From NCBI RefSeq assembly GCF_000214355.1, contig NC_015577.1, forward strand, positions 124,001 to 188,000: a stretch of DNA of 64,000 nt. The letters are read 5' to 3'. The translations under genes and the position numbers were made by a program. The notes beneath the pieces are model-generated. The model was not told where the DNA came from, ran no database searches, and saw only the letters and a program-made list of their open reading frames with translations. The stretch is from Leadbettera azotonutricia ZAS-9. Lineage in GTDB: Bacteria; Spirochaetota; Spirochaetia; Treponematales; Breznakiellaceae. Shown here one piece after another: positions 1-64,000 of the stretch. Position 1 is the first letter of the stretch, and every line of letters begins with the position of its first letter.

Positions 1-431
1 TCCGTATTTTGCTGCGGTCTGCCTCCAGGATGAAACGGATTTTTTTACTTTATTCAAAATTGATTGGGCTTTTTCCGGAGAAAGGCGAAAATGTGAAATC
101 ACACTCATGGCTAAATCGAAATCAAGTGAATTATCGTCCTCTGATATATTGAGCGTAAGGCCTGTACCGGTTTCGTCAGCATTCTGCCCCAGCGGTCAGG
201 CGACGAATCAAGAAACAGCCCGAAATTCCGTTTACCTTCCCCAAGATACTGAGGCCCTTCAAACTGCCCAATATTCGGGTCGAGCATACGAAATTCCTTA
301 TGGGCAAGCCATGCCGTATTGCCGCTAAAGGAAAAAACTTCCCGCCCCCGAACCTGTTCGAACCTCAGCGTACCGATACATTCAGGCCCGGCGTTTCCCC
401 AATCCATATAAACATAAATTTCTTCACTCAT
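1..431 (-). pseudogene. hipA: HipA-family toxin kinase, internally deleted and frameshifted
   Basis: HipA proteins are serine/threonine kinases of type II toxin-antitoxin systems. The first 84 residues from the ATG at 429-431 read as a normal HipA N-terminal domain, ending in the family motif SSPDRWGRM. From about position 182 the original frame runs into junk and stops at 111. A different frame of the same strand (about 180 to 1) then reads as a HipA C-terminal tail (ADETGTGLTLNISEDDNSL, then FRLSPEKAQSILNKV and SSWRQTAAKYG) and leaves the window. Intact family members have about 400-440 residues, so roughly 270 residues, including the ATP-binding and catalytic core, are missing at the junction. 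The ATG overlaps the end of hipB by 8 bp, the usual hipBA arrangement. The toxin is very probably inactive. I infer a deletion with loss of frame; an assembly error is the alternative. Confidence 0.8.
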
Positions 432-750
432 CAGGTTTCCTCGTTTTCGAAGCCCTCTTGCCCGGCAAGAGCTTGGCATCCTGAAGCTTCCGCCCAAGGA
501 TATCGTCCTCTGCCACCTTCAAAAGGTCCCGGTCAAGGCCAAGGACAAAGAGAACCTTGAGGTAAGCCCCCATAGCCACCCCCGGATCACCTCTTTCGAT
601 TTTGTAGAGAGTAACCCGGCTGATACCCGCCCTTTCGGCTGTCAACTCAGAGGAAAAATCCCGGCGCAAACGAGCAAATTTGATGTTTTCCCCAAGTGTA
701 TTGAGTATCTTTTGCTGCCTGGGGAATAGAATACTTTTTGGCTTACCCAT
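424..750 (-). CDS. hipB: HipB-like Xre-family antitoxin
   Basis: A 108-residue protein with a Cro/C1-type helix-turn-helix at about residues 15-75 (TAERAGISRVTLYKIERGDP). It is followed by a charged C-terminus, as in HipB antitoxins, which bind and repress their own promoter and neutralise HipA. It precedes and overlaps the hipA remnant by 8 bp, so the two were translationally coupled. The reading frame is intact, unlike hipA. A 13-bp inverted repeat lies directly upstream of the start codon and is the likely operator. An orphan antitoxin could still repress the locus or cross-neutralise another HipA. Assignment to HipB rather than a generic Xre regulator rests on the neighbour. Confidence 0.8.
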   Translation of the reverse strand: MGKPKSILFPRQQKILNTLGENIKFARLRRDFSSELTAERAGISRVTLYKIERGDPGVAMGAYLKVLFVLGLDRDLLKVAEDDILGRKLQDAKLLPGKRASKTRKPDE

Positions 751-806
751 AATGTTTATATTAGTATACTATAATCCCATTTTTTGTCAATATATATAAA
801 CATTAT
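749..806. promoter_or_regulatory. Inverted-repeat operator upstream of hipB
   Basis: A perfect 13-bp inverted repeat has arms at 749-761 and 794-806 (core AATGTTTATAT and its complement) with a 32-bp centre. The left arm touches the hipB start codon. The AT-rich centre contains TATACTATAAT-like sequence suitable for a promoter. Paired palindromes of this kind are the usual HipB binding sites. The regulatory role is inferred. Confidence 0.55.
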
Positions 807-893
807 ATTTCAAACAGCGTCAGCTTCATTTGGGAATTGCCTCCCTTGTTTTTACTTTATCTTAGTAATAAGGTTAATCCAACAGGAGTTATA

Positions 894-1730
894 ATGACCA
901 TTTTCGAAGCCTTGATCCTGGGTGTAGTTCAGGGGATAACTGAATTCCTGCCTGTGAGCAGTTCGGGGCATTTGGTTTTGCTTCAAAAAATATTCGGAAT
1001 TACCGAGTCGGCTCTGCTTTTTGACACCATGGTTCACGTTGGAACCCTTGTTGCGGTGTTCGCAGTGCTCTGGAAGGATATTTGGGCTATACTAAAGCGT
1101 ATTTTTCAGCCTTTGACCCTCTATTTGATTATCGCTACCCTTCCTGCAGTGGTTTTTGCCCTCCTGTTCAAGGATAAAATCGAAGGAGCCTTCGCTTCGG
1201 GGGGCTTTTTGGGTTTTGCCTTCCTTGCAACGTCGATCTTGCTGGTGGCTTCCGAGCTTCTTTTCCGCAGGGCCGGACCAAACAAGGCGGGAGAAGGCGG
1301 AAAACCCCGAACCCGCGAGTCCATGACCTGGCTTGACGCCCTGATCATAGGCCTACTCCAGGCTGTCGCCATTATCCCTGGTGTTTCCCGCTCCGGCTCC
1401 ACCCTTTCAGGTGCACTTTCCCGCAAGCTGGATCGCGATTTCGCCGCACGTTTTTCCTTCCTCCTTTCGATTCCGGCAATCCTTGGCGCCCTGGTGCTCC
1501 AGGTGAAGGATTTGGCGGGGGGCGCGCCTGCCGGGGCAAGCGCGGACGGGGGTATTGGCGTCGGCGCCATTGCAGCGGGAACCATAGCTGCCGCGATAGT
1601 GGGATTTTTCTCGGTACGGTTTATGCTCAAGATCGTGAAGGAACGTTCGCTGTTTGGGTTTGCGGCGTATACTGCGGCGCTGGGGGTTTTAGTACTGGTT
1701 GACCAGTTTGGGACCCATTTGTTTTTCTAG
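894..1730 (+). CDS. uppP: Undecaprenyl-diphosphatase UppP (BacA)
   Basis: An integral membrane phosphatase that regenerates undecaprenyl phosphate from its diphosphate for peptidoglycan and other envelope polymers. The 278-residue product has the two family signatures: the N-terminal QGITEFLPVSSSGHL (residues about 13-27) and the second PGVSRSGST (about 162-170). Multiple hydrophobic segments span the whole protein, and the length is typical. I chose the ATG at 894 because AGGAG at 884-888 precedes it and the family homology begins there. The longer frame from 837 lacks a ribosome binding site. The gene is divergent from hipBA and convergent with aepX, 6 bp away. Confidence 0.95.
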   Translation: MTIFEALILGVVQGITEFLPVSSSGHLVLLQKIFGITESALLFDTMVHVGTLVAVFAVLWKDIWAILKRIFQPLTLYLIIATLPAVVFALLFKDKIEGAFASGGFLGFAFLATSILLVASELLFRRAGPNKAGEGGKPRTRESMTWLDALIIGLLQAVAIIPGVSRSGSTLSGALSRKLDRDFAARFSFLLSIPAILGALVLQVKDLAGGAPAGASADGGIGVGAIAAGTIAAAIVGFFSVRFMLKIVKERSLFGFAAYTAALGVLVLVDQFGTHLFF

Positions 1731-1736
1731 AGCAGT

Positions 1737-3035
1737 TCATTTTCCCCCAGGTATCAATTCAAGAATTTCCTTTATCGGCATACAGAGTTTGTCTGCTTCA
1801 AGCGCCCGCTCGTTCTCCAGTATAGTCCGCGCCGCATTCATCATTGCCGGATAAGAAGCCCTGAGCATGTGGTTAGCATAAATAATAATTGACGCTCCCC
1901 ATTGGCAAAGTTCCTTTTCTAAAAACTGATTATAAGAAGTAGGAACAAGAACCAGCGGTACCTTTTCGTATTCGGCCCGGAACTTCAGGCAGAACTCGCG
2001 TATATCGCTGCCTGATTTTTCTTTACTGTGTATCATGATGCCGTCAGCCCCGGCCGCGACAAAAGCCCTGGCGCGTTCAAGGGCGTCAGAAACCGGGAAG
2101 CCTGCGATGAGGCTTTCAAGGCGGGCTATGATCATGAAGTCACGGGTTACCTGGGCGCGTTTTCCTGCGCTGATCTTTTCACAGAATTCGGGGATGGGGC
2201 AGAGTTCCTGGATTACATCGGTGCCAAAAAGTGAATTCTTTTTAAGGCCGATTTTATCTTCGATGATAACTGCCGAAATACCGTTCCGTTCCAGGGTACG
2301 GACAGTAAACACGAAGTGTTCGCTCTTGCCGCCTGTGTCGCCGTCAAAGATGATGGGCTTGGTAGTACATTCGAGGATATTGGTGAGATCCTGCATACGG
2401 GTAGTGAGGTCAACGGCTTCGATATCGGGCTTACCCTTGCTGGCGGAGTCGGTGAGGCTTGATGACCACATACCGTCAAAACTGCGGAGGCCGTCTTCGC
2501 TTTGGATTTCGAGGTTTTCGATGATGAGACCCGAGAGGCCCGAGTGGGCCTCCATAATTCGTACTATTGGTTTTATTTCGAGGAGACGCCGTAATGTTTT
2601 AAGCCTGATATCCGGGGTGGTGCCTATGGCGCGCATGGCTTCGCTTAAAGCTGAGGAGTTCACACCCTGGGTGTAGGGGATCTCGATAACTTCACCGCCC
2701 AGTTCCTGCATTGCTGCATAGACATGGCCGCGCTCTTTACTCAAGGGACCCGATTTCCAATCATCGCCGTGGATAATGGCATCGGGTTTATACTTTTTCA
2801 GATTGGGTACATAGCTCCATTCTTCCTGGGGTACTACCCTGGATACGCCCTTGATGTTCTCTACCACTTCGAGACGCTGTTCCCAGGTGAGGTAGGGGAG
2901 GCGTTTGTGGGCGGCAATTGCAGAATCTGTGAGGAGGCCCACAAGTACCTGCCCGTGTTTTTGAGCTTCCCTGATAATGTTGATGATGCCCGGGTGGATG
3001 ATATCGCCCCGAAGCCCCAAATAAATTGTTTTCAT
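1737..3035 (-). CDS. aepX: Phosphoenolpyruvate mutase with N-terminal cytidylyltransferase-like domain
   Basis: PEP mutase converts phosphoenolpyruvate to 3-phosphonopyruvate, the first C-P bond of phosphonate biosynthesis. The 432-residue protein has an isocitrate-lyase-type domain (about 150-432) with DGDTGG at 231 and the PEP mutase signature EDK-x5-NS at 259-268. Residues 1-125 resemble TagD-type cytidylyltransferases (LTWEQRLEVVENI, KPDAIIHGDDW). However, the catalytic HxGH is HPGI (14-17), and the RTxGISTT-like segment reads YTQGVNSS. The fused domain may therefore be structural rather than catalytic. The ATG at 3033-3035 is preceded by an AAGGAC-type site. It is the last gene of the aepY-phnW-aepX operon, 10 bp after phnW. 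Confidence 0.92.
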   Translation of the reverse strand: MKTIYLGLRGDIIHPGIINIIREAQKHGQVLVGLLTDSAIAAHKRLPYLTWEQRLEVVENIKGVSRVVPQEEWSYVPNLKKYKPDAIIHGDDWKSGPLSKERGHVYAAMQELGGEVIEIPYTQGVNSSALSEAMRAIGTTPDIRLKTLRRLLEIKPIVRIMEAHSGLSGLIIENLEIQSEDGLRSFDGMWSSSLTDSASKGKPDIEAVDLTTRMQDLTNILECTTKPIIFDGDTGGKSEHFVFTVRTLERNGISAVIIEDKIGLKKNSLFGTDVIQELCPIPEFCEKISAGKRAQVTRDFMIIARLESLIAGFPVSDALERARAFVAAGADGIMIHSKEKSGSDIREFCLKFRAEYEKVPLVLVPTSYNQFLEKELCQWGASIIIYANHMLRASYPAMMNAARTILENERALEADKLCMPIKEILELIPGGK

Positions 3036-3045
3036 GCTAAAGTCC

Positions 3046-4641
3046 TTATAATGTTTGAATGTAATCTTCCAGAATTTTGACAAAGGCCGTCATTTCTTCC
3101 GGCTGTATATCCCCGATATTGGCAATTCGGAATGTGTTGGCGTCAGAGAGTTTGCCGGGATAAATAGTAAAACTTTTACTGCGGGCAAGATCGTGGAGCG
3201 CATCAAAAGAATATGCAGGAGATGCAGGATCGATGATGGCAGTAATAAGCTTAGACTGGGCTGCTTCGGGAACCAGCATGGAGAGGCCCAATTTTTTTAC
3301 CGTTTTGACAAGTATGTCCCAGCAGGCGGAATAACGGATATAACGCTTTTCTATTGTTTCAATCTTTGCCTCAATAATTGCCTGGCGCAGGGCATAGAGG
3401 GTCTGCACAGGCGGGGTAAAGCGGGTTTGTTTGGTCTTCTTGAAGCCGTTGTATTGATCCTGAAGGTTAAGGTAATAGTTCCGCATGGGGTAAGCGCTTA
3501 TCTGTGCAAGAGCTTCCTTGCGGCAAAAAACCAGGGCAGCGCCGGCCATACCCTGAATGTTTTTGTTTGAGGTTGAGGCCATAAAATCAAAGCCATCCCT
3601 GTCCATGTCGATGGGAATAGCCGCAAAGGCGCTGACTGTATCTACAATGGTGGTAATTCCGTGTTCATGGCAAAAGCGGCAAAGTTCGGGCGCGGGGTTA
3701 AGCAGGCCCGTAGTGGTTTCGTGGTACACAATGGCAAAATGGGTAAAAGCGCCTTCTATAAGCTTTGTTTTAACCGCTTCTGTATCCAGGGGCTTAAAAC
3801 CTGAACTTTTAAAGACTTCAAAATTGAGTTTATACACCTTGGCGATTTTGGCAAAACGCTCGCCGTAAGCGCCGTTATCGACGATGAGGAGCTTTCCCTC
3901 ATCGGGAACACAGGATGAAATCATCACCTCGTCGGCGGCGGTGCCTGAACCGCCGAAGAGTACGGTTTCCACCCTGCCTGGTTTGCCTGCCATAAGGGAA
4001 AGCTCGGTGCAGATCCACTCCATGAGATTGCCGAATTCTTTTTCCCTGGGACATATATCTGCGCAGATTTGGGCATACTTAACGCTGTCGCTTGTGGTAG
4101 CAGGACCCGGATTAAGGAGAACCTCACGCCTGACGCTGCGGAGGCCTTCGGCTTCCTGTATCAGGGGGTAGAGATCTTGTTCGGTTTTTTGGGCAGCGGC
4201 ACCGGTTTCGATTTTTCCCCAAAGGAGTGTTGCGATTTTCCTTGTTACAGCTTGAGACGGAATCTCCATTTTTGGGTACATTTTTTCCAGGGCTGAATTT
4301 TGCAGTTTGGCAATGCCTATGGGTTCACCTGAACCGGAAGCAAGCTGCACATCAGGACGAGCCTCGTTGATAAGGACGTGGAAGGCTATGGCGTCAAAAA
4401 GAAGGCCGCTCCGCAGGAAGAGAAAATCACCTGAAATTTGGAAAGCGCCGGTGGTAATTACGATACCAGGATAACGGGATTTCAATTCAGCATAGCCTGC
4501 CGCAGAATCTGCATGTACCACAATGAACATCTCCTCTATTCCCGAGGCGAAGAGTTTGCGGACAGTGTGTTCAATTAAAGGTATTCCGCCGATAGTGCAA
4601 AAATCCATTTCTCCTGACAGTAATACTGCGTATCTAATCAT
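3046..4641 (-). CDS. phnW: 2-aminoethylphosphonate:pyruvate aminotransferase with degenerate N-terminal nucleotidyltransferase domain
   Basis: Residues about 172-531 are an AEP transaminase of the PLP fold-type I class, starting at VLLNPGPATTSD. HETTTG lies at 307 and the probable PLP lysine is K360 in STSNKN. In a biosynthetic operon it aminates phosphonoacetaldehyde to 2-aminoethylphosphonate. Residues 1-165 resemble the sugar-nucleotide/LicC-type domain known from PntC, which makes CMP-AEP and is found fused to AEP transaminases in treponemes. Here the N-terminus runs from AVLLSG almost directly to GGIPLIEHTV, so the glycine-rich GxGxR...K nucleotide-binding loop is missing and the domain is short. 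The start ATG overlaps the aepY stop by one base (TAATG). Transaminase confidence is high; loss of nucleotidyltransferase activity is inferred. Confidence 0.9.
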   Translation of the reverse strand: MIRYAVLLSGEMDFCTIGGIPLIEHTVRKLFASGIEEMFIVVHADSAAGYAELKSRYPGIVITTGAFQISGDFLFLRSGLLFDAIAFHVLINEARPDVQLASGSGEPIGIAKLQNSALEKMYPKMEIPSQAVTRKIATLLWGKIETGAAAQKTEQDLYPLIQEAEGLRSVRREVLLNPGPATTSDSVKYAQICADICPREKEFGNLMEWICTELSLMAGKPGRVETVLFGGSGTAADEVMISSCVPDEGKLLIVDNGAYGERFAKIAKVYKLNFEVFKSSGFKPLDTEAVKTKLIEGAFTHFAIVYHETTTGLLNPAPELCRFCHEHGITTIVDTVSAFAAIPIDMDRDGFDFMASTSNKNIQGMAGAALVFCRKEALAQISAYPMRNYYLNLQDQYNGFKKTKQTRFTPPVQTLYALRQAIIEAKIETIEKRYIRYSACWDILVKTVKKLGLSMLVPEAAQSKLITAIIDPASPAYSFDALHDLARSKSFTIYPGKLSDANTFRIANIGDIQPEEMTAFVKILEDYIQTL

Positions 4642-5768
4642 TATAACTCTCCCCTTAAAAAATCCATTAAAGCTTTTTTATTTGTTTCAGGACTTGTACC
4701 GGGCCGGCCCAGGTCCGCCCTGTTGCCTTTGCGTATACGCACTTCGATAAAAACAGGACCTTTACGTGCAGTAAAAAGGGCGCGAAGTTCCTCCCGGGTA
4801 TACACACGATGGGCTTCCGGGTATCCCGCTGCAAGAGCCATGGCGCAGAGGTCAACTTTGAAGCCTATAGTAGGCTGGCCCCCCACTGAATCATGGGCGC
4901 CGTTGTTCAAAACAATGTGGCGCAGATTGGAAGGCTTACAGGTACCTATAGTTCCCAATACACCCAGGTGCATTAATACTGCGCCGTCACCGTCAAGGCA
5001 GGTAATGGGAATCTCCCTTCTCTGCATGGCTGCAGCGAGGGCCAATGAAGAAGCGTGGCCCATGGAACCTACGGTAAGAAAATCCCGTTCGTGGCCCATA
5101 CGGTGCTTTTCCCGCAATTCGTACAATTCCCGTGAAGCCATGCCGGTAGTGGTAAAAAAGGCCTCCTCCGGGGGTGATGAAAGAATTATCTCCTCAATGG
5201 CTTCTTCGCGGGTCAACTCAACAGCCGGATATTCTTCAGTATGCGTTAATGTATAAGGAGTAAAGGTGTCTTTCTTTACGACAAAGGCGTAAGGGCCGCC
5301 ATTTTTTTCCAAAGACGCATAGCACGCGTCAAGCTGATCGTTCAAATCAGCTTCATCGCGTGTAAGAATGGCATAGGGTATTTCCATGGCCTCAAGCAAA
5401 GCGCAGGTAACTTTGCCCTGTTTGAGATGCTGGGGTTCGTCCTTAACCCCAGGTTCACCCCGCCAGCCAATCATAAGGATCAGGGGAATACGGTAAACCA
5501 GGGGATCGGTCAGCGAAAGGAGAGGATTCACCGCGTTGCCTATCCCCGAATTCTGCATATATACCAAGGGGATTTTTCCGGTTCCAAGGTGAAAGCCCGA
5601 GGCCAGGGCAACGGCGGATCCTTCGTTAACCGCAATAATGTGGTTATCAGCTTTAGCATGATCGGTTATGTAGGCGCAGAAATTTTTCAAAAGCGAATCA
5701 GGAACACCGGTAAAAAAATCCGTCCCCCTTTTTACAAGCTTATCAAAAAGATTACCAGGATCTATCAT
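4641..5768 (-). CDS. aepY: Phosphonopyruvate decarboxylase
   Basis: A thiamine-diphosphate enzyme that decarboxylates 3-phosphonopyruvate to phosphonoacetaldehyde, pulling the unfavourable PEP mutase equilibrium forward. The 375-residue protein has the catalytic-Glu region AVNEGSAVALASGFHLG (E49). The ThDP-binding motif begins with GDG at 260 and continues to LNNGAHDSVGGQPT (about 287-300). The length is typical of Ppd. I chose the ATG at 5766-5768, which follows AGAGGAAT; the longer frame to 5852 has no homology upstream. It is the first gene of the phosphonate operon and its stop overlaps the phnW start by one base, indicating translational coupling. An inverted repeat lies 20-60 bp upstream. 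Confidence 0.93.
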   Translation of the reverse strand: MIDPGNLFDKLVKRGTDFFTGVPDSLLKNFCAYITDHAKADNHIIAVNEGSAVALASGFHLGTGKIPLVYMQNSGIGNAVNPLLSLTDPLVYRIPLILMIGWRGEPGVKDEPQHLKQGKVTCALLEAMEIPYAILTRDEADLNDQLDACYASLEKNGGPYAFVVKKDTFTPYTLTHTEEYPAVELTREEAIEEIILSSPPEEAFFTTTGMASRELYELREKHRMGHERDFLTVGSMGHASSLALAAAMQRREIPITCLDGDGAVLMHLGVLGTIGTCKPSNLRHIVLNNGAHDSVGGQPTIGFKVDLCAMALAAGYPEAHRVYTREELRALFTARKGPVFIEVRIRKGNRADLGRPGTSPETNKKALMDFLRGEL

Positions 5769-5786
5769 TTTATTCCTCTTGCTATC

Positions 5787-5825
5787 ATGTTCATTTTCAA
5801 TAGTCATACCATAAAAAATGAACAT
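5787..5825. promoter_or_regulatory. Inverted repeat upstream of phosphonate operon
   Basis: Arms ATGTTCATTTT (5787-5797) and AAAATGAACAT (5815-5825) form a perfect 11-bp inverted repeat with a 17-bp centre. It sits between the divergent aepY and TauE-type genes, 19 bp above the aepY start. A regulator binding site is the likely meaning; no regulator gene is adjacent. Confidence 0.4.
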
Positions 5826-5924
5826 AGTCAACCAGGGCTCTAAAGCCTCCATAGCCGAAAAGCTTGATTTCGAGTATCATGTTTGGGTGAATTATCAAAC
5901 CCTCAACCTTGAAAGAGCACAGTT

Positions 5925-6695
5925 ATGAGCGAATTCCTCAGATCCCTGCCTTTTCAGCAACTTGACGTGCCCTGGAAATGGGCTGCCTGGATAGTTTTGG
6001 GACTCTGCATCGGCCTTTCGAAGGCAGGTTTCACCGGCATCACCGCAATAATCTTTCCAATTATTGCCATCATTTTCGGGGCCAAGGCGTCCACCGGCCT
6101 CAACCTGCCCCTGCTCTGCTTCGCCGATGTGCTGGCAGTTATCTACTATAACCGCCATACGGAATGGAAATATATCATCAAGCTCCTCCCCTGGACATTG
6201 GCAGGCTTTGGCCTGGCTCTTTGGGTGGATACTCTCGTGCCGGTTCAGGCTTTTAAGTACCTCATGGGAGGCTGTATTCTGGCTGGCCTTATTGTCATGA
6301 TCTGGAACGATCGCCGGGGAAAAGACGCCCCTGCCCCCTCATCCTGGTGGTTTTCGGCCCTCTTCGGCATTGCCGGGGGCTTTTCCACAACTATCGGGAA
6401 CATCGCAGGGCCCATCATGTCGGTATTCCTCCTCTCCATGCAGCTACCCAAGAACAGCTTCGTGGGCACTTCGGCCTGGTTCTTTCTCATAGTGAATTAT
6501 ATAAAACTGCCTGTGCAGGTCTTTTTATGGAAAAATATCACCCTGGATGTGCTGGCCCTGGACCTGACCTTGATCCCATTCATTTTGATAGGCGGAATAG
6601 TGGGGGTTGTCAGTATTAAGAAGATTTCAGAGTCCCTATACCGGAAGGTTATCGTAGTTCTGACCCTGGTTTCCACGATTTTCCTATTTATTTAG
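5925..6695 (+). CDS. TauE/SafE-family membrane permease
   Basis: A 256-residue hydrophobic protein with about eight membrane segments and the internal two-fold character of the TauE/SafE (former DUF81) family. Each half starts with a glycine-rich helix: GLCIGLSKAGFTGITA at about residue 28 and FGIAGGFSTTIGNIAGP at about 147. The family exports or imports small sulfur-containing or organic anions. Its position divergent from the phosphonate operon is suggestive, but substrate cannot be read from sequence. The ATG at 5925 follows a GAAAGAG-like site. Confidence 0.88.
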   Translation: MSEFLRSLPFQQLDVPWKWAAWIVLGLCIGLSKAGFTGITAIIFPIIAIIFGAKASTGLNLPLLCFADVLAVIYYNRHTEWKYIIKLLPWTLAGFGLALWVDTLVPVQAFKYLMGGCILAGLIVMIWNDRRGKDAPAPSSWWFSALFGIAGGFSTTIGNIAGPIMSVFLLSMQLPKNSFVGTSAWFFLIVNYIKLPVQVFLWKNITLDVLALDLTLIPFILIGGIVGVVSIKKISESLYRKVIVVLTLVSTIFLFI

Positions 6696-6733
6696 GAAAA
6701 TTAAAAAAAACGTTGTTTTTTTAAAGATTTTTG

Positions 6734-6779
6734 TTGACGATTGGGTACAAAAATAAGTATTTTTCAATGAGAATATAAT
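6734..6779 (+). promoter_or_regulatory. Possible promoter of grpE-dnaK cluster
   Basis: TTGACG at 6734-6739 is followed 18 bp later by TATTTT (6758-6763). A better TATAAT lies at 6774-6779 but has no -35 at the right distance. No CIRCE element (TTAGCACTC-N9-GAGTGCTAA) was found in this spacer, so HrcA control is not supported here. The exact promoter is uncertain. Confidence 0.3.
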
Positions 6780-6800
6780 TAGTTTCGATAGGAAGTATTA

Positions 6801-7475
6801 ATGTCAAAGCACAGCCACAACCCCGGTCCAGAGGAAGGGGTCAAGAAAGAGGAAGCCGCCCCCCAGGCAGAAGCAGGGGCTTCGGGAGCCGCAAACGGGG
6901 CAGATGCACCTGGCGGAGAAACTGGCCAGGCCGCCGCGCAAGATCAGGGAGCTGTGTCCGGCAACGCCCAGGCGGCCCCCGAAAAGCCGCTTACGCCGGA
7001 GGAGAGAATCGCAGCCCTGGAGATACAGCTGGCCGAAGCCAACGATCAGTACCTCCGCAAGGCTGCGGATTTCGAGAATTTCCGCAAGCGCATGGCCAGG
7101 GAAAAGCAGGAGGCCATAGACTTTGCCAATCAGAGCCTCCTCATGGATCTGATTCAGACCATGGACGATTTTGACCGGGCCATCAAGGTCGCGGAAGGCA
7201 TGGCCCAGTCCACGCCGGAATTCGCAAGTTTTTACGAGGGCGTCTCCATGATCGAGAAGCGCCTTTCGACCCAGTTGGACAACAAGTGGGGGCTTAAGCG
7301 TTTTGATTCAGAGGGCCAGCCCTTTGATCCCAACCGCCACGAGGCCATTATGATGGAGAAATCCGCGGAAGCCAAAGAGGCAACAGTTGCCCAAGACCTG
7401 ATTAAAGGGTATACCTTGAAAGATCGCGTTATCAGGGCAGCAAAAGTAAAAGTAATTATGCCGGAATCAAATTAA
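6801..7475 (+). CDS. grpE: Nucleotide exchange factor GrpE
   Basis: A 224-residue co-chaperone that releases ADP from DnaK. The first 62 residues are a low-complexity Ala/Gly/Glu/Gln tail. A long coiled coil follows (LTPEERIAALEIQLAEANDQYL onward), carrying the GrpE core ADFENFRKRMAREK at about 92-105. The C-terminal beta domain contains FDPNRHEAIMM near 177-187. It is immediately followed by dnaK (36 bp), so it is co-transcribed. The start is preceded by TAGGAAG. Confidence 0.96.
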   Translation: MSKHSHNPGPEEGVKKEEAAPQAEAGASGAANGADAPGGETGQAAAQDQGAVSGNAQAAPEKPLTPEERIAALEIQLAEANDQYLRKAADFENFRKRMAREKQEAIDFANQSLLMDLIQTMDDFDRAIKVAEGMAQSTPEFASFYEGVSMIEKRLSTQLDNKWGLKRFDSEGQPFDPNRHEAIMMEKSAEAKEATVAQDLIKGYTLKDRVIRAAKVKVIMPESN

Positions 7476-7511
7476 CCGGAAAATAAATTATAGGATTAAG
7501 AGGAGCATACT

Positions 7512-9458
7512 ATGGGTAAGATAATTGGAATCGACTTGGGAACAACAAATTCCTGCGTGGCAGTCCTGGAAGGGGGCGAGCCGGTGGTCATTCAGAATTC
7601 CGAGGGGGGCCGCACCACTCCCTCAATCGTGGGATTCACCAGCAAGGGCGAACGGGTGGTAGGCCAGCCTGCAAAAAACCAGATGATCACCAATCCCGAA
7701 AACACCATTTACTCGATTAAGCGGTTCATGGGCCGCCGTTACTCCGAGGTTACCAGCGAGATAAAGCTGGCGCCTTACCGGGTGAAGGAGCAGGGCGACG
7801 ACGTGCGGGTGGACATTGACGGGAAGCTCTATTCCCCCCAGGAAATTTCCGCCTTCACCCTTCAAAAGATGAAGAAAACCGCCGAGGACTATCTGGGCGA
7901 AGAAGTTACCGAAGCGGTCATCACGGTTCCCGCCTACTTCAACGATGCCCAGCGCCAGGCCACCAAAGACGCGGGGAAAATCGCCGGCCTTGAGGTGAAG
8001 CGCATCATCAACGAGCCTACGGCGGCGTCACTTGCCTTCGGCTTCAACAAGGATTCAAAGAAAGAAAAGACCATCGCGGTCTACGACCTGGGCGGCGGCA
8101 CCTTCGACGTTTCCATCCTGGAACTGGGCGAAGGGGTCTTTGAAGTAAAATCCACCAACGGCGACACCCACCTGGGAGGCGATGATTTTGACCGCCGCGT
8201 CATGGAATGGCTCATTGCCGAGTTCAAGAAAGATTCGGGCATTGATCTGGCTCAGGACCGCATGGCCCTCCAGCGTCTGCGCGAAGCTGCTGAAAAAGCC
8301 AAGATCGAACTTTCGGCTATGCAGACTACGGAGATCAACCTGCCCTTCATCACTGCCGATGCAAGCGGCCCCAAGCACCTTCAAAAAACCCTTTCCAGGG
8401 CAAAGTTTGAACAGATGGTGGAAGACCTCCTCAACAGGTCAAAAGACCCCTGCGTTAAAGCCCTCAAAGACGCGGGCCTCAATGCAGACCAGATCGACGA
8501 AGTTATCCTCGTGGGCGGTTCAACCCGTATCCCCGCGGTTCAGCAGATCGTAAAGGATCTCTTTAAGAAGGAACCCAACAAGGGCGTTAACCCTGACGAA
8601 GCGGTCGCCATAGGCGCGGCTATTCAGGGCGGTATCCTTGGGGGCGATGTAAAAGACGTGCTGCTCCTGGACGTTACCCCCCTCTCGCTGGGTATCGAAA
8701 CCCTGGGCAGCGTCATGACCAAGCTCATCACCAGGAACACGACCATTCCTACCCGGAAGAGTCAAATTTTCTCCACTGCCGCCGACGGCCAGACCGCGGT
8801 GTCCATACACGTGCTTCAAGGCGAACGGGAAATGGCGAACCAGAACCGCACCCTCGGACGCTTCGACCTCGTGGGCATTCCGCCTGCGCCCCGGGGAGTT
8901 CCCCAGGTCGAAGTTACCTTCGACATCGACGCCAACGGCATAGTCCACGTATCCGCCAAGGATCTCGGCACCGGCAAGGAACAGAAGATACGCATCGAAA
9001 GTTCTTCGGGCCTTTCTGACGGCGACATAGACCGCATGGTCAAAGAAGCGGAACTCCACGCCGAAGAGGACAAGAAGGAACGCGAAAAGGCGGAAGTCCG
9101 CAACGAAGCCGACAACATGGTCTACTCCACGGAGAAGAACATCAAAGACCTGGGCGACAAGGTGAACGCCGCCGATAAGGCCAAAGCCGAAGAAGCCATC
9201 GCCGATCTCAGGAAGGCCCTGGAAGGCACGGATCTCGAAGCCATCAAGGCCAAGAGCGAGGCCCTCAAGCAGATTTCTTACAAGATCGCGGAAGAGGTCT
9301 ACAAGCAGACCGGCGCCCAGCCAGGCGCGGGCGGCCCCGGCGATGCAGGTCAGGCAGGCCCCGGAGCAGGCGGCCCCGGCAACGCATCCCAGGGCAACGG
9401 CGGCAATACCAAAAGCGCCGAAGATGCAGACTACGAAGTGGTAGATGACGATAAATAG
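7512..9458 (+). CDS. dnaK: Chaperone DnaK (Hsp70)
   Basis: A 648-residue Hsp70. The ATPase domain has [10 protein letters not shown] (6-15), [20 protein letters not shown] and [17 protein letters not shown]. The substrate-binding beta domain follows from about 390 ([13 protein letters not shown]), then a helical lid and a Gly/Pro/Ala-rich tail (about 600-640). It ends in [12 protein letters not shown], close to the conserved C-terminus. Full length. AAGAGGAG precedes the ATG. A double hairpin ending in a T tract lies between it and dnaJ. Confidence 0.98.
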
Positions 9459-9487
9459 CAAAATCAAAACAAAGTTTTGATTTTGCT
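9457..9487 (+). terminator. Hairpin overlapping the dnaK stop
   Basis: A perfect 14-bp stem (9457-9470 with 9474-9487) closed by an AAA triloop starts within the dnaK stop codon. It is AT-rich (core AAAATCAAAAC), with no long T tract directly after it. It forms the first of two consecutive hairpins before dnaJ and may act in mRNA processing or stability rather than termination. Confidence 0.6.
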
Positions 9488-9490
9488 TTG

Positions 9491-9527
9491 GGAGAATCTG
9501 CCGGAGGCAGATTCTCCACACTTTTTT
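9491..9527 (+). terminator. Intrinsic terminator or attenuator between dnaK and dnaJ
   Basis: A perfect 12-bp stem, GGAGAATCTGCC (9491-9502) pairing with 9506-9517, has a GGA triloop and is followed by ACAC and six T residues (9522-9527). dnaJ starts only 13 bp later, so readthrough is needed unless dnaJ has its own promoter. The expected effect is a high DnaK:DnaJ ratio. Confidence 0.75.
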
Positions 9528-9540
9528 ACAGGGTGATACA

Positions 9541-10677
9541 ATGGCCAAGCGCGATTACTACGACATATTAGGCGTTCAAAAGGGCGCCTCTAAAGACGAC
9601 ATAAAAAAGGCTTACCGCAAGCTGGCCATTCAGTATCACCCTGACAAAAATCCGGGGAACAAGGAAGCCGAGGAAAAATTCAAGGAAGCCACCGAGGCGT
9701 ACGAGATACTCGGGGACGATCAGAAACGCCAGGCCTACGACCAGTTCGGTTTTGCCGGTGTCGAAGGCATGGGTGGCGGGCCCCAGGATTTCTCGCAGAC
9801 TTTCAGAGGCTTCGAAGACATCTTCGGAGACATGGGTTCTTTCGGGGGTATCTTCGAAAGCCTCTTCGGCGGAGGCGGCCCCGGAGGCGCAGGCGCCAGG
9901 CGCGGGGGAGGTCCGAGGCAGGGAGCAAATCTCCGCTACGACATTGAGATTCCTTTCAAAGACGCAGTCTTCGGCACCAAGGTCGAAATTCAATATACCC
10001 GCAACGATTCATGCTCGGTCTGCAAAGGCTCGGGCGCCGCCAACGGAGCGGGCAGAAAAGTCTGCCCCACCTGCCAGGGTTCAGGCCAGGTACGCCGCAG
10101 CTCGGGCTTTTTCTCGGTGGCTCAGCCCTGCCCTTCCTGCGGAGGCGAAGGCTACATCATCGAAAAGCCCTGTACCGAATGCGGCGGTTCGGGAACCCAG
10201 AAAAAACGGCAGAAGATCATGGTTACCATCCCATCAGGGGTGGAAAACGGTAAACGAGTAGCCATACCCCGCCAGGGCGATGCAGGGCCGGCCGGCGGCC
10301 CTCCGGGGGATCTCTATGTTTTTATACGCGTAAAGGCCCACGAATATTTTGAACGCCAGGACGAGGATCTATACTGCGCGGTTCCCATCTCCATAACACA
10401 GGCTGCTTTAGGTGCGGAAATACAAGTCGCCACTCTCGAAGGCAAAACCATCAAGGTTAAAGTCCCCCCAGGCATACAAAACGGCAAACTGCTTCGCATA
10501 CGCGACGAAGGCGTGCCGATTCAGGGACGCAGGGGCAATCTCTATATCAAGCTCATGGTTCAAATCCCTGTAAAACTTTCCAAGCGGGGCAGGGAACTCA
10601 TGGAGGAGCTTGCGAAAGCCGAGGGGGAGAACAGTACTCCAAAACCCATATCCCTGTCGGAACTGTCTGAACAATGA
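9541..10677 (+). CDS. dnaJ: Chaperone DnaJ (Hsp40)
   Basis: A 378-residue class A J-protein that delivers substrates to DnaK and stimulates its ATPase. The J domain (1-70) carries HPD within [11 protein letters not shown] Gly/Phe-rich linker follows (about 75-125), with four zinc-finger repeats ([32 protein letters not shown]; about 158-220) and then the C-terminal substrate-binding domains. CAGGGTG precedes the ATG. Its stop overlaps the next gene by 4 bp (ATGA). Confidence 0.97.
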
Positions 10678-11477
10678 TCATAGGGATAGATATAGGCAGT
10701 ACCACCACCAAGGCAGTTTCCATTGAGGCCGGCAAGGTACTAAAAATGATAAAAACCACCGCCTCCGATGCGCTGACTTCCGCCACTGGCGCTTTTGGCA
10801 AAATGATAGTCGAGAACAATATCAGGATGCCGGACATCCAGGGAATCAGGATCACCGGCGCGGGATCTACCAAAATCAACAATGACCTTTTCGGCATCCC
10901 CACCAAACGGGTGGAAGAGATTACCGCCATCGGTATTGGCGGCATGTTCCTCTCGGGGCAGGACAATATCGTCATCGCCAATATAGGAACAGGGACCGCC
11001 ATCATCGAGGCAAAGAAGGACAAAATTTCTCATCTGGGAGGTTCAGGGGTCGGGGGCGGCACCATCCTGGGATTGGCAAAAAAACTGCTTATGATGTCCG
11101 GCTTTAGCGATGTTATGGAATTGGCAAAGTCGGGGAACCTGAACCAGGTGGATCTTCTTATGGAAGATATCATGGAAACGGACATCAGCTTTTTAAACAA
11201 GGAATCCACAGCCTCCAACTTCGGCAAGATGCTGGACACCGCCCGGAACGAGGATATTGCCCTGGGAATCCTCAACCTGGTGTATCAGGTTATCGGCATG
11301 ATGTCGGTCTTTGCCGCCCGGAGCCGGAACATAGACCAGGTTATCGTTACCGGCAGCGGCAGCAACAATCCCATCGGCAAAAAAATTCTGTCCGAAATTA
11401 CCAAGATGCATTCCGTGGCCTTTGAATACCCTCCGGATGCAGAGTATACTACCGCTATCGGAGCGGGGCTCCATTAA
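10674..11477 (+). CDS. coaW: Type II pantothenate kinase
   Basis: Phosphorylates pantothenate, the first committed step of coenzyme A synthesis. The 267-residue length matches staphylococcal CoaW. It has the ASKHA ATP-binding signature [12 protein letters not shown] at residues 3-14, [10 protein letters not shown] (about 102) and [19 protein letters not shown] (about 119-137), typical of the eukaryotic-like type II family and distinct from BadF-type ATPases. The start overlaps the dnaJ stop (ATGA), so expression is coupled to the chaperone operon. Confidence 0.87.
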
Positions 11478-11492
11478 AGAAGGGGAATGATC

Positions 11493-12521
11493 ATGACAAA
11501 TACCGTATTGGGCCGCACAGGCCTCACCATTAACAGGGATGCCTTCGGCGCACTGCCCATTCAGCGGGTGGATATAGCCACAGCCGGTAAGATCCTGTTC
11601 AAAGCCCTTGACGGGGGTATCAACTTTTTCGACACTGCCCGGGGCTACACGGACAGCGAAGAAAAAATAGGCGCTTCCATTGCAAAACGGCGGGGCGAAT
11701 TCATCCTGGCAACCAAGACGCCCTCCAAAAATGCCGAAGGCTTTTGGAAGGATCTCGAAACCAGCCTGGGCAAGCTTAAAACCGACTACATCGACATCTA
11801 CCAGTTTCACAACCCCGACTTTATCCCCAAGCCGAATGACGGTACCGGCCTTTACGAGGCCATGACAGAGGCAAAAAAGCAGGGCAAGATACGCTTCATC
11901 AGTATCACCAACCACAAATTGAATCTGGCAAAAGAAGCGGTGGAAAGCGGCCTGTACGATACCCTGCAATTCCCCTTTAGCTATCTCTCCAACGATACCG
12001 ACATAGCCCTTGTCAAACTCTGCGCGGAAAAGAACGTGGGCTTCATCGCCATGAAAGCCCTGTCGGGCGGCCTCATCACCGACATATACGCTGCCCGGAA
12101 CTGGATGGCCCAATACGCCAACGTGGTTCCCATCTGGGGCATACAGCGGGAAACTGAGCTGGATCAGCTCCTGGAAGCCATGAAGCAAACTTCCCCATTA
12201 ACCCCCGATCAGAAAGCCAAAATCGCCAAAGACCGCGAAGAACTGGCAGGCGATTTCTGCAGGGGCTGCGGTTACTGCCTCCCCTGCCCGGCGGAGATAA
12301 CCATCAACATCTGCGCCAGAATCAATCTCCTTTTAAAGCGGGCCCCTGAAGCCCAATGGGTCTCGGAAACCTGGCAGCAGAACATGGCCAAAATCGAAAA
12401 CTGCCTCCACTGCGGCCATTGTACCGACAACTGCCCCTACGGCCTCGACACTCCGGCGCTGCTCCAAAAGAGCCTCAAAAACTACCGGGAATTTGTTTCG
12501 AGCCGCCAGGTGAGGGTATAG
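11493..12521 (+). CDS. Aldo/keto reductase with C-terminal double [4Fe-4S] domain
   Basis: A 342-residue cytosolic oxidoreductase. The TIM-barrel part has the usual tetrad context: D and Y in FFDTARGYTDSEEKIG, K in ILATKTPS, H in IYQFHNPD. The C-terminal 90 residues carry two ferredoxin-like clusters, CxxCxxCxxCP (CRGCGYCLPCP) and CxxCxxCxxxCP (CLHCGHCTDNCP). This fusion is common in anaerobes; substrates are generally unknown. Of two nearby ATGs (11487, 11493) the second has AGGGG at 7 bp and is preferred. The last 40 bp overlap the 3' end of the convergent secreted-protein gene. Confidence 0.88.
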   Translation: MTNTVLGRTGLTINRDAFGALPIQRVDIATAGKILFKALDGGINFFDTARGYTDSEEKIGASIAKRRGEFILATKTPSKNAEGFWKDLETSLGKLKTDYIDIYQFHNPDFIPKPNDGTGLYEAMTEAKKQGKIRFISITNHKLNLAKEAVESGLYDTLQFPFSYLSNDTDIALVKLCAEKNVGFIAMKALSGGLITDIYAARNWMAQYANVVPIWGIQRETELDQLLEAMKQTSPLTPDQKAKIAKDREELAGDFCRGCGYCLPCPAEITINICARINLLLKRAPEAQWVSETWQQNMAKIENCLHCGHCTDNCPYGLDTPALLQKSLKNYREFVSSRQVRV

Positions 12522-14002
12522 TTCCACTTCTCGGGGAATTGGTCGGAGGCAATTTTCAGTCCCACTCTTCCCCATTTGCCGGGCTTTACCGAAGCATTAA
12601 CGGCAATGTCCCAAATGTTTTCTTTCTCAGCCTTTATGGTATAGCCTGTTTTAGCACTGATACTCACAATGCCTTTGCTCCAGTTCAATTCCCCCCCGGC
12701 CTTGAAAGATTCAAAAGTTTCAAAAGCCGGCGGCAGGGGGAAGGGAAGCGGGTTTTCATCAACGTCAAAAATGGAACGGCCATGCAGGGCGCCCGATAAA
12801 GAAGTTCTCCATGAGCCAAAGTTGAAGCCAGCCATAACCTGAAGGGAATCTTCAGTCTTGAGGGGAACCCTGGCGTCCCTGCTCAAAGCAAGGGACGCGC
12901 GGCTAAAATGGAACAAGAGCCTGTTTTTTGGCGATGGCGCCGAGGGCCTAAAGTAGATTGAAGCTTCGCCCCGATTAAAAATTTCCCCAAACCCCGGAGA
13001 CCGGAAAACCGTGTCAAAACGGAAAGACCCCGAACGCACCCAGCGGCGTTCCAGGCGCGAAGCCATCCTGAAACCCGCGCCAGGCGCCGCGCCGCCCCTG
13101 TCAACATAACGGCTTCCCGCTGCGTCCGCCGCCAGGGAAAACCTCCAGGGCTTGTCCCCTATCCTTATAGCAGCATTCCCGTACATATCCCTGCCAAAGG
13201 CAAAAGCTTCGGAAAGCGCCAAATCCGAGGCCAGTCCGAAATTTTGCGTGTTAAAAGCAGCGCCAAAAGCCCAAAACCTGAAATCCCGTTCAGGCAGGGG
13301 CGGGGCGGCAGAAAACCAGCCCGAAGCCTTGCGGGCAGCCAATTCCTTTTGGGTATAAAAGCCGTCAAAGCCAAGGCTGTAGTTGTCCCCCCAATTCGTT
13401 TCAACACCAAAGCCAAAAGCAGGGTTAAGATCATCATCAATCCGGGTCGAAGCATAACCGGAAAAATGCCCCCACTGGGGCAGCCCCAGGTAAAGGCAGG
13501 TTTCGCTTTCTTTTGAGGAAGACGCCTCGGTTTTGAGTTCGCTCATGGCAGGCTTGCGTTTCTCCACAAAAGGCGCCGACTTAACCCAGACATTGCGTAT
13601 CCTTGCAGGGAGACCCTCCTCGTCAAGCACACCCCTCAAGAGCCTGCCCTTCCCAAGAAAGGAACCAACAGGGCCCGAACCATCATAGTAGATGCCAAAG
13701 CCAGGGGTAAAAATCGGCGCCCTGGCGTCATCAGGGGGAAGCACCCGCTTGTCCACAGCCTGGACACGGAGAAGGAGGCCAAGGTTGGGAAGCCCGAAAT
13801 TGAAATCCCCCCGGTTAGCCAGAGTTCCCCCGGCAAAAATATCTTCCCCGGAGAAAGCCTCCTGGTTTTCCGCCTGTCCGGCAGCCCTGAAGCTGTTGGC
13901 CCAGGAGCCCGACCAGAGCAAGCCCCAGGTAAAGGAGGGTTCGGCGGATGCGATCTCAAGGCAAAATGGCAAAAACAGCAATAATAGAATTCCCTTGCGC
14001 AT
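12482..14002 (-). CDS. Predicted secreted/outer-membrane protein, function unknown
   Basis: A 506-residue protein with a clear signal peptide (basic N-terminus, LLLLFLPFCLEIASA, cleavage before EPSF). The rest is rich in alternating aromatic/polar strands (WGLLWSGSW, FGFGVETNW, YSLGFDGFY, FRFWAFGAAF), as in outer-membrane beta-barrels. It does not end in the usual terminal aromatic residue. I do not recognise the family. Its 3' end overlaps the aldo/keto reductase gene by 40 bp on the opposite strand. AGGG sits close to the ATG. Confidence 0.7.
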   Translation of the reverse strand: MRKGILLLLFLPFCLEIASAEPSFTWGLLWSGSWANSFRAAGQAENQEAFSGEDIFAGGTLANRGDFNFGLPNLGLLLRVQAVDKRVLPPDDARAPIFTPGFGIYYDGSGPVGSFLGKGRLLRGVLDEEGLPARIRNVWVKSAPFVEKRKPAMSELKTEASSSKESETCLYLGLPQWGHFSGYASTRIDDDLNPAFGFGVETNWGDNYSLGFDGFYTQKELAARKASGWFSAAPPLPERDFRFWAFGAAFNTQNFGLASDLALSEAFAFGRDMYGNAAIRIGDKPWRFSLAADAAGSRYVDRGGAAPGAGFRMASRLERRWVRSGSFRFDTVFRSPGFGEIFNRGEASIYFRPSAPSPKNRLLFHFSRASLALSRDARVPLKTEDSLQVMAGFNFGSWRTSLSGALHGRSIFDVDENPLPFPLPPAFETFESFKAGGELNWSKGIVSISAKTGYTIKAEKENIWDIAVNASVKPGKWGRVGLKIASDQFPEKWNYTLTWRLETNSR

Positions 14003-14087
14003 ATACCCTATATGGCATTGGGATGCAGGGCGCTTTGGTTTTTGCCCGCTTTTTTTTAAATTTCATTTAAATTATCATAAATTTGTT

Positions 14088-14501
14088 ATGGAATTTGAAA
14101 TTCTCCGCCTCCACCTTGCAGCCCCCCTTGTTTTCGCTTCCTGCGAAGGCGCGGAAATTCAACCGGATCCTTTTGCGCAGATTGAAGGGGGCAGCGAATC
14201 CCTTTTCTGTTTTGGACTTGAACCTTCTGAAAGCCTGAAGTTTGAACCCGATTTAGCAAGGCTTCTGGGCGATCCAGAGACCGAAAAAAACACTCTTCTC
14301 CCCGCCGGACTGTATATGTTTTCCCAAATGCGTCAAAGGTTGAAAAGGGAGGAAATTTTGGAAATGGCAGCGGAGATTCAAAAAGAGGCGCTTTGGCAGC
14401 GATTGATACTCGAACCCCGGCTTTACCTCCGTTATCTGCACGAAGACGGCCGGGGGGTGACCCAGGTTTTTAGGCCTTTTAAAGAAGCTTCGGAGGATTA
14501 G
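14088..14501 (+). CDS. Hypothetical protein, 137 residues
   Basis: A soluble-looking acidic protein without recognised domain. It starts MEFEILRLHLAAPLVF and has a helical charged stretch (MRQRLKREEILEMAAEIQKEALWQRL) and a C-terminal segment, LYLRYLHEDGRGVTQVFRPF. I chose the ATG at 14088 because the upstream part of the frame runs through the divergent secreted-protein gene. An AT-rich promoter-like spacer precedes it. It overlaps the convergent DUF2259 gene by 4 bp. Confidence 0.6.
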   Translation: MEFEILRLHLAAPLVFASCEGAEIQPDPFAQIEGGSESLFCFGLEPSESLKFEPDLARLLGDPETEKNTLLPAGLYMFSQMRQRLKREEILEMAAEIQKEALWQRLILEPRLYLRYLHEDGRGVTQVFRPFKEASED

Positions 14502-15193
14502 AGGCGCAGGGCTTCTACCATGTAGCGGATGTCATAATCCCCGCCGTTCTGCTTTTTCATCTCGATGACAAGAATCATGGAGCCGTCCTGGGGGGCTATC
14601 ATCACCTTCCTGATGCGGTAGGCCGCGATCTGGGGGCGTTTCAGCTGGGGGGTGCCCACTGTGTAGGACCTCCGGGTGCCGTCTTTATTGGTCCGTTCAA
14701 GGTTGATATAGAAAGAGGACTTGAGGGTTTCGCCGGAGCCTTCGACTGTAGGCACAAGGGTCGCTTTGTAGGAAGACCCGGACTCGAAATCGCGGAATTC
14801 CACGGAATCCAGGGGGCTTGCCAGAGGGCCGTCCAGGGATATGTAGAGAGGCTGGCCCTGGAGCAGGAAATTCACCTTGTAGCGGTCTACAATGGCTGTG
14901 TTCCTGGTGATAATGCGGTAAAGGGCGCCTGAGCCATCCTGGCCTGCCACAACCGGAGCATCGTGGGCATAAGTGAATTTCCCGCCTGAAACAAAGTTGT
15001 TCCGGGGCACGTCAACCACGAAAAGGTCGGCCCAGGGCTTAAGGCTTGCGATCTGAACCCCGTATTGGGCGAACATATAGGTCTTGCCATCGGGAGAAAA
15101 GCCGAGATCAACAAATGTGGCGGTATCCCCTGCCCAAAGGGCAGCGCCAAAAGTAAGGCTTATTATCAGAACGCAAAGCATTTTCTTCAACAT
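14498..15193 (-). CDS. DUF2259-type secreted protein
   Basis: A 231-residue protein with an N-terminal signal peptide (MLKKMLCVLIISLTFGAALWAG) followed by FVDLGFSPDGKTYMFAQYGVQ. This opening is characteristic of the DUF2259 family of predicted periplasmic proteins seen in spirochaetes. It is beta-rich and ends in MVEALRL. The start at 15193 follows AGAGGAG. The function of the family is not known to me. Confidence 0.75.
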   Translation of the reverse strand: MLKKMLCVLIISLTFGAALWAGDTATFVDLGFSPDGKTYMFAQYGVQIASLKPWADLFVVDVPRNNFVSGGKFTYAHDAPVVAGQDGSGALYRIITRNTAIVDRYKVNFLLQGQPLYISLDGPLASPLDSVEFRDFESGSSYKATLVPTVEGSGETLKSSFYINLERTNKDGTRRSYTVGTPQLKRPQIAAYRIRKVMIAPQDGSMILVIEMKKQNGGDYDIRYMVEALRL

Positions 15194-15270
15194 GGGGTTC
15201 TCCTCTTTATAACTATCGGAAGAAAAGCTCAAGTCTTGAGCCTTGTACCCGAATAGTCTATGCTGTGAGC

Positions 15271-16104
15271 ATGACCTTGTCGGTTCGGAATAACTGCTTT
15301 AAAGCAGGCATAATTGTCTCGGCCCTGGCCCTCGTATTGATTGCGGCTTCGGCCTATCTGGCTTTCCCTGCCTACCCTGATGCCGCAGGGGAAAGCGCCC
15401 GGCGTGCCTCGGGACTCTTCCAGGGCATCGCATCCGATTTGCTGGAGGGCAATCCATACGCGCCCTTTATATCCATGCTGGCGGCAGTGTTTTATTCCCT
15501 TATAAGCCTTACGCTGATTTACTATTTTTTTGAAAAAACCCAGTCCCCGGAGATTTTCTATGTGGCCCTTTTTGTCATGTCCCTGGCTTTCGAATTCCTG
15601 CGGATTATGGTGCCCCTTAGCATCGCCATGGAACTCTCCAATATATACCTGCTCTGGACCTCCCGGGTCCTGGTTTTTGGGCGTTATTTCGGCCTTTTTT
15701 CGCTCTTTGCCGCCTCGATCTGCGCCTCGGGCCTGGAGATACAAAAACAGCAGAATGTGATCTTTGTCATTATTGCCGCCGCCCTGATCATTGCCCTGGG
15801 CATACCCATAGACGGCCTTTCGTGGGATTCTTCCCTGGCCATGCTCCTGGGCTTTCCCGGAATGTTCATAGTTGTAGAAACAGGCGTACTCCTCATCACC
15901 GTGGCCAGCTTCTTGGTTTCTTCCTATACCAGGGGGGTAAAAGAATATGTTTTTGTAGGATTGGGGACCCTTCTCGTCTATGCGGGCAGAAACATGCTCT
16001 TGCACGCTGATACCTGGGCAGTCCTGATGCCTGGGCTCTTCATCCTGGCAGCAGGAACCTGGTTCATCTGCACATGGCTGCATAAGGTGTACCTTTGGCT
16101 ATAG
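15271..16104 (+). CDS. Polytopic membrane protein, function unknown
   Basis: About 277 residues with seven or eight predicted membrane helices and short loops; a single larger loop after the first helix contains DAAGESARRASGLFQGIASD. No catalytic motif was recognised. The start may be ATG 15271 or GTG 15265, and neither has a clear ribosome binding site. The divergent DUF2259 gene is upstream. The 3' end overlaps the convergent polyprenol-kinase-like gene by 6 bp. Confidence 0.65.
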   Translation: MTLSVRNNCFKAGIIVSALALVLIAASAYLAFPAYPDAAGESARRASGLFQGIASDLLEGNPYAPFISMLAAVFYSLISLTLIYYFFEKTQSPEIFYVALFVMSLAFEFLRIMVPLSIAMELSNIYLLWTSRVLVFGRYFGLFSLFAASICASGLEIQKQQNVIFVIIAAALIIALGIPIDGLSWDSSLAMLLGFPGMFIVVETGVLLITVASFLVSSYTRGVKEYVFVGLGTLLVYAGRNMLLHADTWAVLMPGLFILAAGTWFICTWLHKVYLWL

Positions 16105-16704
16105 GAAGGCTTGAACAGCAAAACCCACTGCTATGGGCAGGGCAAGGTTGTCGTAATCTTCAAGGGGAAGAACTTCTACAAGGGTAGCGGTGATGGCAGC
16201 AGCCAGGGTTATCTGGATGCTGCCCGAAACTTTGATAGCCGCCATAAAAACCGCGATAAAACAGGCCATGGAGCCTTCGATGCTCTTTCCCAGCATGATT
16301 GAAGGCCGGTGAACCCCAAAAAACTTGCCTATAAGGCTTGCAAAGCCGTCCCCAAAGGCCAGCGCATAGATGGCAATAGACGCCGCAGGCGAAGGGTAGA
16401 GCAGAAGGGCCAGAAGGGCCCCGAGGCCCAGGGTTACAGGCCCCAGGACAAAATGGCCCCTATCCCGGGACCGCGAAGCAATGCTGGTAAGGGAAGAAAC
16501 AAGGGGCACCTTCACCCCCAAAAGGCGTAAAGTTTCGAAACAGGCATAGAGCAAAGTCCCTGCCGCAAGGATTGCCACAGTAAGCGGCTTGCTTACAGCA
16601 GCCATGGTGGGGCTTAAGGCAATGAGAAAATGTATGCTTTTACGTATACATTCTGTTTTTAGCTCCCTTGCGCTTGGCAGCACATGGAAACGCAAATCGC
16701 TCAT
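16099..16704 (-). CDS. Dolichol/phytol-kinase-like membrane protein (CTP-dependent lipid kinase family)
   Basis: A 201-residue membrane protein with the hallmark of the SEC59/VTE5/CdsA-like family, ALAFGDGFASLIGKFFG followed by GKSIEGS (about 122-150). The family phosphorylates polyprenols or phytol with CTP, or transfers cytidylyl groups. The basic N-terminus (ELKTECIRKSIHFLIALSP) also fits. The substrate in spirochaetes is unknown. Good start at 16704 (ATG); convergent overlap with the upstream membrane protein. Confidence 0.75.
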   Translation of the reverse strand: MSDLRFHVLPSARELKTECIRKSIHFLIALSPTMAAVSKPLTVAILAAGTLLYACFETLRLLGVKVPLVSSLTSIASRSRDRGHFVLGPVTLGLGALLALLLYPSPAASIAIYALAFGDGFASLIGKFFGVHRPSIMLGKSIEGSMACFIAVFMAAIKVSGSIQITLAAAITATLVEVLPLEDYDNLALPIAVGFAVQAFL

Positions 16705-16899
16705 GTGAATATTATATCAAGTTTCATAATAAAAACCAATCAGCTATGGCAGCCCCAATGAGGATAACCGTCCGGGCGGTCAAGGCGGCGCAGAACCAGG
16801 GAAGACCTTCCCGGGAATCCGCCAGGCAGCAACAGGCGAATCGTATAACGCAAGCCTACAGCGGGCAAAATTCGTATTTTTCTCCATTTTTGAAAGTTG
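16705..16899. other. Intergenic stretch without recognisable gene
   Basis: The spacer between the polyprenol-kinase-like gene and the PEBP remnant. Frames on both strands show no family I recognise. The composition is GC-richer in 16750-16850 and AT-rich before the promoter at 16900. Confidence 0.5.
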
Positions 16900-16927
16900 T
16901 TGACAAATTATCTGCATTTGCTATAAC
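16900..16927 (+). promoter_or_regulatory. Sigma-70-type promoter before PEBP remnant
   Basis: TTGACA (16900-16905), a 16-bp spacer and TATAAC (16922-16927) form a near-consensus promoter. It points into the decayed PEBP reading frame and, beyond that, toward the secreted protein/serine hydrolase pair. Confidence 0.55.
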
Positions 16928-16941
16928 ATTTTATACCGTAG

Positions 16942-17187
16942 TTAACGGGGGAAAATATACCAGGGTCAGAGTATATAGGACCTTATCCGCCGCATACCTA
17001 TGATCATAATTACAGGATTGAAGTTTTTGCCCTTAGGCAAGCACCCGGAACCAGCATTGGAATTTTTGATCAGCCAAATAATTATACAAACACGGTGAAC
17101 CAATTGAACAATGCCGACGGTGGCAATAATATAATTGGCAGGGGTCATATAATCGGTAAATATAAATATGGCGATAATAACCTATAG
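16942..17187 (+). pseudogene. Remnant of a PEBP / YbhB-YbcL family protein
   Basis: An in-frame stretch between stop codons at 16939 and 17185 has no start codon. It reads as the C-terminal half of a phosphatidylethanolamine-binding/Raf-kinase-inhibitor-like protein: YIGPYPPHTYDHNYRIEVFAL matches the family's YxGPCPPxGxHRYxFxVYAL. It ends GRGHIIGKYKY, matching the family's terminal AEAxLxGxYxR. The conserved CPP cysteine is Y here. About 80 of about 150-180 residues remain; the N-terminal half with the ligand-binding histidine is absent. It is a truncated relic in the AT-rich patch. Confidence 0.75.
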
Positions 17188-17271
17188 CATCATCACCGTA
17201 CGCAACGGTCATGTTGAAACGCCTTTTTAGGACGCCACCACCAAATTATTATTTTTTGGTATTTCATTGAC

Positions 17272-17349
17272 TCATCTTATTTGATGAATTTGCTGAATTA
17301 AATTCATCTTATTTGATGAATTCAAAAAATCATTATTTTTTATGATTTT
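17272..17349. repeat. Two 19-bp direct repeats and adjacent small hairpins
   Basis: TCATCTTATTTGATGAATT occurs at 17272-17290 and again at 17304-17322 (period 32). The second copy forms a hairpin with 8-bp arms (17301-17308 with 17315-17322). It is followed by a third palindrome, AAAATCAT/ATGATTTT (17326-17333 with 17342-17349). The cluster lies 120-200 bp upstream of the AT-rich gene pair; it may be an operator cluster or a mobile-element trace. Confidence 0.6.
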
Positions 17350-17469
17350 CCAGTTTAAATTCTCCAAGTTTCTTTTTCATACTTTCCATTGGATTTAGAT
17401 TCAAACACAAACGCTCAAATCCCTTTACAAAATCTGTTCGATAAATTAAAATAGTACAGGAGTGGATAT

Positions 17470-18213
17470 TTGAGCTTTCATAAATATAGTATTGCTGTAT
17501 TGATGATGATTATCCTTAATCCGGTTTATGGACAAATAAAACAATCGCATACAATCGTTATAAGCTTTTTGCAAATGAAAGAGCAGTTTAATCTTGGCAT
17601 GGTTTTTAATGGCGCGCAGTTGGAGTATTTATACGGCATAACATGGAAAATTGGAGATTCCGAAGTGCAGTATCAACCAAAACTTTCCTTTGGGGCAGGT
17701 TTTAATCGAGGAATGATCGGTTATCAAATTAAAATATCGCCAATAAATGCTTCGTGGACTATGCCGGTTCTTAATGAAAATGGGCATACCTTAAAAGCAG
17801 GCGCTCATTATACAATGGATTACGGTTATCAAATGTACCCGGATTTGCATGGCGGACATTTGTTCTGGGCAAGTGAAATTGGGTTTTCGCCAATTATTCA
17901 GTATAGCTATCAATGGAACCAGACACGTATCGGGTTTTCGGCACAAAATTCTTTATTAGGGTTTGTTTCGCATACTCAAAAAAACGATCCCTATTTTTAT
18001 TCGTTCAAAGCGAGCGATTTCTTTATCCATCCGCATAAGGATATGCAATTTGGAAGTTTTAATAAATACAATCACACAATTATCGCAGTCGAATATGTCC
18101 CCAATGTTTCCAAAATTCATTCGTTCTCATATGAATTTGATTATTTTGAAACTAATTATGGGATAAAATACGAAGACTTGAACCACAGCTTATTATGGAA
18201 GATGTCATTATGA
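17470..18213 (+). CDS. Secreted, barrel-like hypothetical protein in AT-rich patch
   Basis: A 247-residue protein with an N-terminal signal peptide (SIAVLMMIILNPVYGQ) and many short amphipathic strands rich in Tyr/Phe/Trp. It resembles small beta-barrel proteins of Bacteroidota in style, but no family was recognised. The TTG at 17470 follows AGGAG at 7 bp and is the likely start. The gene is markedly more AT-rich than its flanks, suggesting horizontal acquisition. Its stop overlaps the next gene by 4 bp (ATGA). Confidence 0.65.
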   Translation: MSFHKYSIAVLMMIILNPVYGQIKQSHTIVISFLQMKEQFNLGMVFNGAQLEYLYGITWKIGDSEVQYQPKLSFGAGFNRGMIGYQIKISPINASWTMPVLNENGHTLKAGAHYTMDYGYQMYPDLHGGHLFWASEIGFSPIIQYSYQWNQTRIGFSAQNSLLGFVSHTQKNDPYFYSFKASDFFIHPHKDMQFGSFNKYNHTIIAVEYVPNVSKIHSFSYEFDYFETNYGIKYEDLNHSLLWKMSL

Positions 18214-19313
18214 AGCAAGCAAAAGCATTTTCAAATATCGTTTTTTTGTTATTTGTTTCATGCATGTCAAGTTCATGCCTCATGGAAAAGCCGCTTAAAA
18301 TAACGTTTGGGACGTATGCTCCGCCGGCTCTCGGTGATGGATGGGAAATTTCTGATCCGGTTGCGGAAAATATCAATAGTGCACAGTTAGACAACATATA
18401 TCGCTATGTTCATAATGACGGGGATTTATGGCAAATCAGGAGTCTTCTTGTATTCAGGAATAACAAGCTTGTGGCTGAAAGTTATATGAAAACAATGGAT
18501 GACAGAATTAATCCCGGAGCGATATGGTCGGCGACCAAGCAATTTACCGCCGTATTGGCCGGGATAGCTGTTGACAAGGGATTGATAGACATCAACGCGC
18601 CAATTTCTATGTACCTTTCACAAACACCTTCATCAAAAAGCGAAATAACAATAGAGAATCTGCTTATGATGAAATCCGGTATAAATTTTGACAATGACGG
18701 GTTTAAAGGCGAAACATCCCAGCTATTGCGCGAGGAACCGTCGAACAGCGTAAATTTTATATTGAATTTGAGCATGCGTAATTCGCCTGGCACTTCTTTT
18801 TATTATAATGACGGCGATCCGCATATTGTTTCAGCCGTAATACAATCAGCGACAGATAAAACAGTATGCGGCTGGGCCAAGGAAGTTCTATTCGACAAAA
18901 TTGGAATGGAAAGAATACAATGGTTTACCTATAAAGACGGCGTTACCTTGGGGGCATTTGGTATTCTGACTACGCCCCGGGAAATGGCAAAGTTAGGTCA
19001 GCTTGTGCTCAACAACGGTGTCTGGAATGGAGAGCAGATTGTCAGCGCCGGCTGGCTATCGGAAATGACCTCGGCAAAAGTTCCCTCAAACGAAACAGGG
19101 GAGCAAAATATCGCCTTTGGATATTATTGGTGGAGGGATACGGCCCGCGATATTTCAATAATGCGTGGCCATGGCGGACAATATGTGTTTATCAATAAAG
19201 ACAAGAAATTAATGGTGGTAATAACAGCGGAGCCTAATACGCAGGATGATTTTCAATTATCCTTGCATCAGGGGCTTGCGCTATACGATGAAATAAATAA
19301 TGCCGCGAATTGA
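18210..19313 (+). CDS. Serine hydrolase lipoprotein, beta-lactamase/class C family
   Basis: A 367-residue exported protein with an N-terminal hydrophobic segment and cysteines fitting a lipobox (LLFVSC at 18, or SSSC at 23). The penicillin-binding-like fold shows SxxK (SATK, 107-110), YxN (198-200) and HGG (321-323) in the KTG position. The family includes class C beta-lactamases, esterases and D-aminopeptidases, so the substrate cannot be given. It is translationally coupled to the preceding barrel-like gene and shares its low GC. Confidence 0.85.
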   Translation: MKQAKAFSNIVFLLFVSCMSSSCLMEKPLKITFGTYAPPALGDGWEISDPVAENINSAQLDNIYRYVHNDGDLWQIRSLLVFRNNKLVAESYMKTMDDRINPGAIWSATKQFTAVLAGIAVDKGLIDINAPISMYLSQTPSSKSEITIENLLMMKSGINFDNDGFKGETSQLLREEPSNSVNFILNLSMRNSPGTSFYYNDGDPHIVSAVIQSATDKTVCGWAKEVLFDKIGMERIQWFTYKDGVTLGAFGILTTPREMAKLGQLVLNNGVWNGEQIVSAGWLSEMTSAKVPSNETGEQNIAFGYYWWRDTARDISIMRGHGGQYVFINKDKKLMVVITAEPNTQDDFQLSLHQGLALYDEINNAAN

Positions 19314-19391
19314 TTCCGGACAAAGTGTATACAAAAGTAGACAGCCCCCAACGGTGTAGCATAAGTGCGGTTATTGCCCTATACTACGCCC

Positions 19392-20813
19392 ATGGGACAG
19401 CGAAGAAAGGCCATGCGCTCAGTGGGCAGCCGGCTGACAGCATTAATCATCTTTATGATCGTGGCAATAAGCGCTGTTACGATGATAGTCGGGTATATAA
19501 GGTTCAAAGGCGCAACGGAAGACTATTATTGGAGGCTGGGCGAGACTACTGCGGGCATTATAGCCCTGACCATCAATGCCGATTCCCTGGACAGATACCT
19601 TGAAACCCTGACCATGGATGAAGAGTACAGGGGAACCGCAGAGCTGCTTGCAAAAGCGCGGGACGAATGCGGGGCCAAGACATTGTATGTGTTTACCATG
19701 GCGGACGAGGGGATCTACTATATATTTGACACCGACACTTCGGATATGGCGGCTGAATTAGGGGATTTTGACCCGTTTTTGTATGTCGATGAAGATACAG
19801 GCAAAACCGGGCCTCTGTATCCTGAAGCCACAGAGCAGCAGCTGCGGAATGGCGGAAAAATTGACACTATCATGGGCATTACCCAATACGGCTGGACAAT
19901 AACGACAAACGAGCCGCTTTACGGCAGCGACGGAATGTGCAAAGGATATGTAGGTATTGATTTTGATGTTAACCAGGTGGTGGCCGAACGCTCGGCATAT
20001 CTGTGGCAGCTTGCGATTATCATACTTATAACTACAGTGGTTTTTACGGTAATTTCCCTTTATATCATCAGGAAAATCATCATCCATCCGATCAATGTCA
20101 TAGCAAAAGCGGCGGACAGCTTCCTTCTCAACAGCCTGGAGACCCCTCCGGAAAACACGGCAGCGATTGGCGCATCCGAGATTCTGTCCATGGAAATCAA
20201 TACCAAAGACGAGTTCCAAAGCCTTGCCGAGGCTTTGAAATCCATGGTGCGGAAGATAGACGAGCATCTTATCAACCTGAGCATTGTCACCATCAAATCA
20301 GAAACAGACGTGCTGACTGCGCTTTGGAACAGAGGCGCCTTTGAACAGCGTGTGAGCACCATCCTGAATCTCCGGCAGGAAAAAGATCAGATTAATGCCT
20401 TTATGATGATCGATGTGGATTTTTTCAAAACTGTTAATGATCATTACGGTCATGCTGCAGGGGACAAGGTTTTGTGGGAATGCGCGCAGGCTTTGCAGAA
20501 GGTGATGCGCGGGACGGATATTGTCGGCCGCCTGGGGGGCGATGAGTTTGCTGTTTTTTGCAAAAGCATCGGCTCCGCCGCCATTGCCGAAAACAAAGCG
20601 CGGCAGATTCGCGATGAATGGCAAAAGATCATACCCCCGGGCGGCGAAAACGGCATCACTGCAAGCATCGGAATATCCTTTTCCCCGTATGACGGGCAAG
20701 GCTACCAGGAATTGTTCAACAAAGCGGACACGGCCCTCTACAAGGCAAAAGAAGCCGGACGGGATCGCTTTGTTGTTTCCCTTACAGCATCACCCCTTCC
20801 TTGCATATCATAA
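19392..20813 (+). CDS. Membrane diguanylate cyclase with extracytoplasmic sensor
   Basis: About 473 residues. There is a transmembrane helix near the N-terminus, a periplasmic sensor of about 170 residues (Cache-like in layout), a second helix (LAIIILITTVVFTVISLYII), a short linker and a GGDEF domain. The active site is LGGDEF, preceded by the product-inhibition I-site RGTD. It should synthesise c-di-GMP in response to an external ligand. The start is uncertain (ATG at 19392, alternative 19413); neither has a strong ribosome binding site. Confidence 0.88.
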   Translation: MGQRRKAMRSVGSRLTALIIFMIVAISAVTMIVGYIRFKGATEDYYWRLGETTAGIIALTINADSLDRYLETLTMDEEYRGTAELLAKARDECGAKTLYVFTMADEGIYYIFDTDTSDMAAELGDFDPFLYVDEDTGKTGPLYPEATEQQLRNGGKIDTIMGITQYGWTITTNEPLYGSDGMCKGYVGIDFDVNQVVAERSAYLWQLAIIILITTVVFTVISLYIIRKIIIHPINVIAKAADSFLLNSLETPPENTAAIGASEILSMEINTKDEFQSLAEALKSMVRKIDEHLINLSIVTIKSETDVLTALWNRGAFEQRVSTILNLRQEKDQINAFMMIDVDFFKTVNDHYGHAAGDKVLWECAQALQKVMRGTDIVGRLGGDEFAVFCKSIGSAAIAENKARQIRDEWQKIIPPGGENGITASIGISFSPYDGQGYQELFNKADTALYKAKEAGRDRFVVSLTASPLPCIS

Positions 20814-20824
20814 TTTCCCGGTAA

Positions 20825-21496
20825 TCATTTATTTCGTTTCCGTATAATATAAAACGACCAGTATATGATATTCAAAAACAGCCCCATAAAAATAGTCATA
20901 CCCCAGGTTGTCTGGTGTTCGAAAGGATTGATAAACCGTGCGCCTATATCGTTCAATACCTTGAAAGGTCTTGTTATAATATCCCAGCTGTTCCAGCGGA
21001 GATACCTGCCCAGGTAAACGCCGAAGCTTCCTGCGAACAGCAATAGTGTGGATATTATTTTAATATAAACCCATTTTATTTTCCTGCTCAAAATTCCTTC
21101 AATATCCCAGAGGCTCAAAATGCCAAAGAGGAGCCCTGTCCAGGCGAAGGACAGGATCAGTATGAGGTCGAACCAGTCAGGTATGGAGGGAGTCTGGCGA
21201 AGATGGAATAGATCCGTAAAGATATAAGGCGCATTTGGAAAAAAAATGAGCCAAAAAAGCATGATAGTGCCTATGGTGATTTTGGAATGCTGGATATTCG
21301 TTTTCATAACCGCAACGCTGGTCAATGCCCAGGGCACAAAGGCCAAAAACAAATTCCAGTTTAAAAAAAGGAAAACCCTGGTGCCGGTATATATGTACCT
21401 GAATACAGATGCCCCAAAGCAAAAAAGCGACAATGCAAGCATAAAAACTGATTCATAAAGCCTGTTTGCCCTTTTTAATGATCTGATTGGGTTCAT
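20825..21496 (-). CDS. DUF1361 membrane protein
   Basis: A 223-residue protein with six or more hydrophobic helices and the DUF1361 signature LIFFPNAPYIFTDLFHLRQ followed by PDWFDLILI. It is located between convergent and divergent signalling genes. The function is unknown; the family is a set of predicted inner-membrane proteins. Confidence 0.82.
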   Translation of the reverse strand: MNPIRSLKRANRLYESVFMLALSLFCFGASVFRYIYTGTRVFLFLNWNLFLAFVPWALTSVAVMKTNIQHSKITIGTIMLFWLIFFPNAPYIFTDLFHLRQTPSIPDWFDLILILSFAWTGLLFGILSLWDIEGILSRKIKWVYIKIISTLLLFAGSFGVYLGRYLRWNSWDIITRPFKVLNDIGARFINPFEHQTTWGMTIFMGLFLNIIYWSFYIIRKRNK

Positions 21497-21550
21497 GCAG
21501 TATCATACCATACATGACAAAACTTTCAATATATGATATGCTAACAATGT

Positions 21551-22681
21551 ATGAAAGATCCGAAAGAGCGCTTTAGGGATTTTAATTCCGGCAGGGCGAA
21601 TTTTTTTCTTGTGGCAATCATCACCTGCATTTTGGCAGGGGCAGTGCTCAAGCTTACAGCCTCGGTGATACTTCCCTTTACAATTTCCATATTGCTGGCT
21701 TTTGTGATGCGCCCGCTGGTTGCTATTCCGGAAAAATTCCGCGTGCCAAGGCTTTTCTCCATACTGCTGGCGATGGCGGTCGTGGTAGCCGGACTCACCT
21801 TTATAGGGGCCATGCTCTTTTCATCTGTCAGGGGCATCCTTACCCTCTACCCCAAGTACGAGGACAGGCTCACCGAAATCTACCGTTACCTGGGCCGTTT
21901 CTTCGAGCTGCCCTACGACGAGCATCTTTCCTTTTTCGAGAACCTCTGGGGCCAGTTGGGCATACGCAGCAGGGTCAGGCTTATCACCCTTTCCCTGTCG
22001 AACACTTTCCTCACCTTCCTTAAAGACGCGGTCATGGTGGTAATTTTTGTGGTATTCCTGCTTTTCGAGGCGGTGTTCTTTAAGGAAAAAATCGAGACAG
22101 CATTCGAGGGCAAGCAGGCAGGGCAGATAAAAAAGATCACTACGGATATCATGAAAGAGATAGGCCGCTACCTTTCCATCAAGTTTATTATCTCCCTGGC
22201 GACAGGGCTTATTGTGGGCATCGCCCTCCGCCTGGTGGGTCTGGAGTTTTCTGTTCTTTGGGGCATTGCCCAGTTTATCCTGAATTTTATACCTGTCCTG
22301 GGGAGCATCGCCGTGGGGGTTGCCGCTTCGGTGTTTGCCCTGCTCCAGTTCTGGCCTGATCCTGGTCCGGTGATCGCGGTAGTCGCCATCATGCTGGCAG
22401 CCAATATGGTAATCGGCAATGTGCTTGAACCCAAGATCATGGGGGACAACCTCGGTATTTCGCCTATCGTGGTGCTTCTTTCGCTCCTTATATGGGGCTG
22501 GCTCTGGGGTTTTGCGGGTATGATACTTGCGGTCCCCATGATGGTGATTATCAAGATAGCCTGCGAAAGCGTGCCGGTGCTGGAACCCATTTCCATAATG
22601 CTGGGTTCCCGGAAGGCGGTAATGGCAAAAAAGAGCGAAGCCCAGGCCAAAGAGGCCGGTTCTGAAGAAAACGTTCCATAA
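21551..22681 (+). CDS. AI-2E family transporter (PerM/UPF0118)
   Basis: A 376-residue permease. Two N-terminal helices lead into a central domain and then five C-terminal helices with the family motifs. These include ISLATGLIVGIALRLVGLEFSV, FILNFIPVLGSIAVGV and the NVLEPKIMGDNLGISPIVVLLSLLIW region. Members export autoinducer-2 or act as Na+/H+ antiporters, so the substrate is open. A hydrophilic tail ends the protein. Confidence 0.88.
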   Translation: MKDPKERFRDFNSGRANFFLVAIITCILAGAVLKLTASVILPFTISILLAFVMRPLVAIPEKFRVPRLFSILLAMAVVVAGLTFIGAMLFSSVRGILTLYPKYEDRLTEIYRYLGRFFELPYDEHLSFFENLWGQLGIRSRVRLITLSLSNTFLTFLKDAVMVVIFVVFLLFEAVFFKEKIETAFEGKQAGQIKKITTDIMKEIGRYLSIKFIISLATGLIVGIALRLVGLEFSVLWGIAQFILNFIPVLGSIAVGVAASVFALLQFWPDPGPVIAVVAIMLAANMVIGNVLEPKIMGDNLGISPIVVLLSLLIWGWLWGFAGMILAVPMMVIIKIACESVPVLEPISIMLGSRKAVMAKKSEAQAKEAGSEENVP

Positions 22682-22745
22682 TGGAAGGAATTGAATAAAA
22701 ATTCGAAATATTGCGTTTTTTTTCCGAATGTGATATTCTTAGAGT

Positions 22746-23903
22746 ATGATCAAAACAATAATCCTTCAAACCGCCGAAGCGGACGATCCTGAAACAGCCG
22801 TTTCCGGCATATTGGCCCAGCTTCAAAAAAGCGAATTAAAGAGAAACTCGGTCGGTTTAATCAGTTGTTTTGCTGATTTTATCACCTCAGGCGTGGTGGC
22901 CGCTTTGGCAGAGAAGCTTCCCTTCCCTATTGCGGGCACTACCACCCTTGCAGCCGCCGCAACAGGCATACAGGGGGAGGTCCTCCTTATCATCACTGTC
23001 CTTACCAGCGATGATGTGGAATTCGATGTGGGCATTACGGACCCGATTTCTGCGGAGGACGACAAGCCCCTCAAGGCTGCCTGGGACAGGATCGCGGGCA
23101 AGCGTGCCGACAAGCCTTCCCTCATGCTGAGTTTCGCCCCCCTCCTGATGAATGTGTCCGCCGACTTCTTTGTGGAAGCCTGGACGGCTATTACCGGGAA
23201 TGTGCCCAATTTTGGGACTCTTGCAGTGGATCACAACCCTGATTACCATGAGTCCCAGACCATCCTGAACAAGGAAGCCTCAAAAGATCGCTATGTTTTC
23301 GTTCTTTGCTATGGCAAGGTTGATCCCCTCTTTTTCATCGCGGGCATCGCTGAAGAAGAAGCTTTCAGGGAAAAGGGGATTGTGACCGCCTCCCAGGGCA
23401 ATCAGCTCAAGGGGGTCAACGGTGTTTCGGTCGCGCAATATCTCACTTCCCTGGGCCTTGAAAAGGACGAGAATGGCGCTATCAAGGGCGTCAATGCGTA
23501 CCCCTTCATTCAGGATTACAAGGATGGGACCCAGCCTGTTATCCGTGTGATGTTTGCCATCACCCCTGATGGTTCCGCAGTCTGCGGCGGCAAGATCCCC
23601 GTGGGCGCAGAACTGACTGTTGGTTTCATCAATGCCGAGGGCGTGCTCGCCTTCTCGGAAGAAGCCCTGAAAAAAGTCGTGTCAAAAGCGGCGGACCGAT
23701 CTGTCCTCATCTTTTCCTGCATAGGCCGTTATTTTTCCCTGGGCTATGAAAAGAATGCCGAGATAGATAAAACTGTGCAGATTATGGGGGATAGGCACTT
23801 CCATTTAAGCTATTCGGGTACAGAGCTTTGCCCTGTATACGGAAAGGACGGCAAACTTACCAACCGGAGCCATAATGACACTATGGTGATCTGTGTACTT
23901 TGA
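22746..23903 (+). CDS. FIST domain sensory protein
   Basis: A 385-residue soluble protein with FIST_N (about 30-215; GLISCFADFITSGVVAALAEKL, PIAGTTTLAAAATG) and FIST_C (about 225-370; FSCIGRYFSLG). FIST is a predicted small-ligand-binding sensory module linked to signal transduction. It stands alone here but ends 22 bp before a soluble hybrid histidine kinase, which it probably feeds. The start follows CTTAGAG, a weak site. Confidence 0.85.
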   Translation: MIKTIILQTAEADDPETAVSGILAQLQKSELKRNSVGLISCFADFITSGVVAALAEKLPFPIAGTTTLAAAATGIQGEVLLIITVLTSDDVEFDVGITDPISAEDDKPLKAAWDRIAGKRADKPSLMLSFAPLLMNVSADFFVEAWTAITGNVPNFGTLAVDHNPDYHESQTILNKEASKDRYVFVLCYGKVDPLFFIAGIAEEEAFREKGIVTASQGNQLKGVNGVSVAQYLTSLGLEKDENGAIKGVNAYPFIQDYKDGTQPVIRVMFAITPDGSAVCGGKIPVGAELTVGFINAEGVLAFSEEALKKVVSKAADRSVLIFSCIGRYFSLGYEKNAEIDKTVQIMGDRHFHLSYSGTELCPVYGKDGKLTNRSHNDTMVICVL

Positions 23904-23925
23904 CAGGCGCTATTGATAGGTACTA

Positions 23926-25662
23926 ATGGAAGAAACTAAAGATTTGGCGGCCGAACTTAAACAGGCCCAAATTAGCATTAAAAAACTCGAACGGGAACTC
24001 AAGCTTAGCAATGCGATTATCGAGCGCAACAGGATCACCAATGATGCCAAGGATAACCTCAGCAAAATTATAGAAGAAAAGAAGTCGGAACTGGAAAAGT
24101 ACATGAACCTGCTCCTCGAAAACTGTCCCGACATTATCATGATTTTTGACCGCGACGGCAAACTCGTTTACTGCACCGAGATATTCCTCAAAATTGCAGG
24201 CATCCAGGGCTTTGGCATGATAGCCGGCATGCACTACCACGAGATACTCGTCAAATTCACCAGCCCTGAATTCGTGGCAGAAGCTGAAGCTGTTCATGAA
24301 AAACAGCAGGAAAAGGACAGCCGCACGGAGCTCATGCACGGAGTCATAGATTTTGGAGGCCAGGGCAAGCCCCGGGACTACACCATCCAGGTCAGCCCCA
24401 TGCATGATGAGCAGAATAACAGCATAGGCGCCATGGTGGTTTTTTACGATGCCACCGACCTTCTCATTGCCAAAAGGGAAGCAGAAAACGCCAACAAAGC
24501 CAAATCCGATTTCCTCGCCACAGTGTCCCACGAAATACGCACCCCCATGAATGCCATTATGGGCATCTCCACCATGATGGCCGCCACGGAGCTTACGATA
24601 GAGCAGCGGAACTATTTGAAGAACATTCAGAATTCCTCCAATGTGCTGCTTACCCTGATAAATGACATCCTCGATTTTTCCAAAATCGAAGCCGGCAAGC
24701 TTGAGCTGATCCCCGAGTATTTCAGCCTCTGGGGATTGCTCCGCCATTTGCGGGAAATGTTCGAACTCCTCTTCCCCGAAAAGGATCTTTCGTTCAACTG
24801 CGTTTATTCCGAGGATCTTCCGGAAGTTGTTTTCGGCGATGAAAAACGCATAGGCCAAATAATCACCAATATCCTCAACAATGCCCTCAAGTATACCCGC
24901 GAAGGCGGCGTAACCCTCAGGGCAACAAGGGCAGCAGGCAATGCAGAAGGAGAGGACTTGATCAGCATTGCCGTCGAAGATACCGGCATAGGGATTAAGG
25001 AAGATGCCATATCCCGGCTCTTTACTGCCTTCGAGCAGCTCGACCAGGTGCGCAACAAAAACGTGCAGGGCACGGGCCTCGGCCTTGCCATTACCAAACG
25101 CCTTTGCGCCATGATGTCCGGCGAGATCAAGGTCACAAGCGAGTACGGCAAGGGATCTGTCTTTACTGTTACCCTCCCCCTAAAGCAGGGCAGGCCCGAG
25201 GATCTCGTCCAGGAAGAGCTTATCGTGATCCCCTTTATTGCCCCTGCTGCCCGGGTGCTTTTGGTGGACGATATTGAAATAAACCTTGATGTGGCTTCTT
25301 TCCTGCTCAATTCTTTCGAAATCACCCCCGACACTGCCAGAAGCGGGGTTGAATCCATCGAAAAAGTGAAAAGCCAAAAATACGATTTAATCCTCATGGA
25401 TCACATGATGCCCGAAATGGACGGCGTTGAGGCTGTCCGCATTATCCGCTCTTCAGACCACCAGAACGCCGGCATTCCCATTATCGCGCTTACCGCGAAT
25501 GCCGTCTCCGGCGCCAGGGAAATGTTTCTTTCCAATGGCTTTAACGGCTTTCTCTCAAAACCTATGGATCTAAAAGCCCTTGCCGAAGCCCTGCTCCGCT
25601 GGCTGCCCGCAGAATTGGTTGAAAAGGGAAAAACCCATCTTAGCATGCCAGGGGAAAATTAA
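23926..25662 (+). CDS. Soluble hybrid histidine kinase (PAS-HisKA-HATPase-REC)
   Basis: 578 residues without membrane helices. It has an N-terminal coiled coil (1-60), a PAS domain (about 62-180), HisKA with H202 in VSHEIRTPMN, an HATPase with N-box NILNNALKY and G-boxes DTGIG and GTGLGL, and a receiver domain (about 442-560) with phospho-acceptor D492 in LILMDHMMPEMDG. With FIST directly upstream it likely forms a cytoplasmic sensory relay. The output partner is not encoded nearby. It overlaps the convergent symporter gene by 4 bp. Confidence 0.93.
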   Translation: MEETKDLAAELKQAQISIKKLERELKLSNAIIERNRITNDAKDNLSKIIEEKKSELEKYMNLLLENCPDIIMIFDRDGKLVYCTEIFLKIAGIQGFGMIAGMHYHEILVKFTSPEFVAEAEAVHEKQQEKDSRTELMHGVIDFGGQGKPRDYTIQVSPMHDEQNNSIGAMVVFYDATDLLIAKREAENANKAKSDFLATVSHEIRTPMNAIMGISTMMAATELTIEQRNYLKNIQNSSNVLLTLINDILDFSKIEAGKLELIPEYFSLWGLLRHLREMFELLFPEKDLSFNCVYSEDLPEVVFGDEKRIGQIITNILNNALKYTREGGVTLRATRAAGNAEGEDLISIAVEDTGIGIKEDAISRLFTAFEQLDQVRNKNVQGTGLGLAITKRLCAMMSGEIKVTSEYGKGSVFTVTLPLKQGRPEDLVQEELIVIPFIAPAARVLLVDDIEINLDVASFLLNSFEITPDTARSGVESIEKVKSQKYDLILMDHMMPEMDGVEAVRIIRSSDHQNAGIPIIALTANAVSGAREMFLSNGFNGFLSKPMDLKALAEALLRWLPAELVEKGKTHLSMPGEN

Positions 25663-26891
25663 ATGAAATGCCCCACCTGCTTGTCCTCCTGGAATCCCGA
25701 AGTCCTGCCAATCGCATAGCTCGCAAATGAAGCTATCATCACGTCGAGGAAGGTTCCCACCGCAATGAGGTAGAAGGCGAGGGGTTTCAGGATGAGATAG
25801 CCCGCTTCGAAGCCCCGGCCGTAGCCAAGGCAGAGGACCGCCAATGCGGTGTAAGCCCCGTCTCCGGGGTGGCGGGCAAGCAGAAATGAGATGACAAAGG
25901 CCCTGGCGCCGATGGAGAAAATGTCCCCCGGGGCTATGGGCAGGCTGATGTAGGATTTGATGATAACGATGAAGGCTGCGGCGGCCACCATGGCGCTGCC
26001 TGCCCTTCCGAATATCGTAAAGAGCGACACGGTTACCGCATTGGAGCGCCGGCGTATCCCCAAATTTTCCTTGGCATGGCGGAAGATCACGGGGAGCGAA
26101 AAATTAATATCCCCGGAAAAGAAAGACGCCAGAGCCTGGCCCAGGGAGCCATAGAGCACAACCCAGGGGTTGCACTTTGGCGTGATAAAATAGAGGAAGA
26201 GAGGCAGAATGCCGAAGCCCAGCACCAGGCTGAAGATGCCCAGCTTCATGATAAGATCCCGGTAAACATCGGCCTTAAGCACATTGTGGAACCTGATGGC
26301 CCAATACGCCGCCAGGGCTATCATCACAATAGCCAGGATCTCGGAGAAGAACGAAGCAATGTGGTAAAAAATCCGGGAAAGCGAATCGATGATCGCAATG
26401 ACCGGTTTGGTGTAGTTCCTGTCATACGAGAGGCCTATGCCAAGAAAGAAGGCGAACACATATACGGGCAGCAGATAAATGCCGTCGTTTACCAGGGCGC
26501 TGAACATATTCGAGGGGAAAAGCTCCAGCACACTGCCTGCTGTATTGAGCGAGACAGTCTCAAGCTGCTCTTCCATAAAAATGGGAATGTGGGCAGGAGG
26601 GAAGAGGAGTATTGTAATAATACCTGCGGCAATCACAAAAACCGCGCAGGCTATAATCACCAAAAAAGAACGGAAGGCCAGCCCCCAGAACTGCCCGTCC
26701 TGCCTGAGCTCATAAATCGCGATGGTCAGGGAAAACACAAGGATAGGCGCCACAGCATAGCGTCCAATCCGTATGGCAAGCTCTTCGAGCCAGGCAAGGC
26801 CCCTTAGTATCGTCTGGTTATCGGAAGGCAAAAGACTCCCTACGATGATGCCCAACAGAGAACCGATTAAAAGTTTAAGCCAAACCCTCAT
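25659..26891 (-). CDS. Dicarboxylate/amino acid:cation symporter (SDF/DAACS family)
   Basis: A 410-residue polytopic transporter resembling GltP/DctA. It has several N-terminal helices (GSLLGIIVGSLLP, RIGRYAVAPILVFSLTIAI), a polar re-entrant region with SLFTIFGRAGSAMVAA, and C-terminal ARHPGDGAYTALAVLCLGYGRG. It imports C4-dicarboxylates or glutamate/aspartate with Na+ or H+. The canonical NMDG-type motif is not obvious, so it may be a divergent member. Confidence 0.78.
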   Translation of the reverse strand: MRVWLKLLIGSLLGIIVGSLLPSDNQTILRGLAWLEELAIRIGRYAVAPILVFSLTIAIYELRQDGQFWGLAFRSFLVIIACAVFVIAAGIITILLFPPAHIPIFMEEQLETVSLNTAGSVLELFPSNMFSALVNDGIYLLPVYVFAFFLGIGLSYDRNYTKPVIAIIDSLSRIFYHIASFFSEILAIVMIALAAYWAIRFHNVLKADVYRDLIMKLGIFSLVLGFGILPLFLYFITPKCNPWVVLYGSLGQALASFFSGDINFSLPVIFRHAKENLGIRRRSNAVTVSLFTIFGRAGSAMVAAAAFIVIIKSYISLPIAPGDIFSIGARAFVISFLLARHPGDGAYTALAVLCLGYGRGFEAGYLILKPLAFYLIAVGTFLDVMIASFASYAIGRTSGFQEDKQVGHFI

Positions 26892-27004
26892 TCAGCAAGC
26901 ATACTTGAAAGGGAGACCCCCTGGCAAGGCATGGGATCAGGTCAGGTGATAAAGCCTACCGATTCATGTTGATTTCGCGGCTTTAGCCTGTTAGACTGCA
27001 ATTT

Positions 27005-27448
27005 ATGGAAAAGACCTTTGTCATGCTGAAGCCCGGAGTATTCCAGCGCCGCATTGTCGGCGAAGCCCTAAGCCGTTTTGAAAGGAAAGGGCTCAAAATA
27101 ATCGCCCTTAAGATGATGAATTTGACCAAAACCCTGGTGGAAGCCCATTACGCAGAGCATAAAGGCAGGGATTTTTACGAAAAGCTCGTGGAATACACCC
27201 TTTCGGGCCCGGTTATAGCCATGATCCTCGAGGGAGATGAGGCTATCATGCTGGTCCGCCGCCTTGCAGGCGCTACGGATGTGCGCGAAAACCTCCCCGG
27301 GACCATCAGGGGCGATTTTGCGGCCCATACCAGGCTCAATATAGTCCACGCTTCGGACTCGCCGGAGAGCGCAAGCCGGGAAATCTCCCTTTTCTTCAAG
27401 CCCGAGGAGCTATGCCTCTGGGAAGACGGCAATGCCAAGTGGTTTTAG
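27005..27448 (+). CDS. ndk: Nucleoside diphosphate kinase
   Basis: Transfers the gamma-phosphate between nucleoside triphosphates and diphosphates via a phosphohistidine. The 147-residue protein begins MEKTFVMLKPGVFQR and carries the active-site histidine H115 in NIVHASDSPESA. The length is normal, with a slight C-terminal extension (LWEDGNAKWF). Confidence 0.95.
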   Translation: MEKTFVMLKPGVFQRRIVGEALSRFERKGLKIIALKMMNLTKTLVEAHYAEHKGRDFYEKLVEYTLSGPVIAMILEGDEAIMLVRRLAGATDVRENLPGTIRGDFAAHTRLNIVHASDSPESASREISLFFKPEELCLWEDGNAKWF

Positions 27449-27524
27449 CCTTGAAAAATCTTTTTGAGCTGCTAATTGAATAAACCCCAACTTAGGGATA
27501 TACTCAATGGCAAGGTAAAAAGAT

Positions 27525-28673
27525 ATGCATGTATCCCAAGCACTAAATTACATCTTAGGCTCATGGCTTGTCCTTCTCCTTATCTACGCTGACTACGCCC
27601 GCAAGTACAATACCGACAACTACCAGCGCTCTCTTTTCTTCAAGATGCTGCTCTGCGCTTTTATCTCCATGAACTGCGATTTGGTCTATTTTCTTCTTGA
27701 GGGCCTGCCTGGGAAGGGGCTTACAACATTCTTTTATATATTGAATACTATATATTATATTTTTCAAATATTGTTATATTACTATATATTGATATTCGTG
27801 GATTTTCTTGCCTTTAGGTCAAGCAGCAGGGTTAAGAATCTGACCTACATCGCCTGGATTGTTACGGCTGTCCATATCGTCCTGCTGGTCATCAATTATA
27901 AAACCCATTTTTATTTTTATATTGACGAAGAAAGCAATATCTTTGTCCACGGCTCTCTCTACATAATTCACATGATAATTGCCTACAGCCCCATAGCCCT
28001 GGTCGTGTTCAACATCGTGGTTTCCTCAAAAGTCTTTAAGAAAAACCAGTTTGTCCTTTTGGCTCTCTTTATATTTCTCATCTGCCTGGGTTCCAACATT
28101 GATCTTATCATTGGAACGAGCTTTCTGATTTGGCCCTGTTTTACCGCTTCTATACTCTACGCATATTTTTTTATTGTACGCACCGACACGGGCATCGACA
28201 GCCTCACGGGCATTGGCAATCGTTTTGCGTTTAACGAATTCATAGACAAGCTTTCCAGGCAGAGCGCCAGGGAATCCTATTCCATCGCCATGATCGACCT
28301 CGATCATTTTAAACAGATAAATGATACCCTGGGCCATGCTGAAGGGGATAATGCCCTGCGCGACATGGCTGCCATCATCAAGGGCTGCATACGCCATTCG
28401 GATTTTGCCGCCCGCTACGGGGGGGATGAATTTGTCATTGCAGTGCCTGCGGCCTATGATATAGGGCGCCTCATGGAAAGGATTCAGCTCGCCATGGATA
28501 CGCAGAACGAAAAACATTCGAGGCCGTATACTATCGAGATGAGCTGCGGTTATGATGTATACACCACAGGGGTGGACAAATCAATCAACGAATTCATTAA
28601 TCGGATAGATACCCTCATGTATCAGCAAAAAGAAGAACGCCGCCGCCAGAACGGGCTAAGGACGGCACGGTGA
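27525..28673 (+). CDS. Membrane diguanylate cyclase, first of a tandem
   Basis: 382 residues. The N-terminal half (about 215 residues) is a seven-helix membrane sensor of unrecognised type. The C-terminal GGDEF domain has the I-site RHSD and the active site YGGDEF; SLTGIGNRFAFNEF marks its start. It makes c-di-GMP. An AT-rich patch at about 27720-27790 encodes Tyr/Ile-rich helices. Its TGA overlaps the GTG start of a paralogue (GTGA), so both are translated together. Confidence 0.9.
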   Translation: MHVSQALNYILGSWLVLLLIYADYARKYNTDNYQRSLFFKMLLCAFISMNCDLVYFLLEGLPGKGLTTFFYILNTIYYIFQILLYYYILIFVDFLAFRSSSRVKNLTYIAWIVTAVHIVLLVINYKTHFYFYIDEESNIFVHGSLYIIHMIIAYSPIALVVFNIVVSSKVFKKNQFVLLALFIFLICLGSNIDLIIGTSFLIWPCFTASILYAYFFIVRTDTGIDSLTGIGNRFAFNEFIDKLSRQSARESYSIAMIDLDHFKQINDTLGHAEGDNALRDMAAIIKGCIRHSDFAARYGGDEFVIAVPAAYDIGRLMERIQLAMDTQNEKHSRPYTIEMSCGYDVYTTGVDKSINEFINRIDTLMYQQKEERRRQNGLRTAR

Positions 28674-29872
28674 ATTTCATTCCCCTTTATTTGAATACTG
28701 CCATAGGCGCAGTTTTTATAATCATCCTTATCTTTTTGGATTATATTCGCAAATACAATACTGACGATTTTCAGCGCCTCCTTTTCATCTGTGTCCTGGG
28801 CGCAGGGTTCCTTGCGACAATTGCCGATTTTCTTAACCGTACCATGGGCGGCATCCCCGGCCATAACATCCGGATAACCCTCTATGCGGTGAATTCGCTC
28901 TTTTATGTTTTCCAGAATATTGCCTATTACAGCGCCATTATTTTTATTGATTATTTTGCCTATGGCGACGAAGGGCGGACCAAACGTTTTATAAAAATCG
29001 CAATTTATTTCCTGGTGCTTTATTGCGTATCGGTTATCGTAAACCTCTCGCTGCATTATTATTTTTATATCAGCGTTGACAATATCTACACCCACGGCCC
29101 TCTCTACAACTTGCGCCTTATAATCAGCTATCTTTCTATCCCCCTTTGCATCATGGATATGGCTTTTTCCTCCAAGTCGGTGAAGTCTTCGCAAATCGGC
29201 CTGATTGCCCTTTTCGGCGTCATCACCGGCGCAGGGGCGGGCATGGACGTACTGTTTAAATCGGGCAGCCTTGCCTGGCCCTGTTTTGCCGCAGCCCTGC
29301 TTTATATTTATTTTTTCATTATCCGTTCGGATTCCAAAATCGACAGCCTTACGGGAATTGGCAACCGCATAGCTTTTAACGAATTCATAGAAAAGATTTC
29401 CCGCCGCAACGTCAAAGGCCGGCCCGCAAGCAAACGCCGTTTCCCCTTCCCCTGGAACAGGACAAAGGTCGAGTCCTGGGCTGTCGTGATGATAGACATG
29501 GACCACTTCAAGCAAATCAACGACACCTTGGGCCACCTTGAAGGCGATAATGCCCTCCGCGATATGGCTTCGATCATCAAAAGCAGCGTGCGCAGCACCG
29601 ACTTCGCGGCCCGCTACGGCGGCGACGAATTCATCCTCGCAACACCCGCAAAATCCAACGTTGACCAGCTCATGTCCCGCCTCCGCACGGCCCTCGCTTC
29701 CCACAACGCCAAAGCCGGTCGCCCCTACACCCTCGAAATCTCCTACGGCTGCGACATCTTCACTGCCGGCAGCGGCCAATCCATCGACGAATTCCTCGCG
29801 CATATAGACTCGCTTATGTACAAACAAAAAGCCGACCGGAGAAGGGCTTCGGACGATAAACGCACGCGTTAG
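28670..29872 (+). CDS. Membrane diguanylate cyclase, second of a tandem
   Basis: A 400-residue paralogue of the preceding protein with the same architecture: a seven-helix N-terminal sensor and C-terminal GGDEF (I-site RSTD, active site YGGDEF). It differs by an insertion of about 18 residues (basic and Pro-rich, containing KGRPASKRRFPFPW) near the start of GGDEF. The start is GTG at 28670, overlapping the upstream stop. The last bases overlap the convergent lipoprotein gene by 4 bp. Confidence 0.9.
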   Translation: MNFIPLYLNTAIGAVFIIILIFLDYIRKYNTDDFQRLLFICVLGAGFLATIADFLNRTMGGIPGHNIRITLYAVNSLFYVFQNIAYYSAIIFIDYFAYGDEGRTKRFIKIAIYFLVLYCVSVIVNLSLHYYFYISVDNIYTHGPLYNLRLIISYLSIPLCIMDMAFSSKSVKSSQIGLIALFGVITGAGAGMDVLFKSGSLAWPCFAAALLYIYFFIIRSDSKIDSLTGIGNRIAFNEFIEKISRRNVKGRPASKRRFPFPWNRTKVESWAVVMIDMDHFKQINDTLGHLEGDNALRDMASIIKSSVRSTDFAARYGGDEFILATPAKSNVDQLMSRLRTALASHNAKAGRPYTLEISYGCDIFTAGSGQSIDEFLAHIDSLMYKQKADRRRASDDKRTR

Positions 29873-31251
29873 AAGCTTATATTGCCCGCTGCATTGTCAA
29901 GCAGGTTGTCATCGTAAGCCTTCGATGCTGGTTTTCTGGTAAAGAGGGCATGGCCTTTTCCGCTTCGTCCAAAAATAGTATTTTCATTTCCATCATTAAA
30001 ATAGGCGTTATCCATGTCGCCATAAATAACGCCGCCTGTTTTAATAAAGTTGAGAAAACCGTTAAGCTGGCCGTATCCGTTGTCGCCGGTAACATTAACT
30101 CCTGCCCCGGTGCTATAAGCAACCAAATCAGGTGCATCGATAGTATTGTTTGAAATAACCCCGCCTTCCATTTTAAAGATAGAATTAGTAGAAACACTCA
30201 CTCCGCCGCCTACAGCATATTGCCCATACGCACTGCTATCGCTGCGGATTTTATTGCCGGATATAGCAGGGGCATTCCCCGGACCGCCTTTAAGCGTAAT
30301 TGTTGAATTGACGAGATACACCCCGCCACCCTCTACGGTATTGTTCGATGATTTAACGCTGTTGTTGGAAATTTTTGCATTGTCCTTAAGAGTGATGTCC
30401 GCATAACTGGCATACACCCCGCCGCCGAGCGCCGCAGAGGTTTTGCGAAGTTTGTTGCCGGAGATTTCGGCATAGTCAGACATGATAAGAGATACGCGAC
30501 CCGTCGCAGTATTGCTGTTTAGGTACACACCGCCGCCATTGCTACTGTTAGTACTCTCTATATCACTGTAATTATTATTGGCAATTTTGGAATGGCCTTT
30601 CATTTCCAGTGCGCTGCCGTGATAATACACCTGGACGAGAGGCATGGGATTTTCTGAGGCACCTTCGAGGGTTATATAGCCGTCGAGAATAAGTTTTACC
30701 GTGTTATTACTGGCATTGTTGTTATACCCCACTGAAAAAATACTCTGGCCTGCGGTTCCGGCAATAACACGTTCCGCAGTTGATCCCTCGGGTGTTTTAA
30801 GGATAACTTCAAGGCCGTCTACGGTTAAACTTTGCGTCGTGCTTATGGTTTCATCGGCATACAGATAAATGGTTTTTTCTCCCGCTGTGCCTTTTATCGC
30901 ATCAATCCGCTGTGCAAGGGTCAAAATAGTAACGGTGAATTGGGTTGTTTGTTCGCCTATTGTTATAGTAATAGACCCCGGGCCTGTTCTTGTGGAAGCG
31001 GCATCCCAATCAGTATTATTTTGGTTAATGGAGACAGATCCGGTACTGCCATCGGCATAGGTGGCGGTTACCACAAGCCCGGCAAGATCAAGAGGCTCGC
31101 CGATGCCGTATTCGGTTTTTGTTGGCTCTGTGGTAAGGTCTATGCTTGCGATAGTTTTTACAGCATCGCCGCTGTCGTCTTTGCAGGCGCCAAAGAGAAT
31201 TGCCAGCATGAGCATCCGCCCTAAACTTCGCATAAAAAAAGCTTTTTTCAT
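29869..31251 (-). CDS. Surface lipoprotein with Ig-like domain and beta-helix
   Basis: 460 residues. The signal peptide has lipobox LFGAC (MKKAFFMRSLGRMLMLAILFGAC). A bacterial Ig-like domain (about 30-110) of the 'TEPTKTEYGIGEPLDLAGLV' type found in Big_3-like repeats follows. Next is a right-handed beta-helix region with recurring GGGVY and ISGNK/ISNNS units (about 190-400), as in pectate-lyase-fold adhesins. I chose the ATG at 31251 for the lipoprotein signal; longer frames exist. It lies 86 bp downstream of ffh on the same strand. A cell-surface adhesion or glycan role is plausible but unproven. Confidence 0.75.
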   Translation of the reverse strand: MKKAFFMRSLGRMLMLAILFGACKDDSGDAVKTIASIDLTTEPTKTEYGIGEPLDLAGLVVTATYADGSTGSVSINQNNTDWDAASTRTGPGSITITIGEQTTQFTVTILTLAQRIDAIKGTAGEKTIYLYADETISTTQSLTVDGLEVILKTPEGSTAERVIAGTAGQSIFSVGYNNNASNNTVKLILDGYITLEGASENPMPLVQVYYHGSALEMKGHSKIANNNYSDIESTNSSNGGGVYLNSNTATGRVSLIMSDYAEISGNKLRKTSAALGGGVYASYADITLKDNAKISNNSVKSSNNTVEGGGVYLVNSTITLKGGPGNAPAISGNKIRSDSSAYGQYAVGGGVSVSTNSIFKMEGGVISNNTIDAPDLVAYSTGAGVNVTGDNGYGQLNGFLNFIKTGGVIYGDMDNAYFNDGNENTIFGRSGKGHALFTRKPASKAYDDNLLDNAAGNISF

Positions 31252-31337
31252 AATTACTCTCTTTGACGTCTCCATAGGCAATATATCCCTTTGCCTGGAG
31301 AAATTCAATCCGGATATAAAAATTCAAGCTTTTTTGC

Positions 31338-32687
31338 TTATCTGAACCCGCCCTGCATTCTATTCATCATGGCCTGCGCCGTATTGGGATTTTTGCTCAT
31401 TTTGGACATTTTTTTCATCATGGTCTTCATTTTGTCGAATTTTTTGAGGAGCCTTGAAACCTCTGCCACCGAGGTTCCCGAACCCCGGGCAACGCGGGCC
31501 CGCCGGGAAGGCCCAATCATCAGGTGGTTGGCGCGTTCCTTGCGGGTCATGGACGAGAGTATGGCTTCCTGGGTTTGGAGTTCGGCCTTGTCGATATCCT
31601 CCTCGCTCACCTGGCCTGCCATGCCCGGGATCATTTCGAGCATTTTGTTGAGGGAACCCATTTTTTTTACCGACCGGAGCTGATCGAGCCAGTCCTCGAG
31701 GGTAAAGGTTTCTTTCTCCATTTTTTTCTGGAGTTCCTGGGCATCTTTCTGGTCGATGACTTCCTGGGCTTTTTCGACCAGGGACACCACGTCGCCCATG
31801 CCAAGGATGCGGCCCGCAATGCGGTCGGGGTGGAAGGGCTCAAAGTCCTCGGGTTTTTCGCCTACGCCCACAAACTTGAGGGGCTTCCCGGTAATGGTCT
31901 TTAAGGAGAGGGCGGCGCCGCCACGGGTGTCCGAATCGAACTTGGTGAGCACCACCCCGGTTAGCCCGATCTTCTCGTCGAAAGCCTTCGCAATGTCCAC
32001 TGCCGACTGGCCTGTCATGGCGTCGGCCACGAGGAGGAGCTCGTCGGGGTTTGACACTTCCTTAAGGCGCGACAATTCCTGCATCATGGGTTCGTCGATC
32101 TGCAAGCGGCCGGTAGTATCTATGATAAGGGTGTCGATGAGGTTTTTCCTGGCCCAATCCAAAGCGCCCTTGTAAACCTTTACGCTATCTGTAGCGCCCT
32201 CTTCTTTGTAAACAGGAACATCAATTTGATGCGCCAGCACTGAGAGCTGTTCCACTGCCGCAGGGCGCACCAGATCGCAGGCTATAAGCAAGGGCTTGCG
32301 CCCCTCTTTCTTGAGGCGCAGGGCCATTTTTGCCGAAGAGGTGGTCTTGCCCGAACCCTGGAGGCCAAGCATCAAAATAGCAGAAATAGTGTCAGGGCCT
32401 TTAAGAACGAGATCCTGCCTGGCATCCCCCAAAAAGGAGACCATCTTGTCGTGAACAATTTTGATAAACTGCTGCCCCGGATCAACGGAGCGGAGGACCT
32501 TCTCGCCCTTGGCTTCTTCTATCGTGGCATTGACAAAGCGGCGCACTACCCTGAGGTTCACATCAGCCTCGAGGAGGGCCATCTTTATGGCTTCTACCGC
32601 ATCGTCAATGTTTTTTTCGGTGATGCTGGATTTACCGCTCACGAAGCGGAAGGCGTCGGATATCTTTTGGGTTAGCTTGTCAAACAT
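31338..32687 (-). CDS. ffh: Signal recognition particle GTPase Ffh
   Basis: The protein subunit of SRP, targeting membrane proteins co-translationally. The 449-residue protein has the N domain, then the G domain with P-loop GLQGSGKTTSSAK, DTTGR and TKFD. The Met-rich M domain follows with MTRKERANHLMIGPSRRARVARGSGT, ending in KMKTMMKKMSKM. The length is normal. No 4.5S RNA gene was recognised near it. Confidence 0.97.
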   Translation of the reverse strand: MFDKLTQKISDAFRFVSGKSSITEKNIDDAVEAIKMALLEADVNLRVVRRFVNATIEEAKGEKVLRSVDPGQQFIKIVHDKMVSFLGDARQDLVLKGPDTISAILMLGLQGSGKTTSSAKMALRLKKEGRKPLLIACDLVRPAAVEQLSVLAHQIDVPVYKEEGATDSVKVYKGALDWARKNLIDTLIIDTTGRLQIDEPMMQELSRLKEVSNPDELLLVADAMTGQSAVDIAKAFDEKIGLTGVVLTKFDSDTRGGAALSLKTITGKPLKFVGVGEKPEDFEPFHPDRIAGRILGMGDVVSLVEKAQEVIDQKDAQELQKKMEKETFTLEDWLDQLRSVKKMGSLNKMLEMIPGMAGQVSEEDIDKAELQTQEAILSSMTRKERANHLMIGPSRRARVARGSGTSVAEVSRLLKKFDKMKTMMKKMSKMSKNPNTAQAMMNRMQGGFR

Positions 32688-32773
32688 GACGGTATTCTAG
32701 CCTATGGGACAGCATATTTACAAGAGATGCATAAAATATCCAAAATGGTTACTAATAACGCTGTATTCTTTCT

Positions 32774-32839
32774 CATTTTATTCATTTTTGTTCATTTTTA
32801 TGCATTTCAATTGACATATCCTTGGTATTCTTGTAGATT
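32774..32839 (+). promoter_or_regulatory. Promoter with phased T tracts upstream of the large surface-protein gene
   Basis: TTGACA (32811-32816), a 17-bp spacer and TAGATT (32834-32839) form a good sigma-70-type promoter 55 bp before the start codon. Directly upstream, CATTT/CATTTT units begin at 32774, 32783, 32793 and 32803, about one helical turn apart. They could act as a bent UP-like element. Confidence 0.6.
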
Positions 32840-32893
32840 GATGATATATTTCTATAGGTGGGACTTGTCTTTAGATTATGAAGGGGGACTTTA

Positions 32894-35800
32894 ATGCGTA
32901 ATAGATTCCTGGTTTCCGTGGTATTATTATTAGCTTCGGCAATGGCTGTTTTTGCAGGCGGCAGGAAGGACAATGAGTCCCACGAGGTTGAGAATCCTTC
33001 GGGTTTCACTGAGTCAATAAACATTGAAGGCAAAAAGTCGGGGAAATACAATTTTTATCTTGAGGCCAAGGATAAGGGTGGCAATACCACTATCGCGGGG
33101 CCCGACAATATCTATATCGATCCTGAATCGGATCTTCCTATTGTGAGCATCACCAACCCCAGGGCAAACATGCATGTCCAGGGCCACCTGAATATCGTGG
33201 GCACGTGCATTGACGACGACGCAGTGGGTTTTGTGGAGCTTTGGTTCAACGATGACATATCCACCCTGGTGCGCGCGGACGGCGCCGAATTCTGGTCGTA
33301 TTTTTATGATACTTCCCGCTTCCAGGACAAGCTTTACAGCATTACCGCCCGGGGCACCGACATAAACGGTCTTCCCGGCCATGAGACCAGGGTCGTCTGG
33401 AACCTGGATCGCAAGAAGCCTGAAACCAAAGTAACCAGCCACGAGCTGGGCGACCTGGTTTCCGGCAAGATCCGCATCAAAGGGACTGTCTGGGATGGCA
33501 ACGGCGTGGAGACCCTCGCGTATTCTCTTGACGATGGCCGCCATTATGCTCCGGTTTCCATTAAGTACGATAAAAAGAACGATATTTACAATTGGGAAAT
33601 CAACGTAGATACCAAGACCTTTAAAGACGGTCCTGCGGTTATATGGTTCCAGGCCAGGGATAAAATGGATACCCTTGGGGCAACTTCCCACCTGGTTTTT
33701 GTTGACAATACCGGCCCGGATGTGCGGGTGGTGTACCCTGATCCCGCAACGCCGGTAAACGGCATCTTCACGGTGGCAGGTTATGCCCAGGACACGGTGG
33801 GGCTTAAATCGCTCACCTGGAAGCTGGGCAAGGAAACCGGCGAATTCCCCCTCACCATTGGCAATCCCTGGTGGGTCAAAGAATTCGACATCCGGGGCCA
33901 GAAGGCTTCCAGCCTGGATCTCGAAATCAAGGCTGTCGATCTTTCGGGCAACGTAACTCTGGCAAAACAGAAGATCCTGGTGGATCAGAAGGCAGATCTG
34001 CCTGTAGTCACCCTCCAGGACCCGGTTGCGGGCACTGTTATGGGAGCCCAAGGCTTGACCATAACCGGTTCTGCCGTTGATGACGACGGCGTGGCGGCAA
34101 TTCTCTACGCAATAGATGGCGGAGCCCCTGTAGAAATCGCTTGTTCGGGCTATTTCCAGCAGGTTATTACCGGAATTCCTGACGGGACCCATGTTTTGGA
34201 CATTTGGGCCAGGGATATTACCGGTGTAGAAGGCACCAAGATCCAGGTTAAGGGCATTGTTGCCCCCGGCCTCCTGCCCGAACCCCGCATTTTGGCGGTT
34301 AAGCTTGGATCAGGCAAGGCCGCGGCAGTCGAAGAATTCTATACAGGCAAAGAAATCAACCCCGAATCCGGGGCTATCCTTGACCTTCGCATTGATTCGG
34401 GCAGCACCCTCGCAAGCCTGAGCTATCAGTTTGGGAACCACAGCCCTGTCGATGTCGCCATTAAGGGCTCCAAGAGCGGAGAGACCCGCCAGGATCTGGC
34501 TATCCCTGCCGATGTGGACTATGGGCAGGTCAAGCTTACCCTGCGTGTAAAGGATATCCATGGTCGCGAAGGGGTTTGGGAAGAATACCTCTATATAACG
34601 GATCTTAGTACCCCTAATCCCGACAAGCTCGCAGCAGCCCAGGATAAATCATCCTCCGGCGGGCTCAGCCTCGTAAGCATTGGCGACACCGCCTGGTCGA
34701 AGGCTGCCCGCGTCACTATCCCCCGGGGAACCAAGGCGGCTCTCCCCCTGGTCGCGTCAATTTCTTCTGAACAGCCCGTCAGCTCCGCGATCTTTACCGT
34801 GGGCGACAGGAGCATTAAGGGATCGGCCAAGGGCTCTTCCATAACTGCTGCCTTGCCTGCGGATATTCCCGCCGGCCACACCCCCATAACCCTTGATGTG
34901 TTCCTCAAAAGCGGCGAAAGCTATCAGGTGTCCGGTGAATTTTTTATCCTCAGGCCCGCGGATGACAGGACTATCAACACGGGCAAGAGCTTTGAGTGGG
35001 TGCGCCCCGATAATACCATAGGCGATGGAAGGCTCCTCATTTCCAAGACTTCCGAACCGATCATCGGCCTCTATAGCGGAAGGCCCCTGCAGAGCGTGAC
35101 CATTGCAGGAACCGGCGCCAATGGCCTCGCGGCCCGTATTGATGAATACGGCAGGGTAAGCCTCCAGGCTTCGGATATAGGCAGCTTTGGCCCTGTAACC
35201 CTTACCCTGACCGATAAAGATGGCGGGACTTTCCAGACCAGTGAGTTCCGCTTCCTCGTAGACCTTCGCGATCCCATCCTCCACTTTAACGAAGAGCTCG
35301 AAGGAACCTGGGTGCAGAACAGGGTACAGGTTACCTTTAACGCCCTGGACGAAAACAAGATTTCTGCATTGGACTTTTCCACCAACCTGGGCCTGACATG
35401 GACGCCCCTGCTTCAGGCCGATGAAGTTGCGCGGCTCAGCCCCGAAATGGATATTACCCGCAACCTCGATATTTCGAGCGCCCAGGACGGCGCGGTGAAT
35501 ATCAGCATCAGGCTCACCGACGAAGCCAAACGCACCCATACCCGGTCCTTCACAGTCCTTAAGGATACCCAGGCGCCCCAGCCCCAGCTCATTGTGCCTA
35601 TCTCGGAGGCAAGGGTGAACGGGACCATACGCCTTGGCATCGCCATTAAAGAGGCCGGAAGGCTCAACTCCATCAATTATGCCCGTCCTGCCAAGCCGGT
35701 CCAGGGGTCAACCCCCGCTGCCGAAGCGGTCAATAGGAATGTATACACCTATTATGCCGGGAACAACCCCCTTACCTTCCTCGACATCCTTTTGGATGCC

Positions 35801-38152
35801 CAGCAGACCCCCCTTGCGTCGGATATGAATTTTGTCTTTGAAGACGCTGCCGGGAACAGGTCGTCCCTGGATGTCTGGCCCTTTATCATAGACCAGCAGA
35901 TGGATATCCCTGTGGCGCAGATAAGCCTGCCCCTGGATAACGAAGTAATTACCACCGATTTTGTGATTTCGGGCATCATGTACGACGACGATGCCATTAA
36001 ACAGATTTATTGGCATATCGACGAAGATGAGGATCAGATCTCCGTCAGTACCAACGGGTACTCCATACCTGTGGCCCTCTCCAGCATGACCGATAACGAG
36101 CACAGTGTTACGGTAGTTGCCGAGGATATCTACGGCGTAAAGAGCGAACCCGTTACCCGGCGCTTCCGCATCTCCCTGGAAGAGCCCAAAGCTTCGGTAT
36201 TGCTCCCCACCTTTGAACAGATCGTGAAGGGTACCGTGAGGATTTCGGGTGTTGCGTCGGACAAGAACGACATCAGCCGCATCCAGGTTTCGCTGGACAA
36301 CGGCAATACCTACAACGACGCCTATGGCACCTCCGAATGGGCATACCAGTTCAACTCCAAGATCCTCAAAGACGGCACCCATGTGGTCTTTGTGCGTGTA
36401 TGGGACGGCTACAATATCACCGCCCTCTATTCAAGCCTGATCAACATTGACAATACGCCCCCAGAGGTAGTCCTTGACGCCCCCATCGACGGCGCCAGCA
36501 CCACCGGCCCCATCTACATCACCGGCCGGGCCATAGACCTTATACAGCTTGAGGACATCACCATAGAGCTGCGCAGTCTTGACGGCAGGAATATCCCCGC
36601 TGAATTCAGCACCCGCCATGTAAAGCCCGGTTCTATCCTTATGGAAGAAATGAACCTTTCCACCCTGCCCGACGGCCTCTACAACATCGAAGTGTGGGCC
36701 ATAGACAAGGCCGAGAACACCACCCGGGTTTCGCGGAACGTGCAGCTTGCCAAGGATAACCAGAGGAACTTTGTTGATACCCTCTATCCCCTGAGCGGCG
36801 AGCATGTGCAGGGCACCTTCAACCTTTACGGCTATGTGGGCGGCATAGACAAAGCCTCCACCGTTGACCTCCTGGTCAATGGCCGTACCACTGCGACCGA
36901 AGCGGTTACCGAAGCCGGCTACTACCGCTTCTCCCTGTCCGGGGAAAACCTCCAGGACGGATTGAACCAGCTCGTGGTTGTCAGCGACTTTAACGGCAAA
37001 GACATTATCCAGTCCGAAGTGCGCAGCATCTATTACCGCGCCGACGGCGCATGGGTAACCATAGACAGCCTTAACATGGGCGACTTCGCCTACGAAAGGC
37101 CCTGGCTCACCGGGCGTGGCGGCTACCAGCTGACTCAGGCGGAAACCGACCTTTTGGCGGACAAAAAAGCCGACAAGGCCGAGAAAGCCCTCATCCAGGC
37201 CAAGAAGCTCGATTACATCGACATAAGCTTTGACAACGGCAAGACCTTCTTCAAGGCCGACAAGGGCCGCGAGAAGGGTATTGACTGGCGCTATAGGCTC
37301 GAAACCGGCGAAATGGCCGAGGGCCTCCATTACCTCGTTGTCAGGGCCAACATGGCTAACGGCGAAACCGCTATAACCCGTACCCTGGTACAGGTGGACA
37401 AGACCCCGCCAGTGATCCGGCTCATAGCCCCCGAAGCGGGCGGCAGGTACAACCAGAGCCTGGAATACACCGCCCTGGCTTCGGACGATGTGGAACTCAA
37501 GAGCTTGACTTATTACCTCCGCAAGGGCGACAAGTCAGCTTACGAGGTGCCCGGCTTTATCCAGGGCCTCTACTTCGAGTTCACTATTCCGCCGTTCATG
37601 AAGCAGATTTGGAACGGCCTTCCCGACCTGTTCGCCGGCGGCGCCACCTACATGGACTTCGGCATGGGCCTGAGTTTCTTTGACGACAACGTCAAGATCC
37701 AGGTTCAGTACGGGTTTATGACACAGGATCTCTTCGAGAGTTTGGGCGGTCTTAAACCGACTCCCCCGGACTTCAAGAAGACAATCCGGTACGGAGGTCA
37801 TGTATTGGGCTTAAAGATACTGGCAAACGTCTATACCCTGCCCTTTGGCTCTTTTGCGGGCCCAGACTGGGATTGGCTCTCCGCGTCCTTTGCGATAGGC
37901 GCTAATTTCTCGCTCTTCGACATAGCCCACGAGGGTTATACCCAGAGCGGCAATGCGACATGGCTGTCCGCCTTGCTGATGCAGATAGAGTTCCCCAAGG
38001 TTACGATACCCAAGCGGGAATACCTTCGGACCTTCAGCTTCTTTACAGAAGGCCAGCTCTGGTTTATCCCAACTGACGTAAAGGCTAGCGACCAGGGCAT
38101 AAAGACCGTAATCCCCCATATAGTGCTGGGGTTGAGAATGTATATTTTCTAG
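32894..38152 (+). CDS. Giant exported protein with tandem Ig-like repeats and barrel-like C-terminus (1752 aa)
   Basis: It has a signal peptide (MRNRFLVSVVLLLASAMAVFAGG). Most of the protein is a string of Ig-like beta-sandwich units. Each ends in an aromatic D-x-x-x-P linker (FVDNTGP, LVDQKADLP, FIIDQQMDIP, NIDNTPP, QVDKTPP), and recurrent motifs such as IVGTCIDDDAV and ISGVASDKND occur. Residues about 1550-1752 differ: they contain membrane-strand-like segments (YMDFGMGLSFF, IRYGGHVLGLKI, ASFAIGANFSLF) and end in MYIF, like an outer-membrane barrel. I infer a surface-displayed, elongated protein anchored by its C-terminus. AAGGGGG precedes the ATG. A strong terminator follows. Confidence 0.8.
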   Translation: MRNRFLVSVVLLLASAMAVFAGGRKDNESHEVENPSGFTESINIEGKKSGKYNFYLEAKDKGGNTTIAGPDNIYIDPESDLPIVSITNPRANMHVQGHLNIVGTCIDDDAVGFVELWFNDDISTLVRADGAEFWSYFYDTSRFQDKLYSITARGTDINGLPGHETRVVWNLDRKKPETKVTSHELGDLVSGKIRIKGTVWDGNGVETLAYSLDDGRHYAPVSIKYDKKNDIYNWEINVDTKTFKDGPAVIWFQARDKMDTLGATSHLVFVDNTGPDVRVVYPDPATPVNGIFTVAGYAQDTVGLKSLTWKLGKETGEFPLTIGNPWWVKEFDIRGQKASSLDLEIKAVDLSGNVTLAKQKILVDQKADLPVVTLQDPVAGTVMGAQGLTITGSAVDDDGVAAILYAIDGGAPVEIACSGYFQQVITGIPDGTHVLDIWARDITGVEGTKIQVKGIVAPGLLPEPRILAVKLGSGKAAAVEEFYTGKEINPESGAILDLRIDSGSTLASLSYQFGNHSPVDVAIKGSKSGETRQDLAIPADVDYGQVKLTLRVKDIHGREGVWEEYLYITDLSTPNPDKLAAAQDKSSSGGLSLVSIGDTAWSKAARVTIPRGTKAALPLVASISSEQPVSSAIFTVGDRSIKGSAKGSSITAALPADIPAGHTPITLDVFLKSGESYQVSGEFFILRPADDRTINTGKSFEWVRPDNTIGDGRLLISKTSEPIIGLYSGRPLQSVTIAGTGANGLAARIDEYGRVSLQASDIGSFGPVTLTLTDKDGGTFQTSEFRFLVDLRDPILHFNEELEGTWVQNRVQVTFNALDENKISALDFSTNLGLTWTPLLQADEVARLSPEMDITRNLDISSAQDGAVNISIRLTDEAKRTHTRSFTVLKDTQAPQPQLIVPISEARVNGTIRLGIAIKEAGRLNSINYARPAKPVQGSTPAAEAVNRNVYTYYAGNNPLTFLDILLDAQQTPLASDMNFVFEDAAGNRSSLDVWPFIIDQQMDIPVAQISLPLDNEVITTDFVISGIMYDDDAIKQIYWHIDEDEDQISVSTNGYSIPVALSSMTDNEHSVTVVAEDIYGVKSEPVTRRFRISLEEPKASVLLPTFEQIVKGTVRISGVASDKNDISRIQVSLDNGNTYNDAYGTSEWAYQFNSKILKDGTHVVFVRVWDGYNITALYSSLINIDNTPPEVVLDAPIDGASTTGPIYITGRAIDLIQLEDITIELRSLDGRNIPAEFSTRHVKPGSILMEEMNLSTLPDGLYNIEVWAIDKAENTTRVSRNVQLAKDNQRNFVDTLYPLSGEHVQGTFNLYGYVGGIDKASTVDLLVNGRTTATEAVTEAGYYRFSLSGENLQDGLNQLVVVSDFNGKDIIQSEVRSIYYRADGAWVTIDSLNMGDFAYERPWLTGRGGYQLTQAETDLLADKKADKAEKALIQAKKLDYIDISFDNGKTFFKADKGREKGIDWRYRLETGEMAEGLHYLVVRANMANGETAITRTLVQVDKTPPVIRLIAPEAGGRYNQSLEYTALASDDVELKSLTYYLRKGDKSAYEVPGFIQGLYFEFTIPPFMKQIWNGLPDLFAGGATYMDFGMGLSFFDDNVKIQVQYGFMTQDLFESLGGLKPTPPDFKKTIRYGGHVLGLKILANVYTLPFGSFAGPDWDWLSASFAIGANFSLFDIAHEGYTQSGNATWLSALLMQIEFPKVTIPKREYLRTFSFFTEGQLWFIPTDVKASDQGIKTVIPHIVLGLRMYIF

Positions 38153-38162
38153 GAAACGTCTC

Positions 38163-38192
38163 CCTTCCGGACAGCAGTCCGGAAGGTTTTTT
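38163..38192 (+). terminator. Intrinsic terminator after the 1752-aa protein gene
   Basis: A perfect 10-bp stem, CCTTCCGGAC (38163-38172) pairing with 38177-38186, has an AGCA loop and a run of six T (38187-38192). It separates the two giant genes transcriptionally. Confidence 0.93.
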
Positions 38193-38253
38193 CAGGAAGA
38201 AATGGTTTTTTTTTCGATTTGGTGATATATTTTAATTGGTTCCGGAGGTTTGT

Positions 38254-41200
38254 ATGAAAAATTTGGTTAAAAGGTATTCATGGTTAGTCGTCTTATTGGC
38301 GGGTTTCGCATTCACAACCTGCAATAACCCCGTAAGTCTGGGCGGCGTCATCGACGCCTCTGTCCCTATTGTCAATATAAATGGTAATCTTGGGCCGGCG
38401 CCTGGCGCGTACATCCACGACACTCCAAAGATATATGTCAACGCGTCGGATGATCAGGGCGTTAAGGGCGTTACCGCGACCTATACCTATAGCATCCTCG
38501 AGCCCCGCGATCCTGTTACCAATGAACCTTTAGCCAATGCCAAACCTGTCGAGCAGCTGCCGGTAACGGTTCCCGCCTATTGGGACGAGGCGAGCAAAAA
38601 CTATGTTTTTGATATTGATACCAAAAGGGTAGAATATCCCCAGGGGAGCGGAAATTATGTCCCCATGGCCGATGGCACTTTGCGGGCAACCATAGTTGCC
38701 GAGGATAATTCCGGCAAGAAAACCACCTCTTCGGAGCTGATCTATACAGTCAAAAATCAGCCCCCTGTCCTTAATATGCAGATTCCAAGGCCGAATACGA
38801 GCGCCGGCGCGTTTATAACAATAGAGCCTTTCCCTGGTGTAGTGGATGATAACTACATTATGGGGGTTTACGAGGATTTGGCCGGCGTTGCCAAGGGATA
38901 CCCCCAGATTAAATTTTGGCCAGTGGGAAGCCCTGAGCCCGGCACCGGGGCTGGCTACAGTGGAAATGGCGATAGGGACAATACCGCGTGGGGGACTGTA
39001 TCTGTTTCTTCCGCTGTTAGCGCTCCCGATGTAAACGACTGGAGGGTGGATGATCCCGATGACGGCTGGGTCAGTGTAGACAACGGCATTGTGGAGAGCG
39101 ATAAAGGCGAACGTGGCGGCACCTTCAGATATTATTTGAAGCAGCGGGACGCAAACGGAAAGTATAGTGATGAAGAGGGAGTTGGACTTCTTAAAGTACC
39201 GGGCGCGGGCACCAAGTACAACTTAAAGATACGGCTTAAAGATGTAAACGATATTCCTCTTGAGTGGCCTAAAGATGTGTATAAAGATGTAACCGGCGCA
39301 AGTGTTGAATATATGTCGGTAGAATTATTGGCCAGCGGAACACCTCCGAGGGTTTCCATTAATAGCCTTAACCTCACCGATGATCCCGACCATCCGGATA
39401 TTGATAAATTGTATCAGAATGGCAATTTTTATATTCAATACGCTGCTGAGCTTGCCGACAAAAATACCGACACTTTGAATAACTTTGTGTCGGATTTAAG
39501 CCTGGAAGTACCTGGCAGGCTTAAAAGCGATCCTACCAGGACAGCTACGGTAACACTCGATAAATTTGTAGATACCGCTAATTATGAAAATATTTCTCCT
39601 GATGATATCCCCAGAAAAGTTGGGCCAAGGTCATTCCAGGTCCAAATTGGGAAATTTTATTATGTAAAAGATGACGGTATCCCGGGCGGGCCTGTCGATA
39701 ACGAAACACTGCTGCCTTCGGATACCTATGCCTATGTTGTTTTTAACGATGGCAACTTCAATTTCACGGCCAGAGCCCATGGTGATTCCGGTTCGCCCGG
39801 TTCGCAGTCTCTGAGCCTCTATGTCGACCGTTCGCCTCCTGTTACAACGGTAACTAGCGTAAGTCCTGCCATTACTTTGTCCAATACTGTTACCTCTACC
39901 ATCAATGATGCTGCTGATTACGCATCTGTTTTCAAGGATAAAGATGGCAATGACCTGAATATTTCCTACAGCCCTTCTATCCCCTACAGGCGTTATACTG
40001 TAAACAGCACCATCAAGATTGGGGTTAACTCTACGGACAACCGCGGCAGCGCGCTGGACCCCGCCAATACCTCGTATCAGCAATTCAAGTACATCCTGCT
40101 TTATCAAAACGATATAGCACCATCTTTATTTCATGCTACCAAAAACGGTCCTGAGGCCGCAGTAGAGTTCGGTAATTTCCTCTACAACTATAATGAGGTT
40201 GCATCAAGAAGGGCGGAATTTTTTGATCATACCAAAGCGAATCCTATAACCACTCCCTGGTTTGGTGCTTCAAATGGTAATCCCCTCGTCAAAGTAGATG
40301 GTTCCGATGGCGCTTATACCTTAACTCTTCAGACCCAGCATTACCGTCTTGATAATGGGAGCTATAAACTTTGGTTCTATATTGTTTCCAAGGATCAGGC
40401 GGGGAACGTCAGCTATGAGAGGATGCTGCTCAATGTGGATCAGGAAACCGACAAGCCCCTGGTGGATTTTGGCAACCTTAATAAGCCCGATAATTCCGAT
40501 GGCCTTAGTTTCGCTGACGAAACCAAAGTTATCCGTATTGATATTTCGGACGATGACGGATTACAGGAAACCGCTGTGGAATATCGTTTCCTAAAAAAGG
40601 CTAAATTTGCCGAGACAGACGATCCGGATGATGCCTATTATTGGTCCCATACGATAGATGATGCTGAATGGTTTAAATTAAGCGCGAGTCCTTCCGAAGA
40701 TTCCAAGGAAATCATCATTCAAGACCTTTCGCTGGCAAAAATCGCTTATGATTTGACTGGCGATCCTTATACACCCGGTTCCTCCATGGGTACGGCACAG
40801 AGGGAGGCGCTTGGATCGGAACTTGATTTAAAGAAGATCCAGATAAGGGTCACTGATGATGGCAGGAATCCTTCAGCGGGCGGTCCAAAGGTATATTTCT
40901 CGGATGGCTATACTAAAGGTTTTTCCAGGATAGCCGCGTTCACTATGGATCTGGAGGCGCCCAGAATTAGGCCCACTGATAACGATATGTCCGACCACCC
41001 AACGTTTTTTCCTGGCAGGAGCAAGGATAATCCTTTTGCCGCCCCTCAATTGAATAAAGCGTATAAAGATGCTTTTTGGGCACGCGGCGATGTTATTGAA
41101 CGAAACCCCCAAAGTTTTACCATCAAGATAGATGGAGATGATAATTTAACCTTTGATGTTAAAGTCAAGGTAAATTCAACAACCAAAGAAATTATAATTC

Positions 41201-44200
41201 CGGAAAACGAGATTGCTGCAAATGCAGAATTCGGATCGGATCGCGCAGCTATTTGGAAAGCGCCTCCGGCTCTTTGGGCAACCTCTGGGACCTGGAATGG
41301 CGAACTCCAGTGGCGTCACCCGATGGATAAGGGCATTCAGTATACGTACAATTCGGTTTCAAAGGAATATGATATTCCGGTTGAGGTGCCGATTTGGAGC
41401 AGCTTGAAAGACGGCGCCCATTTCCTGGCCTTCACAATATGGGATAAGGTTCCCCGGAGCAATACCGCACAAATAAACTTCAATAAAGACGGCGACGGCC
41501 CGGTTATTAGTTTTAACAATATTAACCAGTATCAGTACCTGTCAGAATCGAAAGAATTTCCCCACTTGACGGATAAAGAGTGGGCGTATAACGGCAGCAA
41601 TAATACAGATGATCTCAGCGACGATGTTGATGAAGCTACTGCTCTGAAGCCGCGGGTGGATCATAAAATCAAGAATTTGACCGCATTGAACGATCAGACT
41701 GTCAGGATTTTAGGCACTTTTTCTGACACGCTTTCCAATGTAGGTTATCCCGCCGGGGCCCCCGTATTCTATTACAAATTGGAACGCTTCGTCCCCAATA
41801 CTTATGGTAAACATACAACCATTCTTGCCCAAAAACAATTCTGGAATGCCGCCGACGGCGGAAGCTGGCAAGCCACAGAAAAATGGAATATAAAAACCAT
41901 AGATGGTTCGAATAAGATTGTTAGTTTCAGTATTGATATTCCCAATAATAAATATGATGAGGCGAATGGGAGTCTTATAACTGATAATGATGGTCTCTAT
42001 CGTGTGAGCATACGTATAAAAGACGACCAGGGAAATGGATATTCCGATCTGGAAAATCCCCTTGGTGATTCTCTGGGGGCCCCTGGTTACGAGACCAATG
42101 TAGCTTTTTCTGTTGACCGTATGCCGCCGGAAGTCAAGTTTTCCAAACTTACCATAGGCTCTGAGCCGGACGATTATGCTTCAGTGGCCAATTTGGCAAT
42201 TTCTTCTAAAGTTATTTCCGGGACTATTTTGACCTTCGAAGGTACTGCCGAAGACTCTTTCCTTGGAAATGGGGATTCCAGTGCGCTGTTGGTAAACTCT
42301 ACCGGTAATACTGTTTTAAGTACTAGTGACTCTTATGCAGAAAAGATAGTAATAACCAAATTAGTCGATGCCACCAATGCGAATAAACGGAATTGGACAA
42401 TTGAACTTAAGGATACCCAGCTCGCAAGTCTTAGTGATGGGTCATATACTTTGTTTGTTACCTTTAAAGATGGCGGCGGACGGGAAGGAACTGTATCCAA
42501 AACCTTTATTCTGGACAATGTCGCGCCTGTAATTGATTACAGTAACCTTGAAGAAGTTACCGAGCTGGCAAGCTCTACAATCCTTGCAGAAGCGAATCCC
42601 CGCATTTTAGGTGTCGTGAATGACACTTATGGCATCAGTTCCTTAAAGGTGAAGATTGAAAAGGCGAAGAATGGAAATCCAACTGATGCTGACTGGGAAA
42701 ATGTAGGGACTAATGGAGGGACTAGAGGCGATTATACTTTTGATGCAAATGGGTACATTACACTCCTTGAACCTTCGGCAAATTCCGTTACCAGTCTGAA
42801 TTGGACTATTGAAGCTGGTACTATCAGAAATGGCGTTAACGGACTTGATCTTAATGATGGTATTTACCGCATTGTCTCTGAGTCCAAGGACAGTGCCAGA
42901 CGTGTTCCAAATAGCATACAGAACGATGGCACGCACCCATGGTTCGTATTCCGTATCGACAAAGTGAACCCTGTCCTGACTATTCCGGATGAAGCGGTGA
43001 GCAGGTACTACGGTGGAAAAGGTAACTTTACGGCAATATTCGATGATCAAGGTATTGGCGGTGCATCGGTTCCCGGTATTAAAATCGGTAAGAGCTATAT
43101 CCATGTGTATGGTTTTGCTACTGATGACAGTGGTATAGGAAGTGTGGAAGTTGGTGTGAAGGGAGCCCCTTGGACAACTACCGGATCAATAGTAATTGTT
43201 GCACCTGGCGTCGAAGGTCGTTTTGATGCTTATATTCCAGTGTATGCATCTCCAACCGATGATACCGGAGATACTTTTACAGCTAATCAGCCCAGTATTA
43301 CGTTCTCTGTTAAGGACAATGCGGGGCGTGAGTCGGCCAATACAAAAGACTTTACCTTTGATAAGGTAGCGCCTACCGGAGCGATAAGTTCTCCGCCTGC
43401 GGCTAATTACCTCAATGGTGCTGTAACTTTGTCGGGCAGTGATGCAGATAAGAACGGCATCAGCAAAGTTTATTTTGTCTATGGAAAGATCGGGGCTTCT
43501 CTTAGCGAGGAAACCGTTGAAAACGCCAAGACGTTTATTAAAGCGTCTGATGATACAAGCGGAACCGGCAGAAAGTGGCTTGATACCAGTCTGGATTCTG
43601 ATGATGAAGGTGATTTCTATGAAGATGGTATTGGTAAATGGGACGGCGGTCTAAATACATGGGCTTTTGCCTTTAAGGATATTTCCGACTTTGGATTACC
43701 TGAAAATGCAAGCTATGTGTACGAGGAGGAGCTGGCAAGTAATACCTTTGTGTTGCCGATCTACATTAAGATTGTCGATGTTGCCGGTAACGAGACCATC
43801 CTTATGCGGCGTGTCTTAATCGATCCTGATGCCGACAAGCCGAATGTTTCTATTAATAACCCACAGGAAAACGCGATATTGGGAGGCGAAGTACGGGTAT
43901 CCGGAAGCGCTCAAGATGATGACTGGGTGTTCGGCGTGAAGATTCGAATATTCGATACAGCAGCTGGCGCATATATAAATCTTCCTCACGGCAGTATGGA
44001 AACTCAATTCCCACTAACTGAAAACTGGGTATGGGCAAGTTTAGATTCTGCCAGGGATAAAGCGGTTAGTTGGTCGTATATATTGAATAGTACTGGTGGG
44101 CTGAATCCTGTGAATCCGGGCGATCCTCCCCGAGCCTTCCGTATTGACGTGCAGGCAGTGGATACACAGAACGACTTGGTAATGCACGAAAATGATGAGC

Positions 44201-47200
44201 CGACTAAAATAGGAAGCGTTGTGTCCCGCAATGTTAATTTTGATAGTACCGTGCCGACTATAGAACACATAAAGATATCCAAGGCAGGCTTACCCGATAA
44301 AGATTATATTGGAAATGCTATCTATGCATCGGGAACTTTTGTAATTCGTGCGACAATACAGGATGAAAGTGGTATTAAAACCATAGAAACCCGAGAAGGA
44401 ACTGCCGGGGGATATACAGCACTGACTGCTCTTGCTCCTGGATCTGAGGCTAAGGGTTTCTTTACCCCAACGGTAAAACATCCGGGCGATGGTTTTGTGG
44501 CGAGCAAACGGTATTATATAGTAAATATGGGAGCTACGTCTTCAGCGACATGGGCAACATACGACGATTATTCGGGTGAACCTAAAACCTACGAAGTAGG
44601 TACAACTTTTACGTATAAGAGCGGTGCAGCAGTAATATCAGACCCAACTGCTGAGGTATATGAGGCAACCGGTACGGGCGCGGCGCAGTATTTCGAATTT
44701 ACCCTGCAATACCCGGTGGAAAGTCTCCCTGATCTCGTAGCGCTGGGTAAGACAGGTAATTTTAGCCTTTACTTAAGGGCATACGACAATACAAGTCCGC
44801 AGGCTTATATGGTCCAAAGTACCGTAAATGTGTCTGTGGATAATACCTTCCCGTATATCCAAAATGAGACCGCCCCGAATGCTTCTACTGACCAGTTCTA
44901 CATCGAGGGAACTGCATGGGATTACTCCAAAGGAGGCGGCGAGCCCTCTTCAGGAAATATATCCGCCTTGAAGGAGATGGTGGTTTATTTTGAACGAAAT
45001 GGAGCCTACATTAAACCTGATGGAACAGCGATTTCTGCGCCTACTATGACGACCCTTGATAATGTTGTTGATTTGGGTGACGCCGCTAATTCAGGCTTTA
45101 CCAGTTCTCATTATGACGGCTCCGGTAATCATCTGATTCCTACAACTATAGCGTATCCGGATATTACCGCTGGTCAGGGAATCGTTATAGACAACGTTGA
45201 GTTAAGTTCCGATATTGATGGCGATGGCTTCCAGGAAAACTGGAGTAAGCAGGGTAACGACCAGCATTGGAATGTCAAGTATACCACGTGGGCATTTAGG
45301 AACACGTTGGGAGACGGTCCTCTTACAGTGCACTATGTGGTTATAGACGAAGCCGGGAATGCTACTCACTTTAGCCAGACACTCTTTATCCGCAATAACC
45401 CGCCTATTATCTGGAATCTGGATATAGGTACTGACTTAAATGGCAATGGAGCTATCGCAGATACGGAAAAATTAACCGGGCTTACAGTTGCAACACTCAA
45501 GCTTGATAGCTCTAAACAAATTGACAATGACCGTTATGATTATAACGGCGCTATGAAAAAACCCGTATTTGTGGTTCGTAACAATAGCTTGCAGTTTGAT
45601 ATTTCCACAGTAGATGGAAATGGGACTAAGACCTACAAGGTGCAGCATGTTACTCGGGCCCCTATCACCGCAGGAGGCGGACTCTCAATTGAGCAGGGGA
45701 AAGTATATACCATTGTTGATCCTGCTGGTGCAAGCTGGATACAGCTTGGCGCACCTGGCACTACTGCAGGTACAACCTTTATAGCGGCAGCTTCTGGAAC
45801 TATGGGAGCAGGCGCGGCTACAACGTTTGTAGAGGGAGTAACGCAATCTACGAGTACGCCAAACGCCGGTACCTCATTTGACGGCAAGGAAACATCAACA
45901 GGACAGGTTTCCTTCGGTTCCGCTGATTTTGCATCGATTGCTGACACTATAATCGGTAATACGACCCTGGATGATCTTGATGCAGCTGACCGTAACTCTT
46001 CACTGTATCTGATTATTGTCTCCGACAGTACATCAGGTAGTCCGCTAACTTTTGCAACCCTTGTGGGTCTTGATGTGGATAACATAGATGAGACCCTGCC
46101 TGAAGCCGAAATCTATACTTTGAAAGCCGATGCGGTGGTTGGCAAGGAAGAAAACTGGAAGCCTACCACTCTGGATGAACTTGGAAGCGGAGGTACTCTT
46201 TATCCGAGCGATAACAAAACCAAGGGCAACTTGTTCCAAACAGATAGTGGCATATCAGGCCATATAGAACGGAAAGGTTCAGAAACTAATGTTACCGGGG
46301 TATTCTTTACAAGGGACACTGTAAGCGGTCAATTGGTATTGCGGGGACATGCCTTTGATAATCAGCGTATAACAGAGTTACAGTTAAAGTTTGGCGCAGA
46401 CGCTGCATTTACCATATTAAAAGTGGATCCCGATGATGGCAATAAGCTTAAACCCACCAATGCAGCAGGGACTATTCTAACGGGGGCCGCTCTTGATAAC
46501 GCGAGTTCCTGGTCGGTAGAAAACCTGACGCTCGAAGGTCATAACGTCGAATGGGCTTATGTATGGGACAGTGTGGCAAATCCTGCAGCTACAATTGTCG
46601 GCAGCGATCTGGCAGTTGAAGTTACGGTTTTTGATGCAGCAACGGCCCGGAACTTTGGTGTTGATGATAATTCTGTTGATATCGCGCCTTATATTATCGA
46701 TATTACCAGGGTTGATAATGACACTATCCGCTCCAAGCAGGGCTGGTATAGCTTCCGGCGCGGCGATACCTTGGAGATCAGCGGCTTTAACCTTAAAGCT
46801 TCCGGTAATACTACAGTTAGTTTCGGCGGAGTGAATGGTACTATCGCAGCCGGAGCTACGGTCAACAAGGTGACGTTGACACTGCCGGAGATGGCCGCAG
46901 GCTCTAACAGGGCCAGTGATACTGGCGCCAAGAGTGGTGAGATTGTTCTTACAGCGAATGTCACTTCTGGAGCTCCAGTTATTGCGGTTAATAACCGGAA
47001 CAGTAACGCCAACAGATGGAATAACCAGTTTGACCAGGAAGCTGAGGAAGTTGATCGAAACCAAACCAAGATGTGGAATGACGACCGTTATGCCCATCTC
47101 TGGCAGAGTAACGCGATTAATACAGGCGTAACTGATAGCGCTAATCGTGGGTATTTTGTAGGATTACAGGTAACCCATGGCGGTACTACTCCAGTAGCTT

Positions 47201-48549
47201 TATCAGAGCGGCCTGCGTATCCTGCCATGACTATTAATCCTGCAACAGGTGTTCTCCATGGTTCATGGAGCAATTATGCCGCTTCTACTATTTTCCGTAG
47301 TGCTAATAATGTCGCAGCTACAGAAACATACTACCTTGGAGATCCTTCGGAGGATACTGATATCCATTATGCCAAGGCAGTTGCCGGGGTTAATGGCGGA
47401 AATTCCCGAGGTGTTAACGTAGTCTGGAATGCCAATACCTATACCGCGGGCAGTGGGGCATGGACAGTTCCGAATTCGGGAGGTGTGTATGTGTATAACA
47501 ACCAGGCAACTACAGGATCTGGGTATAACGACACATATAGTTATTATTTGGCAGAGGCTCTGACTCATCATGATACGCTGTTCTCGCTTGTTAACCAACG
47601 AATTGTAGCCAGTGGAAATGATATCCATTTAAGTTATTATGATGCGGTTAACGATGCTCTTCATTATTGGCATAAGACTTCAAATGATAATATTACAGCT
47701 GCCAATTATGCTAATAATAGAAGCTGGATTGTTATAGATGGAACTGCTGATAACGATAATGCAGAAGGGGACGTTAATGGAAGGGGCGGTCCTAACTTTG
47801 ATACTGCTAACCAGAACGCCAATAGGATTGTAGCCGCTGATGCTGCTACGGCAGGTACAGCTAGAGTAGCTTCTGCCGGTGAATACAGCGCAATCGATGT
47901 TACCAGTGATGGACGACCAGTTATAGTTTATACCGCTGGTAATACTTTGCGTTTAGCCTATGCTACGGCACAGACAACGAATGGCCCAACTGCCGCTCAA
48001 TGGAAGAGGCAGGTTATTTCAGTTCCGAATAGCGCTTATATGTATGTATCCATGAGAATTGCGCAGCAGGCCGGCAATGATGTGCTTCATATATCAGCCT
48101 TCAAGGTAAATACCGGCGATTTGGTTTACATAAAGGGAACCAGGCCAACCGCCAGTACGGGAGAATTTACTTTTGAGGCTGCTGACATATTGGTGATAGA
48201 CAGCCTCGGTTCAGTCGGTACATGGTCGGATATTTCAGTTGACAGTCAGGGCAATCCTTATATCTCTTATCTGGATTACTCCTACATGAATTCTAACAGC
48301 GGTATGAAGATCGCCTTCTACGATCCTTCTCTTTATACTACTACCGCCAGGGACTTTAATGGGAAAGACCTGACCGGTTGGGAAACCTTGAATGCCCCCA
48401 TGAACTTCCAGGTTCGGGATGTACGAACCAGCATAGAAAACGTAACGACACCTACAGCTATCGCAAACCAGTTCTGGAAGGCGGCTGTCGGATATTCCTC
48501 CGGGGATAAGTTCCGTATTGCGTACTTTATCAAACCGGAACAACCGTAA
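38254..48549 (+). CDS. Giant surface lipoprotein with Ig-like repeats, IPT/TIG and sialidase-like repeats (3431 aa)
   Basis: The ATG at 38254 has GGAGG at 38243-38247. The signal peptide ends in a lipobox-like FTTC, so the protein is probably a lipoprotein. From about residue 40 to 2800 it contains tandem Ig-like units joined by D-x-x-x-P linkers (VDRSPP, VDQETDKP, VDRMPP, LDNVAP, FDKVAP, IDPDADKP, FDSTVP, VDNTFP). An IPT/TIG-like domain (about 2811-2900) and a C-terminal region (about 3100-3431) with sialidase/BNR-like D-x-x-G-x-P-x-I-x-Y repeats (DVTSDGRPVIVYT, DSQGNPYISYLD) follow. Two inserted phage-tail-like modules lie near residues 2080-2149 and 2477-2529. It is more AT-rich than the preceding gene. 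A glycan-binding surface role is inferred only. Confidence 0.8.
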   Translation: MKNLVKRYSWLVVLLAGFAFTTCNNPVSLGGVIDASVPIVNINGNLGPAPGAYIHDTPKIYVNASDDQGVKGVTATYTYSILEPRDPVTNEPLANAKPVEQLPVTVPAYWDEASKNYVFDIDTKRVEYPQGSGNYVPMADGTLRATIVAEDNSGKKTTSSELIYTVKNQPPVLNMQIPRPNTSAGAFITIEPFPGVVDDNYIMGVYEDLAGVAKGYPQIKFWPVGSPEPGTGAGYSGNGDRDNTAWGTVSVSSAVSAPDVNDWRVDDPDDGWVSVDNGIVESDKGERGGTFRYYLKQRDANGKYSDEEGVGLLKVPGAGTKYNLKIRLKDVNDIPLEWPKDVYKDVTGASVEYMSVELLASGTPPRVSINSLNLTDDPDHPDIDKLYQNGNFYIQYAAELADKNTDTLNNFVSDLSLEVPGRLKSDPTRTATVTLDKFVDTANYENISPDDIPRKVGPRSFQVQIGKFYYVKDDGIPGGPVDNETLLPSDTYAYVVFNDGNFNFTARAHGDSGSPGSQSLSLYVDRSPPVTTVTSVSPAITLSNTVTSTINDAADYASVFKDKDGNDLNISYSPSIPYRRYTVNSTIKIGVNSTDNRGSALDPANTSYQQFKYILLYQNDIAPSLFHATKNGPEAAVEFGNFLYNYNEVASRRAEFFDHTKANPITTPWFGASNGNPLVKVDGSDGAYTLTLQTQHYRLDNGSYKLWFYIVSKDQAGNVSYERMLLNVDQETDKPLVDFGNLNKPDNSDGLSFADETKVIRIDISDDDGLQETAVEYRFLKKAKFAETDDPDDAYYWSHTIDDAEWFKLSASPSEDSKEIIIQDLSLAKIAYDLTGDPYTPGSSMGTAQREALGSELDLKKIQIRVTDDGRNPSAGGPKVYFSDGYTKGFSRIAAFTMDLEAPRIRPTDNDMSDHPTFFPGRSKDNPFAAPQLNKAYKDAFWARGDVIERNPQSFTIKIDGDDNLTFDVKVKVNSTTKEIIIPENEIAANAEFGSDRAAIWKAPPALWATSGTWNGELQWRHPMDKGIQYTYNSVSKEYDIPVEVPIWSSLKDGAHFLAFTIWDKVPRSNTAQINFNKDGDGPVISFNNINQYQYLSESKEFPHLTDKEWAYNGSNNTDDLSDDVDEATALKPRVDHKIKNLTALNDQTVRILGTFSDTLSNVGYPAGAPVFYYKLERFVPNTYGKHTTILAQKQFWNAADGGSWQATEKWNIKTIDGSNKIVSFSIDIPNNKYDEANGSLITDNDGLYRVSIRIKDDQGNGYSDLENPLGDSLGAPGYETNVAFSVDRMPPEVKFSKLTIGSEPDDYASVANLAISSKVISGTILTFEGTAEDSFLGNGDSSALLVNSTGNTVLSTSDSYAEKIVITKLVDATNANKRNWTIELKDTQLASLSDGSYTLFVTFKDGGGREGTVSKTFILDNVAPVIDYSNLEEVTELASSTILAEANPRILGVVNDTYGISSLKVKIEKAKNGNPTDADWENVGTNGGTRGDYTFDANGYITLLEPSANSVTSLNWTIEAGTIRNGVNGLDLNDGIYRIVSESKDSARRVPNSIQNDGTHPWFVFRIDKVNPVLTIPDEAVSRYYGGKGNFTAIFDDQGIGGASVPGIKIGKSYIHVYGFATDDSGIGSVEVGVKGAPWTTTGSIVIVAPGVEGRFDAYIPVYASPTDDTGDTFTANQPSITFSVKDNAGRESANTKDFTFDKVAPTGAISSPPAANYLNGAVTLSGSDADKNGISKVYFVYGKIGASLSEETVENAKTFIKASDDTSGTGRKWLDTSLDSDDEGDFYEDGIGKWDGGLNTWAFAFKDISDFGLPENASYVYEEELASNTFVLPIYIKIVDVAGNETILMRRVLIDPDADKPNVSINNPQENAILGGEVRVSGSAQDDDWVFGVKIRIFDTAAGAYINLPHGSMETQFPLTENWVWASLDSARDKAVSWSYILNSTGGLNPVNPGDPPRAFRIDVQAVDTQNDLVMHENDEPTKIGSVVSRNVNFDSTVPTIEHIKISKAGLPDKDYIGNAIYASGTFVIRATIQDESGIKTIETREGTAGGYTALTALAPGSEAKGFFTPTVKHPGDGFVASKRYYIVNMGATSSATWATYDDYSGEPKTYEVGTTFTYKSGAAVISDPTAEVYEATGTGAAQYFEFTLQYPVESLPDLVALGKTGNFSLYLRAYDNTSPQAYMVQSTVNVSVDNTFPYIQNETAPNASTDQFYIEGTAWDYSKGGGEPSSGNISALKEMVVYFERNGAYIKPDGTAISAPTMTTLDNVVDLGDAANSGFTSSHYDGSGNHLIPTTIAYPDITAGQGIVIDNVELSSDIDGDGFQENWSKQGNDQHWNVKYTTWAFRNTLGDGPLTVHYVVIDEAGNATHFSQTLFIRNNPPIIWNLDIGTDLNGNGAIADTEKLTGLTVATLKLDSSKQIDNDRYDYNGAMKKPVFVVRNNSLQFDISTVDGNGTKTYKVQHVTRAPITAGGGLSIEQGKVYTIVDPAGASWIQLGAPGTTAGTTFIAAASGTMGAGAATTFVEGVTQSTSTPNAGTSFDGKETSTGQVSFGSADFASIADTIIGNTTLDDLDAADRNSSLYLIIVSDSTSGSPLTFATLVGLDVDNIDETLPEAEIYTLKADAVVGKEENWKPTTLDELGSGGTLYPSDNKTKGNLFQTDSGISGHIERKGSETNVTGVFFTRDTVSGQLVLRGHAFDNQRITELQLKFGADAAFTILKVDPDDGNKLKPTNAAGTILTGAALDNASSWSVENLTLEGHNVEWAYVWDSVANPAATIVGSDLAVEVTVFDAATARNFGVDDNSVDIAPYIIDITRVDNDTIRSKQGWYSFRRGDTLEISGFNLKASGNTTVSFGGVNGTIAAGATVNKVTLTLPEMAAGSNRASDTGAKSGEIVLTANVTSGAPVIAVNNRNSNANRWNNQFDQEAEEVDRNQTKMWNDDRYAHLWQSNAINTGVTDSANRGYFVGLQVTHGGTTPVALSERPAYPAMTINPATGVLHGSWSNYAASTIFRSANNVAATETYYLGDPSEDTDIHYAKAVAGVNGGNSRGVNVVWNANTYTAGSGAWTVPNSGGVYVYNNQATTGSGYNDTYSYYLAEALTHHDTLFSLVNQRIVASGNDIHLSYYDAVNDALHYWHKTSNDNITAANYANNRSWIVIDGTADNDNAEGDVNGRGGPNFDTANQNANRIVAADAATAGTARVASAGEYSAIDVTSDGRPVIVYTAGNTLRLAYATAQTTNGPTAAQWKRQVISVPNSAYMYVSMRIAQQAGNDVLHISAFKVNTGDLVYIKGTRPTASTGEFTFEAADILVIDSLGSVGTWSDISVDSQGNPYISYLDYSYMNSNSGMKIAFYDPSLYTTTARDFNGKDLTGWETLNAPMNFQVRDVRTSIENVTTPTAIANQFWKAAVGYSSGDKFRIAYFIKPEQP

Positions 48550-48588
48550 GAGGAATATTGGTTAGATGAAGTAACAGTTTTAAAAAAT

Positions 48589-48619
48589 AAAAGCCGGAGA
48601 GTATTACTCTCCGGCTTTT
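48589..48619. terminator. Bidirectional-type terminator after the giant lipoprotein gene
   Basis: A 13-bp stem (48589-48601 with 48607-48619; core AGCCGGAGAG) has a TATTA loop. An A-rich run stands before it and TTTT is part of the 3' arm, so it can work in either direction. Confidence 0.85.
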
Positions 48620-48657
48620 ACTCTGGATCGCAATGTATTTGGCATATAGGGGAAATA

Positions 48658-49719
48658 TTGAGTAGTAAAAGAACCAGTAATAAATATAGCAGCAAAAAGA
48701 AAATTTTTAAAACGAAGCTTTTGCTTTTGATTGTTGGTATTTTTGTTCTCGTTATTGGAAGCATTCTTTTTTTCTATCCCAAAAAGAATGCAAAAACGAC
48801 AAACGTTGTTTGGTATGTTGATGAGGGCATTGCAACGAATTGGGAGAAAATACTTGCAGAGGCTCCTAAAGAGTTTGCTCCTTACCATAAAGAGGGAAGT
48901 GTAAAAATATTAGGCAGTGAAACACCGATTCCTGCTGATGCCTCCGGTTTTGTTGTTACTACCAAAAGACTTGCAGGGGTACAATTAAAAAATAATCAGG
49001 GCAGTGAACAAAATTCAGCTTCAAAAGAAGAGCTCCCAATAATCTTTGCTTACGAGAGGCTTGCCCGTACACGGAGGTATGGAGACGCTTATGTGCTTGC
49101 GTTGGATCCCTGGTTTATATTCAATAAACGTACTACTCCGTCCTTAACTCGCGAGCGGATAATAGCTCCTGATCAGAGCAATCTTGGCGGGCTTCTTCTT
49201 CTTCCCGGCAGGGATCAAAAAGCGGTAAGTTCATGGACCGCTCGGCTTTTACAGGAAAGCCCGGGGCGCTTTATTCAAGACAAAGCAATGTGGAATGAAG
49301 TTAGAAGAAACCTGTTCCAAACTGGGGCTTTTCAAGATGGTGGGTTTTCATATAGTTGGAATGAAGTAATCTTTACGCTTTTGGGTAACACAGAATGTTG
49401 GGTTTACGCACCGGTTAGTCGTTTACGTACCTTGCCTGATTACCGGACTACACAGATTGAAGCTTTTGTTTTTCCTGAGCCTGGCGATAGTTTTGGTTTG
49501 CAGGCAGAATTATTATGGCTTATTCCTTTTGGACTAGATAACGCCGGAGATACTAAAAATCTCTTGGACTGGCTTAATTCTGCAGAAGCTCAATCAGTTA
49601 TTGCTGCTGTTACAACCTGGATACCTGCTCACCCTGATTGTCCCCCATATAATCCTGTGGCCCAAACTGCCCGCATTGCATGGCTTACCTCTTCTTTTGT
49701 GTGGGAGTTTACAGAATAG
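48658..49719 (+). CDS. Membrane-anchored periplasmic protein, weakly substrate-binding-protein-like
   Basis: 353 residues. A basic cytoplasmic stub and one transmembrane helix (LLLLIVGIFVLVIGSILFFY) leave about 310 residues outside. The C-terminal part has the flavour of extracellular solute-binding proteins (LLDWLNSAEAQSVIAAVTTWIPAHP). The middle contains FAYERLARTRRYGDAYVLALDPW. No family is certain. The start is TTG at 48658 with AGGGGA 4 bp upstream. It follows the terminator of the giant lipoprotein gene and may serve that locus. Confidence 0.65.
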   Translation: MSSKRTSNKYSSKKKIFKTKLLLLIVGIFVLVIGSILFFYPKKNAKTTNVVWYVDEGIATNWEKILAEAPKEFAPYHKEGSVKILGSETPIPADASGFVVTTKRLAGVQLKNNQGSEQNSASKEELPIIFAYERLARTRRYGDAYVLALDPWFIFNKRTTPSLTRERIIAPDQSNLGGLLLLPGRDQKAVSSWTARLLQESPGRFIQDKAMWNEVRRNLFQTGAFQDGGFSYSWNEVIFTLLGNTECWVYAPVSRLRTLPDYRTTQIEAFVFPEPGDSFGLQAELLWLIPFGLDNAGDTKNLLDWLNSAEAQSVIAAVTTWIPAHPDCPPYNPVAQTARIAWLTSSFVWEFTE

Positions 49720-49751
49720 TAGCAACTGTATTTCTTTGAAGCAATTCGACT

Positions 49752-49964
49752 ATGTTGTTTGCTGAATGGAACCAGGAAGAAGCCCTGGAATACCGGTACA
49801 ACGAAGGCCGGGAAGAGGGCCGGGCCGAAAGCCACAGGGAAGATGCCAGGAATTTTCTTTCCATGGGAATCGAGCCGGAGAAGGTAGCGCAGGGAACCGG
49901 TCTCCCGCTTGAAATTGTCAAGGAATTGGCTTTGACGATAGGGACAAAAACGGCGAGGAAATAA
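49752..49964 (+). pseudogene. C-terminal fragment of an Rpn/PD-(D/E)XK transposase-type nuclease
   Basis: 70 residues: EEALEYRYNEGREEGRAESHRED, then an ARNFLSMGIEPEKVAQGTGLPLEIV-type helix. This is the repetitive EGREEG tail and terminal helix-turn-helix-like part of recombination-promoting nuclease (Rpn/PDDEXK_2) proteins, which are usually about 280-300 residues. A stop codon at 49737 lies upstream in frame and no nuclease domain is present. It is a relic of a mobile-element-like gene, although translation of the fragment is possible. Confidence 0.65.
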
Positions 49965-50051
49965 GGCCAAAAATTTCGTATAGGTAAACCGCGAATTGCT
50001 GCCGGGATTCTCCATGAAAATGTCAAAAATGTGCAAGGTCTGTGACCCCTC

Positions 50052-50080
50052 TTTAAAAAAATAAAATAGTTTCGTATAAT
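50052..50080 (+). promoter_or_regulatory. Promoter of the DUF1538-PII pair
   Basis: TTTAAA (50052-50057), a 17-bp spacer and a perfect TATAAT (50075-50080) lie 18 bp before the ATG of the DUF1538 gene. The -35 is weak. Confidence 0.5.
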
Positions 50081-50097
50081 GAAAAAAAGGGCTTTGA

Positions 50098-51678
50098 ATG
50101 AATAAAGTATTAAAAGAAAAAATCATGGAAGCCTTCTCATCGGTGCTGCCAATCACGGCGATTGTGATCATTGCAAGCATTATCTTTGTGCCCATGTCTG
50201 CGGGCATCATCATAATGTTCATAGTCGGCGCTGCATTGCTCATCATCGGTATGGGGTTCTTTACCCTTGGGGCTGATATGGCTATGATGCCTATGGGCGA
50301 AGGCATAGGAGCGCAGCTCACCAAAGGGCAGAATATGCTTCTGGCTGTGGGTATCAGCTTTTTGATGGGCGTTATCATCACCATTGCTGAACCGGACCTC
50401 ATGGTGCTGGCATTGCAGCTTGCCAAATCACTTAACATCTGGGTACTGATTATCACGGTGGGCCTGGGTGTTGGCATATTCATGGCCATAGCGGTATTGC
50501 GTGTAATTATCGGCGTGCCCCTGCGCTTCCTCTTACTGTTTTTCTATGGAATCACCTTCGCGCTGGCCTTCTATATGACGAAGAATGGCAATACAGCCTT
50601 TGTCCCGGTGTCTTTTGATTCCGGCGGCGTAACGACAGGCCCGATTACTGTCCCGTTTATGCTGGCTATGTGCGTCGGCGTCGCGTCCCTCCGGGGCGAC
50701 AAAAGCGCCAAAAACGACAGTTTCGGCTTTGTTGCTTTGTGCAGCATAGGCCCCATAATATCGGTGATGGCCCTCGGCGTGGTCCTGCAAATCACCAATG
50801 TGCCGCCGAACAGCCTTCCCGAAGAGGAGATTACCGCTATTGCGGGTTACACCGACCGCGATGTGTTTGAAGCCTTTCTCTTCGAATTTCCCGATACGAT
50901 CAAAAATGTGGGTACTGCCCTTGGGGCAATTCTGGTATTCTTCTTCATATTCCAGCTGATTACCCGGCGTTTCCATAGGCACCAACTCGTCAGGATACTC
51001 GTAGGCTTTGTCTACACCTTCATAGGACTCGTGGTATTCCTCACCGGAGTGGATGTGGGCTTTATCCCTGTGGGAAGCCTCTTCGGCAGCGAACTTGGCG
51101 CATCCCCCATCAAGTGGGTGCTGATCCCCCTCAGCATGGTCATAGGCTACTTCATTGTGGCTGCGGAGCCTGCGGTGCATGTTTTGAACAAGCAGGTTGA
51201 GGAGGTTTCGCAGGGCGCTATCACCCAAAAAGTCATGGCCAAGGCCCTCGCTATTGGCATGGCTCTTGCCTTGGGCATAGCCATGGTGCGCATCCTTTTC
51301 AATATCAGCATTCTATACATTCTCGTCCCAGGCTATGCATTCGCCTTGCTGCTTACCTTCTTTGTCCCGCCGATTTTTACTGGTATAGCTTTTGACTCGG
51401 GCGGCGTATGTTCGGGCCCCATGACCAGCACCTTCCTGCTGCCCTTTGCCATAGGCGCCTGCGCGACGGCCGGGCACATGGATGATGCCTTCGGCATTGT
51501 GGCCATGGTAGCCATGACCCCCCTGGTAGTAGTCCAGCTTTTGGGCCTGGTATTTAGCTTCAAGCAGAAGAAGCTTGCCGCGTCCCAGCTGGAACAGAAG
51601 GCCGATACTATTGGCGGCGTAAGCGAGGACGAAGCAGGGCACATCACGGTATTCGAGGAGGGGCCCGCTTATGGCTAA
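50098..51678 (+). CDS. DUF1538 membrane protein (internally duplicated)
   Basis: 526 residues with about a dozen hydrophobic helices arranged as two homologous halves. Each half carries a matching signature: FDSGGVTTGPITVPF (first half) and FDSGGVCSGPMTSTFLLPF (second). The repeated SGG-x-x-(T/S)GP motif looks like a re-entrant ion- or substrate-binding loop. The next gene, a PII-type regulator, overlaps it by 8 bp, so this is probably a transporter under PII control. The substrate is unknown. Confidence 0.85.
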   Translation: MNKVLKEKIMEAFSSVLPITAIVIIASIIFVPMSAGIIIMFIVGAALLIIGMGFFTLGADMAMMPMGEGIGAQLTKGQNMLLAVGISFLMGVIITIAEPDLMVLALQLAKSLNIWVLIITVGLGVGIFMAIAVLRVIIGVPLRFLLLFFYGITFALAFYMTKNGNTAFVPVSFDSGGVTTGPITVPFMLAMCVGVASLRGDKSAKNDSFGFVALCSIGPIISVMALGVVLQITNVPPNSLPEEEITAIAGYTDRDVFEAFLFEFPDTIKNVGTALGAILVFFFIFQLITRRFHRHQLVRILVGFVYTFIGLVVFLTGVDVGFIPVGSLFGSELGASPIKWVLIPLSMVIGYFIVAAEPAVHVLNKQVEEVSQGAITQKVMAKALAIGMALALGIAMVRILFNISILYILVPGYAFALLLTFFVPPIFTGIAFDSGGVCSGPMTSTFLLPFAIGACATAGHMDDAFGIVAMVAMTPLVVVQLLGLVFSFKQKKLAASQLEQKADTIGGVSEDEAGHITVFEEGPAYG

Positions 51679-52483
51679 GAACAAAACCGGCGGCTTCAAA
51701 TTCCCCTTTAAGCTCCCGATCTTCAGGAAATTCGGGCATGATGAAAAACCAGCGGAGCAGGCCCAGAATGTCGATAAATCCCCGCCACTGCTAAAATTGG
51801 TGTTCTTTATCGTGGATTGGAGCAAAACTCAGATTATTTCCAATGTTTTTGAAGAGGAAAAGGTACGTTTCCATTTTATCAGCAAGGCTACGGGGACTGC
51901 CCGCACCGAGATACTCGACCTTCTGGGCATAGGGTCCAGCGAGAAGGCGCTGGTGCTCTGCCTGGAGCAGGAAGTCCTGGTGCCGGTGCTTTTAAAGGAA
52001 GTCCGCAAGAAGCTGGGTTTTCATAATCCCGGCGCGGGCATTGCCTTTACTGTCCCCCTTTCGGGAATCAATACGCCCCTGCTCAGGGTTTTTAAAGAAA
52101 GCATACACCAGAACGAAAAAATCGTCTTTGAAAAGCAAGGAGGGGCCCCCATGGCTGCCGAAACCAAATCTGAAATCAACAACGATCTTATTATTGCCGT
52201 CATCAACCGCGGCTACAGCGAAGAATTCATGACCGCAGCCCGGGAGGCAGGCGCTATAGGCGGCACAGTGATAGATGCCCGGGGTCTTTCCCACGAGGGG
52301 CCTGTGAAATTCTTCGGCGTCTCGGTGCAGGATGAAAAGGAGGTAGTCCTCATTCTTACGAACAGGGAAAAGAAAGTGCCCATCATGCAGGCGGTTAGCC
52401 AGACCTGCGGGCTTGCCTCCAAAGCAGAAGGCCTTGTCTTCGCTCTGCCGGTGGACAGCGTCCTTGGCCTTAGCTTCGAATAG
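51671..52483 (+). CDS. PII-type signalling protein with two PII-like domains
   Basis: 270 residues, about twice a normal PII. The first half (about 35-130) and second half (about 165-270) each look like a GlnB/GlnK-type ferredoxin fold. The second is clearer: NDLIIAVINRGYSEEFMTAAREAGAIGGTVIDARG, with the usual 'VV-x-G-x-GGT' style turn. The N-terminus is basic. The T-loop uridylylation tyrosine is not apparent. It overlaps the DUF1538 gene and likely regulates it in response to nucleotide or small-molecule signals. Confidence 0.8.
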   Translation: MAKNKTGGFKFPFKLPIFRKFGHDEKPAEQAQNVDKSPPLLKLVFFIVDWSKTQIISNVFEEEKVRFHFISKATGTARTEILDLLGIGSSEKALVLCLEQEVLVPVLLKEVRKKLGFHNPGAGIAFTVPLSGINTPLLRVFKESIHQNEKIVFEKQGGAPMAAETKSEINNDLIIAVINRGYSEEFMTAAREAGAIGGTVIDARGLSHEGPVKFFGVSVQDEKEVVLILTNREKKVPIMQAVSQTCGLASKAEGLVFALPVDSVLGLSFE

Positions 52484-52549
52484 GTCTTTACTTTTTATTT
52501 GATTTAAGCAAAACTGATATCTGGTTCATGAAACTTTAAGGAGAAAAAT

Positions 52550-53053
52550 ATGAAGAAAATTTCCGTCCTTTGTTTGGTTGCATTGACAGTCTTTTTTGCA
52601 CTGTCCTGCAAAACCGCCCCGTCGTCGTCATCCCCAAAAATTGAAGGTGATGTAACCCAGGAAAAAGTGAATACCGCCCTGGAGCAGATCTATGACACCT
52701 ATAGGACCAAGTTGATCTTTACAGATGCCCAGGATTACACCGTTAAATCGGGGGATTCCCTATCCCAGATTACCCGTACCTATTACGGCAAACTGACAGG
52801 CGTAGGGGAAGCCGGCCCCAGCAACGGGTTCTATTTCCCTGTTATCATGCTGGCTTCTGACAGCCACATCGTCGATCCTGACCTTATCGAACCCGGGATG
52901 AAGCTCAAGGTAGTGGATCTTCAAAAGAACCTGGCCAATCCTGTTTCCAGGCAAGCCATCAAAGATTGCCTCAACGATGTAGCCTATGTTTACAACAAGA
53001 AAGGCGTAACAGCAACAGAAGACGGCCTCAAGAAACTGGCAAATTCTCTTTAA
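52550..53053 (+). CDS. LysM-domain lipoprotein
   Basis: 167 residues. The signal peptide has lipobox ALSC (MKKISVLCLVALTVFFALSC). A single LysM motif follows (about 63-125; YTVKSGDSLSQITRTYYG), which binds peptidoglycan or other GlcNAc polymers. The tail is helical. AAGGAG precedes the ATG. It is 24 bp from metK and could be co-transcribed. Confidence 0.88.
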   Translation: MKKISVLCLVALTVFFALSCKTAPSSSSPKIEGDVTQEKVNTALEQIYDTYRTKLIFTDAQDYTVKSGDSLSQITRTYYGKLTGVGEAGPSNGFYFPVIMLASDSHIVDPDLIEPGMKLKVVDLQKNLANPVSRQAIKDCLNDVAYVYNKKGVTATEDGLKKLANSL

Positions 53054-53077
53054 TCCCGGTAAAAGGGCAGGTGTCTC

Positions 53078-54247
53078 ATGGAAGAGCGGCGTTATTTTTT
53101 TACGTCTGAATCTGTAGGCGAAGGGCATCCTGACAAGCTCTGCGATCAGGTTTCCGACGCAATCCTGGATGCCTGCATTGGCAAGGATCCCCAAAGCCGC
53201 GTCGCGTGCGAGACCTTTGCCTCCACTTCCCTCGTGCTCGTGGGGGGGGAGATCACTACCGATACATTTGTGGATTTTCAGACTGTAGTGCGGGAGGTGG
53301 TCAAAAACATTGGCTACACCGACCCCGCCTACGGCCTTGACTACCAGTCGATGGCTGTTCTCGACATGATCCACAGCCAGTCCCCGGACATCAGCCAGGG
53401 GGTTTCGGGCACGGGCCTTGACGAATACAAAGGCCAGCAGGGCGCAGGGGATCAGGGCATGATGTTCGGTTTTGCCTGCAACGAAACTGAAGAGTTCATG
53501 CCCCTCCCAATTACCCTGGCTCACAAGCTCCTCAATAAAGCCACTGAACTCCGCAAGAACAAAACCCTCAAGTGGCTACGCCCCGATGCGAAGAGCCAGG
53601 TGACCGTCGAATATGAAGGCCACAAGCCGATTCGCATTGATGCGGTGGTGGTATCCCATCAGCATGACCCTGAAATCGCTTATGATGAATTAAAAGCCGA
53701 AATCATCGGGAAAATCATAAAGCCCATACTTGAACCCACAGGTCTGCTCGATGTAAACACCAAGTACTACATCAATCCCACAGGCCGTTTCGTGACAGGC
53801 GGCCCTTTTGGCGACACGGGCCTCACGGGCCGCAAGATTATCGTGGACACCTACGGCGGCATGGGTCGCCACGGCGGCGGTGCTTTTTCGGGCAAAGATC
53901 CCACCAAGGTTGACCGTTCAGCCGCGTATATGGCCCGCTATGTCGCCAAGAACATCGTTGCTGCGGGCCTGGCCGAACGCTGCGAAGTCGAGCTTGCCTA
54001 TGCCATCGGCGTCCCCTTCCCGGTCTCGGTCATGGCGGACACCTTTGGCACTGCCAAAATCAGCGAGCAGCACATCGAAGACGCGGTAAAGAAAATCTTC
54101 GACCTTACCCCTGCGGGCATTATCAAGACCCTGGATCTCCGCCGCCCCATCTATCAGAGGACCGCCTCCTATGGGCACTTTGGTCGTTCCGAATTCCCCT
54201 GGGAAAAAACCGACAAGGCAGCGGAGCTCAAGAACACGGTGAAATAA
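53078..54247 (+). CDS. metK: S-adenosylmethionine synthetase
   Basis: Makes S-adenosylmethionine from methionine and ATP. 389 residues. [26 protein letters not shown] is at the N-terminus; [16 protein letters not shown] carries the family hexapeptide, followed by [26 protein letters not shown] and [19 protein letters not shown]. Complete and typical. Confidence 0.98.
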
Positions 54248-54249
54248 AA

Positions 54250-54672
54250 CTGAACACAGCCCTTCTTCGCCAATCCATACACGCCGCAGCCGAAACCAGC
54301 TTTTCCAGATCCGGCGGTCCCGGCGGGCAGAATGTCAACAAGGTCAGCACCAAGGTAACGCTGCGTCTTTTTTTAAGCGATCTCCTGGGCCTTTCCGAAG
54401 CAGAGCTGCACCACCTCCGGGAAACCCTGGGCTCCCGTCTCTCGGGCGAGACCAACGATGAACTCGTCATTGCCGCAAGCGAAGAGCGCTCCCAGCACAC
54501 CAACCTTGAACGGGCCTATGCCCGCGCCGAGGCCCTTATCGCTTCGTCAGCCAGCCTCCCCAAGCGCCGGCGCCCCACCAAGCCCTCCAAAGCGGCCCGC
54601 GAAAGGCGACTCAACTCCAAGCATATGCGCGGCCACCTGAAGGCGGACAGGAAGCCTGCCCTGGACGATTGA
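54250..54672 (+). CDS. arfB: ArfB-like peptidyl-tRNA hydrolase (RF-1 domain), apparent CTG start
   Basis: A frame of 140 codons right after metK encodes an RF-1-like ribosome-rescue protein. SFSRSGGPGGQNVNKVSTKVTLRL contains the catalytic GGQ, and a basic C-terminal tail (KRRRPTKPSKAARERRLNSKH) would enter the mRNA channel. ArfB hydrolyses peptidyl-tRNA on stalled ribosomes. No ATG, GTG or TTG exists before the domain. Homology would begin at NTALLRQSI, just after CTG at 54250, and GGTGA lies 7 bp upstream. The start is therefore probably CTG, or the gene has lost its ATG. It begins 2 bp after the metK stop. Confidence 0.82.
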   Translation: MNTALLRQSIHAAAETSFSRSGGPGGQNVNKVSTKVTLRLFLSDLLGLSEAELHHLRETLGSRLSGETNDELVIAASEERSQHTNLERAYARAEALIASSASLPKRRRPTKPSKAARERRLNSKHMRGHLKADRKPALDD

Positions 54673-54682
54673 ATTTCCGCTT

Positions 54683-54991
54683 TTAAGCAGGTTTCACCCC
54701 GAATTTTTCCATATCGACCTTGCCTGCCTTTGACACCGCAACCCCCTCGGAACGAAGCAGGGCCGTCTGCTCTTCCCTCCCGGCGCAGCTCTCCAGGGCA
54801 ATGAACCCATCGGCCCTGATAATGCGCTGCCAGGGCAGATGCTGGCTTTCGGACATGGAGTGGAGGATGCGGACAACCTGGCGGGCCCCGTTCCGGAGGC
54901 CGGCCGCAATGCCCACATCGCGGTAGCAGGAGACCTTCCCCGCAGGAACCGCGCGTATGGCTTCGATAATGCGGCGTGTGCTTTCTGTCAT
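54683..54991 (-). CDS. Alkyltransferase-like protein (ATL)
   Basis: 102 residues, homologous to the C-terminal DNA-binding domain of O6-alkylguanine-DNA alkyltransferase. The nucleophilic cysteine of PCHR is replaced by tryptophan (LPWQRII, about 61-67). ATL proteins bind alkylated guanine without repairing it and pass the lesion to nucleotide excision repair. VPAGKVSCYRDVG and the arginine-finger region NGARQVVRIL are present. The ATG at 54991 is chosen because the homology starts there. Convergent with arfB. Confidence 0.87.
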   Translation of the reverse strand: MTESTRRIIEAIRAVPAGKVSCYRDVGIAAGLRNGARQVVRILHSMSESQHLPWQRIIRADGFIALESCAGREEQTALLRSEGVAVSKAGKVDMEKFGVKPA

Positions 54992-55113
54992 ACCAACGAG
55001 TATACTACATATTTTTCCGGAGCATCCATGAACTGTCAGGGCAGAAAAAACCGGATGCCTAATATGCCGGCGTAACACGCCTTGGTATTATGCACCCGGT
55101 TAGAACGGAGAGT

Positions 55114-55131
55114 TGTTAGAATGGCCTAACA
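55114..55131. repeat. TGTTAG/CTAACA inverted repeat
   Basis: TGTTAG (55114-55119) and CTAACA (55126-55131) form a 6-bp inverted repeat with a 6-bp centre, in the spacer below the MIP channel gene. The same hexamers recur as a palindrome at 55947-55962. Confidence 0.45.
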
Positions 55132-55203
55132 GTGATAGGATACAACACCTTAAAAATTTTGTCAAGTAAGTTTAGCCTAACTTTCTGTTTTTCCGCAAAA
55201 AAG

Positions 55204-55866
55204 TCAGTCTTCGGTCCCAAGGACGAATTTCCCAAAAATGGCAGCCAAAGCGCCGCCAACCAACGGGGCCGCGATGAACACCCATACCTGGGCAATGGCA
55301 TTCCCCATGAGGAGAAGGGCAGGCCCGAGGCTCCGCGCGGGGTTAACCGAGGTGCCGGTGAGCCTGATGCCCAAAAGATGGATCAACGTGAGGGTAAGGC
55401 CAATGACGATGCCTGCCTTTTTTCCGCTGCCGCTTTTCGGCGAGGTGACCGCAACGATGGTAAGGACAAATACGAAGGTGAGGACCACTTCGGCAATTAT
55501 GGCCCCGCAAAGATCAATGTTGGCGCCGTAGCCATTCTGCCCAAGGCCGGTCTGGGCAGGGTTGGCTCCGGTCGATTTGACAATGGCATAGAGCAAGGCC
55601 GCGCCGGCAATGGCGCCGAGGATTTGGGCCGCTGCATAGAAGGCAAATTCCAGCCAGCTGATGCGCTTGTTGATGGCCATGGCAAGGGAAACCGCAGGGT
55701 TCACATGGCAGCCCGAAACAGGACCGATGGTGTACGCCATGGCGACAATGGCAAGGCCAAAGGCCAGGGCAGTGGCAGTCAAATCCACGCCGCTGAACAC
55801 AGCCACCCCACATCCGAATAGTACCAGCACCAGGGTACCGAGAAATTCCGCAATACACTTTTTCAT
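55204..55866 (-). CDS. aqpZ: MIP-family channel (aquaporin Z-like)
   Basis: 220 residues, six membrane helices and the two NPA half-helix motifs HVNPAVS and SVNPARS. The second is followed by R as in aquaporins. The selectivity-filter context (SGCHVNPAV, GTSVNPARSLGPAL) and short loops favour a water channel over a glycerol facilitator. AAGGAGCC-type sequence precedes the ATG. Confidence 0.9.
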   Translation of the reverse strand: MKKCIAEFLGTLVLVLFGCGVAVFSGVDLTATALAFGLAIVAMAYTIGPVSGCHVNPAVSLAMAINKRISWLEFAFYAAAQILGAIAGAALLYAIVKSTGANPAQTGLGQNGYGANIDLCGAIIAEVVLTFVFVLTIVAVTSPKSGSGKKAGIVIGLTLTLIHLLGIRLTGTSVNPARSLGPALLLMGNAIAQVWVFIAAPLVGGALAAIFGKFVLGTED

Positions 55867-55946
55867 AAGGGCTCCTTCTCCGTAATGCTACAATGTTAAA
55901 GGAATAAAACCAATGCTTGCGCGGGAAATTTCATGGTTCAATACAG

Positions 55947-55962
55947 CCTAACATCTGTTAGG
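55947..55962. promoter_or_regulatory. CCTAACA/TGTTAGG palindrome upstream of aqpZ
   Basis: Perfect 7-bp arms (55947-55953 and 55956-55962) with a 2-bp centre lie 81 bp upstream of the aqpZ start and 78 bp upstream of the divergent chemoreceptor gene. It is a plausible operator in a shared control region. Confidence 0.45.
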
Positions 55963-56007
55963 TTAATCAAAGAGGCTATTCATATTGAAAGAAAAATAGT
56001 ATCATAC

Positions 56008-56027
56008 GAAATAATTATAATTATTTC
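56008..56027. promoter_or_regulatory. Perfect 20-bp palindrome next to chemoreceptor RBS
   Basis: GAAATAATTA (56008-56017) is followed directly by its complement TAATTATTTC (56018-56027). TGGAG of the ribosome binding site starts at the next base. TATAAT occurs inside it (56016-56021). It could be a repressor site covering the promoter -10 or the translation start. Confidence 0.5.
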
Positions 56028-56039
56028 TGGAGTAAAAAA

Positions 56040-58217
56040 ATGAAATTAAAATTTAGATTGACATTAATTATGGTCGCTCTGGTGGTTGTAGTGGTGGGAG
56101 TTATCTCCGTTGTCCTCCTCTTCCGGGCCAGCAGCATGCAGGGAAAATCGGCCCGTGAAATCCTGGAATATCAGACCGGCATGTATGCCAAGCTTTTGCA
56201 AGCCCGGTATGAAGTGTATTATGATACCGTCCAGACACTATGTCAGGTATTCAATGGCTATGAAGATGTGCCTGTTGAAAATCGGCGGGAACAGTATGAT
56301 GATATGCTGAAATCGGTGCTGGACTCAAATGCCAATTTTGTTTCGTTGTTTACTATATGGAAGCCCGGGGTAATTGACGGCAATGACGCAGCCTACGCCA
56401 ATACTCCCGGCAGCGACGAAAGCGGCAATTATATCACTATGTATACCCGGCAAAGCGGCACAGTAGAGAAGAAGGCCTATATTGAATGGCGACCCCTGAT
56501 AGCTGCCCTGGATTCTACCCCGGATATGTCGAACCCGGTTTATACGACCGTGGCGGGGCAGAAGGCAATAGTCGGGGATATCCGGGTTCCCATTATCAGG
56601 GACAAAGACAATGCGGTAATTGGCTTGATAGGGGTTCAGATGAATTATAACGCTTCCCAGGAAGTAGTTCTTGGAATCATACCCTATAATTCGCCAAAGG
56701 GCAGCGCGGGGCTTTATGCCAATGACGGCACTATCGTGGCCCACCATGTAGCCGCCCGGATCGGCGAAAAATTCCAAACCGCTTCCCTGGGTACCCTTGG
56801 AGCCCAGGGGGTCAAGGACATAGAAGACATATCCCTGAAAGGCGGAAAGCCCGTAATGGTAGAATCCAATGGCCTCTTTATAGAGAGCTATCCTTTCGTG
56901 GTTGGCAAAACAACTCTCCCCTGGACAGTAACAGCGATTATAGACACCGGGACGGTTTTGGCAGATGTTACCGCAATGGAACGCTTTGCCGTCATTCTGG
57001 TAATTATAGCCGTTATTCTGTCGGTGATTATTGTTTTCTTTGTTGCCACCCTCATCGTCAAACCTATTCTCAATGTAACTCTTACCCTCAAGGACATATC
57101 CGAAGGCGAAGGGGATCTTACCAAGACCATTGATATAAAGGGCAATGATGAAATCGCCGACCTTTCCAAATTCTTTAACGCTACCCTGAAAAAGATCCGC
57201 GACCTTGTGGCGACCATTAAAAAGCAGGCTGCCGCCCTCTTTGACATAGGCAACGAGCTGGCTGCCAACATGACCGAGACTGCGGCGGCTATTAACGAGA
57301 TCACCGCCAACATTCAGAGCATCAAGGGGCGGGTCATCAATCAGAGTGCGTCGGTTACCGAGACTAATGCGACTATGGAACAGATCACCGTCAATATTGA
57401 TAAGCTGAACGGTCATGTGGACAAGCAGACCGAGAGCGTTGCCCAGTCATCCTCCGCTATTGAGCAAATGCTGGCGAACATTCAGTCGGTGACCACCACC
57501 CTAATCAAGAATGCGGAAAACGTAAAGAACCTGACAGATGCATCCGAAATGGGCCGCGGCGGCCTGCAGGAAGTTGCGACGGATATACAGGAAATATCCA
57601 AAGAGTCAGAAGGGCTCTTGGAAATCAACGCGGTTATGGAAAATATCGCCAGCCAGACCAACCTCCTCTCCATGAACGCGGCTATCGAAGCGGCTCATGC
57701 GGGCGAAGCCGGCAAGGGTTTCGCGGTAGTAGCCGACGAAATCCGCAAGCTGGCAGAAAATTCCGGCGAGCAGTCCAAGACCATCAGCAACGTATTGAAA
57801 AAGATAAAGGAATCGATAGACAAGATCAGCAAGTCGACAGACGCGGTTTTGAACAAGTTTGAATCCATAGACAGCGGTGTAAAGACAGTAGCGGACCAGG
57901 AAGAGAACATCCGCAACGCCATGGAAGAGCAGAGCGAGGGGAGCAAGCAGATACTGGAAGCTGTGGCGAAGATGAACGAGATCACCCAGCAGGTAAAGGG
58001 CGGCTCCGAAGAAATGCTCGAAGGCTCGAAGCAGGTAATCGCCGAAGGGAAGAACCTCGAAATGGCTACCCAGGAAATCACCAACGGGATGAACGAGATG
58101 GCCACCGGGGCTGACCAGATCAATATCGCGGTAAACCAGGTCAACACCATTAGCGGAAACAACAAGGACAACATCGATATCCTGGTGCGGGAAGTTTCAC
58201 GGTTCAAGATCGATTAA
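56040..58217 (+). CDS. Methyl-accepting chemotaxis protein with dCache-like sensor
   Basis: 725 residues. One N-terminal helix ([16 protein letters not shown]) precedes a periplasmic sensor of about 290 residues with Cache-type features ([31 protein letters not shown]). A second helix ([25 protein letters not shown]), HAMP and a long coiled-coil signalling domain follow, with the hairpin core [33 protein letters not shown] described here in part. It has no C-terminal pentapeptide. It controls flagellar switching via CheA. Confidence 0.95.
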
Positions 58218-58333
58218 ATTCTTTCAGAAAGAGCACAGCATCCCTCGCAGCTTGCCGCGGGGTTGCTGATGCGCGTCTGCTGATAGCTGGATATTTGCAC
58301 CGCTTTAGTGTACACTGGGCCGGTGAGGTTTCG

Positions 58334-58789
58334 GTGAAAAAAAGCATGATTTTTTTGGCGTTATTCCTCTTGGCCCTGGGTTCTGCCACTGCCCAAACCG
58401 GCAATACGCTCTATGTGGCGGTTAAAACCGCAGAAGTCAAATCCTCCCCGTCAATTTTTTCCGACTTGCTTGCCAGCCTCCCCCTGGGGGATGCTGTCAC
58501 TTTTTTGCGGGCCGGGAACAAGTGGGTTGAAGTAACCACAGCTGCGGGTGTCCGGGGCTGGGTCCTGGAAGGCGCCTTGAGCGCCAGACGGGTAGTCTCC
58601 TCAAACCGTTCAATTGATTCCGGGGAAGTAGCCATGGCTGGCAAGGGCTTTACATCCGAGGTGGAGAAGCTTTTTAAGCAGCAGGGCAAAGCCGATTATT
58701 CACAGGTGGATGCCATGGAGGCGCGTTCCGTGCCCCTGGCTGAACTCCAAACCTTCCTCAAGGAAGGCCGCCTTTTAACGGGAGAATAA
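58334..58789 (+). CDS. Exported SH3-domain protein, copy 1
   Basis: 151 residues from a GTG start (58334) with GGTGAGG upstream. It has a signal peptide (MIFLALFLLALGSATAQ) and a bacterial SH3 domain (about 25-85; VKSSPSIFSDLLASLPLGDAVTFL, WVEVTTAAGVRGWV). A conserved tail (GEVAMAGKGFTSEVEKLF) is shared with a second copy at 61943. Periplasmic SH3 domains often bind peptidoglycan. Its TAA overlaps the ATG of the M48 protease by one base. It is the first gene of the SH3-M48-cyclase operon. Confidence 0.83.
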   Translation: MKKSMIFLALFLLALGSATAQTGNTLYVAVKTAEVKSSPSIFSDLLASLPLGDAVTFLRAGNKWVEVTTAAGVRGWVLEGALSARRVVSSNRSIDSGEVAMAGKGFTSEVEKLFKQQGKADYSQVDAMEARSVPLAELQTFLKEGRLLTGE

Positions 58790-59679
58790 TGAAAAAGCTC
58801 ATCCTTGGGTTGTTTTGCGCTCTATGGGTTGTTTTTGCTGTTTCCGCCGAGGGCCAGGGCCAAAAAGCTTCGGGCTCCGGGCAGGCCAGCCTGCTTTCAG
58901 GCGATGTATCGGATGCCCTTTCCGGGATGGATAAAGCCCTGGCAACGGCTGGGGATGAAATGACCTCCATCGACGATTACTACCTGGGCAGGGCGGTGGC
59001 TGTGAACATACTCGGCTCATATAAAATTTACACTGCGAATCCCGATTTGACCAGCTACCTCAACAAGATCTGCCTCGCCATTACGGTGAATTCCCCCAAT
59101 CCGGTGCTGTTCAACGGGTATCATGCCGAGATTCTCGACAGCGCCGAGATCAACGCCTTTGCAACTCCCGGAGGGCATATTTTCCTTTCCCGGGGGCTCA
59201 TTGCCTGCGCCGATTCTGAAGACGCCCTGGCTGCGGTAATTGCCCACGAAATTGCCCACATACAGCTCCGCCATGCGGCAGCGATCATACAGGCCCAGCG
59301 GACAGTGCAGGATCTGACAGACGCGGGCCGCAGGGCGGCTGCTATCGCAAGCCGCGACTCCAGCCCCGCTGAAAGGGCTGTGCTTTTTGGGGAAGATGTT
59401 AGCAGTCTGACTACAACGCTGTTCAAAAGCGGCTATGCCCAGAGCCAGGAGTACGAGGCCGATACCACAGCCCTTGCCCTGCTCAGGAACGCAGGATATG
59501 ACCCTTCCGCGCTTCCTGCGGTATTGCAGGTTATGGAGAAAAACCAGAAATCCCACGCAGGGGGCTTTAACAATACCCACCCTTCTCCCGCATCCCGCAT
59601 CGCCAGCCTGGGGCGCATCTCGGGCAATACCAGGGGCAGGGATACCTTGTCTTCCCGCCAGTCCAGGTTTAAAAAATGA
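58789..59679 (+). CDS. Exported M48-family metallopeptidase, copy 1
   Basis: 296 residues. It has a signal peptide (MKKLILGLFCALWVVFAVSAEG) and a zinc-protease domain with HEIAH (153-157), followed by the third-ligand region QSQEYEADTTAL. NAFATPGGHIFLSRGL is the characteristic strand before the active site. It resembles the protease part of BepA/LoiP-type envelope proteases. GGFNNTHPSPASRIA occurs near the C-terminus. The start overlaps the SH3 gene and its stop overlaps the cyclase start. Confidence 0.88.
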   Translation: MKKLILGLFCALWVVFAVSAEGQGQKASGSGQASLLSGDVSDALSGMDKALATAGDEMTSIDDYYLGRAVAVNILGSYKIYTANPDLTSYLNKICLAITVNSPNPVLFNGYHAEILDSAEINAFATPGGHIFLSRGLIACADSEDALAAVIAHEIAHIQLRHAAAIIQAQRTVQDLTDAGRRAAAIASRDSSPAERAVLFGEDVSSLTTTLFKSGYAQSQEYEADTTALALLRNAGYDPSALPAVLQVMEKNQKSHAGGFNNTHPSPASRIASLGRISGNTRGRDTLSSRQSRFKK

Positions 59680-61931
59680 AGCAGTTCTTAGCCAAATTCC
59701 ACAAACCTCTGGCCGCACTAGTTATCGCGGTCTTTCTTTGCTTTGTTGCGGTCTTTGGCTATCTTCATGGGGCTTTCGATTATGTTGAATACAAGCTTTA
59801 CGACTTCAGGGTGAAATTGTTTGCCAATTCAAGCCGCCGGTCGAATGATATAATTGTTGTTTTTTTGGATCAGGACAGCCTTAACTGGGCGGATCAAAAT
59901 AAGCATTGGGGCTGGCCCTGGCCTCGTGCGGCTTATGCTGAAATTGTGGATTACATGAGGCTGGGCGGTGCAAAGTCAATTGCATTCGATGTAATTTTTT
60001 CCGAACCTTCAATCTATGGGGCTGCTGACGATGCTGCCTTTGCCAGGGCTTCCTCCGCATACGGCAGGGTGGCGCAGGGGGTCCTCTTCAATTTGCAGAC
60101 AGGCATTACCCGTTCCTGGCCTTCTGGGCTGGACAAGCCGGTTTTTGATCCTCGCAGTTTTGGAGCCAGCCTGGGCAATTACAGCCTTTCGGAAGAAGAA
60201 GGCGCTACTGCGGGCCAATTCCCCATACCCGAGTTAAGGAATTCTGCGGGCGTTATCGGGAGCATTAATGGCAAGGCTGATTCCGACGGTATATTCAGGC
60301 GGATGCGGCTTTTTACCCTTTTTGACGGACGGGCAATACCAGGGCTTTCCGCAGCCTCCCTTCTGGTGACCGGTGAAAGCAAAGAAATTATCGACAACCC
60401 CGAAGCAAAAACAATAGAATGGGGCAATTACACTATCCCTGTTGATAAAGAGGGGAAGACATTGCTCCGCTTTAAGGGCGATCTTGAGAGATACCCCAAT
60501 TACAGCGCCATGCATATACTGCAAAGCGCGGAGGCTGTCGCCAGGGGCGAAGAGCCCCTCCTGCCTCCGGAAAATTTCAAGGATGCGTATGTCTTTTTTG
60601 GGTATTATGCTCCGGGGCTTTATGATATTTTCGCCTCCCCCATATCCTCGCTGTACCCCGGCGTGGGCGCCCATATCACCATGCTGGACAATTTGCTTAC
60701 AGGCGATTTTATAAAGCAGAGCCCCCAGTGGCTGGATATGCTCCTTACTATATTGCCCTCAGTATTGATAATACTTTTAGTGCTGTTTTCAAGCCGTATA
60801 CGCCTTACGGTGAGCGGCACGGTTTTGATATTCGCCTTGCTTTTCACAGGCTCTGTAGCGGTGTATAGATTTGGCATTTGGGTTCCCATGGCCGCCCCCC
60901 TCATTACCGCTATATTTGCCTTTATCGTAGCTACCCTTTATGGATACGCCACGGAAGGCAGCCAAAAGCGTTATATAAAAGGAGCATTTTCGCGCTACCT
61001 TTCTCCAAAGGTTATTGAAGAGCTTATTGACGATCCCTCCAAGCTTGATTTGGGGGGCGAAAAGCGGGAAATGACCGCTATTTTCACGGATATTCAGCGT
61101 TTTTCATCGATATCCGAAGGCTTGCAGAAGGAATACGGCGAAGACGGCCCCCGTGCCCTGGTCAATCTCCTCAATCTCTACCTGACGGAAATGAGCAATA
61201 TTATCCTCGAAAACGAAGGCACTGTGGATAAATACGAGGGCGACGCCATCATCGCGTTTTTTGGCGCGCCTATATGGACCGAAAGGCACGCAGCCCTTGC
61301 ATGCCGCAGCGCCATCCAAATGAAGAAGAAGGAGCTTGAGCTAAAGGCGCAAATCATGGATCCTGAAGGCGCCTTTTATTCGCCATTGGGCAAGCTCATA
61401 GAAAAAGGGATTATACGCTCCGAGCGCCCCCTTTATACCAGAATCGGAATCAATACCGGGGACATGGTGGTTGGGAACATGGGCACCCCGGACAAGATGG
61501 ACTATACGATTATGGGGGATGCAGTGAACCTGGCTGCCCGGCTCGAAGGCGTAAACAAGCAGTACGATACCGGCGGCATCCTGATCAGCGACTTTACCCG
61601 AAACCAGATCGGGGATGAATTTATCCTCCGGGGCTTGAGCCGGGTCCGGGTGGTGGGCAAGAAAGATCCGGTGCGGCTCTTTGAACTTTTGGAATTGAGG
61701 GAAGAGGCGTCCCAGGCATTGCTGGATATGGCGGGCCTTTGGGATAAGGGATTCAAGGCTTATGAGTCAAAAGAATTCCTCGAAGCGAAGAATGTTTTTA
61801 GCACCATATGGCAAAGGGACAATAACGACACTGTGGCTAAGCTTTACCTGGGCCGCTGCGAGAAATTCCAGGCAAGCCCCCCTGAGCCGGACAAATGGGA
61901 CGATGGGGTAGATAATCTGACTGAGAAATAG
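59676..61931 (+). CDS. CHASE2 adenylate/guanylate cyclase (class III)
   Basis: 751 residues. One N-terminal helix precedes a large extracytoplasmic CHASE2 sensor (about 30-360; DFRVKLFANSSRRSNDIIVVFLDQDSL). Three closely spaced helices (about 365-430) and a class III cyclase domain (about 460-670) follow, with metal-binding aspartates in AIFTDIQRFSS and YEGDAIIAFFG and the segment NTGDMVVGNMG. A TPR-like tail ends it (GFKAYESKEFLEAKNVF). It makes cAMP, or possibly cGMP, in response to an external signal. It sits between two SH3-M48 gene pairs. Confidence 0.92.
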   Translation: MKQFLAKFHKPLAALVIAVFLCFVAVFGYLHGAFDYVEYKLYDFRVKLFANSSRRSNDIIVVFLDQDSLNWADQNKHWGWPWPRAAYAEIVDYMRLGGAKSIAFDVIFSEPSIYGAADDAAFARASSAYGRVAQGVLFNLQTGITRSWPSGLDKPVFDPRSFGASLGNYSLSEEEGATAGQFPIPELRNSAGVIGSINGKADSDGIFRRMRLFTLFDGRAIPGLSAASLLVTGESKEIIDNPEAKTIEWGNYTIPVDKEGKTLLRFKGDLERYPNYSAMHILQSAEAVARGEEPLLPPENFKDAYVFFGYYAPGLYDIFASPISSLYPGVGAHITMLDNLLTGDFIKQSPQWLDMLLTILPSVLIILLVLFSSRIRLTVSGTVLIFALLFTGSVAVYRFGIWVPMAAPLITAIFAFIVATLYGYATEGSQKRYIKGAFSRYLSPKVIEELIDDPSKLDLGGEKREMTAIFTDIQRFSSISEGLQKEYGEDGPRALVNLLNLYLTEMSNIILENEGTVDKYEGDAIIAFFGAPIWTERHAALACRSAIQMKKKELELKAQIMDPEGAFYSPLGKLIEKGIIRSERPLYTRIGINTGDMVVGNMGTPDKMDYTIMGDAVNLAARLEGVNKQYDTGGILISDFTRNQIGDEFILRGLSRVRVVGKKDPVRLFELLELREEASQALLDMAGLWDKGFKAYESKEFLEAKNVFSTIWQRDNNDTVAKLYLGRCEKFQASPPEPDKWDDGVDNLTEK

Positions 61932-61942
61932 GAGATTTAAGG

Positions 61943-62419
61943 ATGAAAAAGTTTTTTCTTTTGACGGGCCTATTGGTTTTCTTGGCCACCGCTGCCTTTG
62001 CCCAAATCGCCAAGGGCAATTCGGCATGGGTTTCTGCAAAGACCGTGGCGGTAAAATCGTCCACCGGATTTTTTGCGTCAAAGCGCGGAACCCTGGCGTA
62101 TGGGGATCAGGTATCGGTGCTGCAGGTTAAGGGCAGCTGGGCCGAGATCCGTTCGTCTAACGGAGCGGTCACAGGCTGGATTGCCACAAGCAGCCTGAGC
62201 GCCCGGCGCATAGTTGCCACTGGTTCGGGCAGCGGCGCCTCGGCAAGCGAAGTGGCCCTTGCGGGAAAAGGCTTTAACCAGGAAGTGGAAAATGCCTATA
62301 AGGCCGATGGCGATCTCAATTACGCCGATGTGGACAAGACCGAAGCCATAACGGTTGCGGAAGACGTGCTTCTCAAATTCATAACCGACGGCCATCTTTT
62401 TGCGGGGGAACAGCAATGA
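61943..62419 (+). CDS. Exported SH3-domain protein, copy 2
   Basis: A 158-residue paralogue of the protein at 58334. It has a signal peptide (FFLLTGLLVFLATAAFAQ), an SH3 domain (VKSSTGFFASKRGTLAYGDQVSVL, SNGAVTGWI) and the same tail (SEVALAGKGFNQEVENAY, ending GHLFAGE compared with GRLLTGE). GGAG precedes the ATG. Its stop overlaps the second M48 gene by 4 bp. Confidence 0.85.
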   Translation: MKKFFLLTGLLVFLATAAFAQIAKGNSAWVSAKTVAVKSSTGFFASKRGTLAYGDQVSVLQVKGSWAEIRSSNGAVTGWIATSSLSARRIVATGSGSGASASEVALAGKGFNQEVENAYKADGDLNYADVDKTEAITVAEDVLLKFITDGHLFAGEQQ

Positions 62420-63336
62420 AATTGCGCACTATTAAACTTTACCTTCCTATTATGATAAGCGCTTTGGTTGCGGTGGTTTTCTTTTCTTGCGCGGGCATTG
62501 GCGCTGCCGCAGGCATTGGCGCCCAGATCGCAAGCAGCGCCGGTCTCATCAGCCAGAACACCGCCGATGCCATCATCGTAAGCGGACAGGCAGCCGACAA
62601 GGCTTTTGAGAATATCACCCCGGAGCAGGAATATTACATTGGCAGGGCAGTAGCGGCCAATATACTCACCACCTATAAACTGTACAATGGAAGCCCCGGC
62701 CTCACAGCCTATCTTAACCGCATTGCCAACACTATTACGGTTAATTCATCCCGGCCTGAAATTTACAACGGCTATCACCTCAATATACTGGACAGCGACG
62801 AGATTAACGCCTTTGCCACTCCCGGCGGGCACATCTTTATTACCCGGGGCCTCATAGCCTGTGCCGATTCTGAAGATGCCCTTGCTGGCGTTATAGCCCA
62901 TGAAGTGGGTCATATACTGCTCCAGCACAGCCTCGAGGCCATCAAGAAAAGCCGCAATAACCAGGCCTTTATGACTGCCCTTGTCGCAACTGGCGGCGCT
63001 GCCACCAACACCGATGTAAAACAGCTCACGGAAGTCTTCAATGCGTCCATCGGCGAGGTTCTCAACACCATGCTGAATTCAGGTTTTTCCCGGGATCAGG
63101 AATTCGCCGCCGATTCAATCGCCCTCAGCCTCATGGCTGGTTCAGGCTATGAGCCCTCCAGCCTTATAGAAATGCTCCACTCCCTTGAGAAGAACCAGGC
63201 AAGCCATGCGGGGGGATTCAACAAGACCCACCCCACACCGGCGCAGCGTATTGCGAGCGCGGAAAAGTCTGTCTCCCAATATACAGTGGCCGACACAAGG
63301 TCTTTCAGGCAAGCACGGTATAAGGCAGTGAAGTAG
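62416..63336 (+). CDS. Exported M48-family metallopeptidase, copy 2 (lipoprotein)
   Basis: A 306-residue paralogue of the protease at 58789. HEVGH (162-166) is preceded by NAFATPGGHIFITRGLIACADSEDALAGVIA, nearly identical to copy 1, and RDQEFAADSIAL carries the third zinc ligand. The leader ends VVFFSC, a lipobox, so unlike copy 1 this copy is probably membrane-anchored. The start overlaps the second SH3 gene (ATGA). An intrinsic terminator follows. Confidence 0.88.
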   Translation: MKLRTIKLYLPIMISALVAVVFFSCAGIGAAAGIGAQIASSAGLISQNTADAIIVSGQAADKAFENITPEQEYYIGRAVAANILTTYKLYNGSPGLTAYLNRIANTITVNSSRPEIYNGYHLNILDSDEINAFATPGGHIFITRGLIACADSEDALAGVIAHEVGHILLQHSLEAIKKSRNNQAFMTALVATGGAATNTDVKQLTEVFNASIGEVLNTMLNSGFSRDQEFAADSIALSLMAGSGYEPSSLIEMLHSLEKNQASHAGGFNKTHPTPAQRIASAEKSVSQYTVADTRSFRQARYKAVK

Positions 63337-63338
63337 GG

Positions 63339-63376
63339 AGCCGGCAATTAAGGGGAATTTGGCCCCTTAACCGGCT
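63339..63376 (+). terminator. Intrinsic terminator of the SH3-M48-cyclase operon
   Basis: Nested stems AGCCGG/CCGGCT (63339-63344 with 63371-63376) and TTAAGGGG/CCCCTTAA (63348-63355 with 63363-63370), with a CAA bulge, directly follow the stop codon. A modest T-rich stretch follows after 10 bases. Confidence 0.7.
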
Positions 63377-63400
63377 GCCATAAAAACTTTTCCGATTCCC

Positions 63401-63427
63401 TAAAGCTTATTTTTTAAACACCGATAT
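63401..63427 (+). promoter_or_regulatory. Sigma-28 (FliA) promoter of flaB
   Basis: TAAAGCTT (63401-63408), an 11-bp spacer and ACCGATAT (63420-63427) match the FliA consensus TAAAGTTT-N11-GCCGATAA closely. The site is about 225 bp upstream of the flagellin start. Confidence 0.85.
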
Positions 63428-63433
63428 TTATAA

Positions 63434-63652
63434 TGAAAGTGGACTAGATCCGTGCGCCCGTTGGGCCTCCGCGGATCGGGACACGTATCCTCACCCTTCC
63501 GGGAACGGGTGGGTCGAGGGTTCAAAGGCACAAATCTCTCGATTTCTGAGTATCCCTATAGGAGTACTCGGAATGTTTACGGCATGGATGCCGCGGTGTC
63601 GGCCATGGCCATTGGGGCTTTTGGTGCACCGGAAATGCCAAAGGAGTGTTTT
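63434..63652 (+). promoter_or_regulatory. Long structured 5' leader of flaB mRNA
   Basis: About 215 transcribed but untranslated bases. Visible pairings include GATCCG/CGGATC (63447-63452 with 63472-63477) enclosing GCCC-GTT-GGGC (63456-63466), and CACCC/GGGTG (63492-63496 with 63507-63511). A GAGTA/TACTC pairing lies around 63548-63571. GGA triplets occur in loops and in the AAGGAG ribosome site (63641-63646), as in CsrA targets. The regulatory role is inferred. Confidence 0.5.
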
Positions 63653-64000
63653 ATGATTATTAATCACAACTTAAGCGCAATGTTTGCCGACAGGTCCCTC
63701 AAGGAAACCCAAGTGTTCCTGACAAAGAACATGGAAAAACTGTCTTCAGGCTTGCGGATCAACCGCGCCGGCGATGATGCCTCAGGACTCGCTGTTTCTG
63801 AGAAGCTTAGAAGTCAAATCCGTGGTTTGAACCAGGCGTCTACAAACGCCCAGAACGGTATTTCGTTCATTCAAACTACAGAGGGCTATCTTCAGGAATC
63901 TGAGGACATCATTCAGCGCATGCGCGAACTGGCTGTCCAGTCTTCGAACGGTATCTATTCCGACGAAGACCGGATGTACATCCAGGTTGAAGTTTCGGCG
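63653..64000 (+). CDS. flaB: Flagellin, periplasmic flagellar core FlaB (partial, 5' end)
   Basis: The first 116 residues are present and the gene runs out of the window. [47 protein letters not shown] and [16 protein letters not shown] are the conserved N-terminal D0/D1 flagellin helices in the form typical of spirochaete FlaB. It lacks a signal peptide, as FlaB is exported by the flagellar type III system. AAGGAG at 63641 precedes the ATG. It is driven by a sigma-28 promoter and a long leader. Confidence 0.97.

Follow-up and report, generated by a model that had tools for sequence, protein, structure and literature searches.

Tandem arrays of Ig-like beads are found in SiiE, LapA, and the MpAFP-type RTX adhesins, which are single proteins secreted by type I systems. 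Propeller folds occur in the PLL/PHL lectins of Photorhabdus and, in a six-bladed form, in the GH33 sialidases. A third group of interest here comprises the ABC-type solute-binding proteins (SBPs) of the Pfam families SBP_bac_1 and SBP_bac_8. In treponemes, MOSP is described as containing N- and C-terminal domains, the latter displaying porin activity, and as adopting conformers located in the outer membrane and in the periplasm (PMC5643300). The locus described below encodes three proteins, P1, P2, and P3, that resemble the first three of these groups. Compared with the Ig-stalk adhesins, P2 is a lipoprotein ending in a propeller head and encoded next to barrel and SBP-like proteins. P1 is set apart from MOSP and the Tpr outer-sheath proteins by its description, since its Ig string is joined to a predicted barrel of only 8 strands.

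The locus was analysed in a 64-kb window (bases 124001-188000 of one 3,855,671-base contig of Leadbettera azotonutricia ZAS-9), to which coordinates refer unless otherwise specified. All three open reading frames recorded in a preliminary description of this DNA are present on the + strand, at positions 32894..38152 (P1, 1752 aa), 38254..48549 (P2, 3431 aa from its ATG), and 48658..49719 (P3, 353 aa). Each gene had been considered to be separately terminated. This holds for P1, which is followed by a terminator-like hairpin and then T6 (38163..38186, + strand, -19.2 kcal/mol, z -2.6), and for P2, which is followed by a terminator-like 15-bp hairpin (48588..48620, + strand, z -3.95, 0/200 shuffles), but not for P3, downstream from which no terminator was evident. 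Neither Pfam nor NCBIfam provided a family-level name for P1, P2, or P3, and PDB sequence searches with profiles of the P1 C-terminus, the P2 C-terminus, and P3 returned generic matches or none.

Unrelated genes flank the locus, namely ffh and one for a Big_3 lipoprotein upstream, and DUF1538 and P-II-like genes downstream. Behind the Big_3 domain of the 479-aa lipoprotein encoded beside ffh (29869-31308, - strand), repeats resembling a right-handed helix (NNSG/GGGVYL...) are present, Pfam recognizing only Big_3 in this protein. Just upstream lies a tandem pair of GGDEF (diguanylate cyclase) genes (27525-29872), which overlap by 4 bases. At 49755-49964, a 69-codon frame (LFAEWNQEEALEYRYNEGREEGRAES...) has no Pfam match and appears to be the remaining C-terminus of an Rpn/PD-(D/E)XK-type transposase-associated ORF.

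P1 begins with a signal peptide (MRNRFLVSVVLLLASAMAVFAGG) followed by a long Ig-like string. The Ig-like content attributed to it in the preliminary description was recovered by Pfam (Big_7 at 5.3e-43, together with related Big families), and the Ig-like proteins of the locus passed the Pfam cut-off for Big domains (Big_7/Big_3/Big_13). The Ig folds were confirmed by VIA-align (Z up to 13, the matches listed being Ig domains); SiiE, an ice-binding adhesin, and Lap were among the sequence and Foldseek matches of this region. The open reading frame is not fortuitous since homologues were detected across Spirochaetia, one of which matched over the full length. Alignment of P1 with 18 relatives showed that both ends are conserved, residues 550-700 being the least so.

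Structure prediction by segments, one of the checks suggested in the preliminary description, gave Ig domains followed by eight strands in the C-terminal portion of P1 and a propeller at the end of P2. The AlphaFold model of P1 covered its last 607 residues (mean pLDDT 80.5, pTM 0.45), with the eight strands located at model residues 413-605, within the last ~200 residues of the protein. This predicted barrel (residues ~1550-1752, 37541..38149, + strand) ends in ...GLRMYIF. Its strands comprised on average 12 residues, versus 9 in the Ig part, and displayed alternating hydrophobicity in most cases (weak in 2/8). The C-terminal residue was F in 16 and L in 3 of the 19 aligned P1 sequences. Long alternating strands and a terminal F or L are the pattern of an outer-membrane barrel, in agreement with the barrel-like C-terminus initially noticed. 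The predicted features of P1 are those of BAM-type outer-membrane proteins, namely a cleavable signal peptide, strands extending up to the C-terminus, and a C-terminal aromatic residue. Comparison with autotransporters revealed that the N-terminal position of the passenger fits, but that eight strands rather than 12 were predicted by AlphaFold. In an even-stranded barrel, both termini are periplasmic, and eight strands leave no pore. For these two reasons, we infer that the long Ig chain extending from the modelled barrel is most likely located in the periplasm.

The ATG start codon of P2 at 38254 is preceded by a good GGAGG ribosome binding site, whereas initiation at an upstream TTG would give 3437 aa. 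The N-terminus resembles that of spirochaetal lipoproteins (FAFTTC-NN), and the putative lipobox cysteine (38320..38322, + strand, TTC-NNPVSLGGVID), which is conserved in the aligned N-termini of the homologues, opens a conserved C...GLG..VD signature. The motif C-x(2-14)-GLG-x2-(V/I)D, present right behind the lipobox in most P2 homologues class-wide, could be a lipoprotein sorting signal. The Ig-like content reported for P2 was also recovered, Pfam detecting Big_13 (1.1e-8) and Big_7 (2e-4). IPT/TIG repeats had likewise been reported. A TIG-like domain at 46687..47040 (+ strand) is suggested by conserved columns and by Pfam TIG matches in 2 of 12 homologues, both relatives of the P2 C-terminus (best E 0.0018), but P2 itself has no Pfam TIG match. 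Relatives of P2 share the lipobox, the N-terminal signature, and a C-terminal block of ~770 aa; the middle varies, total length ranging from 1816 aa to >5136 aa. Both ends are kept while length is variable, as would be expected of a stalk. If extended, P2 proteins of 3400-5100 aa would measure on the order of 100 nm, and none of the tools applied placed them at the surface rather than in the periplasm. The genome containing the window encodes a second giant P2-type lipoprotein (2196 aa, L150 3744-10334, genome 2229743-2236333, ~2.23 Mb), which matches part of the propeller profile and has no P1 or P3 gene adjoining.

The conserved head of P2 (47059..48546, + strand) is predicted to form a C-terminal beta-propeller. 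The AlphaFold model of the 496 C-terminal residues had a pTM of 0.85 and was matched by VIA-align to seven-bladed propellers (Z 26), this fold being retrieved with an rmsd of ~3 A over ~300 residues at Z 24-26. The top rows included virginiamycin B lyase (Z 26.5), the PLL/PHL lectins (Z 24-26 over ~300 residues), and WD40 proteins (Z ~24). Sialidases occupied the top rows of the Foldseek search (E 2e-7, TM-score ~0.35), and sialidase-like repeats had been reported in this protein. Despite these top rows, membership of GH33 was ruled out by signature, since a motif search showed that the strict Asp-box S-x-D-x-G-x-T-W is absent from the head; Pfam detected no BNR match in P2. GH33 sialidases have a propeller fold but are six-bladed, whereas the best VIA-align matches of the P2 head are seven-bladed. 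The region previously regarded as sialidase-like is instead a predicted propeller, which is lectin-like at most. Compared with the PLL/PHL lectins, it shares ~10% identity and is part of a giant lipoprotein. Likeness to lectin propellers would make the head compatible with glycan contact, although fold likeness alone does not demonstrate sugar binding, and WD40 and lyase propellers score equally well.

P3 had been described as a membrane-anchored accessory protein. The anchor was retained, in the form of one predicted hydrophobic helix near the start of a protein devoid of a lipobox, but the generic accessory assignment gave way to a relationship with SBPs, the anchor being followed by a periplasmic SBP-like domain. 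In P3 itself, the Pfam match to SBP_bac_8 was sub-threshold (E 0.054). The members of the family are short, nearly all have the hydrophobic N-terminal helix, and their C-terminal pattern is typical of SBPs. The P3 family profile (the alignment excluded the L057 gene, which was judged unrelated) retrieved a clear sugar-type SBP in genome G359 (E 6e-9), itself assigned to SBP_bac_1 at 1.2e-49 by Pfam. SBPs also occupy the P3 slot at two loci: in L159, the protein adjoining P1 passes the SBP_bac_8 cut-off (9.4e-7), and, in L059, the gene located between P2 and P1 encodes an SBP_bac_1 protein (1.3e-16), which was not linked to P3 by the profile search. Judged from these sequence relationships, P3 is a divergent SBP relative. 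It differs from ABC-type SBPs in that it keeps an N-terminal transmembrane helix, has no lipobox, and lies below the Pfam cut-off. No Pfam-recognisable ABC permease or ATPase gene is present directly beside P3 in the 64-kb window.

Sequence searches detected P1 in 74 of the 198 sampled Spirochaetia genomes, belonging to many families, and profile searches additionally detected it in families outside Spirochaetia. Since Ig-rich proteins are common, some of the matches inside Ig parts are generic. Lineages with P1 include oral, rumen, and digester lineages, and the named hosts include treponemes from termites, the rumen, and horses, T. putidum, T. ruminis, T. zioleckii, Brucepastera, an oral treponeme from a dolphin, and several MAGs of non-gut origin. 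P1 and P2 are present in genome G186, which we take to be T. denticola ATCC 35405 (P1 homologue at 2761787-2766430, P2 homologue at 2755232-2761763), and all three proteins in G376, presumably T. primitia ZAS-2. The initial proposal that the system is specific to gut treponemes is contradicted by its occurrence in G186, T. putidum, digester spirochaetes, marine-mammal oral spirochaetes, and many Spirochaetia families. Profile searches detected no match in G077, a 1.1-Mb genome of T. pallidum size, and none in the small family f22 genomes, the sizes of which would suit Borreliaceae. This absence indicates that the set does not belong to the minimal envelope of spirochaetes. TDE2699, a published candidate MOSP partner, was considered as a gene of the set in T. 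denticola and rejected, its position (2744140) being ~11 kb away.

P1 and P2 were both present in 59 Spirochaetia genomes, P1 only in 10, most of which are fragmented assemblies, P2 only in 1, and neither in 128. Shared ancestry inflates the Fisher value for this co-occurrence, and adjacency is therefore the better argument. A P2-type gene was located beside P1 in 44 of the 70 named loci with DNA downstream from P1, or 45 if L072 is included, whose P2 was shown by BLAST and missed by the N-terminal motif. The same motif was found in 1 of the 336 other ORFs of these loci, a difference that ruled out chance clustering of P1 and P2. Gene order and strand varied, the order being P1-P2 in L043, P2-P1 in L051, P1-P3 facing a convergent P2 in L050, P2-P3-P1 in L055, L079, and L080, and P1-P2-P3 in L172. 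G376 has an uninterrupted same-strand cluster of a giant P2, P3, and P1 (L171/L152). In L177 and L172, P3 lies directly behind P2, and P3-family genes adjoin P1 and/or P2 in >12 genomes. The set made up by the three proteins is real and recurs, in line with the preliminary description, with adjacency in many lineages and a reshuffled order. Preservation of the association while the order changes points to a shared function rather than to an inherited neighbourhood. Two observations count against reading the set as a module: P2 lies away from P1 in about a third of the named loci, and many genomes containing P1 and P2 lack P3 or have none that can be recognised.

Additional arrangements were observed in several genomes. 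The P2 frame of G376, located just before P3 and P1, stays open for >5136 codons and continues beyond the end of the analysed sequence (the whole of L171, 2-6412 of L152). The same genome contains further P2-P3 neighbours at L168 and L170, as well as a P3 gene at L169 without P2 directly beside it, which suggests that the P2-P3 pair has been duplicated. In L176, P3 precedes a tandem pair of P1 genes, and L177, from the same family, harbors P2, P3, and two P1 genes in succession. Two different giant lipoproteins are encoded after P1 in several termite Treponema MAGs (L061-L064, L066, and L067), the second of which often carries a signature resembling C...GLG..L..TGP.

A predicted outer-membrane barrel, a lipoprotein, and an inner-membrane anchor agree with the envelope-spanning anatomy put forward in the preliminary description. 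On this basis, we tentatively favor, at slightly less than even chances, a conserved three-part module of the spirochaetal cell envelope comprising a stalked propeller head (P2), an outer-membrane partner (P1), and an SBP-like partner in the inner membrane (P3). The N-terminus of P2 would be fixed to a membrane leaflet by its lipid, a stalk of Ig beads of variable length would extend the protein, and the TIG domain and seven-bladed propeller head at its C-terminus would contact a ligand, for which a glycan or glycoprotein is the most likely candidate. P1 would be anchored in the outer membrane by its small C-terminal barrel. Since this barrel is too narrow for exporting its own string, the Ig chain of P1 would most likely be periplasmic and could hold, guide, or sense P2. 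One helix would hold P3 in the inner membrane and place its periplasmic SBP-like domain at the chain's inner end. The module supposes that the three proteins interact physically, and the placement of P1 and P2 in the periplasm or at the surface would follow from this arrangement. Its function may be adhesion or glycan capture; the analogy with Ig-stalk adhesins and lectin propellers would make contact with glycans or surfaces its most likely use. A more speculative extension, to which we assign little probability, is that the SBP-like sensor P3, the periplasmic chain of P1, and the ~100-nm stalk of P2 connect an outside ligand to the inner membrane without a break, as a single mechanical or sensory link specific to spirochaetes.

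The periplasmic location predicted for the P1 chain also accommodates a different role, in which both P1 and P2 would reside in the periplasm and control its spacing, the tension of the sheath, or where periplasmic structures are placed, P3 acting as an inner-membrane tether. A barrel preceded by an Ig chain implies that this chain is periplasmic, the gene for the inner-membrane-anchored P3 adjoins those for P1 and P2, and both ends of P1 are conserved. However, G077 and family f22, which presumably have periplasmic flagella, gave no match, so that such a scaffold would not be generally required, and a conserved ligand-type propeller head would be odd for a spacer. We consider this scaffold rather unlikely.

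Less probable still is a dedicated export pair, in which P1, as the outer-membrane partner, and P3, as an SBP-derived chaperone, would assemble or secrete P2, the latter being the sole working end. The P3 copies of G376 indeed track P2 genes (L168, L170, and L171/L152), and the position of P3 directly behind P2 in L177 and L172 is in keeping with this possibility, but the copy at L169 has no P2 directly beside it. In addition, 8-strand barrels are not known to act as translocation pores.

The SBP origin of P3 and the gut and digester habitats of many hosts could reflect nutrient capture, the P2 propeller binding a polysaccharide outside the cell and P3 serving as the sugar-binding receptor for the product. 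This is improbable given that no ABC transporter or hydrolase gene is present directly beside the set in the window and that P3 is highly diverged from sugar SBPs. Finally, unrelated Ig-rich surface proteins merely lying together would account for P1 and P2 each having their own terminator, but this is very hard to reconcile with repeated adjacency in reshuffled order and class-wide co-occurrence.

The preferred reading, the envelope-spanning module, assembles elements that are individually familiar, since every fold reported here and stalked Ig adhesins are already known. The combination of these elements and its class-wide spread were not encountered in the papers searched. No paper describing the P1-P2-P3 set was found, consistent with the initial statement that no such system was known, although coverage of subscription papers was low, so that the set cannot be regarded as proven to be undescribed; nothing usable linking the set to the ultrastructure of T. 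primitia was found in the literature. Little is understood of spirochaete envelopes, and some of the largest treponeme proteins are devoid of an assigned role. The set provides a concrete, conserved group of three genes. P1 and P2 occur in a genome that matches cultured T. denticola, and all three in one that matches cultured T. primitia, which makes the role of the giant Ig proteins directly testable.
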